A DNA stretch of 41,916 bases from NCBI GenBank assembly GCA_019359695.1, contig JAHHGV010000060.1, forward strand, positions 1 through 41,916. Reading direction: 5' to 3'. This stretch comes from Brasilonema angustatum HA4187-MV1 (lineage in GTDB: Bacteria; Cyanobacteriota; Cyanobacteriia; Cyanobacteriales; Nostocaceae). The notes under the pieces are model-generated. The model saw nothing but the letters and a program-made list of their open reading frames with translations. It was not told where the DNA came from and did no database searches. Below are positions 1 through 41,916 of the stretch, one piece after another. Position numbers and translations under genes: made by a program. Within the stretch, counting starts at the first letter, position 1. Every line of letters starts with the position of its first letter.

Positions 1-125
1 CGGCAGTCTTCTTTGTGAGCGATTGCCTACGGCAGAGCTAGCCCCTAAGGGGGCGCTACGCGAACGCTTAACGCCTTCAATAAGTCGTCGATGATAGCAT
101 AAATAGCAATTGTTTCATTTAACAT
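1..125 (-). pseudogene. 5' fragment of a transposase gene, interrupted by a palindromic repeat
   Basis: Reading the minus strand from ATG at 125 gives MLNETIAIYAIIDDLLKA, which I recognise as the N-terminus of a DDE transposase common in cyanobacteria. After codon 18 the frame enters a GC-rich repeat (about 25-71) and stops at TAG. On the far side the sequence resumes as (A)IAHKEDCR, the expected continuation, up to the window edge. A roughly 47-bp extragenic-type repeat therefore seems to have inserted into the gene, leaving a GC duplication. The start is well supported by GGAGG five bases upstream. The rest of the gene lies outside the window, so the IS family cannot be fixed; inactivation is an inference. 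Confidence 0.6.
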
Positions 126-128
126 AGG

Positions 129-154
129 CCCCTCCAATTTTTTACCTGGAGGGG
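129..154 (-). promoter_or_regulatory. Hairpin sequestering the transposase Shine-Dalgarno
   Basis: CCCCTCCA and TGGAGGGG form a perfect 8-bp stem (147-154 with 129-136) around a 10-nt AT-rich loop. Read on the minus strand, the 3' arm contains GGAGGGG and ends 3 nt before the transposase ATG, so the ribosome binding site is inside the stem. Sequestered ribosome binding sites are known in insertion sequences as protection against read-through from neighbouring genes. On the plus strand the stem is followed by ATTTTA and could also act as a terminator. Confidence 0.55.
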
Positions 155-185
155 ATTTTATTGCTTAAGTGACCATACGCGATAC

Positions 186-204
186 CCCTGCGCGCAGCGC
201 AGGG
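186..204. repeat. Small GC-rich palindrome
   Basis: CCCTGCGC, a GCA loop and GCGCAGGG form a perfect 8-bp hairpin in otherwise AT-rich intergenic DNA. It resembles the short extragenic palindromes scattered through Nostocales genomes. No function is visible. Confidence 0.5.
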
Positions 205-283
205 AGGTAACTAGCAACTTGGGTTATTACGGATACGCACTCATATTCGCTTCGATTGCTCCGGACGGTAATTTAATCCGACA

Positions 284-422
284 TGATAAGTAGCTCAACT
301 TAATTAAATGTAAAATGTCATTGCGAGTGAAACGCAGTGGAGCGTTCACGCAGCGTGTCCCCTTGGGACTCAGCAATCGCAGAATTTCTATCTTAAGTTT
401 TTTTAGGTTGAGCTACTTATCA
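284..422. repeat. MITE-like element with perfect 16-bp terminal inverted repeats
   Basis: TGATAAGTAGCTCAAC (284-299) is exactly repeated in inverted orientation at 407-422, enclosing a 139-bp non-coding unit. Inside, further pairing is possible (ATTGCGAGT with ACTCAGCAAT) together with a GCGTTCACGCAGCGTG palindrome. There is no open frame. It ends 4 bp before the stop codon of the UspA-like gene, so it may also serve as that operon's 3' transcript end. No clear target-site duplication was found. Confidence 0.65.
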
Positions 423-426
423 CTCA

Positions 427-1110
427 TCAGAAGGGAACAAAATTAGGTATACCCAGTACTGAACAAGGAAAGTTGGAACCAAGCTGTTGAACTATTGGAT
501 GATTAACGGAATTACAGCCAAGTAATAGTAAATTTGCAGCCTCTGATTTAACAACTTTCCTAAGTTCCTTGGCAATACAACCAAAGCGAAGATGAGCTTT
601 AAAAGAACTTTTCCATTCTGCAGCTAGACAACTTGCTTGGCGAATAATACATTCTGCTTGGGTAAATTTATCTATCAAGATTTCTTGGGAATAGCCTGCT
701 TTCTCCTGCATTTTTGGTTGAGTTATCACACTTGTGTCAAACCCAACTGAGGAAAAGCTAGTTGAACAGTGTGGTGGATTTTGTTCCGTAACATGTTGAT
801 TGGGAAATTTCTCTATTTGTAAAACATCTTCAGGATGAGTTCTCTGATTTTCCTCGATCACATAGACTACTTGAACTGTTACTTGCGCTTTTGTAGCTAA
901 GCGTGTTTGATGAGCTATTAATAAGGCAATATCTAAGGCGGTATGACTGTTCGGAGAACTGTTATAACCAACGATTAAGTTAATTGATTTTTCTGATTGA
1001 GCCTGTGCAGAAAGAGCTGTTTCTGGGACGGATAAAAGTACCATTTGCTCAATTAAATCGTCTCTTGCGATCGCGTTCTGCAGGCGTACTAAGATAGGTT
1101 TAAGATTCAT
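427..1110 (-). CDS. UspA-like universal stress protein
   Basis: A 227-residue soluble protein with a Usp fold pattern: a hydrophobic strand followed by VGYNSSPNSHTALDIAL near residues 47-63, and a C-terminal segment NLLLLGCNSVNHPIVQQLGSNFPCSVLGIPN that matches the closing strand and the glycine/serine-rich nucleotide-loop region of Usp proteins. The middle (about residues 90-150) is longer and less conserved than in minimal 140-residue Usp proteins, and about 40 residues precede the domain. It is the last gene of the minus-strand transporter cluster, 115 bp after the ATPase gene, so it may be co-transcribed. The role in transport is unknown; Usp proteins commonly bind ATP or AMP and mark stress or nutrient status. 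Confidence 0.7.
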   Translation of the reverse strand: MNLKPILVRLQNAIARDDLIEQMVLLSVPETALSAQAQSEKSINLIVGYNSSPNSHTALDIALLIAHQTRLATKAQVTVQVVYVIEENQRTHPEDVLQIEKFPNQHVTEQNPPHCSTSFSSVGFDTSVITQPKMQEKAGYSQEILIDKFTQAECIIRQASCLAAEWKSSFKAHLRFGCIAKELRKVVKSEAANLLLLGCNSVNHPIVQQLGSNFPCSVLGIPNFVPF

Positions 1111-1225
1111 AACTTTATCACCACGCTAAAGAAAAATTTACAAAAACAATAACTAGTTTGTTGTTCCTAATTCGTAATTGACTTAAGAATAATGAATGAC
1201 GAATTATGAACTACAGATTTTTTTA

Positions 1226-2062
1226 TTACTCGTCTTGGGTGAAGTACCGATCCAGGAAGTTGAGCGCGTAGTTGCGGAGTTCGTAGTATTCTTGTGAATT
1301 CCTCATAGCATTGCGATCGCGTGGATGAGGAAACGGTACTTCCAGTATCTCTCCAATATTAGCTGCTGGTCCATTAGTCATAAGAACAATGCGATCTGAC
1401 ATATAAATAGCCTCATCCACATCATGAGTAACCATCATCACTGCTTGTCGGTGATTTTCCCAAATATCTAATACTTGTCGCTGCAATTTTCCGCGAGTCA
1501 GTGCATCTAAGGCTCCAAAAGGTTCATCCATCAGCAACATTTTTGGGCGAATTGCCAATGCTCTGGCAATACCCACTCGCTGCTTCATACCACCAGAAAT
1601 TTCATCAGGATATTTATCTGCTGCTGCTGTTAAATTTACCATTGCCAGGTGTTCGTTCACAATGCTAATTTTTTCAGAACGATTAGCATCTTTTAGCACT
1701 TCGTCTACAGCAAGCCGGATATTTTCCCGCACGGTTAACCAAGGTAAGAGCGAATAGTGTTGAAACACCATCATACGCTCTGCTCCTGGTTTACGAATTT
1801 CTTTGCTATCTAACCGCACCGAGCCAGAAGTTCCTTTTTCCAATCCTGCTACAATTTTCAAAAGTGTGGATTTTCCGCAACCAGAGTGACCTATAACAGA
1901 AATATATTCATCTTCCCCCACTGTCAAATTAACGTTATCTAAAACAACAAATTGATTGCCATCAGGTGTGGGATATGATTTATGTAAATTTTCAATTTCT
2001 AGAAATCCACTACGAGGTGAAGTCGTATCATAGGCATCTTTTGAGAAAGAGGTAGATTTCAT
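1226..2062 (-). CDS. ABC transporter ATPase, NrtD/CmpD/CynD type
   Basis: 278 residues with a complete nucleotide-binding domain: Walker A GHSGCGKST (58-66), Q-loop MVFQHYSLLPW (98-108), signature ISGGMKQ (155-161), Walker B MLLMDEP (175-181) and switch histidine VTHD (H213). The LLPWLTV stretch after the Q-loop and the C-terminal RDRNAMRNSQEYYELRNYAL segment are typical of the nitrate/sulfonate/bicarbonate importer ATPases. It lacks the C-terminal binding-protein-like regulatory domain of NrtC or CmpC, so it is the short NrtD-type subunit and probably works as a homodimer. The start is supported by AGGAG 6 nt upstream. It energises the permease at 3848-4699. Confidence 0.85.
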   Translation of the reverse strand: MKSTSFSKDAYDTTSPRSGFLEIENLHKSYPTPDGNQFVVLDNVNLTVGEDEYISVIGHSGCGKSTLLKIVAGLEKGTSGSVRLDSKEIRKPGAERMMVFQHYSLLPWLTVRENIRLAVDEVLKDANRSEKISIVNEHLAMVNLTAAADKYPDEISGGMKQRVGIARALAIRPKMLLMDEPFGALDALTRGKLQRQVLDIWENHRQAVMMVTHDVDEAIYMSDRIVLMTNGPAANIGEILEVPFPHPRDRNAMRNSQEYYELRNYALNFLDRYFTQDE

Positions 2063-2173
2063 TTGACACTCCTACAACAGTCTATTTATTTAGTGATTTA
2101 TTATTAGTTTGTAAATTAAGTCATTTACGAATGACAAAGAACAATCAACACAGTCAAGTTTAATTTGCTCATC

Positions 2174-3586
2174 TTAAGACATAAAGAAAGATTTAGGAGC
2201 GTTAGCTCTAATCTCAAAACTTTTAAGATATCCCACTGGATCGCTGGGATCAAAAGCTTTTTTATCGATAAATAGTTCAGCTTGTTCTATCTTGTAATCT
2301 TCTTTTGGGCATTCAATTCCCATTTCAGCAGCAATTTCTCGATACAAGTCAGTTCGCCAACCTTTACGCGCTATTTCTTCAGCATTTTTGGGAATTTGTT
2401 TAATTTGTCCCCAGCGAGCCGACTGAGTCATTAGCCAAATACTCTGAGATTGCCAAAGAAATGTTGAATGGTCATTTGGTGTTTTGACAAGGTTAGCAGG
2501 TTTATCGAAGAAGATTGTTGTTTCAGGAGCTTTCCAAACTCGTTTTTTACCATCAAAACCACCATAATTGTAGTTACCGACAATAGCGGCTTCTGTTAAT
2601 TTGAGCTTTGCTCCGGTAAACGATTTACTCGTGAGAATTTTAGCTACTTCCTCCCGGTTTTTTATGTCGCTACAATAGCGACAAGCTTCTATCATTGCTT
2701 TAACCAAAGAGCGATAAGTTTTGGGATTTTCTTTGATGAAAGACTCCATAACACCTAGAAGTCTATCTGGGTGTCCTTGCCAAATTTCTCTCCCTTGAGC
2801 AAAGGTGAAGCCAATTCCGTCATTACCAGTAATTGCCCGTGAATTCCAAGGTTCCGCCACCATATAACCTTGCATCGCCCCAATTCTCATATTCACCACC
2901 ATCTGTGGAGGTGGGACAATGATAATGCGAAATTCTTGATCAGGAGCAACTCCAGCAGCCGCAGCTAAGTAGCGGACAAAGTATTCATAAATTGCTGAAC
3001 TCAGCACTACTGCCCAAACTCTTTTCTCTGGTGCTAATTTTTCAAAATAATTGCGAAAATCTCGTCCAAACTCTTCTAAATTGCCGTTATAGTCTCGCCA
3101 AGGACGCAACCCAGACTCCCACATTCCTTTATTCATTGTCATCGCATTACCATGACGATGAATTGTCATCGCTGCACACAGGGGAGCATGACGTGCGCCT
3201 TCTGCACCAGTTCTAGCATTCGTAACTGCACCACTCACAACTGGTGAAGCATCAAGGCGTCCAAAAATAATACCGTCACGAGACGTCGCCCAGCTTGCTT
3301 CACGGCTGAGGGTGACATTTAAACCATACTTGCGGAAAAATCCTTTCTCCCACGCTACAGCAAAGGGAGCGCAGTCATTCACCGGTACGTATCCCACTGT
3401 AATATTAGGTTTTTCTAGTGTCTTGGGATCTACGACTGGTTCAACCGCCGACGCCGCTTTTGACAATCCTTTAGGGGCACGGTTAGCGTTAATGGCACAA
3501 GAAGATAGTCCAGTTGCGAGTGCTGTAGCTCCCAGTCCTGTGATAAAGTCTCGTCGCTTCCAGTTATTTGTGTTATCGTCACTCAT
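2174..3586 (-). CDS. Tat/lipoprotein substrate-binding protein of NrtA/CmpA family
   Basis: 470 residues from the ATG at 3586, preferred over an upstream TTG at 3592 because AGGAGG lies 6 nt before it. The N-terminus carries a twin-arginine motif (KRRDFITGLGA) followed by a lipobox-like LSSC, so the protein is probably Tat-exported and lipid-anchored. The mature part matches the NrtA/CmpA/CynA fold: VGYVPVNDCAPFAVAWEKGFFRKYG, a central VPPPQMVVNMRIGAMQGYMVAEPWNSRA stretch, and the closing FDPSDPVGYLKSF. Substrate (nitrate, nitrite, cyanate, bicarbonate or another small anion) cannot be read from this alone. It sits between the permease and ATPase genes, a non-standard order. Confidence 0.82.
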   Translation of the reverse strand: MSDDNTNNWKRRDFITGLGATALATGLSSCAINANRAPKGLSKAASAVEPVVDPKTLEKPNITVGYVPVNDCAPFAVAWEKGFFRKYGLNVTLSREASWATSRDGIIFGRLDASPVVSGAVTNARTGAEGARHAPLCAAMTIHRHGNAMTMNKGMWESGLRPWRDYNGNLEEFGRDFRNYFEKLAPEKRVWAVVLSSAIYEYFVRYLAAAAGVAPDQEFRIIIVPPPQMVVNMRIGAMQGYMVAEPWNSRAITGNDGIGFTFAQGREIWQGHPDRLLGVMESFIKENPKTYRSLVKAMIEACRYCSDIKNREEVAKILTSKSFTGAKLKLTEAAIVGNYNYGGFDGKKRVWKAPETTIFFDKPANLVKTPNDHSTFLWQSQSIWLMTQSARWGQIKQIPKNAEEIARKGWRTDLYREIAAEMGIECPKEDYKIEQAELFIDKKAFDPSDPVGYLKSFEIRANAPKSFFMS

Positions 3587-3592
3587 GAACAA

Positions 3593-3847
3593 CCTCCTGC
3601 GGCGGCGAAATGACTCAGAATAATAACGAGGGATACAAAGTTCTTGTTTGGACTGTCACATACTTTATTCGTGTACACGAATAGCAGGTAGGCTGCTTGT
3701 AAAACAGTGAATTTGTTCTTTGAATTTTAAATGGCTTATCTGTCTGACTTACAATTGATGAGTTTTTTAAAAAGGTCAGATTTCATCAGAGGTGATAATA
3801 CGGTGGTGCGATAATGCAGTGGTAAGCACCATATATTTGATGAAGAA
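3593..3847 (-). other. Intergenic spacer between permease and binding-protein genes
   Basis: A 255-bp gap inside the transporter cluster. It holds an 18-bp perfect palindrome (3666-3683) and a weaker TGGTGC/GCACCA stem (3804-3831) just after the permease stop. The gap is long enough for a second promoter or an mRNA processing site that would raise binding-protein levels over the permease. No coding potential was seen. Confidence 0.5.
3666..3683. promoter_or_regulatory. 18-bp perfect palindrome, candidate operator
   Basis: TATTCGTGT directly abuts its reverse complement ACACGAATA, about 80 bp upstream of the binding-protein start. The spacing and perfect dyad suit a dimeric repressor or activator. 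It is not an NtcA site, since GTA and TAC are separated by 0-2 rather than 8 bases. The cognate regulator is unknown. Confidence 0.45.
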
Positions 3848-4699
3848 CTAATTTGAACTTATCGGGCGACGAGTGACAAAAGCTTGTATTCTGCCTATGG
3901 CGTAATCAAGCAACAACCCTGTTAAGCCGATGACTAGCACAGCAAGAAAAACGGAATTGAGATTTAGGCGACTCCACTCATCCCAGACAAAAAAGCCAAT
4001 CCCAATACCACCTGTAAGCATTTCTACAGCAACAATAACTAACCAGGCAATGCCTATACTAATTCGCAAACCTGTAAAAATGTATGGTAAACTTGCAGGC
4101 CAAATAATTTTTGTAATTCTTCGCCAACGGGGCATTTCAAGAACTCGTGCCACATCTATATAATCTTTGGAAACACTGGAAACTCCCAGAGCAGTGTTAA
4201 TAATTGTTGGCCACAAAGAAGTGATGAAAATCACGAATATTGCCGATGGATCTGCCAAATTAAATATAGCTAAAGCAATAGGAAGCCATGCCAGGGGTGA
4301 TACTGGTTTGAAGATTTGAATAACGGGATTAAGAACCATCATTGCCGTTCTTGACATCCCGATGAGAAAACCAACAGGAATCGCGACTAAAGCACCTAGA
4401 GTGAAACCTAATAAGACCCGTCGAATACTTGCGATTAATAGCCAGCCAATACCTAAGTTGCCTGGCCCTCTTTGGAAAAATGGGTTAAGGATGTAATCTA
4501 AATTTGCTGCTAACGCTTCAGGTGGCGTGGGCATCAACTCATGATTAGCAAGCGCAACAATCCACCACACAACAATAACGCCTAAAAAACCAAGCAAAGG
4601 TAGCAAGAAAGCATCCCGTACAATAATAGGTTTAGCGCGTTTCCAAGTTGTTCGACTAGCAACCGCCAAAATGGCAGCTACATTAAGTTGAAACACCAT
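3848..4699 (-). CDS. ABC transporter permease, NrtB/CmpB/SsuC type
   Basis: 283 residues from ATG 4699 (GAGG 6 nt upstream; an in-frame TTG at 4711 is less likely). Hydrophobic segments suggest about six membrane helices, starting with LLPLLGFLGVIVVWWIVAL. The EAA-type cytoplasmic loop that docks on the ATPase is present as YIDVARVLEMPRWRRITKIIWPASLPYI, followed by GLRISIGIAWLVIVAVEML, a hallmark of nitrate/sulfonate/taurine permeases. It is the first gene of the minus-strand cluster, a position held by the binding-protein gene in classical nrt, cmp and cyn operons. It most likely forms a homodimeric channel. Confidence 0.85.
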   Translation of the reverse strand: MVFQLNVAAILAVASRTTWKRAKPIIVRDAFLLPLLGFLGVIVVWWIVALANHELMPTPPEALAANLDYILNPFFQRGPGNLGIGWLLIASIRRVLLGFTLGALVAIPVGFLIGMSRTAMMVLNPVIQIFKPVSPLAWLPIALAIFNLADPSAIFVIFITSLWPTIINTALGVSSVSKDYIDVARVLEMPRWRRITKIIWPASLPYIFTGLRISIGIAWLVIVAVEMLTGGIGIGFFVWDEWSRLNLNSVFLAVLVIGLTGLLLDYAIGRIQAFVTRRPISSN

Positions 4700-5000
4700 G
4701 TATGACCTCAACAGACTTTACGCAGGTACAATTAGTCCGAGCAGTACCAGCCAAGGATACTGATGAGATCACAACATTACAATAATGCTGCCTCTTCAGT
4801 CTCCTCTCATTGCCTACGAAGTTAGCTGACGGGCTAGGGTTGAGAGATACCCCTCTTATAGAAGAAGCAAAAAACAAGAAGCGAAAAGATACATCTACTC
4901 TTTGTTCCTTCTAGTTAAGATACGCCCCATACTTTGGTTCCTCCGCTCCAACTGATGCAATGCAATTCATTGGATTAGGCTGACTTACTCTATTTTGATA

Positions 5001-5029
5001 AATGTAACACCAGTAAATAGTTGCGTCAA
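5001..5029 (-). promoter_or_regulatory. Candidate sigma-70-type promoter of the transporter cluster
   Basis: On the minus strand TTGACG (5029-5024) and TACATT (5006-5001) are separated by exactly 17 bp, pointing toward the permease gene about 300 nt downstream. The 530-bp divergent region 4700-5245 otherwise holds AT-rich DNA and a 9-bp inverted repeat. I found no GTA-N8-TAC NtcA box there, so nitrogen control through a consensus NtcA site is not supported. Confidence 0.4.
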
Positions 5030-5083
5030 GCAACCCTAGGATATACTTTTTTTGGCTAGAAGACTAGTTTTCTTAGAAAGCAA

Positions 5084-5106
5084 ATTCATCTAAATGATAG
5101 ATGAAT
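5084..5106. promoter_or_regulatory. Inverted repeat upstream of the histidine kinase gene
   Basis: ATTCATCTA and TAGATGAAT form a perfect 9-bp dyad with a 5-nt spacer, 140 bp upstream of the kinase start and 385 bp from the divergent permease. It could be an operator for either gene. No T-run follows, so it is not a good terminator. Confidence 0.35.
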
Positions 5107-5245
5107 AAAGATATTTACGAAAATATGTATTTTTATTTCTAATTATTACATATTTTTAGTAAAAACAATGTAATATTCCTATGCTTAGGATCTAGATCAT
5201 AGAATGATTTATTCTATTTGTTGTATATTTATCCACCCATGAGTG

Positions 5246-6439
5246 ATGAAAGATTTTAGTCAATTGCTGCGGGATAAAACTCAGAGGATTATAAAACAAT
5301 GGCTGGAAGCTGTTCGTAGGGATAAAAAGATTTCCAGCACCAATCATCTAAGCCGTACAGCTATTGAAAATCATCTTGACCATGTCCTTTTGGCACTAGC
5401 AACTGTGCTTTCTCAATATCAAGATGATGAAGTCCAATCCTTAGTTCAGGCTAGTTTAGAGCATGGAACTCTTAGGGCGGAACAAGGTTTCGATGCAGCA
5501 GAAATTGCACGAGAGTATCGGCTTTTGCGTAACACAATATTTGTCACTTTAGAGCCAGAATTCCTGCAAGCATCAGCAAAAGAAGTAATGCGAGCCGTAC
5601 ATTTGATTGATATGGTGTTGGATGAAGCAATAGCCTATTGTTTTCAAAGTTACACAGAACAACGATTAACAGAACTAGAGCAGCTGCAAAATCACTTAAC
5701 CCTTAATAATCAAGAACTAACCCGCTTAGTGCGGGCAAGTCAAGATAATTTATCGTATCTGGCGCACGAACTCAAAAACCCATTAACTTCGATTATTGGT
5801 TACTCAGATTTGTTTTTGCGCTTACAACGCCAAAAATCAGAAGAAAAAGATTCCTTTAGCCATCTAGAACACATTGACCGCGTGTTAAGCAGTGGGAGAC
5901 AATTAATTCATCTGATTAACGATGCATTGGAGATTTCTCGCTATGATGCAGGGCAGATGAAACTACAGTCAGAGCCAATCAATGTGCATGAATTAATCAG
6001 AAATGTTTACGAAATGCTGGAACCTTTGGCTAGTCAAAAAAACTTACAAATTGTTATTGATTGCAACCATGCTCCTCACGAAGTTGTAACAGATCCGTTA
6101 CGATTACAGCAAATTGTAACGAATCTTGTGAGTAATGCGATTCGCTACACAGAGTCAGGAACGGTAAAAATTAAGTGTGAAACTTTAGACATTGGCAAGT
6201 GGAGTATTGCAGTTTCAGATACTGGAATTGGAATTGAGCCAGAAGATCAAGTACAGATTTTTCAACCTTACTTTCGCATTGGTTCTGGTAGTAAATCCTT
6301 CCTTCCCAGTAGTACCGGCTTGGGCTTGGCAATCGTTTCACGGCTGATAAAACTGTTGCAAGGTGAAATTAGCTTAGTTTCCCAAATAGCAGTAGGTTCT
6401 ACTTTCACTGTGACTTTGCCGTTAAAAGTAGAAGTGTGA
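5246..6439 (+). CDS. Cytosolic histidine kinase with RsbRD-like N-terminal domain
   Basis: About 397 residues; ATG 5246 or the GTG one codon earlier can serve as start, and neither has a clear Shine-Dalgarno. Residues 1-140 form a helical domain resembling the RsbRD/RsbT co-antagonist N-terminus (LLRDKTQRIIKQWLEAVRRD ... EIAREYRLLRNTIF), followed by a coiled linker (140-165). The kinase core is complete: H-box LAHELKNPLTS (phospho-acceptor H175), N-box NLVSNAI (N294/N298), G1 DTGIG (326-330) and G2 GLGLA (359-363). No membrane helix is present, so sensing is intracellular. There is no adjacent response regulator: an orphan kinase. It is transcribed away from the transporter cluster and ends 10 bp from the convergent RNase III gene. 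Confidence 0.83.
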   Translation: MKDFSQLLRDKTQRIIKQWLEAVRRDKKISSTNHLSRTAIENHLDHVLLALATVLSQYQDDEVQSLVQASLEHGTLRAEQGFDAAEIAREYRLLRNTIFVTLEPEFLQASAKEVMRAVHLIDMVLDEAIAYCFQSYTEQRLTELEQLQNHLTLNNQELTRLVRASQDNLSYLAHELKNPLTSIIGYSDLFLRLQRQKSEEKDSFSHLEHIDRVLSSGRQLIHLINDALEISRYDAGQMKLQSEPINVHELIRNVYEMLEPLASQKNLQIVIDCNHAPHEVVTDPLRLQQIVTNLVSNAIRYTESGTVKIKCETLDIGKWSIAVSDTGIGIEPEDQVQIFQPYFRIGSGSKSFLPSSTGLGLAIVSRLIKLLQGEISLVSQIAVGSTFTVTLPLKVEV

Positions 6440-6449
6440 GGTGTATATC

Positions 6450-7610
6450 TCACATTAACCTTGATTTTTCTAGCCTAGCTAGCGCGTTTTCAGCCGCAGC
6501 CTTCTCAGCATCTTTCTTACTGCGCCCTTTACCTTGTCCATACTCTTTATTTCCCACAACTACTTTAGCTACAAACTCTGGAGCATGAGAAGAACCACCT
6601 ACTTGAACTGTGACATACTTGGGTGGTATTTGAGTGATGTTGCGTTGCACCCATTCCTGAAACCGATTTTTAGAGTCTACATTTGAGCGCAACTCCACAA
6701 TACTCTCAGGAACAGAGTCAAACAACGGTTCCACAACAGCACGCACTGCTTCAGTATCATAATTGTTGTCTAAGTAGTAAGCGGCGACGACTGCTTCAAA
6801 AGCGCTGCTGAGTAAATTGGGATTTTGGTAACCTCCTTCTAAAGTTGCACCTTTACCTAAGCGCATTCTGCGATCTAAACCAACCTCAATGGCAAATTTT
6901 GCTAGTTGCTTTTCATCAACCAGTGCAGAACGCCGACGAGTTAACTCATCTTCTCCCTTTTCTGGGTAACGACGATAAAGGTATTCGCCACTTAAAAAAG
7001 TCAGCAAAGCATCACCAAGAAACTCAAGACGCTCGTTGTGTTCTCCTTCTTGCGGGTTTTCATGGACATAGGAACGGTGTGTCAGCGCACGGATCAAAAG
7101 AGAAGTATTCTGAAAGTTTTGGTGTTTGATAATTTCAGCTAATTTGTCTGTGTTGGAGTCTTTTTCGGCTTGTTTAGAAAAAAGTTCTTTTAAGACTTTT
7201 TGCTTATCCTGTTCTACAATACCTGTTTCTGGTGCAGAGATAGCTTTCAGGAGTCGAGCGATCGTGTCTAAAGTGCGATAAGTGTCTTCAGTTGAAAAGT
7301 GAGATTGATGCGCCCAACTGTTACTGGCTTCCATGAGTTCACTCACTAAAGCACCCTCAGCGTAACCTAAATTTTTACTGAATACCTGATTCCACTGCCC
7401 AATAATTACTTTTAATAAAGTAAAAACATCATTACCTAGAATCTCTTCTGGGCTAAGCTTTATGGGTGAGTTATCAGACATTGATGATGAGATAATTCTT
7501 AGCCAGCGCTCACCATAAACTTTTTGCATCTCCCTTTTTACATAAGGGTACAATCCTTGATTTAAAAAAGTAAAACTTCTGCTAATTTGTTCGTGGTTAG
7601 TCACAGCCAT
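6450..7610 (-). CDS. rnc: Ribonuclease III with N-terminal Swt1-like HEPN domain
   Basis: 386 residues, against roughly 220-240 for ordinary RNase III. Residues 160-300 are the nuclease domain with signature ERLEFLGDALL (193-203), and residues 308-384 a dsRNA-binding domain ending in KKDAEKAAAENALARL. The extra N-terminus (about 15-125) reads as a Swt1-type HEPN domain: YPYVKREMQKVYGERW, then LLKVIIGQWNQVFSKNLG, then ELMEASNSWAHQ-FSTEDTYRTLDTIARLL. In active HEPN RNases the motif is RNxxxH; here the arginine position is S96 while N97 and H101 remain, suggesting an RNA-binding rather than cutting role. In the nuclease, the aspartate equivalent to E. coli D114 appears to be S269, while E193, E196, D200 and E272 are kept. 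Enzyme family is certain; the HEPN assignment is my pattern reading. Confidence 0.85.
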   Translation of the reverse strand: MAVTNHEQISRSFTFLNQGLYPYVKREMQKVYGERWLRIISSSMSDNSPIKLSPEEILGNDVFTLLKVIIGQWNQVFSKNLGYAEGALVSELMEASNSWAHQSHFSTEDTYRTLDTIARLLKAISAPETGIVEQDKQKVLKELFSKQAEKDSNTDKLAEIIKHQNFQNTSLLIRALTHRSYVHENPQEGEHNERLEFLGDALLTFLSGEYLYRRYPEKGEDELTRRRSALVDEKQLAKFAIEVGLDRRMRLGKGATLEGGYQNPNLLSSAFEAVVAAYYLDNNYDTEAVRAVVEPLFDSVPESIVELRSNVDSKNRFQEWVQRNITQIPPKYVTVQVGGSSHAPEFVAKVVVGNKEYGQGKGRSKKDAEKAAAENALARLEKSRLM

Positions 7611-8209
7611 CTATGTATCTCAAGTAGTATTTTCCGGAGATTTATGAAATTTATCTTCTTTAATTTTTATAAATTAGTACTGTAAAAAACCCTAAAAATT
7701 ACGAATACATAATATTGCCGCTTCTTCAAAAAACAATAATTCGGATTGCCAATAAGAATAATCCACAGAGTTGCATCTGGTATCTATAGCAATCCTAGAT
7801 GATGAAAAAAGTTTTGATTGAATTAACCGCAGGAGGCAAGAGAGAGCGTTGAGGAGGAAAACAGAGAGTTTCACGAATAATTTCGGACTGCTATATCAGG
7901 TTTACTAAATTATAAATTGTTGCGATAGATTGGGAAATTAAAAAGTGTTTAATTTACTTTGAACCCAAGATTCCTAGATACTTGGTGCCACAAGCTAAAC
8001 ACACATTTCAGACGACTCACTGTGTTTATTAACAGAGTTGATAAATAACGTCAATAAGCTGAAAAATCATCTAGAGCAAATAAGGAGCCAGATTTAAGAA
8101 CTCAAGATTCAGAAATATATTTTCTAAACCCTAGCACCTGAATTCTGACTCCTCTATCTTGGAAGATTACAGTCACGTTGTATCGTGCTTGCTAAATAAC
8201 CAGCCGTAG
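7611..8209. other. Intergenic region between rnc and cpcG
   Basis: About 600 bp of AT-rich DNA with no convincing gene. A short minus-strand frame at 7692-7874 has no recognisable features. The only structured part is the imperfect inverted repeat at 8083-8153. The promoter of rnc should lie in the first 100-200 bp above 7610. Confidence 0.6.
8083..8153. repeat. Imperfect inverted repeat after cpcG, possible terminator
   Basis: AGGAGCCAGA (8083-8092) pairs with TCTGACTCCT (8144-8153) with one mismatch around a 51-nt AT-rich interior containing further TTCAGAA/CTGAATT-type complementarity. It resembles an AGGAGTCAGAATTCAG repeat common in Nostocales. It lies 57 bp past the cpcG stop and may end that transcript. 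Confidence 0.45.
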
Positions 8210-8962
8210 TTACCGGCGGCGATAAGGCACTGTTTTCTCGTAATCAATGTTGTAAGGCGAAATCCGTTGTGGAGGATTACCTGTTGGATTAATACTCTGA
8301 GCCATTGATGCAAACAGAGCTGGATCACCTGCTTTAGCCTGCTTGTCGGGTGGAGTGTAGCGACGTACAATGGTTTGCCAGATGATTTGCGGGAAGCCGA
8401 GTTGTGCACGATGGTATTCATCGTAGCGCGGAGACTTGATGTTGAATGGCAATTGGCTGGCTCCTGAAGGCAGAACCCGACGACGTTGGTAGGGAACAAT
8501 GCTGTCACCAAAGTTCTCTAAGTATTCGTCGCTGTTGAGCAGATCATTGATGAAGCCAGCCCGACCTTTGGTTGCTACCACGATTGACCAAGCAATTTTT
8601 TCCCGTTCGCTGTAAACATCACGTCCCAAAATCCGCTGAACACAATGCTCAACAAAGCGGTAGTTGCTGTTGAGGTTATAGAAGCTACCAGTGAAGGTTT
8701 TGGACAAAGCCAATCCACGAATAAACTCACGGACGGTAATCTGTCCACTGCGGAGCTGCGACTCCAAAAAACGCTCCCGATCAGAGGCAAAAGCATGGAA
8801 AAATATCTGACGGTAGGCTGCCTCGATTAAGTTATCTAGGTCACTAGCAGAAAGTAAGTTGTCAGTGGAGAAGATTCTAGGCTGTTCATCACCCGGAATT
8901 TCGTAGCCAGTAACACGATTATTTTGACTTAAAGGCGCATACTCTAGCAGAGGAATAGCCAC
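8210..8962 (-). CDS. cpcG: Phycobilisome rod-core linker polypeptide CpcG
   Basis: 250 residues. The conserved linker domain covers about residues 10-190: [26 protein letters not shown] at the start, [37 protein letters not shown] in the centre, and [24 protein letters not shown] near its end. This family joins phycocyanin rods to the allophycocyanin core on the cytoplasmic face of thylakoids. The C-terminus is polar ([17 protein letters not shown]) and has no hydrophobic helix, so it is the core-attaching CpcG1 type rather than the membrane-anchored CpcL/CpcG2 type. It stands alone, without cpcBACD or further cpcG copies alongside, unlike the cpcG tandem arrays at the end of cpc operons in many Nostocales. 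Confidence 0.92.
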
Positions 8963-9069
8963 GTTTAATAACTTCCTTCTTACTAAACTTTACAAGTTTT
9001 CCTCATCATAAGGGTAAAATGGCCTAAAGTTTTCAGGAATATGATAAAACATTACACTCCTTAACATTT

Positions 9070-9102
9070 AGATGAAAGCCTTATAACTAAAAGCTTTCAT
9101 CT
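9070..9102. promoter_or_regulatory. Stem-loop upstream of cpcG
   Basis: AGATGAAAGC (9070-9079) and GCTTTCATCT (9093-9102) form a perfect 10-bp stem with a 13-nt loop, about 110 bp upstream of the cpcG start. Without a T-run it is more likely a 5' leader structure or repeat than a terminator. Confidence 0.4.
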
Positions 9103-9482
9103 CATCAAGATGACATCACTTTGGCACGTTTTGTTTGGATGCATCTCGGTTTTGATAAGTATCAAAGATGCTGGGAAGCTGTTCAAAATTCAAAAGCTTA
9201 TCACTGGGAAGCATCCTAGCTTCTAAATACAGAATCGCACAAGTTGGTACATGAAACACAAAATTAGCATGCTATTTAACCCAAAAATAATCTGAAGTTC
9301 ACTCTGGGCACGAAGTGTTGATGGTTAAATAACAAAGTTTTCCCGAATCGCTTTATTGGGTACAAATTGTTAAAAGAGCATATGCGGGGCGAGTTTGAGG
9401 TGTCGATTTATTGTATTCTATATTACCACAGATAGACTAGACCTCTTCCATTGGTTGGTTTATACACTAGGGTGATTGTATC

Positions 9483-9724
9483 TGATACCGTTTCACTTTA
9501 AGGTTGATACAAATAGAGAGCAGGGAGCACAGGGAGCAGGAGAAAGAATTAAGTAGGTCGGCGTAAATAATTATTGTTGGGATAAGGTAGGGGACACCCG
9601 AGCACCCGAGCAGGGAGAGTAAGAGTTTGAGCCTTATTTACTTTTCTTCACACAGTTTGGTTTTATTGCACCGACTTACTTAGAGACAATCATTTGTATC
9701 AGCCCTGATCGTGAAATGGTATGA
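9483..9724. repeat. MITE-like element, 242 bp, imperfect 32-bp terminal inverted repeats
   Basis: TGATACCGTTTCAC...TTGATACAAAT (9483-9514) is matched in inverted orientation at 9692-9724. A second internal inverted pair (AAGTAGGTCGGCG near 9550 and CGCCGAC-like CACCGACTTACTT near 9670) makes the whole unit foldable. There is no coding frame. The ends resemble a dispersed Nostocales repeat. The middle contains GAGCAGGGAG/GAGCACCCGAGCAG micro-repeats. Confidence 0.6.
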
Positions 9725-9807
9725 CTCAAACCAGAAGCGCTATAAATACGGTTCCAATGTCATGTCGAGTAGATTACTTGATAAATTGATTCAAAACAAC
9801 GCATTAG

Positions 9808-9854
9808 AAAACCGCTTGTTGTGTTGTTTTATGTAACACACAACAAGCGGTTTT
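9808..9854. terminator. Strong bidirectional terminator hairpin
   Basis: A perfect 17-bp stem (9808-9824 with 9838-9854) with core ACCGCTTGTTGTGT, a 13-nt loop, and T-runs on both strands (GGTTTTT, and GGTTTTC on the minus strand). It is 360 bp beyond the prfA stop, so it is the best candidate for the 3' end of the long ribosomal-protein transcript; it could equally shield cpcG from read-through. Confidence 0.65.
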
Positions 9855-9890
9855 TCATGATACTGAAAAGCAGTGGCTAGTAATTAATGC

Positions 9891-10183
9891 AGGACTTACG
9901 CATTGAAAACCAAAAACCTCGATTGCCCCTTCAAAAGCAGGGGAAATCTTAAAAGCCTAGGACTTACGCACTGTACAAAAAAGACATCATGTGTATAACG
10001 TGATTTGGTCGTTCCAGACTTTTGATAATTACCGCCAGATGGGTGACGATCACTAAAAGATGATCGGAAAATTCACATTTGAATGCCTCAAACCCATACC
10101 TCATATTTTGTATTTCCTGTCAATACGTAAGTCCTAAAGCCCCTTTTTAACTCTATTGGAGGATCTCTTCTGCGTAAGTCCTA
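9891..10183. repeat. TIR-bounded repeat with a second copy nested inside
   Basis: The 12-13-bp motif AGGACTTACGCA occurs at 9891-9902 and 9959-9970, and its inverse (T[AG]CGTAAGTCCTA) at 10124-10136 and 10171-10183. The order (two direct, then two inverted) indicates a roughly 180-bp unit (about 9957-10136) inserted into an older unit with the same ends (9891-10183). The inner termini TAGGACTTACGCACTG and CAATACGTAAGTCCTA match at 14 of 16 positions. No transposase is encoded, so both are probably non-autonomous derivatives of an IS with these ends. Confidence 0.65.
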
Positions 10184-10213
10184 TAATGATAAAAAAACTA
10201 CCAAACCTAAAGA

Positions 10214-11314
10214 TTAACTATTAGCGCCAGAAGCTGCGAGTTCTGCTAAGCGTTCTTGTTGATCTTGAGAAATACAAGCTTGAATAATGTCCTCAAGTTC
10301 GCCTTCTAGAACTGCGTTAAGCGAATAGTTATGATTTAAGCGGTGGTCGGTGGCACGGTTATCTTTGTAGTTATAAGTGCGAATCTTTTCAGAACGCGAT
10401 CCTGTACCTACTTGCGATCGCCGCATAGAAGTCACAGCTTCCTGTTGTTCTCGCAACTTCATCTCATACAGTTTTGCTCGCAGGATCTGCATTGCCCGTT
10501 CTTTATTTTGTAACTGGCTGCGTTCTTCTGTACAGAAAATCCGGATACCAGTAGGTTTGTGGAACAAGTCAGCGGCTGTTTCCACTTTGTTGACGTTTTG
10601 TCCACCAGCACCACCAGAACGAGCTGTGCTCATTTCAATATCCTTCGGATCAATGTGGATTTCTACGTCATCCACCTCTGGCATGATCGCCACAGTTGCT
10701 GTTGAGGTGTGAACCCGTCCCCCAGCTTCAGTGACTGGCACACGCTGCACGCGATGCACTCCAGCTTCAAACTTTAGCTTGCTGTATACGCTATCGCCTT
10801 GAATTTCCAAAATGGCTTCTTTAAAGCCGCCCATTTCCGCCAAGGACTCACTGACTAACTTCACGCGCCAACTTTGGCTGTCAGCATACTTTGAGTACAA
10901 TCGTACTAAATCACCAGCCCAGATACTTGCTTCATCACCACCAGTACCCGCACGAATTTCCAACATGATGTTTTTATCATCGTTGGGGTCACGAGGTAGT
11001 AGCAATATCTTTAAGCGATTTTCTAATTGTTCTATTTTTTGCTCAAGTTCTTGAACTTCCAGGGCTGCCATTTCTTGCAGTTCTGGATCACTTTGAGATT
11101 CTTTGAGCACCTGACGCGCCCCTACGAATTCTTCCTGGGCGTTTTTCCAGGTTTCGTAGGTATCTACCACTTCTTCTAAAGAAGAGCGTGCCTTTGCAAT
11201 TTTTTGATACTCATCAGGATTTTTGGCAGTATCGGGGTCGGCAAGGCGACGAGTCAATTCATGAAAAGTTTGTTCAACGGATTTTAGTTTCTCCAGCAGG
11301 TATGTTTCAGCCAT
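10214..11314 (-). CDS. prfA: Peptide chain release factor 1
   Basis: 366 residues from ATG 11314 ([10 protein letters not shown]); an in-frame GTG at 11329 is less likely because it overlaps AAGGAG, the probable ribosome binding site of the ATG. The catalytic GGQ loop that triggers peptidyl-tRNA hydrolysis is present as [15 protein letters not shown]. The RF1-type stop-recognition region is followed by [23 protein letters not shown], and the C-terminus contains [19 protein letters not shown], both typical. Residues 1-110 form the helical domain 1. It is the last gene of the minus-strand ribosomal cluster, downstream of rpmE. Confidence 0.97.
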
Positions 11315-11367
11315 GACGAATACAGTCACTCCTTAAAAAATAGCAAATTCGCTTGAGCATTAAATAC

Positions 11368-11400
11368 AACAATCGACCCAGCTTATGCAGGGTCGTTGTT
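11368..11400 (-). terminator. Hairpin between rpmE and prfA
   Basis: AACAATCGACCC (11368-11379) pairs with GGGTCGTTGTT (11390-11400) with one bulge. On the minus strand it sits 20 nt after the rpmE stop and is followed by GTATTTAAT, a weak U-tract. It may attenuate transcription into prfA or stabilise the upstream mRNA. Confidence 0.45.
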
Positions 11401-11419
11401 AAAAGCTAAAGCTAAGCGG

Positions 11420-11659
11420 CTACTTTTTCCTTCTTCCGCCTTTGGATTGACCTTCCATCATGCCATATTTACGCAGGAAGCGTTCTACGCGACCTTCGGT
11501 GTCAATTATCTTCTGAGTACCTGTATAAAAGGGGTGGTTTCCAGACCAAACATCTACGTGCAATTCTGGCTTAGTAGAGCCAACAGTCATCACAAGTTGA
11601 CCGTTACAGTAAACTTTTGCATCTGGATACCACTGGGGATGAATCTCTGGTTTCGCCAT
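11420..11659 (-). CDS. rpmE: Ribosomal protein bL31
   Basis: 79 residues with the L31 pattern IHPQWYPDAKVYCNG ... VDVWSGNHPFYTG ... VERFLRKYG. Only one cysteine (C18) of the zinc-binding set remains: the usual CxxC before HPFYTG is WSGN here, so this is a zinc-independent (C-minus) L31, expected to stay on the ribosome in zinc limitation. A basic tail (GGRRKK) follows. It lies 170 bp after rpsI. Confidence 0.95.
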   Translation of the reverse strand: MAKPEIHPQWYPDAKVYCNGQLVMTVGSTKPELHVDVWSGNHPFYTGTQKIIDTEGRVERFLRKYGMMEGQSKGGRRKK

Positions 11660-11832
11660 TTTTCTTTCCGTGGTCTATCTATACCAATTATAACTTTCAG
11701 GTTTTCCGCGGGTTGTAGAACTTTGGATTTTAGATTTTTGGGATTATCATAGCAACCGCTGATCAAGGCAGGTGTACGTGGTCATCACAGAAAATTATCT
11801 GCGTCAAGGGTGCAGTTAAAATCCAAAATTGC

Positions 11833-12246
11833 TTAACGCTTGGAGTACTGAGGTGCTTTACGAGCTTTGTGCAAACCGTATTTTTTGCGCTCTTTTGCTC
11901 GTGGGTCGCGAGTCAGGTAGCCTTCGATTTTTAAAGGCGGACGGTTTTCTGGGTCAAGTTGGCAAAGTGCACGAGCAACTCCCAGACGAACTGCATCTGA
12001 TTGTCCAGTTAAACCGCCCCCTTCAGCTTTGACGAGAATATCGTATTCATTTTCCAAGCCTAAAGTTTCTAAAGGTGCTTTGGCAAGGGAAATGTAGTTT
12101 GGGTTGAATTGGAAGTAAAGGTCTCCTGGTTTGCCATTGACAATCAATTGTCCAGTACCGGGAACCAAGCGAACCCGCGCGATCGCGGATTTACGACGAC
12201 CTGTACCCCAATACATAGCACGACCGCTATTATCTGCTGCTTGCAT
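11833..12246 (-). CDS. rpsI: Ribosomal protein uS9
   Basis: 137 residues. [20 protein letters not shown] near the start and the terminal [17 protein letters not shown] are diagnostic; the arginine-ended tail reaches toward the P-site tRNA. The ATG shares one base with the rplM stop (TAATG), so S9 translation is coupled to L13, the usual bacterial pairing. Confidence 0.97.
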
Positions 12247-12707
12247 TAATCTTGTACTCCTGGAATTGTCTGAATTTGTAACTCTTTTGGTTGTTGTGCT
12301 GCATGGGGATGAGTTGGTCCAGCGTAAACTTTTAGCTTAGTAAACAATTGCCGTCCCAAGCTATTTTTCGGTAGCATACCTTTGATGGCATGTTCCACAA
12401 TCCTTTCTGGCAAACGTTGTTGTAGCTTGTCAAAGGTTTCGGTCTTCATTCCACCGGGACGACCGGAATGACGACGGTAAAGTTTTTGTGTGCGTTTTTT
12501 ACCTGTTACTTCGACTTTTTCAGCATTTACAACGATGACAAAATCACCTGTGTCCATGTGAGGGGTATAGTGGGGTTTATTTTTCCCTCTGAGAACCATA
12601 GCGATTTCGCTTGCTAAGCGACCGAGGCGTTGGTTAGTAGCGTCTATGACGTACCAATCGCGCTCCATAGTATTCTGAGGAGGAAGATATGTTTTGTCTG
12701 TTGTCAT
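12246..12707 (-). CDS. rplM: Ribosomal protein uL13
   Basis: 153 residues. Recognised by [58 protein letters not shown] and the closing [18 protein letters not shown]. It lies 41 bp after truA in a short spacer built of AGTCTTT/TTGTCTTT micro-repeats (12709-12748). It is translationally coupled to rpsI. Confidence 0.97.
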
Positions 12708-12748
12708 TTGTCTTGAGTCCTTTGTCTTTAGTCTTTTGTCTTTAGTCC

Positions 12749-13576
12749 TTATTGACCAAAGACTAATTTGGGTTGGGTTTCAAACCAAATCTCTGGGGGA
12801 AACGGGAAATCAGGATAGCCGACTCGCAACAAGCACAAGCCGTGAGCAGGCGCGGCATATTTTACTTCTTGACGTCGTTGATCTTTCCAAATGTCGGTGA
12901 AACTAGTTAGTGTGAGTTGTCTGGAACCAACTTGTACCAACATTCCTACTAATAGCCGCACCATACCATACAAAAATCCATCTGCCTGAATTTCAATATA
13001 AAGAAATGGTCCAGTACGATAACACTCTGCTGCTTGTACTTCTACCCAAGAATGCTGGCGTCCTGAGTTTGCTCGGTGAAAAGCAGCTAGGTGGTGCTTT
13101 CCAATCAAAGGTTCCAGTGCAGTCTGGATGAGAGATTCATCCAAAGGTTCGAGATAATAATGCCAACTAAAAGCGCTGGCAAACAAGTTCGGTAACTTTT
13201 CAGTATAGAACGTGTAACGATACCGTCGATAGATAGCACTAAAACGAGCGTGCCAATTGTGACTCACTTCTGCGGAGGCTCGAATTAGTATATCTTTGGG
13301 CAAATAGCTGTTAAGAATGGTTGCCCATTTGTGAGCGGGTATCGGACTTGTGACATTAAAATGTGCCACTTGAGCAGCTGCGTGAACTCCAGCATCAGTT
13401 CGCCCTGCGCCGTACAGCGTCACTGGATGACCTAGGATATGAGAAAGAGCTGTTTCTATCTCTTCTTGGACAGTGCGTTGTTGCGGTTGCCGTTGCCAGC
13501 CATGAAAATGAGTGCCCAGGTATTGAATGACCAGGGCGACTCGAATTTTTTGTGTAGGCTGGTGGCTACTTAACAT
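12749..13576 (-). CDS. truA: tRNA pseudouridine synthase A
   Basis: 275 residues. TruA isomerises uridines 38-40 of the tRNA anticodon stem. The catalytic aspartate is in [18 protein letters not shown], and the substrate-binding blocks [27 protein letters not shown] and [20 protein letters not shown] are all present. Length is typical. Between rplQ and rplM, as in other cyanobacterial alpha clusters. Confidence 0.95.
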
Positions 13577-13621
13577 AAAATCAACTTGAGGCGGAAGTTA
13601 GAAAGATAAAATTTTTATTTG

Positions 13622-13752
13622 TATCCCTGCGGGTTCGCCAGTCGCCTGCAGAAGAGCCAGTACTTGATTAGGGTCTCCCTCTCCTGACGGAGACGCTACG
13701 CTAACACGCTTGTTCTGGCGTTGGAAACCCTACCAAGAGAGCTGGTCTCACC
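13622..13752. repeat. Dispersed repeat cluster between truA and rplQ
   Basis: A GC-richer patch in a 199-bp gap, with CCTGCGGGTTCGCCAGTCGCC, a GTCTCC...GGAGACGCTACGC hairpin, and TTCTGGCGTTGGAAACCCTACCAAG. The motif set (CGCCAGT, GGAAACCC, GCTGGTCTC) recurs at 15255-15380, near 15570 and at 21080-21200, so these look like copies of one repeat family lodged inside the ribosomal cluster. Confidence 0.5.
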
Positions 13753-13775
13753 TTCTAGTTTCTACCTTTATTTGT

Positions 13776-14126
13776 TTAGACGAGTTCGATGATTGCCATC
13801 TTAGAATTATCACCCCGGCGTGGTACGGTATGCAGGATACGGGTGTAACCTCCTTGGCGATTCCCATACCGTGTGGGAACTTGCTCAAACAGAGCATGAA
13901 CAAGTTGTTTATCGTATATATAACCGAAGGCTTGACGGCGTGCTGCTAAAGAACCTTCTTTCGCAAGAGTAATCATTTTGTCCACTTCAGAGCGTACCAC
14001 CTTAGCTCGGGCTAAAGTGGTAGTAATTCGTCCATGACGAATTAATTCAGTGGTAAGCGCTCGCAACAGAGCGCGGCGTTGGTCAGCTGGTTTGCTGAGT
14101 TTTTTGATCCGACAACGGTGACGCAT
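13776..14126 (-). CDS. rplQ: Ribosomal protein bL17
   Basis: 116 residues beginning [20 protein letters not shown], with the L17 core [37 protein letters not shown] and terminal [14 protein letters not shown]. Full length for the family. It follows rpoA after 93 bp containing heptameric repeats. Confidence 0.97.
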
Positions 14127-14137
14127 AATCTTTTGTG

Positions 14138-14179
14138 TTAGTTGTTAGTTGGTAGTTGGTAGTTGTTAGTTGGTAGTTA
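14138..14179. repeat. STRR-type heptamer array between rpoA and rplQ
   Basis: Six consecutive 7-mers of the form TTAGTTG or GTAGTTG. Short tandemly repeated heptamers are characteristic of heterocystous cyanobacteria. They lie in the untranslated gap and are probably transcribed with the operon. They are not a CRISPR array: units are 7 bp and have no spacers. Confidence 0.75.
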
Positions 14180-14219
14180 GTTGTTCTACTAATCACTCAC
14201 AACTAACGAATAACCAGTT

Positions 14220-15167
14220 TTAGGCGTGTTTGTTAGCTCTTTCAGTTGGTAAGGTGATTCCCAAGCGTCGCTGTAAGGCTTCAACAACTTCTTCAGCTGA
14301 CTTTTGACCAAAGTTTTTTATTTCTAATAGGTCTTCTTGGGTGTAATCCAACAAATCAGCTACAGAGTTTACTTGTGCTCGTTTGAGGCAGTTATAAGCT
14401 CGTACTGACAATTGCAACTCTTCAATAGGAATCTGAGCGGTTGGGTCGTCTGGGATTTCTGCGCCTACATCCGGTATATCGAGCGAGATCTCTTTCAACG
14501 GGTTAAACAAATCCACCAGTATAGTAGCGGCAGAGGAGAGTGCTTCTTGAGGGGTCAAACTACCATTTGTCCAAATTTCTAGTAACAATCTGTCTTTTGG
14601 TATCCCACCCTCTCCACGAGTTTCTTCAACGCTGTAGTTGACTTTCCGCACTGGCATAAATATTGAGTCGATTTGGAGAAAGTCCAAAGATGTGGCTTCT
14701 TCACGACCCCGCTCTACAGTACGATATCCTTTGCCTCTTTCAATCCGAAATTCCATTTCCAGCTTGCCACCTTCAGCGACAGTAGCTATGTATTGGGTCG
14801 GATCGATGACTTCTACTTCACTAGGCAAATCAAAATGTGCTGAAGTGACTGTTGTTGGACCTGTAACGAGTAAGCGACCAATTTGGGGTTGAGAGGAGTA
14901 GCTTTTAAGAATCACTTCCTTCATTTTCATCATCATTTCAAGCACATCTTCTCGTACACCATGAACGGTGGCGAACTCGTGTGTCACGCCTGCAATCCGA
15001 ACAGCAGTTACAGCTGTCCCCTCTAGGTTGGAAAGTAATACCCGTCTCAGGGCATTGCCAACTGTCGTACCTTGACCGCGCTCTAGAGGTTCTAAGACGA
15101 ATTTACTGTGATTACTCCTATTGTCTTCAGTACTTGACTCTACACATTCAATTTGAAACTGCGCCAT
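14220..15167 (-). CDS. rpoA: RNA polymerase alpha subunit
   Basis: 315 residues from ATG 15167 (MAQFQIECVES), chosen over an in-frame ATG at 15185 because GGGAGG lies 7 nt before it. The N-terminal assembly domain shows FVLEPLERGQGTTVGNALRRVLLSNLEGTAVTAVRI and DLFNPLKEISLDI. After a linker (about 225-245) the C-terminal domain contains LQLSVRAYNCLKRAQVNSVADLLDYTQEDLLEIKNFGQKSAEEV, the part that contacts UP elements and activators. An unusual 1.1-kb gap separates it from rpsK. Confidence 0.97.
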   Translation of the reverse strand: MAQFQIECVESSTEDNRSNHSKFVLEPLERGQGTTVGNALRRVLLSNLEGTAVTAVRIAGVTHEFATVHGVREDVLEMMMKMKEVILKSYSSQPQIGRLLVTGPTTVTSAHFDLPSEVEVIDPTQYIATVAEGGKLEMEFRIERGKGYRTVERGREEATSLDFLQIDSIFMPVRKVNYSVEETRGEGGIPKDRLLLEIWTNGSLTPQEALSSAATILVDLFNPLKEISLDIPDVGAEIPDDPTAQIPIEELQLSVRAYNCLKRAQVNSVADLLDYTQEDLLEIKNFGQKSAEEVVEALQRRLGITLPTERANKHA

Positions 15168-15185
15168 GGGGTCGCCTCCCTTCAT

Positions 15186-16285
15186 ATAAGGTCTTGCTAG
15201 TAGACAAATTTATTGCCTTGAGTGACACTTTCGTTATCGTGAAAACCGTCTTTACCAGTGTCCTTAAGGGGCAGTCCGACGCCCTTGCGGGTTCGCCAGC
15301 TCCCTATGTCGGTAAACCCCAACACAACAGCCAGATCTGGCAGGGGGGGAAACATCGGTGCTGCACTGGTCTCACCAGTTGGCCAGAGTCAGCAAACCCG
15401 TTCAAGGGAAAGCTCTTCAAGTCGAGCCTGGGCTGTGCTTCAGTGTGCTCCTTTGTAGACGTTCTTTGGGTAATTTTGCCAAATAAGGCTGCAAGTGACG
15501 TCCGGAGATCAACAGAACACCTACTATCTTTGAGGATGCCGAAAAGCGCGTCTACAAGCTGACAAACCCTTTCACCAGTTCTTTTGGGGAAACCAGGCAA
15601 CTGCGGTCTCTCCTGCAAAGACGGTATGTGAACTAGGGAGGGCATTGCCAACGTCAGTTGCATTCTAAGGAGCACCAACCCCGTGCGGGTATCTCCTATG
15701 TTCTAAGCCCTATGCCTACGGCATAGGGCTTAGACCAGTAACAAACGTACGCTAAACCTGGCACAGAGCACCTGCCGAACCACAACACAGTGGCAAGGAC
15801 AAACAGTTGTACACGAGTACCCTTGATTAAACGGCTGTTTTCATACTCGGAGGAACTTGTACAAGTAGTCCTTTCAAGTCGGCAAAGCCTTTTGCTAGTT
15901 GCTTGCTTTCGGGTTACCCTGTTGGAGCTTACACTCACCATGCGGCTCTGCCTTCTCGAATGTACTTAATGCCCCCTTAAACTACGAGGTTTATCAAACT
16001 GTATGTCCAATGATGGTGAAGTTTGATCCCAAGAATTGCCAACGGGCAGTAATGGTCTTTTGTTATTTGAAGTTTCGAGTTTTCAGGGGGAAGTTGATCA
16101 GTGGAACGAAAGAAAACTCTCCGTAATGGGGGTCTTTCGTATAATCCTTGATGCAACCTAGGTTTTCTCAAACTTCTCGCCCTTACCCTATGGCTAACGC
16201 CACGCCTTACGGCTATCGGGAACGTCCGTCGCCTAGGTCGGGAAAGCCGTCATTCGCGCTGGACTTACCGCTTCATAAATTCTCT
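15186..16285. other. 1.1-kb non-coding insertion between rpsK and rpoA
   Basis: A stretch richer in G+C than the other intergenic regions, lacking any convincing gene. Frames up to 124 codons exist on the minus strand but show no recognisable protein. It contains repeat-family motifs (GCGGGTTCGCCAG, GGGGAAACC, TCACCAGTT), a 15-bp perfect hairpin (15702-15734), and the palindrome-like GCTAACGCCACGCCTTACGGC near 16194. In other cyanobacteria rpsK and rpoA are usually separated by roughly 50-200 bp. Minus-strand transcripts of rpoA must either cross it or start inside it, so a separate rpoA promoter is possible. Confidence 0.6.
15702..15734. repeat. Perfect 15-bp hairpin with 3-nt loop
   Basis: TCTAAGCCCTATGCC, loop TAC, then its exact complement. 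The core TGCCTACGGCA is also found at the left window edge near base 24 and is a frequent palindromic repeat in these genomes. No T-tract follows on the operon strand, so it is probably a repeat or RNA stabiliser rather than a terminator. Confidence 0.6.
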
Positions 16286-16684
16286 TTAGACTCGGCGGCG
16301 CTTGGGTGGACGGCAACCATTATGAGGAATCGGGGTAATATCCCGAATTAATGTAATTTCTAGTCCAGCTCCTTGAAGTGCCCGGATAGCTGTTTCTCGA
16401 CCAGCCCCAGGACCGCTGACCATAACTTCTATTTGGCGCATTCCTTGATCCATTGCTCGACGTGCTGCACTTTCAGCTGCGGTCTGGGCTGCAAAAGGAG
16501 TACCTTTTTTTGCTCCCTTGAAACCGCTAGATCCAGCACTTGCCCAGGAGATGACATCTCCATTTTGATCGCTAATGGTGACAATGCTATTGTTAAAAGT
16601 AGACTGGATGTAGGCTATCCCGTTTGGAACATTACGTTTTAGCTTTTTGCTACCTGGTTTCTTTCCGCTTTGTTGTCGCGCCAT
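16286..16684 (-). CDS. rpsK: Ribosomal protein uS11
   Basis: 132 residues. [49 protein letters not shown] and the terminal [19 protein letters not shown] are diagnostic. S11 shapes the 30S platform. It is 57 bp downstream of rpsM and is followed by the large non-coding insertion. Confidence 0.97.
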
Positions 16685-16740
16685 ATCGCACTTAGTTAAA
16701 TATTAAGGTTAAGTATTGCTGTAGTTCAGCACAGAAACAA

Positions 16741-17121
16741 TTACTTGGATGGGGCTTTCTTCTTCCCAGCTACTGTCTGTCGTCTTCCTCGACGAGTTCT
16801 GGCGTTAGTCCGAGTTCTTTGCCCTCTCACAGGTAAGCCCATGCGGTGACGACGACCCCTGTAAGTGCCAATTTCAATTAGGCGCTTGATGTTCATTGCT
16901 TCCAAGCGCCTTAGGTCACCTTCTACTTGGTAGTTTTCTTCTATTTCTCCCCTCAGAGCTGCTACGTCAGCATCACTCAGGTCTTTAATACGAGTATCAG
17001 GGTTGACACTCGTGGCTGCTAATATCTCTTTTGATAGAGATAACCCAATTCCGTAGATATAAGTTAGACCAATTTCAACACGTTTATCACGTGGAAGGTC
17101 TACTCCGGCAATACGTGCCAC
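16741..17121 (-). CDS. rpsM: Ribosomal protein uS13
   Basis: 126 residues: [25 protein letters not shown] at the start, the [28 protein letters not shown] block and a lysine-rich tail, all typical of S13 at the 30S head. It follows rpmJ after 100 bp. Confidence 0.97.
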
Positions 17122-17221
17122 AACTCGTGTCTCCCTATTCCTTAAAACTAGTAATGTGTTTTTTGTCAGTCAGCAGTTATTTGAATAAATTTTCCTGATG
17201 ACTGTTCACTTTTTCCTTGTG

Positions 17222-17335
17222 TTATCCTTGGCGCTGCTTATGCTTAGGATTGACACAAATCACCATAACGCGACCACGACGCCTGATCACGTTACACTTT
17301 TCACAAATTTTCTTGACAGACGCTCTGACTTTCAT
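17222..17335 (-). CDS. rpmJ: Ribosomal protein bL36
   Basis: A 37-codon gene: [19 protein letters not shown], then [18 protein letters not shown]. The zinc ligands C11, C14, C27 and H32 are all kept. It is in the conserved place between infA and rpsM. Stop TAA is at 17222-17224, start ATG at 17333-17335. Confidence 0.96.
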
Positions 17336-17475
17336 GCTTTTTGTTGACTCCAAATAGTGAATTATAACATTTTATGATTAATCAGTCAGTAAAATTCATT
17401 ATTTTTTTCCAATCTTGTATGGTATTATTTTTTACATATGTGAAATTTCATTCCGAAGAATAGTTGAAAAATGAG

Positions 17476-17700
17476 CTATTTCTTACGTAATCGATAAGTA
17501 ATTCTGCCTTTTGTCAGGTCGTAAGGCGTTAACTCTACTTTGACGCGATCGCCGGGTAAGATCTTGATATAGTTACGGCGAATCTTGCCAGAAATGTGAG
17601 CTAACACATTGAAGCCGTTATCTAAATCAACACGAAACATTGCATTTGGCAGGGACTCGGTGACCGTGCCTTCCATCTCTATCAAATCTTGTTTAGACAA
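17476..17700 (-). CDS. infA: Translation initiation factor IF-1
   Basis: 74 residues forming a single S1/OB fold: [60 protein letters not shown]. The initiator is TTG at 17700 (SKQDLIE follows), with GAGGAAAAAAC upstream. It lies 140 bp before rpmJ and 205 bp after adk. Confidence 0.95.
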
Positions 17701-17905
17701 GTTTTTTCCTCAACTCAACAGCCTCCTACTTTGTTACAGCTACTTATAGTCTGCAAAGAACATATTTCGGAGAATATATCAACAGTTCATTAATATATTT
17801 TATCCAATATTTACATACATCTGCTTGGGGGACAGGGAATAGGGTGCTAGGTACAAAGAACTGGGAAAAATTTATCACCTTTAACCTCTCACCCACTCCC
17901 CTCTT

Positions 17906-18460
17906 TTAAGACACAATGACCTTTTTTAATTCAGCAGTGACTTCTTCTAGGGACTGATTACCGTTGATACTGAGGAGAGTCTGACGACTACTGTAATAGT
18001 CAATCAAGGGTGCCGTTTCAGACCGGTAAACTTCTAAGCGACGACGGATGACTTCTTCTGAGTCATCTTTTCTGCCTCGCTCTAGTAACCGTGCTATTAC
18101 TGTTTCATCTGGCACATTCAAATTGACGACCTTTTCGCCATTTTGGTTGAGTTTTCCCAGTAATTGCTCTAAAAAAACTGCTTGATTGACAGTGCGGGGA
18201 AAGCCATCAAGAATCCAGCCTAATTTCGTATCATCCTGGATGAGACGTTCCTGAACCATTTCCTCCACAAGTTGGTCAGGAACCAACTCACCTTTATCCA
18301 TATAACTTTGAGCCTTCACACCCAAAGGAGTCTGGTCTTTGAGACCTTGACGCAATATGTCACCTGTAGAAATATGAGGAATATTCAAATCGTCAGCTAA
18401 GGTTTTTGCTTGAGTTCCTTTACCAGCTCCCGGTGGTCCCAAGAAGATTACTCGTGTCAC
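17906..18460 (-). CDS. adk: Adenylate kinase
   Basis: 184 residues: P-loop FLGPPGAGKGTQ at the N-terminus, the AMP-binding STGDILRQGLKDQTPLG, WILDGFPRTVNQA, and a short lid (ERGRKDDSEEVIRRRLEVYRSETAPLIDYY). It is the short type without the roughly 25-residue zinc-lid insertion, usual in cyanobacteria. It starts with GTG, overlapping the secY stop by one base (TAGTG), so translation is coupled. Confidence 0.96.
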   Translation of the reverse strand: MTRVIFLGPPGAGKGTQAKTLADDLNIPHISTGDILRQGLKDQTPLGVKAQSYMDKGELVPDQLVEEMVQERLIQDDTKLGWILDGFPRTVNQAVFLEQLLGKLNQNGEKVVNLNVPDETVIARLLERGRKDDSEEVIRRRLEVYRSETAPLIDYYSSRQTLLSINGNQSLEEVTAELKKVIVS

Positions 18461-19773
18461 TACTGTTTCACCATTCCTTCATAGCGTTGAGAGATAACGT
18501 AAGTTTGAATTTGCTTTGACGTATCAATCGCAACACCTACTAAAATTAACAAAGAGGTAGCACCTAGCCCCCTAAAGGTTCGTACATTTAAAGCACTTTC
18601 AACGGCAGTAGGGATAATAGCAATCAAGCCCAGAAAGATAGCTCCTAAAAAAGTTAATCGATTCAGTACGCGCTCAATGTACTCACTTGTTGCTTTTCCC
18701 GGACGAATACCTGGAATGCTAGAACCCATCTTCTTCAAGTTCTGAGCTACATCAACTGGGTTGACAATCAATGAAGAATAGAAGTAGCTGAAGAAAACGA
18801 TAGAAACTAGGTAAACAAGGGCATAGACCCAAGCCCCTGAACCGCCAGGTATGAGATAGGTGTTAACAATTTTTGAATATTCTGGATTTCTGATGAAATT
18901 CTCGGCCAACAGTGGCAAACTTAGAATTGCAGCCGCAAAAATAATTGGCATGACGCCCCCTTGATTAAGTCGTAGGGGTAAGTAGTTACGTTGCTCTGCA
19001 AAAATTCGTTTCCCAACTTGGCGACGCGCTGAAATAATCGGAATACGACGGATTCCTTCCTGCACAAACACAATACCAACAATCGTGACTAGGAAAAGCA
19101 GCAACAGCACAATAACTCGACCTACTGTTTCCCGGTTTCCTGTTTGTACAAAATCGATTGTGTCACCTAGAGCTTTTGGCAGTGTTGCCACAATATTGAC
19201 AAAAATCAACAAAGATGCGCCGTTGCCTACGCCACGCTCTGTAATCACTTCTGATGCCCACATGACAAACATCGAACCCGCTACAAGAGCCAACGCTGTC
19301 TCGATAATGAAAATTGGTCCGTAGTTTAAGGCAAAGGGCTTGAGCCAGAATGTTGCCAAGAAGACACTTTGAATAACTGCCCAACCAGCAGAAACATAGC
19401 GTGTCATTTGAGAAATCTTCCGCCGTCCTGCTTCGCCTTCATTTTTCTGTAAATTTTCTAAAGCTGGAATGGCAGCGGTGAGCAATTGGATGATAATCGA
19501 GGCGTTGATATATGGCAAAATACCTAAGGCAAAGACTCCCAAAGCAGAAAGTCCACCTCCAGAAAAGATGTCCAAAAAGCTTAATATCTGGTTATTACCT
19601 TGAAGGGTTCTGGCAAATTGAGCTCGATCAATACCTGGTATGGGCAAATGTATGCCCAGACGAATCAACATTAAAAGACCTAAGGTCACAAGCAGCCGAC
19701 CTCGCAGACCTGCTGCTTGCGCCATCTGCATAAAAGTTTCTTGAGCCGTTGGGGCTTTGTCTCGACTGATCAT
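18460..19773 (-). CDS. secY: Protein translocase subunit SecY
   Basis: 437 residues with about ten hydrophobic helices. LLVTLGLLMLIRLGIHLPIPGID is helix 1, followed by the plug region around IFSGGGLSALGVFALGILPYINASI; the cytoplasmic loop RRIPIISARRQVG and the final GTSLLILVGVAID-like helix are characteristic. The protein forms the Sec channel in plasma and thylakoid membranes. It sits between rplO and adk in the standard spc arrangement. Confidence 0.97.
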   Translation of the reverse strand: MISRDKAPTAQETFMQMAQAAGLRGRLLVTLGLLMLIRLGIHLPIPGIDRAQFARTLQGNNQILSFLDIFSGGGLSALGVFALGILPYINASIIIQLLTAAIPALENLQKNEGEAGRRKISQMTRYVSAGWAVIQSVFLATFWLKPFALNYGPIFIIETALALVAGSMFVMWASEVITERGVGNGASLLIFVNIVATLPKALGDTIDFVQTGNRETVGRVIVLLLLFLVTIVGIVFVQEGIRRIPIISARRQVGKRIFAEQRNYLPLRLNQGGVMPIIFAAAILSLPLLAENFIRNPEYSKIVNTYLIPGGSGAWVYALVYLVSIVFFSYFYSSLIVNPVDVAQNLKKMGSSIPGIRPGKATSEYIERVLNRLTFLGAIFLGLIAIIPTAVESALNVRTFRGLGATSLLILVGVAIDTSKQIQTYVISQRYEGMVKQ

Positions 19774-19844
19774 AGAGGGCTACCTGAATCGTGAAGCGAG
19801 GCACTTGGCTGGGGTAGGCTTGTCGTAGGTGCGTGCTTTGTGAC

Positions 19845-20291
19845 TCACTCTAAAACTTCGCAACTCCCACCCGCTGCCTCAATTTTGCTACGAGCTGTAC
19901 CTGTAAAAGCTGCCGCTTGCACCTTGAGGGGAACGTTCAATTCCCCATCCCCTAAAATCTTCAAAGATCCTCGAACAGCAGTAAGGATACCTGCTTGTTT
20001 TAACGAGGTGAGTGTAACTTCTGTATTTGCAGGGAGGGAGGCTAGCTTTTCTACATTAATCGTAGTGTACTGCTTACGATTAACCAGAGGGAAGCCCTTT
20101 AACTTGGGTATGCGGCGGTACAATGGCTGTTGACCACCTTCAAATCCGGGTCGTGTACTGCTGCCAGAACGCGCTTTTTGACCACGCATACCCTTACCAG
20201 CACTAGCACCTTGACCGGCAGAAACACCCCTACCTAAACGACGGGGACGCTTCTTTGAGCCTTTTTGAGGACGAACATCGGTTAGTCTCAT
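19845..20291 (-). CDS. rplO: Ribosomal protein uL15
   Basis: 148 residues. [56 protein letters not shown] and a C-terminal [20 protein letters not shown]. The glycine/arginine-rich N-terminal extension penetrates 23S rRNA. It lies 72 bp before secY. Confidence 0.97.
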
Positions 20292-20485
20292 AAAGAAAAC
20301 CTTGTGTAAAATTTAGTCATTTATCATTCGTGAGCCACTACAGACACTGCTTTGTTGGCGCAAGCTTCCGCAGGAACTGGGGCGTAGCCATACTGGTGGG
20401 CTACAAAACATACACGTGCAAAAGGTATACCCGGAGGATCATTTGTTGTCATTTCTATAAAAACAAAGGACTGAGGACAAATGAC
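20292..20485. repeat. Repeat-bearing spacer between rpsE and rplO
   Basis: A 194-bp gap with GGCGCAAGCTTCCGCAGGAACTGG and GTGGGCTACAAAAC-type dispersed repeat sequence, flanked by TTGTCATTT micro-repeats. No coding frame or terminator-like structure was recognised. Confidence 0.4.
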
Positions 20486-21010
20486 TTAAATATAAAGATT
20501 TTCAACAGGAATACCCCGGTCTTCGGCGACTTCTGCAAAAGTTCGCAGGGTAGACAAGGCATTAACTGCGGCTCTGGCATTATTGAGAGGATTGTTTGAA
20601 CCGAGTTGCTTGGCTAGAATATTGCGAACTCCTGCTAATTCAAGTACTGTACGTACAGCACCACCAGCAATAACTCCAGTACCAGGTGCAGCTGGTCGCA
20701 TAATGACCTTAGCACCACCACCAATCCCATTAATAGGATGGGGGATAGAGTTAGATTTGGTCATGGGAATTTCAATCAGATGCTTTTTACCATCAGCGAC
20801 GCCTTTTTTCACAGCACCAATTACATCTGAGGCTTTGCCTACTCCCACGCCCACTTGACCGCGTTCATTTCCCACAACGACTATTGCGCGGAAGCTAAGT
20901 TTTTTACCTCCTTTTACAACTTTACTCACCCGTCGGATTTGGATAACCCGCTCTTGCCATGTGGTTTCTTCTTTTTTTGTACGGTTAGCTTTACGACGAC
21001 CAGTTGCCAT
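20486..21010 (-). CDS. rpsE: Ribosomal protein uS5
   Basis: 174 residues. [46 protein letters not shown] is the dsRNA-binding-like S5 N-domain, and [36 protein letters not shown] the C-domain. Involved in decoding accuracy and helicase activity of the 30S entry tunnel. Standard length. Confidence 0.97.
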
Positions 21011-21069
21011 TTTATTTACCTCGTGTTAGAAGCCAATTGTCATTTGTCCTCGGTCATTTGTCATTTTTT

Positions 21070-21235
21070 TTACTGAATGAACGGCAGGTGACGCCAGAGG
21101 CTCCAGTTGGGGAGACCCCAAGACGAGCCACTGCTGCATGCAGGAGGATCTCCCGCTCTCACGGCATGTAGCGTCCGTACTGGCTCCTGTAGCCTAACCG
21201 AACCCGTCCACCGCACTGCCTCCTCATGACTCATG
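21070..21235. repeat. Dispersed repeat cluster between rplR and rpsE
   Basis: A GC-rich insertion in a 238-bp gap: GACGCCAGAGGCTCCAGTTGGGGAGACCCCAAGACG..., then GGAGGATCTCCCGCTCTC and GTACTGGCTCC. The CCAGTTGGGGAGACCCC element closely resembles CCAGTTCTTTTGGGGAAACC at 15574, so it appears to be another member of the repeat family found at 13622 and 15255. Confidence 0.5.
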
Positions 21236-21248
21236 AGCAATGACTCAT

Positions 21249-21611
21249 TTAAAAATCCAAACCAGCTTCGCGAGCTGCTTCTGCTAGTGCTTTGACACGA
21301 CCGTGGAAAAGGTTACCACCTCGGTCAAAGACGACTTTGCTAATACCTTTTTCTAAGGAGCGAACTGCGATCAATTTGCCAACTTCCACTGAAGCTTGAC
21401 AGTTTGAACCTGAAGCTAATTTTGATTTTAAATCTGGTTCTAGAGTTGAAGCTGCCACTAAGGTGTGATGATTAGTATCATCAATCACTTGAGCATAAAT
21501 ATGTTGGTGAGAGCGAAATATAGCTAACCGTGGACGCTCAGAAGAACCATCAACTTTACCACGAATACGTCTACGGCGACGTTCCCTTGATTCTTTACGA
21601 GTATGTTTCAT
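21249..21611 (-). CDS. rplR: Ribosomal protein uL18
   Basis: 120 residues: [33 protein letters not shown], then [11 protein letters not shown] and the closing [30 protein letters not shown]18 binds 5S rRNA. Only 2 bp separate it from rplF. Confidence 0.97.
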
Positions 21612-21613
21612 TT

Positions 21614-22162
21614 TTACTTCTTGCCTTTACCACCAGTCTTACCAGCTTTACGTCTGACCATTTCACCGGCGTAGCGAATACCTTTGCCCTTGTAAGGCTC
21701 TGGTGGCCGCACAGCACGAATTTTAGCTGCTGTGTTGCCTACCTCTTCTTTGTCGTAGCCGCTGACAATAACGTTAGTATTATTTTCAACTGCAAACTGA
21801 ATTCCTTCTGGTGGAACAATGTGCACTTGATGGCTATAGCCCATGTTCAAAATCAAGTTACGACCTTGAACTTGCGCCCGGTAACCAACCCCTTGAATTT
21901 CCAAACGACGTTGAAACCCTTTGGAAACTCCCTCAACCATATTGGCAACCAAAGTACGGCATAAACCGTGCATTTGCCGGGACGTGCGAGATTCATCGCG
22001 ACGGTTAACCTGCAATATTTCTCCTTCTTGGGAGACTATGACATAAGGAGGCAAATCGCGAAAAAGTTCGCCTTTAGGACCCTTGACTAACACTTTTGTG
22101 CCATCAATGTTTACTTGCACCTTAGCCGGAATTGTAATTGGGCGTTTACCAATTCGAGACAT
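21614..22162 (-). CDS. rplF: Ribosomal protein uL6
   Basis: 182 residues: [69 protein letters not shown], and [31 protein letters not shown] at the end, all family hallmarks. L6 lies near the factor-binding site of the 50S subunit. Confidence 0.97.
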
Positions 22163-22220
22163 AACTTTTAGTCCTTTGTAATTTGTCTATTGTCTTTTAC
22201 GAATGACAAATGACTAATGA

Positions 22221-22622
22221 CTACCAAACGTAGCACAGTACTTCACCACCCAAGTTTTGACGCCGTGCTTCTCGGTCAGTCATAATGCCACTTGATGTAG
22301 AAATAATGGCAATACCGATACCACCTAGTACTCTTGGTAGTTCTTTTTTGTTGGAGTAAACACGCAAACCTGGTTTACTCACCCGCTTGAGGGTGGTGAT
22401 GAGGGGTTGGCGATTTTTACCCTTGTACTTCAAGGAAATCACCAAATTGCACGCCACTCCTTCTCCTGCTTCTTCAAACTCACCAATAAAACCTTCTTCG
22501 CGCAGCACTTTTGCGATGCTACGAGTCATTTTGGTGGATGGCACTTGTGTCGTTTGATGCCGCGCCATATTGGCATTGCGGATGCGCGTGAGCATATCTG
22601 CAATTGTGTCGTTAACCGCCAT
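22221..22622 (-). CDS. rpsH: Ribosomal protein uS8
   Basis: 133 residues: [18 protein letters not shown] at the start, [19 protein letters not shown], and the C-terminal [28 protein letters not shown]8 is a primary 16S rRNA binder and, in E. coli, the spc operon autoregulator. Typical length. Confidence 0.97.
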
Positions 22623-22642
22623 CGTTTCCTCTTTAGATGAAC

Positions 22643-23191
22643 TTATTGATCCCGAAAGGGCATTCCCATTTCTTTAAGTAAAGCGCGACCCTCTTCGTCA
22701 GTCTTTGCTGTAGTGATAATGGAAATATCCATACCACGAATTTGGTCAATGCTGTCATACTCAATTTCTGGGAAAATGAGTTGCTCTCTGACACCTAGAG
22801 TATAATTGCCGCGACCATCAAAACTTTTAGGACTAATACCGCGAAAGTCCCGGATTCTTGGTAGCGCTAAACTAATGAGACGGTCGAGAAAGGCATACAT
22901 TCTTTCGCTTCTTAAGGTCACCATGATACCAACTGGCATACCTTGACGAATTTTGAAGCCCGCGATCGCCTTTTTAGCCCGCGTCACGACTGGTTTTTGA
23001 CCAGTAATTGTCGCAATCTCGGTCAAAGACGCTTCCAAGGCTTTCGCATTTTGAGATGCTTCCCCCAAACCTCGATTAACAGTGACTTTCTCCAACTTTG
23101 GCACTTGATGAATGTTGGTGTACTGAAACTGTTGCATCAGTTTGGGGACAATTGTTTCTTGGTATAAAGTTTTCAGTCTTGTTGTTGCCAT
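22643..23191 (-). CDS. rplE: Ribosomal protein uL5
   Basis: 182 residues: [99 protein letters not shown]5 binds 5S rRNA. It precedes rpsH by 20 bp; a 253-bp repeat-bearing gap separates it from rplX. Confidence 0.97.
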
Positions 23192-23284
23192 AGTTTTTGT
23201 TCTTTTTATCCCTGGTCTTGGTCAGGGATTATTGTCCTTACTCTTTGTCTATTGTCTTTTGTTTTTTTACTAATGACCAATGAC

Positions 23285-23435
23285 TTTCCGGGTTTGCCAC
23301 TTGACACGGCTGTGCTACTCTACTCTACGGGAAGCCGCCTAGGGGGTCTATGGAAAATCGGCCTCTAAACGTCTACAAGTCAATAAACTGTAGCCTAGCA
23401 CTTGCTTTCATATGCCGACAGACCCGCTTTCGAGC
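23285..23435. repeat. Repeat-bearing insertion between rplX and rplE
   Basis: A GC-richer patch in a 253-bp gap, containing GGTTTGCCACTTGACACGG, CGGGAAGCCGCCTAGGGGG and GACCCGCTTTCGAGCAGT. It is flanked on one side by TTGTCTATTGTCTTTTG micro-repeats (23240-23262). No gene or clear terminator is visible. The equivalent spacer in most cyanobacteria is short. Confidence 0.4.
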
Positions 23436-23444
23436 AGTAACTCA

Positions 23445-23798
23445 CTACTTATCTATGATTTCGCCAGTTTTTTTAAGCATTCTAACTTTCTTACCTTCTG
23501 CAGTGAAAGTGTAGGAGATGCGACTGGCAACATTTTGCTTGGTGGAATAGAGCATAACGTTGGAACTGTGGATTGGGTATTCCTGAGTCACAATACGCCC
23601 AGATTCACCTTCTTGCTGAGGTTTGACGTGCTTAGTTTTTATATTTACACCTTTAACAAGCACTTTACTTTCTTGGGGAATTGCTTTGATAATTTCTCCA
23701 ACTTTGCCTTTATCTTTCCCCGCAATAACTTGCACGGTATCCCCGGTTTTAACGTGCATTTTGAAAAATCTAGGTTGCTCCTTCTTTTTGTTTGCCAT
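23445..23798 (-). CDS. rplX: Ribosomal protein uL24
   Basis: 117 residues with the KOW motif [23 protein letters not shown], then [23 protein letters not shown] and [12 protein letters not shown]24 nucleates 50S assembly. Its ATG overlaps the rplN stop by one base (TAATG), indicating translational coupling. Confidence 0.96.
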
Positions 23799-24166
23799 TA
23801 CAGCACCTCCGGAGCCAGAGAAACAATTTTAGTAAAGTTTTTTTCACGCAGTTCTCGTGCTACTGGTCCGAAAACCCGTGTTCCTCTGGGGTTACCATCT
23901 TTATTGATGATAACTGCGGCATTATCGTCAAAACGAATACTCATACCACTATCTCGATGGGTATTATGACGGGTGCGGACAATGACTGCTTCCACAACAT
24001 CGGACTTTTTCACAGCCATATTCGGCTGAGCGTCTTTAACGACGGCGATGATCCGATCACCGATGAAACCGTAACGGCGGTTACCTGCTCCCAATACGCG
24101 GATGCACATGAGTTTACGGGCACCGCTATTATCTGCAACATTAAGGTAAGTTTGGGGCTGAATCAC
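23798..24166 (-). CDS. rplN: Ribosomal protein uL14
   Basis: 122 residues: [26 protein letters not shown], a [24 protein letters not shown] block, and [29 protein letters not shown] at the end. L14 lies at the 30S interface and binds the silencing factor RsfS. Full length. Confidence 0.97.
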
Positions 24167-24214
24167 AATCGTTTTTTCCTTTTTGTCTTGTTAACTACTT
24201 AATAACTATATGGT

Positions 24215-24463
24215 TTAGCCATTTTTAGTAGTCAGGATTTCTGTGACTTTCCAGCGCTTAGTTTTACTCAGCGGCCGCGTTTCCTGAATGCGAACGCGAT
24301 CGCCTATTTTGCACTGATTTTCTTCATCATGTACCTTATAGCGCTGGGTTTTTACGACTATTTTGCCGTATTTTGGGTGAGGAGCGCGGTTTTCGATGGC
24401 GACTACCACCGTTTTTTGCATTTTGTCGCTTACGACCAAGCCAACTCGTTCTTTTACTGCCAT
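24215..24463 (-). CDS. rpsQ: Ribosomal protein uS17
   Basis: 82 residues, an OB fold with [57 protein letters not shown]. Length as expected. It lies 6 bp after rpmC. Confidence 0.97.
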
Positions 24464-24469
24464 AATCTT

Positions 24470-24700
24470 CTACTTTGATTCTTTTACGGGTTGACTTGAG
24501 GAAGCGCGTTTGCGTTCTCCTTCTACAGTCATTAGTTGAGCCAGACGGTGGCGGGCGTGTCTAAATAGATGGGGTTTGTCTAGCTGTCTGGTTGCTTGTT
24601 GCAAGCGCAACTGAAAGAGTTGCTTTTTTACAGCGATAATCTCTTGCTCCAGTTGTTCGTCAGTTAAAACTCTTGCTTCTGAAATTTTGGGAAGAGGCAT
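24470..24700 (-). CDS. rpmC: Ribosomal protein uL29
   Basis: 76 residues, a helical hairpin: SEARVLTDEQLEQEIIAVKKQLFQLRLQQATRQLDKPHLFRHARHRLAQLMTVEGE. It has a roughly 10-residue serine/lysine tail. L29 is near the exit tunnel and contributes to SRP and trigger-factor docking. Only 3 bp separate it from rplP. Confidence 0.96.
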   Translation of the reverse strand: MPLPKISEARVLTDEQLEQEIIAVKKQLFQLRLQQATRQLDKPHLFRHARHRLAQLMTVEGERKRASSSQPVKESK

Positions 24701-24703
24701 AAC

Positions 24704-25129
24704 CTAGACCTGTTGTTGCTCTTGTGAGCGTGAAATGAACTTAGTTTTGATAGGTAATTTGAAAGCAGCCAAGCGCATTGCTTCGCGAGCAGTTTCTTCA
24801 GGAACGCCTGCAATTTCAAATAGAATTCGTCCTGGTTTTACGACTGCTACCCAGAACTCAGGTGAACCTTTACCAGAACCCATCCGGGTTTCTGCTGGAC
24901 GCATAGTCACTGGTTTATCAGGAAAAATCCGAATCCAGATTTTTCCACCCCGGCGGATGTAACGAGTCATTGCTCGACGAGAAGCCTCTATTTGACGAGA
25001 GGTAATCCAAGCAGGTTCCAACGCTTGCAAAGCAAAATCCCCAAAGTTCAGGTCGCTACCCCGATGGGCTAGACCATTCATTCGTCCGCGTTGTTGTTTG
25101 CGGAATTTTGTTCTTCTTGGACTTAGCAT
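24704..25129 (-). CDS. rplP: Ribosomal protein uL16
   Basis: 141 residues: [65 protein letters not shown] and [20 protein letters not shown]16 helps shape the A-site. The strictly conserved MGSGKG loop is intact. Confidence 0.97.
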
Positions 25130-25197
25130 GATGTGTCAAAAGTTAAAAGTCAAAAGTGAAGGTAACAAGTCGAAAGCTATGGACTAATAACTTATGA

Positions 25198-25989
25198 CTA
25201 TCCTTCATTTGAGCGGTCTTCAAATTGCTGACGACGACGTTGTTGTTGACGGCGAGAGGAGGGACGATCGCGGTCGCCACGGTCACGATCGCGGTCGCGA
25301 TCACGATCCCTCGTTGTTGGCGCAGGAGTTTGTTCCTGTCCAGGAATAATTTCTCCTTTGAATACCCACACTTTTATGCCGAGAATTCCGTAAACAGTTT
25401 TTGCTGTACAGTATGCGTAATCAATATCAGCTCGTAAGGTGTGTAAAGGTACTCTACCTTCACGAGTCCACTCTGTCCGGGCGATTTCTGCACCGTTAAG
25501 CCGTCCGCTGACTTGAATTTTGATGCCTTGTATACCAGCGCGTTGGGCACGTTGAATGGCTTGCCGTACTACCCGCCGGAAGGAAACGCGGCGTTCGAGT
25601 TGTTGAGCGATGTATTCAGAAATGAGGTAAGCATCAGCATCAACTCGTTGGACTTCAACAACGTTAATACGAATTTGGCGATTGCTTCCCAACAATTGCT
25701 GGAGACCAGTGCGTAGAGATTCGATACCTTGTCCGCCTCGACCAACGACAACGCCGGGTCGAGCTGTACGTACCTCTAAATCAATTTGATCTGCTTTACG
25801 ATCAATCCGCACCTCAGAAATTCCAGCGTTGTTTTGTGCGTATCTACCCAGTTTTTGTTCTATATACTGACGAAGTTTGTGGTCTTCTTGTAAAAGTTCT
25901 GGATAGCGGCTAGGGTCAGCAAACCACCGGGATTGATGTTCTTGGGTGACTCCCAAGCGAAAACCTACTGGATGTATCTTCTGTCCCAC
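25198..25989 (-). CDS. rpsC: Ribosomal protein uS3 with Arg/Asp repeat tail
   Basis: 263 residues starting at GTG 25989 ([23 protein letters not shown]). The KH domain has [13 protein letters not shown], followed by the S3 C-domain [54 protein letters not shown]. After about residue 220 a low-complexity tail of roughly 35 residues begins (repeated RD dipeptides, then [10 protein letters not shown]), encoded by a CGATCGCGGT/CACGATCG-type DNA repeat. The tail is longer and more regular than in most bacterial S3. Confidence 0.96.
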
Positions 25990-26042
25990 AAATGCTTCCT
26001 CTAAACAAAAATTCTTTTGTGTACCTGTACGCTATTTTTTAT

Positions 26043-26405
26043 TTATTTAGCTGCAGTAACCTCAGCAGCGACAGCTACTGTAATATGACACGTCGGCTTG
26101 CGAATTTGGTAAGCACGACCTTGCGCCCTTGGTTGGAACCGTTTGAGTACCGGACCTTGATTTGCATAAGCTTGAGTAATCACAAGCTCTGTTCTGTCTA
26201 GCCCAGCGTTATGTTCAGCATTCGCTGCTGCACTTCTAAGTACCTTCAATACTGGTTCACAGGACCGATAGGGCATGAATTCTAGGATAATCAGGGCTTC
26301 CCGGTAGGAACGTCCTCTAATTTGGTCAAGTACGCGACGCACTTTATAAGGAGACATACGTACATAACGGGCGATCGCTTTTACTTCAGTCGTGTCTGTT
26401 GCCAT
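26043..26405 (-). CDS. rplV: Ribosomal protein uL22
   Basis: 120 residues: [53 protein letters not shown], and the tunnel-lining hairpin [28 protein letters not shown], all typical. It precedes rpsC by 53 bp. Confidence 0.97.
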
Positions 26406-26470
26406 AGTTTTCTCCGTCCGTTTGAGTCATTAGTCATCTACTAAGCCATAGCGTGACTAATAACTGATAA

Positions 26471-26749
26471 CTATCTACCTGATTTTTTGTCACTTCTGGC
26501 GTGACCCTTATAAGTGCGCGTGGGGGCGAACTCACCCAGTTTATGTCCTACCATTTGGTCACTTATAAAAATGGGAACGTGTTGGCGTCCGTTATGGACT
26601 GCGATGGTATGACCTACCATGAGGGGCAAAATTGTCGAAGCCCGTGACCAAGTTTTAATAACTTCCTTTTTATTGGCGTCATTGAGCCTTTCAATTTTTG
26701 TTAGGAGATGATCGGCAACAAAAGGACCTTTTTTAAGAGAGCGACCCAT
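26471..26749 (-). CDS. rpsS: Ribosomal protein uS19
   Basis: 92 residues: [72 protein letters not shown]. Complete. It is separated from rplB by 166 bp with an ATTTTGGATTTT-type micro-repeat and a long hairpin. Confidence 0.97.
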
Positions 26750-26853
26750 AGTTCGATTTTGGATTTTCGATTTTGGATTTCGATTTAGAAATTTGAATTT
26801 ACCAATTGTAGATTTTGGATTTTGAATTATATTTATAATCTAAAATCCGTCTT

Positions 26854-26893
26854 GAAAAGCTTTGAGCGGAGGTTTCCTCCGATCAAACTTTTC
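26854..26893. repeat. Long hairpin between rplB and rpsS
   Basis: The inner stem CGGAGG/CCTCCG has a TTT loop. It is extended by TTTGA/TCAAA and GAAAAG/CTTTTC with one mismatch and one bulge, giving a 17-bp interrupted stem. On the operon strand (minus) it is followed by AAGACGG, not a T-run, so transcript processing or mRNA stabilisation is more likely than termination. AT-rich GATTTTGGATTTT repeats flank it (26755-26820). Confidence 0.55.
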
Positions 26894-26915
26894 GCAAAAT
26901 CTAAAATCTAAAATT

Positions 26916-27779
26916 CTATGATTCACGACCGCCACGACCGCGCTTAGAAGATTTGCGGCGACGGCGCACAATAAACTTGCTACTGGCTTTCTTCCGTTTG
27001 CGTGTCTTGAAACCTAAAGCAGGTTTACCCCAAGGTGTGACAGGTCCTGATCTACCGATTGGTGCCCTTCCTTCACCACCACCGTGTGGGTGGTCAACTG
27101 GGTTCATCACACTACCTCTAACTTGAGGACGGCGACCTTTCCAACGAGTTCTACCTGCTTTACCTGCGCTCAGGTTTCTAGCATCCAGATTACCGACTTG
27201 TCCGATGGTGGCATAGCACTCGCGACGGATCATCCGGACTTCTCCAGAAGGCAACTTGAGTGTTACGTAGCTACCTTCTTTTGCCACAACTTGAGCAGTC
27301 GCACCAGCTGAGCGAACAATTTGACCGCCCTTACCAGGTTTCAATTCTACGTTGTGAACGCTGGTTCCCAAAGGAATGTTAGACAAAGGTAAAGCATTGC
27401 CATTTTCAATAGGAGAATCTGGACCAGCAACAACTGTTGTCCCTACTTTTAAACTGTTGGGTTGAAGAATGTAACGCTTCTCGCCGTCTTCATATTGCAC
27501 AAGGGCAATCCGCGCGTTACGGTTGGGGTCGTATTCAATAGCTGTCACTTTGGCCGGAATACCACGCTTATCCCTTTTAAAGTCGATAATGCGATACAGA
27601 CGTTTGTGTCCACCACCTCTGTGGCGAACAGTAATGCGTCCTTGATTATTTCTGCCTTTGGCGCGATGCTTCGATACGGTGAGCGATTTTTCCGGCTCGG
27701 TTTTAGTTATTTCCGAGAAGTCAGAAATCGTAACTTGGCGAGTACTGGGGGTGTAAGGGCGATAAGAACGAGTACCCAT
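26916..27779 (-). CDS. rplB: Ribosomal protein uL2
   Basis: 287 residues: [57 protein letters not shown], and the C-terminal [16 protein letters not shown] loop with the conserved histidine near the peptidyl-transferase centre. The end is a basic [16 protein letters not shown] tail. Complete. Confidence 0.97.
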
Positions 27780-27783
27780 TTTT

Positions 27784-28098
27784 TTAAACCTCTGGGAATA
27801 GAACTTGTCTAATCTTCTCTACATCCCCAGACGCCACTGTAACAATGGCTTTCTTATATTGGGGCTTGTAACCAAGAAATTTTCCAACGCGCTTTCTTTT
27901 GCGTGGTGGTCTTGTGGTGTTGACTTTTTCAACTTTTACTTCAAATAAATCTTCAATCGCCGCTCTAATTTGTGGCTTTGTTGCCTTTGGAGTCACTTCA
28001 AAAGTGTATTTGTTTTGCTCCATGAGTACGGTCGCTTTTTCAGTCAGTATTGGGCGACGCACAAGATCAGGAAGGTTTCGGGGGTCAAATCTAGTCAC
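27784..28098 (-). CDS. rplW: Ribosomal protein uL23
   Basis: 104 residues: [62 protein letters not shown]23 forms the chaperone docking site at the tunnel exit. Its start overlaps the rplD 3' end by 8 bp. Confidence 0.97.
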
Positions 28099-28723
28099 TG
28101 TAGACCTCCTGAATTTTTTCTAGGGCTGATGCTGTAACAACAATCTTGTCAGCGTGCAGCAAATCGTAAACATTTAACTGGTTAGATCCAATCAGTTTTA
28201 GATTTGCGACGTTACGGGCTGATAAAAAGACGTTGTCTGTACGTTCGGACAAAATTAATAAGGTTTTCTTTTCTGGTTCTGAACCCCAACGGGCGATCGC
28301 TCCCACTAATTCCTTAGTCTTGGGACGCTGGATCTGCTCGCTAAATTCTTCCACCACAATCAAATCGTCAATTCGACTCGCAAAAGCTGTTCGCAAAGCT
28401 AAACGCCGCTCTTTACGGTTCATCTTGAGGTTATACTCTCGCGGTTTTGGTCCAAATATGACACCACCACCACGCCACAAAGGAGAACGAATAGAACCAG
28501 CACGCGCACGACCAGTCCCTTTTTGCCGCCAAGGTTTGCGACCGCCACCTCTGACTTCAGAACGGGTTTTGGTACTAGCAGTTCCTTGACGAGCATTGGT
28601 CATTTGTCTTACCAAGGCTCGATGCACGACATGAGATGCCGTTTCTTCTTTGGCAACCTTGAAGTCGAACGTTTTTTGCCCGACTTGTTCTCCTTGCCAA
28701 TTTTTGACTACACACTCAAACAT
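28091..28723 (-). CDS. rplD: Ribosomal protein uL4
   Basis: 210 residues: [65 protein letters not shown] is the tunnel-constriction loop; the C-domain ends [24 protein letters not shown]. In E. coli L4 is the S10-operon autoregulator. Complete. Confidence 0.97.
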
Positions 28724-28732
28724 TTTTAATCC

Positions 28733-28768
28733 TTAGTCATTAGTCATTAGTTACTTAGTCATTAGTCC
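28733..28768. repeat. STRR-type heptamers between rplC and rplD
   Basis: TTAGTCA occurs in tandem at 28733 and 28740, with degenerate units continuing to 28768 (TTAGTTA, TTAGTCA, TTAGTCC). Together with 14138-14179 and similar runs at 12709, 23240 and 26410 this is the same class of intergenic heptamer repeat. Confidence 0.6.
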
Positions 28769-28788
28769 AGAGTTAAATGACTAATGAG

Positions 28789-29430
28789 TTACGACTTTTT
28801 ACCAACTACATTTGCAGGGACAATATCTACTAAATTACCTGGCTTACCAGGAACACTTCCCTTGATAAGTATTAAGTTGCGCTCTGGATCTACTCGTACC
28901 ACAGTTAGTTGGCGGATTGTGACGCGGCTACCACCCAAACGTCCCGCCATCCGCTTACCTGGATAAACACGACCGGGAGTTGTACCAGCACCTATTGAAC
29001 CTGGTGCTCTATGGTTCTTGGAACCGTGCGACATCGGTCCTCGACCGAAGTTGTTGCGTTTTTGGTTGCCTGCAAAACCGCGACCAATACTTGTACCGAC
29101 CACGTCTACAGTTTGACCTGCACTAAAAATATCCGCTTTAATCTCTTGACCTAGAGCATATTCGCTCTCGTTATCTATGCGATACTCCTGCAAGTGACGC
29201 AATGCTGGGGCTGATGATTTGGCAAGATGTCCCAACAATGGTTTATTCAGCGCCTTTGGCTTAACCTCGCCATAACCTACTTGGATGGCGGAGTAACCGT
29301 CGGTCTGTTTTGTTTTAACCTGGGTAATGGTGCATGGTCCCGCCTGAATGACGGTTACAGGAATCGCAACTCCTGCCTCGTCAAATACTTGGGTCATACC
29401 CAGTTTGGTGCCGATAATACCTACAGACAC
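28789..29430 (-). CDS. rplC: Ribosomal protein uL3
   Basis: 213 residues: [90 protein letters not shown]. First gene of the cluster: rpsJ (S10), which opens the operon in E. coli, is absent here, as usual in cyanobacteria. Its promoter must lie in the 850-bp gap up to ndhN. Confidence 0.97.
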
Positions 29431-30280
29431 AGTTACTGGATCTCCTTAACTTATGTTCTTTTTGTTGCCATCAGATTTTTACAGACACACTTTGTGAACG
29501 CCCCTCAGGACGATTTCCAATTTTTTGGACAGACCTCTTGATGTCGAACTGCTTAGGTAATCACAGTTACAACTTTTTTGGGTCTTCACCAAGAGTCCAT
29601 AGTATTTGATGAATTTATTTACTTTGTATTCGTCACCAGAACAGCCAAAAGTTCTTCCAATTTCTAAGGAACAACTATTGAAAATTGTGCAAGGCTTTTG
29701 TTGCTTTGCGCTTTGTGCGGCAATGCTTTTATCAACAGCCATTGCTCTGGCACGTTCTTTCTAGTAGGACTTAGGCAGCGACCTGCCCAGTATCCGTTGG
29801 CAGAGATTTATACAATACTACAAACCAACATGACTGCTCAGCTCCTACTTCATTAACAACCTTAAACAGTCATTTTAACTATTCAAGATTTTCCCTCATT
29901 ATTTTGAGGTTCAGGAGTGAATGCAGTTTATTCTTAAGGTTGGCACTTATTTTTTACCAACCACTCCTAATTTGTCTTTGCGGTTTTTCTAGTCTACCAG
30001 TCTTTTATCAATTTTTACTAGTTTATTCCATATGGAACTTAGTCATCAGTTTACGATGCTAACACTAGTGAGAATTAGCAGTCAGACAGTAACTTATATT
30101 TTAATAGATGGTCACGATCCAATATTATAACTCATCTGTTAATATTTGTCTAGCAAATTTTCAAGTGTTTTTGGCGACAATTTCTAGGATTATTTTGCGA
30201 GACTTATTAAAGGTAGCAGATTCTCGAACTGAACAGTCAATAATAGAAATATCGAAGTGGGATAGAACAAAAATCAATTT
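29431..30280. other. Divergent regulatory region between rplC and ndhN
   Basis: 850 bp expected to hold the promoters of the ribosomal cluster (minus) and ndhN (plus). A minus-strand frame of 87 codons (29479-29742) has no recognisable domain or good ribosome binding site; its position just before rplC could make it an mRNA leader. GTAGGACTTAGGCAGCG near 29764 and AT-rich runs are visible. I could not identify a convincing -10/-35 pair or terminator. Confidence 0.5.
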
Positions 30281-30757
30281 ATGGCACTAATTACCACTGG
30301 CAACGCTTTAATTCGGGATCTTGAGAAATTTGGCGCTCTTGGTGTTTACGTACCTCTAGAAGGAGGTTTTGAAGGTCGGTACAGACGCCGACTGCGTGCA
30401 GCGGGTTATGTCACTCTCGATCTGAGTGCAAAGGGATTAGGCGATGTAGCTGCCTATCTCACAACAGTTCATGGTGTTAGACCTCCTCATCTTGGGAAAA
30501 AAAGTACTAGCACTGGTGCGGCAGTAGGTTATGTTTACTATGTGCCGCCGATTGTTAGCTCTCAACTCGAACACCTCCCACCCAAATCAAAGGGCTTGGT
30601 GTTGTGGATTATTGAAGGGCAAACTCTTTCCAATCAGGAAATTGAGTTTTTAACGACCTTACCCAGCTTGGAACCACGAGTGAAAGTGGTGATAGAAAGG
30701 GGTGGTGATCGCGCCTTCCGTTGGACGCCTTTACAAAAGACGCTTCTAGCTAGTTAG
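30281..30757 (+). CDS. ndhN: NAD(P)H-quinone oxidoreductase subunit N
   Basis: 158 residues, a near full-length match to cyanobacterial and chloroplast NdhN: MALITTGNALIRDLEKFG, GVYVPLEGGFEGRYRRRLRAAGY, YLTTVHGVRPPHLGKK and VIERGGDRAFRWTPL. NdhN belongs to the oxygenic-photosynthesis-specific part of the peripheral arm of NDH-1, which takes electrons from ferredoxin for cyclic flow and CO2 uptake. It is not membrane spanning. A convergent ABC-2 permease follows 49 bp later. Confidence 0.96.
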   Translation: MALITTGNALIRDLEKFGALGVYVPLEGGFEGRYRRRLRAAGYVTLDLSAKGLGDVAAYLTTVHGVRPPHLGKKSTSTGAAVGYVYYVPPIVSSQLEHLPPKSKGLVLWIIEGQTLSNQEIEFLTTLPSLEPRVKVVIERGGDRAFRWTPLQKTLLAS

Positions 30758-30769
30758 GACAACCAACAT

Positions 30770-30796
30770 GGGACAGGGAAAAACTATCTCTGTCCC
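30770..30796. terminator. Hairpin between convergent ndhN and ABC-2 permease genes
   Basis: GGGACAG (30770-30776) and CTGTCCC (30790-30796) form a 7-bp stem extendable by G-A/T-C pairs. It lies in the 49-bp space between two convergent stops, the place for a shared terminator. The flanking T-runs are weak. Confidence 0.45.
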
Positions 30797-30806
30797 CTGC
30801 CAACTA

Positions 30807-31634
30807 CTAATCCTGTTGATGAGAAAAAACGTAAGCACCCCATAGAGAAAGGGCGATCGCCATCACGAGTAAAATGGGCAGGCAATACCAAGGAAACTGA
30901 GACAATGGCAAACAAGTAGCTGCACGTAGTCCGATGCTGGCGTAAGTCAGGGGTAATAGGTAAACTACGAATTTTAGGGCTGTGGGTAATGTCGCTGGGT
31001 CAAAAAACGTTGCTCCTAAGAACGACATGGGGATAATAATAAAGTTATTATAGAGTCCGACTGATTCAAGGGATTTTACACTTAACCCTACAATCACTCC
31101 CAAACCAGCAAAAACTGCACAACTTAATACCAATATCAGCACAAACAGTGGATTGAGAAAATTCCAGTTTCTTGTAAACACCAGCGCTACTAAAATAACA
31201 CCGAGTGAAGTCATTAACCCTCGTGTCACTCCCGCCAGCATTTTTCCAATATGTAGCGCTAGGGGATGTACGGGAACAAGCAACAATTCTTCGAAGTTTT
31301 TGGTAAAGAGTCTGTCTCCGCAGATGGAAAAAGTAGTCCCAACAAAGCTGACTGTCATAGACGACAGTGCGACCATTCCTGGCAAAATAAATTCTAAATA
31401 GTTATTATAGTTACCACTGAGTCCTGAGCCAGGTTTGATTGAACTACCCAAACCAAAGCCAAAAGCTAGAATGTATATCAGTGGAGATATTAATCCTGAC
31501 GAAATAATTTGTACAAGTTTTGTACGCAACTCTAGCCAATCTCCCCAGAAGATAGTGAAACTATCCGCTATGAGAGTTTGAAATTGTGAGAATTTGAAAT
31601 TCTTGCCAAAAGGCAGTGATGGTGATGATACCAC
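30807..31634 (-). CDS. ABC-2 type transporter permease
   Basis: 275 residues starting at GTG 31634, with about six hydrophobic helices. An N-terminal amphipathic stretch (FWGDWLELRTKLVQIISSGLISPLIYILAFGFGLG) and the central LEFILPGMVALSSMTVSF ... EELLLVPVHPLALHIGKMLAGVTRG are typical of the ABC-2/NodJ-type exporters. The family exports polysaccharide, lipid or drug-like substrates with a separate ATPase. No ATPase gene is next to it, so its partner must be elsewhere. Substrate unknown. Confidence 0.8.
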   Translation of the reverse strand: MVSSPSLPFGKNFKFSQFQTLIADSFTIFWGDWLELRTKLVQIISSGLISPLIYILAFGFGLGSSIKPGSGLSGNYNNYLEFILPGMVALSSMTVSFVGTTFSICGDRLFTKNFEELLLVPVHPLALHIGKMLAGVTRGLMTSLGVILVALVFTRNWNFLNPLFVLILVLSCAVFAGLGVIVGLSVKSLESVGLYNNFIIIPMSFLGATFFDPATLPTALKFVVYLLPLTYASIGLRAATCLPLSQFPWYCLPILLVMAIALSLWGAYVFSHQQD

Positions 31635-31694
31635 TTTCTTTATACTGAATGTATTAATTTTATCTTAAGTTTTAAGTTAACATTTCTTGACACC

Positions 31695-31715
31695 TTTACG
31701 ACCTTTGGTCGTAAA
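31695..31715. terminator. Palindromic hairpin TTTACGACC / GGTCGTAAA
   Basis: A perfect 9-bp stem with a TTT loop, followed on the plus strand by AATTTTT. It is 60 bp upstream of the minus-strand permease and ahead of the plus-strand DUF3172 gene. It may insulate the divergent genes or act as an attenuator. Confidence 0.4.
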
Positions 31716-31723
31716 AATTTTTC

Positions 31724-31861
31724 ATGTGGAGAAAAGAAAATCAAAAACAGAAAATGCCTCAAATTAAACCTGAATGTTTAGCGAGTTTGCTGAATTTGGC
31801 TGGTGGTAGGAACGTCAAAGAAAAAGTTGCAGACAATAAGACTCAAGAATCGGCATACTGA
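31724..31861 (+). CDS. Possible small protein, 45 residues
   Basis: ATG TGG AGA opens a 45-codon frame (MWRKENQKQK..., internal Met at 11, then IKPECLASLLNLAGGRN, ending DNKTQESAY). No good Shine-Dalgarno precedes it; the upstream hairpin ends 8 bp before the start. The composition is protein-like but I do not recognise a family. It lies 61 bp upstream of the DUF3172 gene and could be co-transcribed, or be chance. Confidence 0.25.
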   Translation: MWRKENQKQKMPQIKPECLASLLNLAGGRNVKEKVADNKTQESAY

Positions 31862-31922
31862 AATAAGGGGAGCTATTGAATCCACTCCCTACTGTCCAAA
31901 GCGTAAAGTTGATTAAGCGACA

Positions 31923-32462
31923 ATGAGACGAAAATCTACTGGTAAAACAGTTACGAGTCCCAAACCTTCTATCTTCCAATCTCCAATGTTTAATTTCACC
32001 ACGATGGCAATCTTGGGAGGGGTGTTTGTATTGGGTATTGGGATTGGTATTGCTTTTAGCTCCACGGCTACATTTAGTCCAGATAACGTAGCTAGCCGAG
32101 AATTTATTGATACCAAAGCACCGAATGCTGATATTTGCGTGCAGTATGGAGCCAGCGCTATGGTGATGGATACCAGACTGTTTGTGACTCTCAACCCTTT
32201 TAAAGTCTACGTTGGTCAGCCCAGTATGCGTCCTGGATGTGTTCTGCGTTCGAGTAACATGACAATTTTAGAACAAAAGAAGCTGATAACATCACAGCAG
32301 CTTAGAGAATGCAAAAATCGTTTGAACAACTTTGCCTATGCGGGTGACTTGAACGGTGATAAACCTGACATTAGCTGCACTTATGAGAACGATGATGCGA
32401 AAAACTTCTTCATTAACCAACCAGGAGCAACAGCTCCAGGAATCGAAACTCAAAGATTCTAG
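31923..32462 (+). CDS. DUF3172 family protein, one membrane helix
   Basis: 179 residues. A basic serine/proline N-terminus (about 25 residues), then one hydrophobic helix (FTTMAILGGVFVLGIGIGIAF), then a soluble domain with conserved-looking cysteines (DICVQYGASAMVMDTRLFVTLNPFKVYV, PGCVLRSSNM, ECKNRLNNFAYAGDLNGDKPDISCTYEN). This matches the cyanobacterial DUF3172 family, whose function is not known to me. The C-terminal tail is polar. The protein is probably anchored with its main domain on the periplasmic or lumenal side. Confidence 0.75.
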   Translation: MRRKSTGKTVTSPKPSIFQSPMFNFTTMAILGGVFVLGIGIGIAFSSTATFSPDNVASREFIDTKAPNADICVQYGASAMVMDTRLFVTLNPFKVYVGQPSMRPGCVLRSSNMTILEQKKLITSQQLRECKNRLNNFAYAGDLNGDKPDISCTYENDDAKNFFINQPGATAPGIETQRF

Positions 32463-32544
32463 AAAAGGACGAAGACAAGAAAAGGAAGAAAAAAGAATTA
32501 CTTTGTTCTTTCTTTTCTCGTTCTTCTTTACTTTTGTGTGCTCT
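32463..32544. other. Polypurine/polypyrimidine segment between convergent genes
   Basis: 82 bp between two convergent stops, with AAGAAAAGGAAGAAAAAAGAA followed by TTCTTTCTTTTCTCGTTCTTC. The two runs are nearly complementary, so a loose A/U hairpin with U-runs on both strands is possible: a likely bidirectional terminator. Confidence 0.4.
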
Positions 32545-33684
32545 TTATCTTGAAGAGTTGGGAAAGGGTTCACCAAACTCAATTACTTTAGAATTGGGTA
32601 CTTTAGAACTGGGAGAACTGCGTGAACCAGTGGGGAGATTTGGGACTGGAAAATTTGACGTACCCAAAGAAGGAGCGCTATTGTTCGGATAACTGCCTTG
32701 ATGTGGAAAAGAGGGTGGGCTAAAAGCAGAACCAGGGAGTTGAGAGGAATTGTTCGGGTTCAGAGGCGGTACTTGAACAGATGGTGCTTGTGGAAAATTA
32801 TTTGTCGTTGCAGGTAAGGTTGTTAATGGTGGCGGTACACTGAAATCAGGAACTTGTTGTTGATTATAGGTAGTTGATGGTGGGTTGCCTGGAAGTTGTG
32901 GGAGATTATTAGACGTTGCAGGTGGTAAACTGCCTGGAGGTTGTGGGGGATTATAAACACCAAGTGGTGAGTTACCTGGCGGTTGTGGGGGATTATAGCT
33001 AGCTGATGGTAAGTTGCCTGGAGGTTGTGGGGAATTATTGTATACACTAGATCCTAAGTTACCTTGAGGTTGTGGGGGATTATTGTATACACTAGATCCT
33101 AAGTTACCTTGAGGTTGTGGGGGATTATAGATATCAGGTGTGTTGCTTGGTAGCGGTGGGGAAATATTTGTAGATGAAAAATTCCCAGGTAAAGAGGTAC
33201 CGTTGCTATCAACCAAAGGACGTAATACCCAACGGGTGGGATTTTCTCTAGAAACAGGTTGCAGTTGCACTCTTGTTGGAGCGATGGGGATTCCAGGTGC
33301 TAAATCCATAACAATACGAGTAACATCTGCGTTGAGTTGGGAAACGCGAATGCTTCGGATGGCTCCATAGAAATTTTGTTTGGTGGGAATTTTGCCTAAT
33401 TTAGTACCAGGCAAATCTATAACAATGCGTGGGGGTTGGGCGAGGTAAAAGTATCGAGGTTGTGCGGCTGCTGAGAGAGAAATTTCTAGTTGTGACGCCT
33501 CTGGGTAAAAGCGCCAATCCTCAAGCCTTGCTATTGGCGCTGCACTACTACTATTGCCCACATCAAAGCCATAAACGCTAAGAGGCTTACTGTAAAGCAC
33601 CCCTGTATACAAGGCAAACAAGGTAACGCGAAACAGATACTTGCAAAACCAGAAAAATTGTTTATTTTTTAATTGCTTGTCCAT
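32545..33684 (-). CDS. AMIN-domain periplasmic protein with Pro-rich tandem repeats
   Basis: 379 residues from ATG 33684 (MDKQLKNKQF); an in-frame start at 33729 is possible but would put 15 uncharacteristic residues before the signal. A hydrophobic segment (FRVTLFALYTGVL) serves as signal or anchor. Residues 45-135 are an AMIN domain: ARLEDWRFYPEASQLEISLSA, RYFYLAQPPRIVIDLPGTKLG, IRSIRVSQLNADVTRIVMDLAPG. AMIN domains bind peptidoglycan in amidases and secretins. The remaining 240 residues are low-complexity, with about six units of NPPQPxGNLxSSxYN. No catalytic amidase domain follows, so a structural or wall-associated role is inferred. Confidence 0.75.
   Translation of the reverse strand: MDKQLKNKQFFWFCKYLFRVTLFALYTGVLYSKPLSVYGFDVGNSSSAAPIARLEDWRFYPEASQLEISLSAAAQPRYFYLAQPPRIVIDLPGTKLGKIPTKQNFYGAIRSIRVSQLNADVTRIVMDLAPGIPIAPTRVQLQPVSRENPTRWVLRPLVDSNGTSLPGNFSSTNISPPLPSNTPDIYNPPQPQGNLGSSVYNNPPQPQGNLGSSVYNNSPQPPGNLPSASYNPPQPPGNSPLGVYNPPQPPGSLPPATSNNLPQLPGNPPSTTYNQQQVPDFSVPPPLTTLPATTNNFPQAPSVQVPPLNPNNSSQLPGSAFSPPSFPHQGSYPNNSAPSLGTSNFPVPNLPTGSRSSPSSKVPNSKVIEFGEPFPNSSR
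33035..33124. repeat. Exact 45-bp tandem duplication in the AMIN protein gene
   Basis: Two identical 45-nt units (33035-33079 and 33080-33124) encode NPPQPQGNLGSSVYN twice; four more degenerate units extend to about 32860. Period 45 keeps the frame. Exact identity of two copies indicates recent expansion, so copy number may vary between strains. Confidence 0.85.
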
Positions 33685-33800
33685 ACTCCTCACGACTCCA
33701 CAAAATCTATCCACAATTGTCCATGACAACTGTTTTTTTTACTACCCGCTTTTGCCGAAGATGTCAAATGGTAGCACGCTCAAACATGAAGTTATATCGT

Positions 33801-33897
33801 GTCCGGTTAAAGACTTATCATTAAGGTTGCAAAGGAGCAGGGGGAAAAGGTTTTTAGCTTCCTACACATATGTAGGGATAATAACTATCAACCGGAC
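33801..33897. repeat. Small inverted-repeat element upstream of the AMIN gene
   Basis: GTCCGGTT (33801-33808) is repeated inverted at 33890-33897 with further matches inward (TTATCA/GATAAT). Within it, CCTACA and TGTAGG (33861-33876) form a small hairpin. The 97-bp unit lies between two minus-strand genes. It looks like a short MITE or a structured leader. Confidence 0.4.
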
Positions 33898-33914
33898 TTG
33901 ATACTAGGAGTTGT

Positions 33915-34439
33915 TCAATGATTCTTTGACTGCTCAGGTTGTTCATTAATTTTTTCTGGTGTTGCTGTCAATCCAATAGTTCTGGAACTATCGCTGATAC
34001 TTATTTTTCCTATTGAATTCCCTTTCTGTGCTAATTTAATTTGTATTTTCACTGGGATAATGTTTGCTTTTGTTTGAAATTTTGGAGTATTACATAAGAT
34101 GTGATTGGAAACTTCTCCCGATAAACTCAATTGTTGATTTTTAAATTTACCAGTTAGAGAAGATTTTTCAGATACTTTTGAAGTTTTAGTCGAGTTAGCT
34201 GGTAGTAAAAAACCATTCAAGTAAATTCCTGATTGCTGAACATTTAAGAGTAGAAAATCTGATTTTTCGCAGACGGGCAAATTTTCACTCAACATGAGAC
34301 GATAGTGAGTGTGAATTGCAGACGGTGCTTTGATGCTGCTTTCTCCATAAGCAGTTACGACTTTAAACAAAAGCACAACTAAACTTATTGTCACACCATA
34401 GAAGGTTAGAGATTTTAAGTGGAAATGAGGTTTTGTCAT
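33915..34439 (-). CDS. Hypothetical exported protein
   Basis: 174 residues from ATG 34439 (MTKPHFHLKSLTFYG); an upstream in-frame start at 34478 adds 13 residues. Hydrophobic TISLVVLLFKVVTAYG forms a signal peptide, likely cleaved near AYG-ES. The mature part is serine/lysine-rich with two cysteines (VCEKSD and ILCNTP) that could form a disulfide and alternating beta-type patterns (GKFKNQQLSLSGEVSNHILC). I recognise no family. It follows the antiporter gene after 83 bp on the same strand, so a shared transcript is likely. Confidence 0.55.
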   Translation of the reverse strand: MTKPHFHLKSLTFYGVTISLVVLLFKVVTAYGESSIKAPSAIHTHYRLMLSENLPVCEKSDFLLLNVQQSGIYLNGFLLPANSTKTSKVSEKSSLTGKFKNQQLSLSGEVSNHILCNTPKFQTKANIIPVKIQIKLAQKGNSIGKISISDSSRTIGLTATPEKINEQPEQSKNH

Positions 34440-34522
34440 GTTGATAAAAAAGGATCGGGGACAGAGGGAAATGATCAATTCTGAATGATGTCAAAAGTCA
34501 TCATTTAGAATTGATTATTGAT

Positions 34523-36700
34523 CTAACTTTTTAGCTGTAATTTCTCGTTAGTAAGAACGGAAGTAATATGAGAGCTAATTTGACTGTGGCGACGAGTAAT
34601 CAGCAGTGAAGAGCGACACTCAATGGCTAGTTCGTCTGTGTATCTTCCCAAGGTTTGACGTTCGATACCCCAAGCGCGGCTCGTACCAGCAATAGTCAGA
34701 TCAACAGCTTCAGAGGCTGCCACTACAACTTGAATTGGCTCTATGGCTTCGACTATTTTGATATCAATGCGATCGCTTACACTTTGAGGCAATTGCTCCA
34801 TTACGTTGTGAAGCTCGTAACTGAGTTCATTTCTGACTTGATTCTCTGCCACAACCTGTAAAACCTGTAATCGGCAGGTATCACGATTTACTAACAATCT
34901 CAAAGCCAGTATCATTGCTAAATCGTCATGAATGTTTGCAGAATAAGGAACCAACAACCTTTCTAAACGCTCTTGTCCTCGATCTATAAACACCGCCACA
35001 TCCACTTGTGCATTGGTGAGAATTTGACCAACTCGTCCACCTAAGCGATTCTTACTAAAAGCTGGACGATGCCATCCTACTAAAACTAAGTTAGCTTGCT
35101 CAAGTAAGGCAATCCGTGCTGTTTCTCGTCCAACATTGGTGGATGTGCAAACAATAGGATGCATATAGAAGCGTGCTTCTGATGGTTCTAGACGTGAAAT
35201 CAATTCTTCTAGTTGTTGGCGGCGCTGTGCAATAACTCTATCTGCTTCTTGTGGAGTACTTTCAAAGCCATAGTCTTCTTGCAATTCAATCAAACTGAGT
35301 GGGTAAACAACGGCGGGTTGTCGATAGTTGATAGCGATCGCAACAGCTAACTCCACTAAACCTTTTTGACTATTGGGATTTGCAACTGGAACCAAAATTC
35401 CGTAAGGACGATTGTAATCTTTACCACCAGAGGTGTCTGTTTCTTTTTCTTCTGGTTCTTGCTCAACTACATCCAACTTGATCAGCTTTTTCGGATAAGT
35501 TTGCTCTAACAGTGGCGAAGTCATAAATGTTGTGACTAGTGCCATAATAACCAGCATGGTAAATAGTAGCGGCGAAATGACTCCAAGACTCAGACCAATA
35601 TTTAGCACTATCAGTTCAGTTAAGCCGCGAGTATTCATCAACCAACCTAGTGCTGAGGCTTCTCGCTTCTCTATACCACTGACACGTGCTGCTACATAAG
35701 TGCCAACGTATTTACCTATGATTGCCACTGCGAGCACAGCTAAGCACAGTGCCCATAATTCTGGTTTATTCAGCAAACCAATTTCCGTGCGCAAACCACT
35801 ATAAGCAAAGAACACTGGTAGCAAAAATATTAGCACAAAATCTTCGGTTTTTATTGCTAATTCCCGCACTAAACCTGCATTCTTTGGCATGGCTGCTCCT
35901 AGTAAAAAAGCCCCAAATATGAGGTGAATGCCAATCAGTTCGGTAATCAGAGCAGAAGCAACCACTGCCATGTAAATTAAAGCTAAAACTAATTGGCTGA
36001 GGCGTCCAGTCCGACGGTAGTAGTTGGCAAGGCGTTTCAAGAAAATTCGCCCTACTGTCATCATTAAGCCGATATAGATCAGGGAGTATAAAATCGTGGG
36101 AATAGCTTTGACAAAACTACCAGTATGTGCGACAGCAATAGCCACTGCCAACAAACACCAAGCAGTGACGTCATCTACTGCAGCACAAGTCAGCGCCAAA
36201 GTTCCCAAACGTGTTTTTTGCAAATTATTTTCAGTAATAATCCGTGCTAATACTGGAAAAGCAGTAATCGACATTGCTGCTCCCAGAAACAGTGCGAAGG
36301 CGGTAAACGACACACTAGCATTGGAAACTAGGGGGTACAGCAGAACTGCTAGCAGCGTTCCTAATGAAAACGGTACTAAAATACTGACGTGAGAAGTTAA
36401 GATTGCTACCTCTAAATTGCCACTGAGGTATTTGGGGTTTAACTCTAACCCAATCAAAAACATGAAGAAAATTAGCCCTACCTGAGACAACACATTCAGG
36501 AAGGGAATTGTTTCGGGTGGAAACAAGGTAGATGCTAATCCTGGAGCAACCAAACCAAAAAGAGATGGTCCGAGCATTATCCCAGCAACGATCTCTCCAA
36601 TGACTAATGGTTGGTTAATCCACCGGAAGGCGAGTCCTACTAGCCGTGACAGTCCGATAACAATAAGCACTTCAACGAGAACGAGAATAACTGTCTGCAT
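34523..36700 (-). CDS. CPA2-type cation/proton antiporter with Usp domains
   Basis: 725 residues. Residues 1-400 are a Na+/H+ exchanger-fold membrane domain of about 12-13 helices with PLVIGEIVAGIMLGPS (31-46), MFLIGLELNPKYL (80-92), MSITAFPVLARI (143-154) and the ion-binding aspartate pair in CAAVDDVTAW (D176/D177). The soluble C-terminus (about 425-725) holds two Usp-like units: GILVPVANPNSQKGLVELAVAIA ... LVLVGWHRP, then LLVPYSANIHDDLAMILALRLL ... DLTIAGTSRAWGIE, probable nucleotide-responsive regulators. Candidate substrates are K+ or Na+. The start is supported by GAGGAAAAC. Followed by the exported hypothetical gene. Confidence 0.9.
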   Translation of the reverse strand: MQTVILVLVEVLIVIGLSRLVGLAFRWINQPLVIGEIVAGIMLGPSLFGLVAPGLASTLFPPETIPFLNVLSQVGLIFFMFLIGLELNPKYLSGNLEVAILTSHVSILVPFSLGTLLAVLLYPLVSNASVSFTAFALFLGAAMSITAFPVLARIITENNLQKTRLGTLALTCAAVDDVTAWCLLAVAIAVAHTGSFVKAIPTILYSLIYIGLMMTVGRIFLKRLANYYRRTGRLSQLVLALIYMAVVASALITELIGIHLIFGAFLLGAAMPKNAGLVRELAIKTEDFVLIFLLPVFFAYSGLRTEIGLLNKPELWALCLAVLAVAIIGKYVGTYVAARVSGIEKREASALGWLMNTRGLTELIVLNIGLSLGVISPLLFTMLVIMALVTTFMTSPLLEQTYPKKLIKLDVVEQEPEEKETDTSGGKDYNRPYGILVPVANPNSQKGLVELAVAIAINYRQPAVVYPLSLIELQEDYGFESTPQEADRVIAQRRQQLEELISRLEPSEARFYMHPIVCTSTNVGRETARIALLEQANLVLVGWHRPAFSKNRLGGRVGQILTNAQVDVAVFIDRGQERLERLLVPYSANIHDDLAMILALRLLVNRDTCRLQVLQVVAENQVRNELSYELHNVMEQLPQSVSDRIDIKIVEAIEPIQVVVAASEAVDLTIAGTSRAWGIERQTLGRYTDELAIECRSSLLITRRHSQISSHITSVLTNEKLQLKS

Positions 36701-36953
36701 GTTTTCCTCACAATCGACTATCCAGTGGTCTAAAGATGATTCTTTATAACCCTTTAATATGTCAAGTCAACGTTATCTAGTTTACTTATAGTAATTCGTG
36801 GTGTTAATTGTTGTTAACAAGCGCCGTTGTATCTTGGGAAACTCATCATCTAATAGACCAAGTAACAAAGTGGCATATGCTTTGCGTAAGCATCAGATTT
36901 AAGCATGAAGTTCAACAAAGGACAGGGTTACAAAACCTTATATACGGAAAACT

Positions 36954-37709
36954 ATGGGATTAGGCGAACGCGTTAACCGAGTCATAAAAGCAAACTTGAA
37001 TGATATTGCAGGCAATTTCAACCGGATAGAAGGAGAAATGTTTATTGCTGGAGGAGGTGTAGCGGGTGCGGGAATTTCTGCTATGGTTGGCAACATGGGT
37101 CTAGCTGGCATGGGCACAGCAGTGGGAATTTATGCGCCTCATTTGATAGCTGTAGGGACGGTTACTGGGGCTGCTGCTTATGGAGTCAAAAAAGGAGTGG
37201 AAAATCAAGATCCTTTGGCTGTAGGTGCAGCAGTACTCGGCTCAGTTGGCGGTGCGGGTGTTTATGCAACGATCGGAAATATGGGATTAGTTGTGGCTGG
37301 CACGGGTTTTAGTATAGGCATGGCTCATGTCGTGTCTGTGGGCGCAGTAGTTGGACTTGGGGTTTACGGTTTGTCGAAAGTTCTGGACAAATCCGATAAT
37401 CTTAACAAAATAAGGTGCAGCATACAGCAAAGCATTGAAAGTACTACAGGAAACACTAAGCATTTGCAATTACAGTACAAGCAAGCTGAAGACGAAATCC
37501 AAGCATGGTATCAAGTCGCGGTGCTAGCTTTGAAAAAAGAACGTTTGGATTTGGCTCGTGAGGCTTTGAATCGCAAGTACATTTATCAAGAAACTGCTAA
37601 GAGTCTGAAAAATCAGATTGATCAGCTCCTCAGAGTTATAAGGGGTAGGCTGAAAACCCTTGAGGGACAGGCACGTAGTGCCGATTCCCGTACTTCAGGC
37701 AAGGGATGA
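36954..37709 (+). CDS. PspA/Vipp1-like protein with duplicated Gly-rich hydrophobic insert
   Basis: 251 residues. Residues 1-18 (MGLGERVNRVIKANLNDI) match the membrane-binding helix 0 of PspA/Vipp1 (IM30). Residues 172-238 match the helix 2/3 hairpin, including QAEDEIQAWYQVAVLALKKERLDLAREALNRK and YQETAKSLKNQIDQLL. Between them (about 30-145), instead of the coiled helix 1, lies a glycine-rich hydrophobic region made of two related 36-residue units: VGNMGLAGMG...AAAYGVKK (45-80) and IGNMGLVVAG...LGVYGLSK (107-142). The usual C-terminal helices 4-6 are missing. I infer an ESCRT-III-like protein inserted into, not merely bound to, a membrane. The last dozen codons may have been altered by the adjacent mobile element. 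Confidence 0.6.
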   Translation: MGLGERVNRVIKANLNDIAGNFNRIEGEMFIAGGGVAGAGISAMVGNMGLAGMGTAVGIYAPHLIAVGTVTGAAAYGVKKGVENQDPLAVGAAVLGSVGGAGVYATIGNMGLVVAGTGFSIGMAHVVSVGAVVGLGVYGLSKVLDKSDNLNKIRCSIQQSIESTTGNTKHLQLQYKQAEDEIQAWYQVAVLALKKERLDLAREALNRKYIYQETAKSLKNQIDQLLRVIRGRLKTLEGQARSADSRTSGKG

Positions 37710-37719
37710 AAGCCACTAC

Positions 37720-37735
37720 GTAGCCTTTAGGCTAC
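37720..37735. repeat. Subterminal hairpin of the IS605-type left end
   Basis: GTAGCCT, loop TT, AGGCTAC: a perfect 7-bp stem 9 bp before the tnpA stop codon. A second possible stem pairs GTAGTG near 37674 with CACTAC at 37714-37719, inside the 3' end of the PspA-like gene, so the element boundary may lie slightly left of 37710. Confidence 0.45.
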
Positions 37736-37790
37736 AATAAAGCTTATTCTCGCTGCTGTGCAATATAGTTCTTAACCCTCTTTTGTCACT

Positions 37791-39101
37791 CTAGGCAGAG
37801 GAAAAGGAGAAATAAGGGATATTGAAGTTTGGAAAAATTGAACGAGTTAGATTATTGACAAGCATTTGAAGTTTAAAAAATCCTTCAGATAACTTAGGAA
37901 CTGTAAAAACTTGTAACCAAGGTTTAATTAGGTTAAATAGTACAAATGGTTGAAGTATCAAACGGAGATTATTAAGAATATTATTCCAAACATTTCCTTT
38001 ATCCCACCAAGGATGCGATGAAAAATTAGATTCCGATTGTGGTGGTAATTTCAGTAGTTGTTCAGAATGGAGACTAACCATTAAATAAGCACTCAAAACA
38101 ATTTTCCACCATTTTTCTATCTGGGGATAATTAGTTAGACGAAAATCTGCCCATCCTAATTCATTTTTACTCTGCTTTAAACCATATTCTACCCAAGTTC
38201 TTAAACCGTAAAAATTACCAACTTCTCTCGGCGTAATTTCTGGAAACTTACTCATTACGTACCAAGTAGTGTTTTTGGGAAGAACTTCAATATCCGTCGT
38301 GATTTGCCAATACCTAATTTCTGGATTATCGCCAGAGATTATCTCTCTAATATATCTATTTTCGGAACTTAAATCTGAAAAAACTCTCTTGAATCTTTGC
38401 CACTCTGAATACTTTACTTTTGAGTCTGTAACTCGCCAAGCATTATGATTCGAGCGAATTGCAACTATAAAATTTAGACTGAATTCATCTAATCTTTGAA
38501 TAAAATTCTTTCCACTCTCACCATAGAAACTATCTGCTAGGACAAGATTAAATTTAAACCCCATAGAGCGCAATTTTCTAATCATTATCGCTGCAATTTC
38601 AGGTTTGGTTAAATATTTATCCCCTGGTTGTAGCCTTTCTCTCGGTTTATATATTTCAAATATTAAAGGAAACGTCATTCCAGATAAGACACCATATGCT
38701 GTAACTGCAACAATACCATTGTCTGTTTTACCTAAATTTCCAATGTACTGCCGTTTGACATAATCCGTTGTATTTCCTTTTTTCTTATCCCCTGTTTCAT
38801 CAATAATTAATACTATTGGACGACCTTGAAGGATATATAGTATTAATTCTAATCTTTGTCTCCTTAATTCTTCTACATTCCAGGGTGATTCTGTTAAAAA
38901 ATGGTGTAACGGTTGATGATTTTCTAAGCCTGCTACTTTAGCGATCGCTGGCAGTCTTTTCCGTTTTATATCAGATACTATTCCCACATGAAGATATTTG
39001 AAAGCTTCAAAGCTTCTCACTTCTGTAAACAGCTTTTGATACAGCTGACAGTACTAATCTACAAATTTTACTGTAGGTGCTGGCGGACGAGGTTCAACCA
39101 T
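37791..39101 (-). pseudogene. IS701-family DDE transposase with an amber codon near its start
   Basis: The full frame starts at ATG 39101 (MVEPRPPAPTVKFVD) and meets TAG at 39054-39056, codon 16, then continues YCQLYQKLFTEVRSFEAF... to the stop at 37791, 436 codons in all. Family members I recall have D-E-Y where this copy has D-stop-Y, so a GAG to TAG change is likely. Catalytic residues are intact downstream: IIDETGDKKKG, LADSFYGES, and YGLKQSKNELGWADFR. A GTG at 39020 could restart translation and give 409 residues lacking the first 27. Whether that product is active is unknown. Confidence 0.8.
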
Positions 39102-39120
39102 ACTTTCTGCTTCGGTTTTC

Positions 39121-39155
39121 GCGATACGCTTTGCGTCAAGCCAGAGGCTTATCGC
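39121..39155. repeat. Palindromic repeat in the IS701 transposase leader
   Basis: GCGATA ... TATCGC bracket a unit with CGCTTTGCGTC and AAGCCAGAGGCTT, a known type of dispersed cyanobacterial palindrome. It lies between the IS right inverted repeat and the transposase ATG, an unusual place for a host-type extragenic repeat. Confidence 0.45.
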
Positions 39156-39242
39156 CCTTAATTATACTCTGCCTAGAGTGACAAAAGAGGGTTAACCGCT
39201 TCAGTAGAAATATTACCAGCAGTCGAAACAAAGTAGCTAGTA

Positions 39243-40526
39243 CAACATGGCGTAAATTCGGTTAGGGTAGAAATGATAGAGATAAGCTAAAATACTTATG
39301 CCCAGCTAACCGCTAAAAATTAGCTTGAGTGATGTAGACCAGCAAACCCTAGAAAAATTAGCGAATCGTCCCAGTACATCACAGCAAATTGCAGAACGTG
39401 CCCGGATTGTACTAAATGCTTCTGTTGGTAAGAACAATGCCGAAATTGCTCGGACGCTCAATGTTAGTATCAAGATGGTACGGCAGTGGAGACGGCGTTG
39501 GGTTGATACCAACGAGCAATCTAAAGTAGTAATGGAGCGATTGCAAGATAATGAGCGTCCTGGTGCACCGTTAAAATTTACGCTGGAACAACAAGTTGAA
39601 TGTATGGCGATCGCCTGCCGTGACCCGATGGAATATAATCGTCCCATAAGTCATTGGAGCGTTTATGAACTAGCGGATGAGTTGATCAATCAAGGGATTG
39701 TGGAACAGATATCCCCTCGTCAGGTCGGACGATGGTTAGCCGAAGCAGAACTTAAACCGCACCAGTCTCGGTACTGGCTTTTTCCCCCCGTATGACCCTA
39801 AGTTTGAAGTCAAAGTAGAAGATATTAGCCAACACTATCTGAGCGCCCCAATACGAGCCGAACTGGGAGAACGTACTATTAGTATTGATGAAATGACAGG
39901 CATTCAAGCCCTAGAACGCGCCTTGCCTAATTTACCGATGCGGCCAGGAAAAGTCGAATGTCGAGAATTTGAATATATTCGGCACGGTACACAAACTTTG
40001 ATTGCCAATTTTGATGTTGTGACAGGTAAAATTGTTGCTCCTACTATTGACCATCATAGGACTGAAGCTGATTTTGAAACCCATTGTCAACGCTTAATTA
40101 GTTCTGACCCAAATGCCAACAAGTGGCATTTGATTATGGACTGTCTAAACATCCACCAATCAGAATCTTTGGTACGATGGATTGCAAATCAGGAAGGAAT
40201 TTCCCAGGAAACTTTAGGTGTTAAGGGCAAGTCTGGCATCCTGCAATCGATGGAAACTCGCGCCGAGTTTCTTGCCAATCCCAAACACAAAATTGTCTTT
40301 CATTTTACGCCAAAGCACTGTTCATGGCTCAATCAAGTCGAAATTTGGTTCAGCATTTTAACACGCAAACTTTTACGAAGAGGTAGTTTTTCCTCTCAGA
40401 TGGATCTTAAACAGCAGATATTAAATTTTATTGACTACTTCAACAAAAAAATGGCCCGTCCTTTCCAATGGACTTTTAAGGGTAAACTTTTAGCGGCATA
40501 AACCTATCTAAATTTACGCCATTGTG
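39243..40526. mobile_element. IS630-family insertion sequence, about 1284 bp
   Basis: Flanked by TA (39241-39242 and 40527-40528), the target duplication of IS630/Tc1-type elements. The ends are imperfect inverted repeats: left CAACATGGCGTAAATTCGG and right (reverse complement) CACAATGGCGTAAATTTAG. A second internal inverted pair, CCGCTAAAA (39310-39318) and TTTTAGCGG (40488-40496), marks the subterminal regions. Excision in silico restores the tnpA frame at this site. Confidence 0.88.
39325..40501 (+). pseudogene. IS630-family transposase in two frames (frameshift at T5C6)
   Basis: The upstream frame (39325-39795, TTG start) encodes the helix-turn-helix part: ARIVLNASVGKNNAEIARTLNVSIKMVRQWRRRW. 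It runs into CTTTTTCCCCCCG at 39778-39790 and stops at TGA. The +1 frame continues from about 39788 as [21 protein letters not shown], through ISIDEMTG (first catalytic Asp), [10 protein letters not shown] (second Asp) and [15 protein letters not shown] (catalytic Glu), to 40501. Skipping one base, or one C fewer in the run, gives a complete enzyme. This may be programmed frameshifting or transcript slippage, or an inactivating indel or base-calling error in a homopolymer. Confidence 0.8.
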
Positions 40527-40944
40527 TACTAGGAGTCCATAAAGTTGGAAGCTTTAATAACTCTGGGAATTCCTTACGTAAGAAATGAGATGCTCTACCT
40601 TTGATTCGGTTCATGATAGTGGCTGGACAATCAGTAGGTTTAGTATTTACAAACAAATGAACGTGGTCAGGCATGATTTCCATAGCTACTATTTTCCACC
40701 TGTTCTCATTGCATACGTCGCAAATAATTTGTTGTAACCGTTCTGCTACTTCTTCTGTCAGCACTTTTTTGCGACGTTTGGGAATAAATACAAAGTGATA
40801 ATTCAATAAAGCTATTGCATTTCCTTCATGCCTGTACTCATCTGGAGAAAATTTAGACATTCTTCTGAAATTGTTTGTAGTCAGCTTGTCTATATATATT
40901 GTATATTAAACATAACTAGTAAACAGTCAGGAGGTGATTAAGTA

Positions 40945-41892
40945 GTGCTGGTTTTAGAAATGAAAGTCAAAGGAAACCGTCAGCAGTATCAAGCAATTGA
41001 TGAAGCTATCTGCACAACTCAATTCATTCGTAATAAAGCCATTAGATATTGGATGGACGCACCCAGAGACGCAAAGTCTGCCGGAGGGAGTACTCCCCCC
41101 GGCGAGCTTTGCGCAAAAATTAACAAAATTATTTTAAATAACTATTCCACAGCACTACGTAAAGAATTTAAGTTTGTGGAAGAGTTAAATTCAATGGCTT
41201 GTCAATCTGCAACAGAAAGAGCTTGGCTAAGTATTGACAGATTTTACGCGAATTGCAAGTCCAAAAAACCAGGAAACAAAGGTTTTCCACGTTTTCAAAA
41301 AGACAATAGGTCGGTTGAATATAAAACGTCTGGATGGTCGTTACATTCAACAAAACGACGGATTACCTTTACAGATAAAAAAGGCATTGGTCAAGTCAAA
41401 CTACTAGGTAAATGGGACATCCACACCTATTCAGTCAAATCAATCAAGCGTGTCCGATTAGTTCGCAAAGCCGACGGGTATTACTGTCAGTTTGCAATTA
41501 ACGTTGATATTCAACCAGAAAACCAAATTGCAGACGGTGAGATAGGCTTAGATGTTGGACTTGAGCATTTTTACTCCGATTCAAACGGACATCATGAACC
41601 TAATCCCAAGTTTTTAAGAAAAGCTGAAAAAGCTATTAAGCACGTACAAAGGCAAATCTATAAAAAGGAAAAAGGTAAGAATCAACGGCGCAAAGCAAGG
41701 CAGAGATATGCCAAAAAACATTTAAGAGTAAGTAGGCAACGGAATGAACACGCTAAGAGAGTAGCGCGTAACGTATGCAAGGCTAACGCCTGTGCGATTC
41801 GTTGTGAAGTGAATCACGGTAACCAGCCCGTAAATAACCTCACCAACCCGGCAGCAGATTACTGCCAACAAAAGGTTGAACTCTCGGTCTGA
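40945..41892 (+). CDS. tnpB: TnpB (IS605 OrfB), truncated or interrupted at its 3' part
   Basis: GTG start at 40945 with AGGAGGTG upstream. Residues 1-280 are TnpB: QQYQAIDEAICTTQFIRNKAIRYWMD, LRKEFKFVEELNSMACQSATERAW, GNKGFPRFQK, and the first RuvC aspartate in IGLDVGLEHFYSD (D203), then the bridge-helix-like RRKARQRYAKKHLRVSRQRNEHAKRVARNVCKANA. TnpB proteins are RNA-guided nucleases. After A282 homology ends: the expected (L)VAIEDL glutamate, CxxC zinc motif and last aspartate are missing, replaced by NHGNQPVNNLTNPAADYC and a stop at 41892. A 14-codon palindrome is inserted at residues 43-56. Not a working nuclease unless an intron is removed. Confidence 0.8.
   Translation: MLVLEMKVKGNRQQYQAIDEAICTTQFIRNKAIRYWMDAPRDAKSAGGSTPPGELCAKINKIILNNYSTALRKEFKFVEELNSMACQSATERAWLSIDRFYANCKSKKPGNKGFPRFQKDNRSVEYKTSGWSLHSTKRRITFTDKKGIGQVKLLGKWDIHTYSVKSIKRVRLVRKADGYYCQFAINVDIQPENQIADGEIGLDVGLEHFYSDSNGHHEPNPKFLRKAEKAIKHVQRQIYKKEKGKNQRRKARQRYAKKHLRVSRQRNEHAKRVARNVCKANACAIRCEVNHGNQPVNNLTNPAADYCQQKVELSV
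41071..41112. repeat. 42-bp palindrome inserted in frame in tnpB
   Basis: GCAAAG...CTTTGC with core GGAGGGAGTACTCCCCCC; the two 21-bp halves differ at four positions, all transitions that keep G-U pairing in RNA. Length 42 (14 codons) preserves the tnpB frame, adding KSAGGSTPPGELCA between APRDA and KINK. Normal TnpB lacks such a segment here. Confidence 0.6.
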
Positions 41893-41916
41893 TACGGGTG
41901 AAAGTCCCGTCTACCA
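41792..41916 (+). other. Possible 5' end of a group II intron inside tnpB
   Basis: TnpB similarity stops abruptly at GCTAACGCCT, and the next bases, GTGCGATTCG, fit the GUGYG consensus at group II intron 5' ends. The following 120 bp (AATCACGGTAACCAGCC, CGGTCTGATACGGG-TGAAAG-TCCCG) look like structured RNA rather than protein coding and recall cyanobacterial group II intron starts. The body and any reverse transcriptase would be beyond the window. The alternative is simple decay or another mobile insertion. Confidence 0.45.

Follow-up and report, generated by a model that had tools for sequence, protein, structure and literature searches.

Sequence analysis of P0001, a 251-residue protein encoded by an ATG-started open reading frame at 36954-37709 (+ strand) of the window (the 41,916-nucleotide stretch of the Brasilonema angustatum HA4187-MV1 genome analyzed here), establishes an order of parts that runs from a Vipp1/PspA-type helix α0 through a duplicated hydrophobic module to the α1/α2-3 hairpin, with no α4-α6 behind it. 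We propose, with a probability of about one half, that this short form derives from Vipp1 and serves as a membrane-tethered ESCRT-III hairpin subunit, taking α5 in trans. The reading frame predicted at this position is real, and its parts and immediate surroundings are as follows:

36954-37019, + strand: Vipp1/PspA-type amphipathic helix α0, residues 1-22 (PSSM, AlphaFold helix, dN/dS)
37029-37391, + strand: duplicated hydrophobic Gly-rich module, residues 26-146 (self-alignment, composition, occurrence elsewhere, dN/dS)
37038-37199, + strand: module unit 1 (GNMG...YGVKK), which aligns with unit 2
37221-37382, + strand: module unit 2 (GNMG...YGLSK), which aligns with unit 1; lone units are also found as small open reading frames of their own
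37392-37535, + strand: α1 of the ESCRT-III hairpin, residues 147-194 (Pfam, phmmer, AlphaFold, Foldseek)
37545-37640, + strand: native part of α2/3, residues 198-229, beginning with the α5-receiving tip DLAREALxRK (AlphaFold, Foldseek, tip conservation)
37641-37709, + strand: foreign 3' end of the reading frame, about 22 codons, probably mobile DNA (break in DNA identity to three relatives)
37772-39195, no strand assigned: insertion sequence, about 130 bp behind the break, bounded by 34-nt inverted ends and encoding a DDE transposase (37791-39020, − strand)

The genome that bears the window (8.5 Mb) carries, on another contig, two adjacent ordinary PspA_IM30 genes, one Vipp1-like with α6 and one PspA-like, and a scan of named genome contigs returned two relatives of P0001, in Brasilonema sp. 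CT11 (91% identity) and in a strain named Scytonema tolypothrichoides (86%). Elsewhere, the window holds a c-di-AMP riboswitch (Rfam RF00379, 72 bits; 4796-4991, − strand), a tandem repeat of 45/87 bp within an AMIN-domain protein gene (32884-33140) and, at 12252-28723 (− strand), an ordinary neighborhood with the genes for ribosomal proteins L13, L6, S3, L2 and L4, secY, adenylate kinase, rpoA and tRNA pseudouridine synthase.

Helix α0 and the hairpin of the short form

The N-terminus of P0001, MGLGERVNRVIKANLND, scores 54 against a PSSM built from six canonical Vipp1/PspA α0 helices, compared with a maximum of 20 among 2122 control M-starts, and all 13 module-bearing N-termini tested outscore every one of these controls. 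AlphaFold models a helix over residues 3-25, with a pLDDT of 61-63 across residues 1-20. At the other end, the Pfam family PspA_IM30 (PF04012) matches residues 158-227 with its profile positions 43-112 (E 3.5e-8; 33.8 bits against a cut-off of 33.9, two other short forms reaching 44.4 and 47.1 bits), and phmmer aligns the protein from residue 143 on with residues 33-115 of solved Vipp1 chains. The AlphaFold model shows a 48-residue helix (147-194) and a partner (198-249) with pLDDT values of 83-97 across residues 151-250 and of 62 across 141-150, and Foldseek comparison with the PDB places Vipp1/PspA structures in all top seven positions (e.g., 8qbr, 6zvr and 4whe), the best at E 1.5e-3 and probability 1.00 and none at E ≤0.001. 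The original prediction of a Vipp1/PspA match at both ends is thus borne out by the α0 PSSM on the N-terminal side and by PF04012 and the solved Vipp1 chains on the C-terminal side, and neither end lacks a PspA-family match.

The same prediction held helix 1 to be absent and the module to stand in its place. Because the Pfam and phmmer alignments run inside helix 1, AlphaFold builds the helices and Foldseek retrieves Vipp1/PspA, helix 1 is present: residues 147-194 and 198-249 constitute the Vipp1 α1/α2-3 hairpin, the module is inserted between α0 and α1, and replacement of helix 1 is ruled out. Of the two motifs placed in helices 2-3, LAREALxRK indeed marks the start of helix 2, but WYxxAxLAL marks the end of helix 1. 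The α1 helix of P0001 is shortened at its start, with about 10 residues (Vipp1 24-33) having no counterpart; the short-form protein of genome G210 matches the PF04012 profile from position 21. Helices α4, α5 and α6 are missing from P0001 and 13 other short forms, the frames of which stop at about the end of α3, and since α4-α5 are absent P0001 is a truncated derivative rather than a complete PspA/Vipp1.

In an alignment of 14 short-form rows, which leaves out the copies of G002, G003 and G023 and in which the ends shown for G486 and G508 are identical, the tip residues D199, L200, A201, A204, L205 and R207 are invariant, L200 being the equivalent of Vipp1 L86 in all 14. Conservation extends beyond the tip, as the shaft residues I157, I161 and Q221 are likewise invariant. 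Tip conservation bears on the alternative of a free-standing membrane-stress protein, whose module and hairpin would bind the membrane as a protective carpet outside Vipp1 polymers. Such a carpet would be in line with a report that a cyanobacterial ESCRT-III protein depends crucially on its α1-3 hairpin to bind membranes (PMC12636044) and with self-assembly not being expected of a protein without α5. The longest run of invariant hairpin residues, however, is precisely the α5-receiving tip, which points to α5 contacts, although Vipp1 has the same conserved tip and simple inheritance may explain it; on balance we regard the carpet as unlikely.

The hydrophobic module and its architectures

The module consists of two copies of one ~54-residue unit, the local self-alignment scoring 116 against a maximum of 76 in 2000 shuffles, so that the suspected duplication of GNMG units is a true tandem duplication. 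Its 121 residues include 29 glycines and 9 charged residues; 19-residue Kyte-Doolittle means peak at 1.86 and exceed 1.4 only in the second half, and AlphaFold gives the module no resolved fold (pLDDT 23-44, residues 21-140). Its composition suggests that the module sits in the membrane. Fourteen members searched against Pfam at E values of up to 10 returned only the P21 holin (0.094) and CydS (0.56), each with a single member; the stand-alone module had no match in NCBIfam, PADLOC or PHROGs and none among plasmid sequences. One module-Vipp1 protein gave a weak PHROGs match over residues 120-185 to a family of unknown function (phrog_6647, 0.013). With the module as query, hmmsearch retrieved from the PDB sequences a 'Major virion protein' chain (5oxe, 0.0043) and a glycerol kinase-like protein (5.1); the 5oxe match probably reflects composition.

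The module is present in 44 of 386 cyanobacterial genomes sampled across the phylum and in 136 of 217 genomes of the window's family, and it occurs in four arrangements: (a) the module alone, in frames of 135-195 residues, or a single unit, in frames of roughly 66-118 residues; (b) the window's short form, made of α0, module and hairpin; (c) α0 and module followed by a complete PspA/Vipp1 body (about 340-390 residues); and (d) the module followed by PspA α5, WD40 repeats and a J-domain (about 590 residues), here termed WD40-J. A search for other GNMG-repeat proteins flanked by PspA pieces was thus successful, and P0001 is one of several module architectures. Among the matches listed, at least 14 of the 217 family genomes carry type (b), the window's cut copy included, and at least 79 carry type (d), counted by a frame length of at least 500, with WD40 and J-domain matched by profile in one protein and the rest classed by length, motifs and HPD. 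Thirteen of the 217 genomes searched, other than the window's, hold the short form in an open frame among the matches listed, as checked on fetched DNA; the fusion is therefore not peculiar to this assembly, and a chimera of assembly is ruled out. Two or more module genes lie within about 3.5 kb of each other in at least 16 genomes (17 with G506), of the at least 37 genomes with two or more matches listed.

In five type (c) proteins scanned, the PF04012 match begins right behind the module at profile position 9-14 and extends to 217-218 (E 2.6e-27 to 1.4e-47); by these alignments, therefore, the module lies between α0 and α1, at the same junction as in the short form. Over 205-206 columns, one such body shares 78-79% identity with solved Vipp1 chains, and α6 is present in some module-Vipp1 proteins (e.g., L044:5906-7048). 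In a tree of the modules, eight module-PspA rows group together (99/96) and eight short forms do so more weakly (95/12); a single clade of short-form and module-PspA modules survives the AU test (p 0.216), and two independent insertions at the α0/α1 junction are unsupported. The type (c) protein of G023 stands out: its body is 89% identical to the ordinary Vipp1 of its own genome and 47-58% to the other seven module-PspA bodies, its α0 and module are 54-68% identical to those of the other seven proteins, and the body tree places it beside the G023 Vipp1 (98/89). An AU test that left out one long-branch row (the LRAT protein G041_L119) rejected a single clade of all eight module-PspA bodies (p 0.0151) and did not reject one of the seven bodies without G023 (p 0.399). 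As judged from these comparisons, module and body in G023 are of different histories.

At five loci, a stand-alone module gene abuts or overlaps the gene of a ~125-residue HNH endonuclease, recognized by Pfam in one case and by motif in the others; these and a plasmid-borne module gene are:

L038:5297-6075 and L042:6766-7601, − strand: stand-alone module and HNH gene, each resembling a two-gene unit
L043:5804-6600, L101:5870-6717 and L082:1231-2020, + strand: stand-alone module and HNH gene, each resembling a two-gene unit
L108:3674-4795, + strand: module-PspA gene of the Nostoc sp. MS1 plasmid pNSMS104, annotated only as a PspA/IM30 family protein

Such neighborhoods raise the alternative of a conflict system whose effector, the module, would disrupt membranes or form pores, with the PspA pieces as membrane-targeting or protective parts and WD40-J as a sensor or regulator. 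The HNH gene directly after the stand-alone module, the patchy distribution across phylum and family, a mobilisable plasmid that carries module-PspA close to genes for HicAB and for GIY-YIG and PDDEXK nucleases, and a match of WD40-J to the PADLOC model HEAT-ARM_XIII (2e-23) would all fit an effector. That last match, however, is confined to residues 317-477, i.e., the WD40 repeats, and to 159 of the 1972 model positions, and of four other proteins compared with PADLOC two gave no match and two gave weak ones in their PspA part (GajA 0.017, PbeC 0.037). Furthermore, the module lacks a Pfam toxin or pore family, the P21 holin being its best match, and the complete Vipp1 bodies kept beside it, some with α6, would be needless for an effector, which we accordingly hold to be improbable.

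Two other kinds of hairpin protein came to light in the survey. In one, an LRAT acyltransferase domain precedes the same PspA hairpin without α5 (L034:1081-1764, + strand; L029:1468-2145, − strand); these probably correspond to the PspA-NlpC/P60 fusion of Ravi et al. 2024 (PMC11237479). In the other, two PspA-like hairpins stand in tandem near a WD40-J gene (L042:7674-8657, −; L050:672-1493, +; L063:587-1411, +; L145:4806-5675, −).

State of the window's gene and selection on the family

DNA identity between the window's copy and three relatives ends at 37639-37642, and the protein diverges from its relatives beyond residue ~229, so that its last ~22 residues are foreign. The break borders a cluster of transposons: behind it lie the insertion sequence with 34-nt inverted ends from 37772, a transposase of the HTH/DDE_3 type that spans two frames, and genes of the IS200/IS605 type. 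Sequence resembling the 3' end of the relatives' gene and what follows it lies at G000:C86:540 onward, at 96% over 2461 bases. No second copy of 37636-37790 exists in the genome, and the first 130 bases past the break fall in no mapped insertion sequence. Judging from the transposase genes behind it, the foreign end of P0001 is probably from mobile DNA; a mobile element appears to have split the gene, and the window's copy, without its native 3' end, may be heading for inactivation. Upstream, the divergent Na+/H+ exchanger gene occupies the same place in G001, G003 and G004. The short form is also interrupted in G003 and reduced to a remnant in G023, and together with the cut in the window these cases indicate that the gene is dispensable in places.

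The three damaged copies are what one would expect of a decaying relic, a Vipp1 copy minus its tail that persists by chance and of which the window's copy would be a pseudogene in progress, as is the whole-gene dN/dS of 0.46-0.64 for this copy against its three closest relatives, a value that includes the foreign tail. In the other five pairs of the family, however, whole-gene dN/dS is 0.26-0.33, and by part, from four pairs, it is 0.00-0.09 for α0, 0.23-0.31 for the module and 0.31-0.47 for the hairpin; the open frame, moreover, is kept in the 13 other genomes noted above. Sequence comparison places the family under purifying selection, and we consider a relic very improbable.

Proposed supply of α5 in trans and relation to known systems

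The α5 region of type (d) proteins aligns with Vipp1 160-220 at an hhalign probability of 97.7% (E 1.6e-12). Among 51 distinct α5 segments (from 57 rows, most of them called WD40-J by length and simple motifs rather than by profile), F168 is kept in 49, R170 in 50, F197 in 48, L200 in 43 and E208 in all 51; almost every row lacks residues 202-204. The DnaJ_bact profile matches residues 525-572 of L038:3518-5275, the one protein scanned, and [YF]HPD falls within the last 90 residues in 47 of 50 full-length WD40-J frames. Plasmid sequences yielded 190 records with WD40-J, none covering 80% of it, the best 10 of the 190 lying over the WD40 part. In Vipp1, L86 and L193 are found at the cross-linked contact of helix α5 with the hairpin, and the protein without α5/6 forms neither rings nor filaments (PMC8281802). 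By alignment, the short form carries the acceptor tip without the α5 donor and type (d) the α5 donor without the hairpin acceptor, and we infer a trans pairing of the short form with an α5 supplier.

The genes for the two proteins adjoin on one strand in four genomes (G016, G030, G210 and G462, with a 201-residue reading frame between them in G030), and G486 probably holds a fifth such pair, the contig ending within the second gene. For some type (d) genes, the neighbor is the two-hairpin protein instead. Another module or hairpin gene lies in the fetched stretch at 16 of 36 type (d) loci and at 20 does not, a count that is no rate, several loci having been picked for their known neighbors. 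Both proteins are encoded in 8 of the 14 short-form genomes, a modest excess over the family figure of at least 79 in 217, with three of the eight sharing one genus, and an obligate partnership is unsupported. The matches listed for six of the 14 (G005, G430, G442, G472, G508 and G533) include no module gene of WD40-J length, and any α5 received in trans there must therefore come from Vipp1 or PspA.

For the membrane-tethered hairpin subunit that we favor, each module unit would, by our own reading, have two hydrophobic stretches, so that the number of passes would be even and α0 and hairpin would be left on one cytoplasmic face. In Vipp1, the lumen is lined by the α0 helices, in a good position for membrane binding (PMC8281802), and the module would anchor the subunit at the face where these helices meet the membrane. 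Rings and filaments require α5, and the short form is therefore not expected to polymerise alone; its conserved tip would be offered to α5 from ordinary Vipp1/PspA or, where present, from the module-α5-WD40-J protein. The hairpin could then enter a Vipp1 filament via side packing and receipt of α5 and, without an α5 of its own, would end or seed the chain as a nucleating, capping or anchoring subunit; that the module protein anchors Vipp1 polymers is a fair guess. HSP70B, CDJ2 and CGE1 of Chlamydomonas assemble and disassemble VIPP1 in vitro (PMC10602608), and by analogy with CDJ2, WD40-J might dock its α5 on hairpins and bring Hsp70 to the polymer. More tentatively, and at odds clearly below even, the two proteins may constitute a split bacterial ESCRT-III, made of a tethered hairpin subunit and an α5-WD40-sensor-J chain with a shared module, whose growth would be licensed in trans and in which Hsp70 would replace Vps4, the ATPase that remodels eukaryotic ESCRT-III polymers (PMC13051332).

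What is new here is PspA/Vipp1 with an inserted membrane module, together with its shortened derivative; the PspA/Vipp1 family itself is known. The α0 helix, the α1/α2-3 hairpin and the conserved tip of the short form are homologous to those of Vipp1/IM30 and PspA (PF04012), from which it differs by a ~120-residue hydrophobic module after α0, an α1 shortened at its start and the lack of α4, α5 and α6. A search of the open-licence PMC literature found no description of the module, module-Vipp1 or α5-WD40-J. More than 98% of PspA homologues hold the PspA domain only, according to Ravi et al. 2024 (PMC11237479), who describe a PspA_IM30-NlpC/P60 fusion, tandem PspA and PspAA forms as well as operons with an AAA+ ATPase carrying β-propeller repeats. 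These forms have PspA as a fusion part in common with ours, and the LRAT-hairpin and two-hairpin proteins look like them; a propeller protein beside PspA is an analogy to WD40-J. The passages of that study on these forms mention neither hydrophobic module nor J-domain, and WD40 and DnaJ are absent from its main text.

The idea of a membrane-anchored hairpin has its closest counterparts among Vipp1-associated membrane proteins of chloroplasts and cyanobacteria, namely VIA1 and a PPR protein that has an ESCRT-III-like α1/2 hairpin and TM helices, described as membrane-anchored partners or proposed recruiters of Vipp1; the cyanobacterial homologue of the PPR protein is reported to have retained just the hairpin and the TM helices (PMC13051332). 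We set the short form beside them by description only, and it differs in that its α0 and PF04012 hairpin derive from Vipp1/PspA itself and its membrane part is the duplicated Gly-rich module. In the HSP70B-CDJ2-CGE1 system (PMC10602608), a J-domain protein brings Hsp70 to the Vipp1 polymer, as proposed here by analogy for WD40-J, which unlike CDJ2 joins J-domain, PspA α5, module and WD40 repeats in one chain. Assembly control of PspA homologues without a linked AAA ATPase has been called unknown (Ravi et al. 2024, PMC11237479), and the joining of a PspA α5 to a putative Hsp70-recruiting J-domain makes one answer directly testable. If our proposal is true, full Vipp1s and hairpin-only subunits with the module inserted would give bacterial ESCRT-III membrane-tethered and chain-ending subunits, like the specialised ones of eukaryotes.
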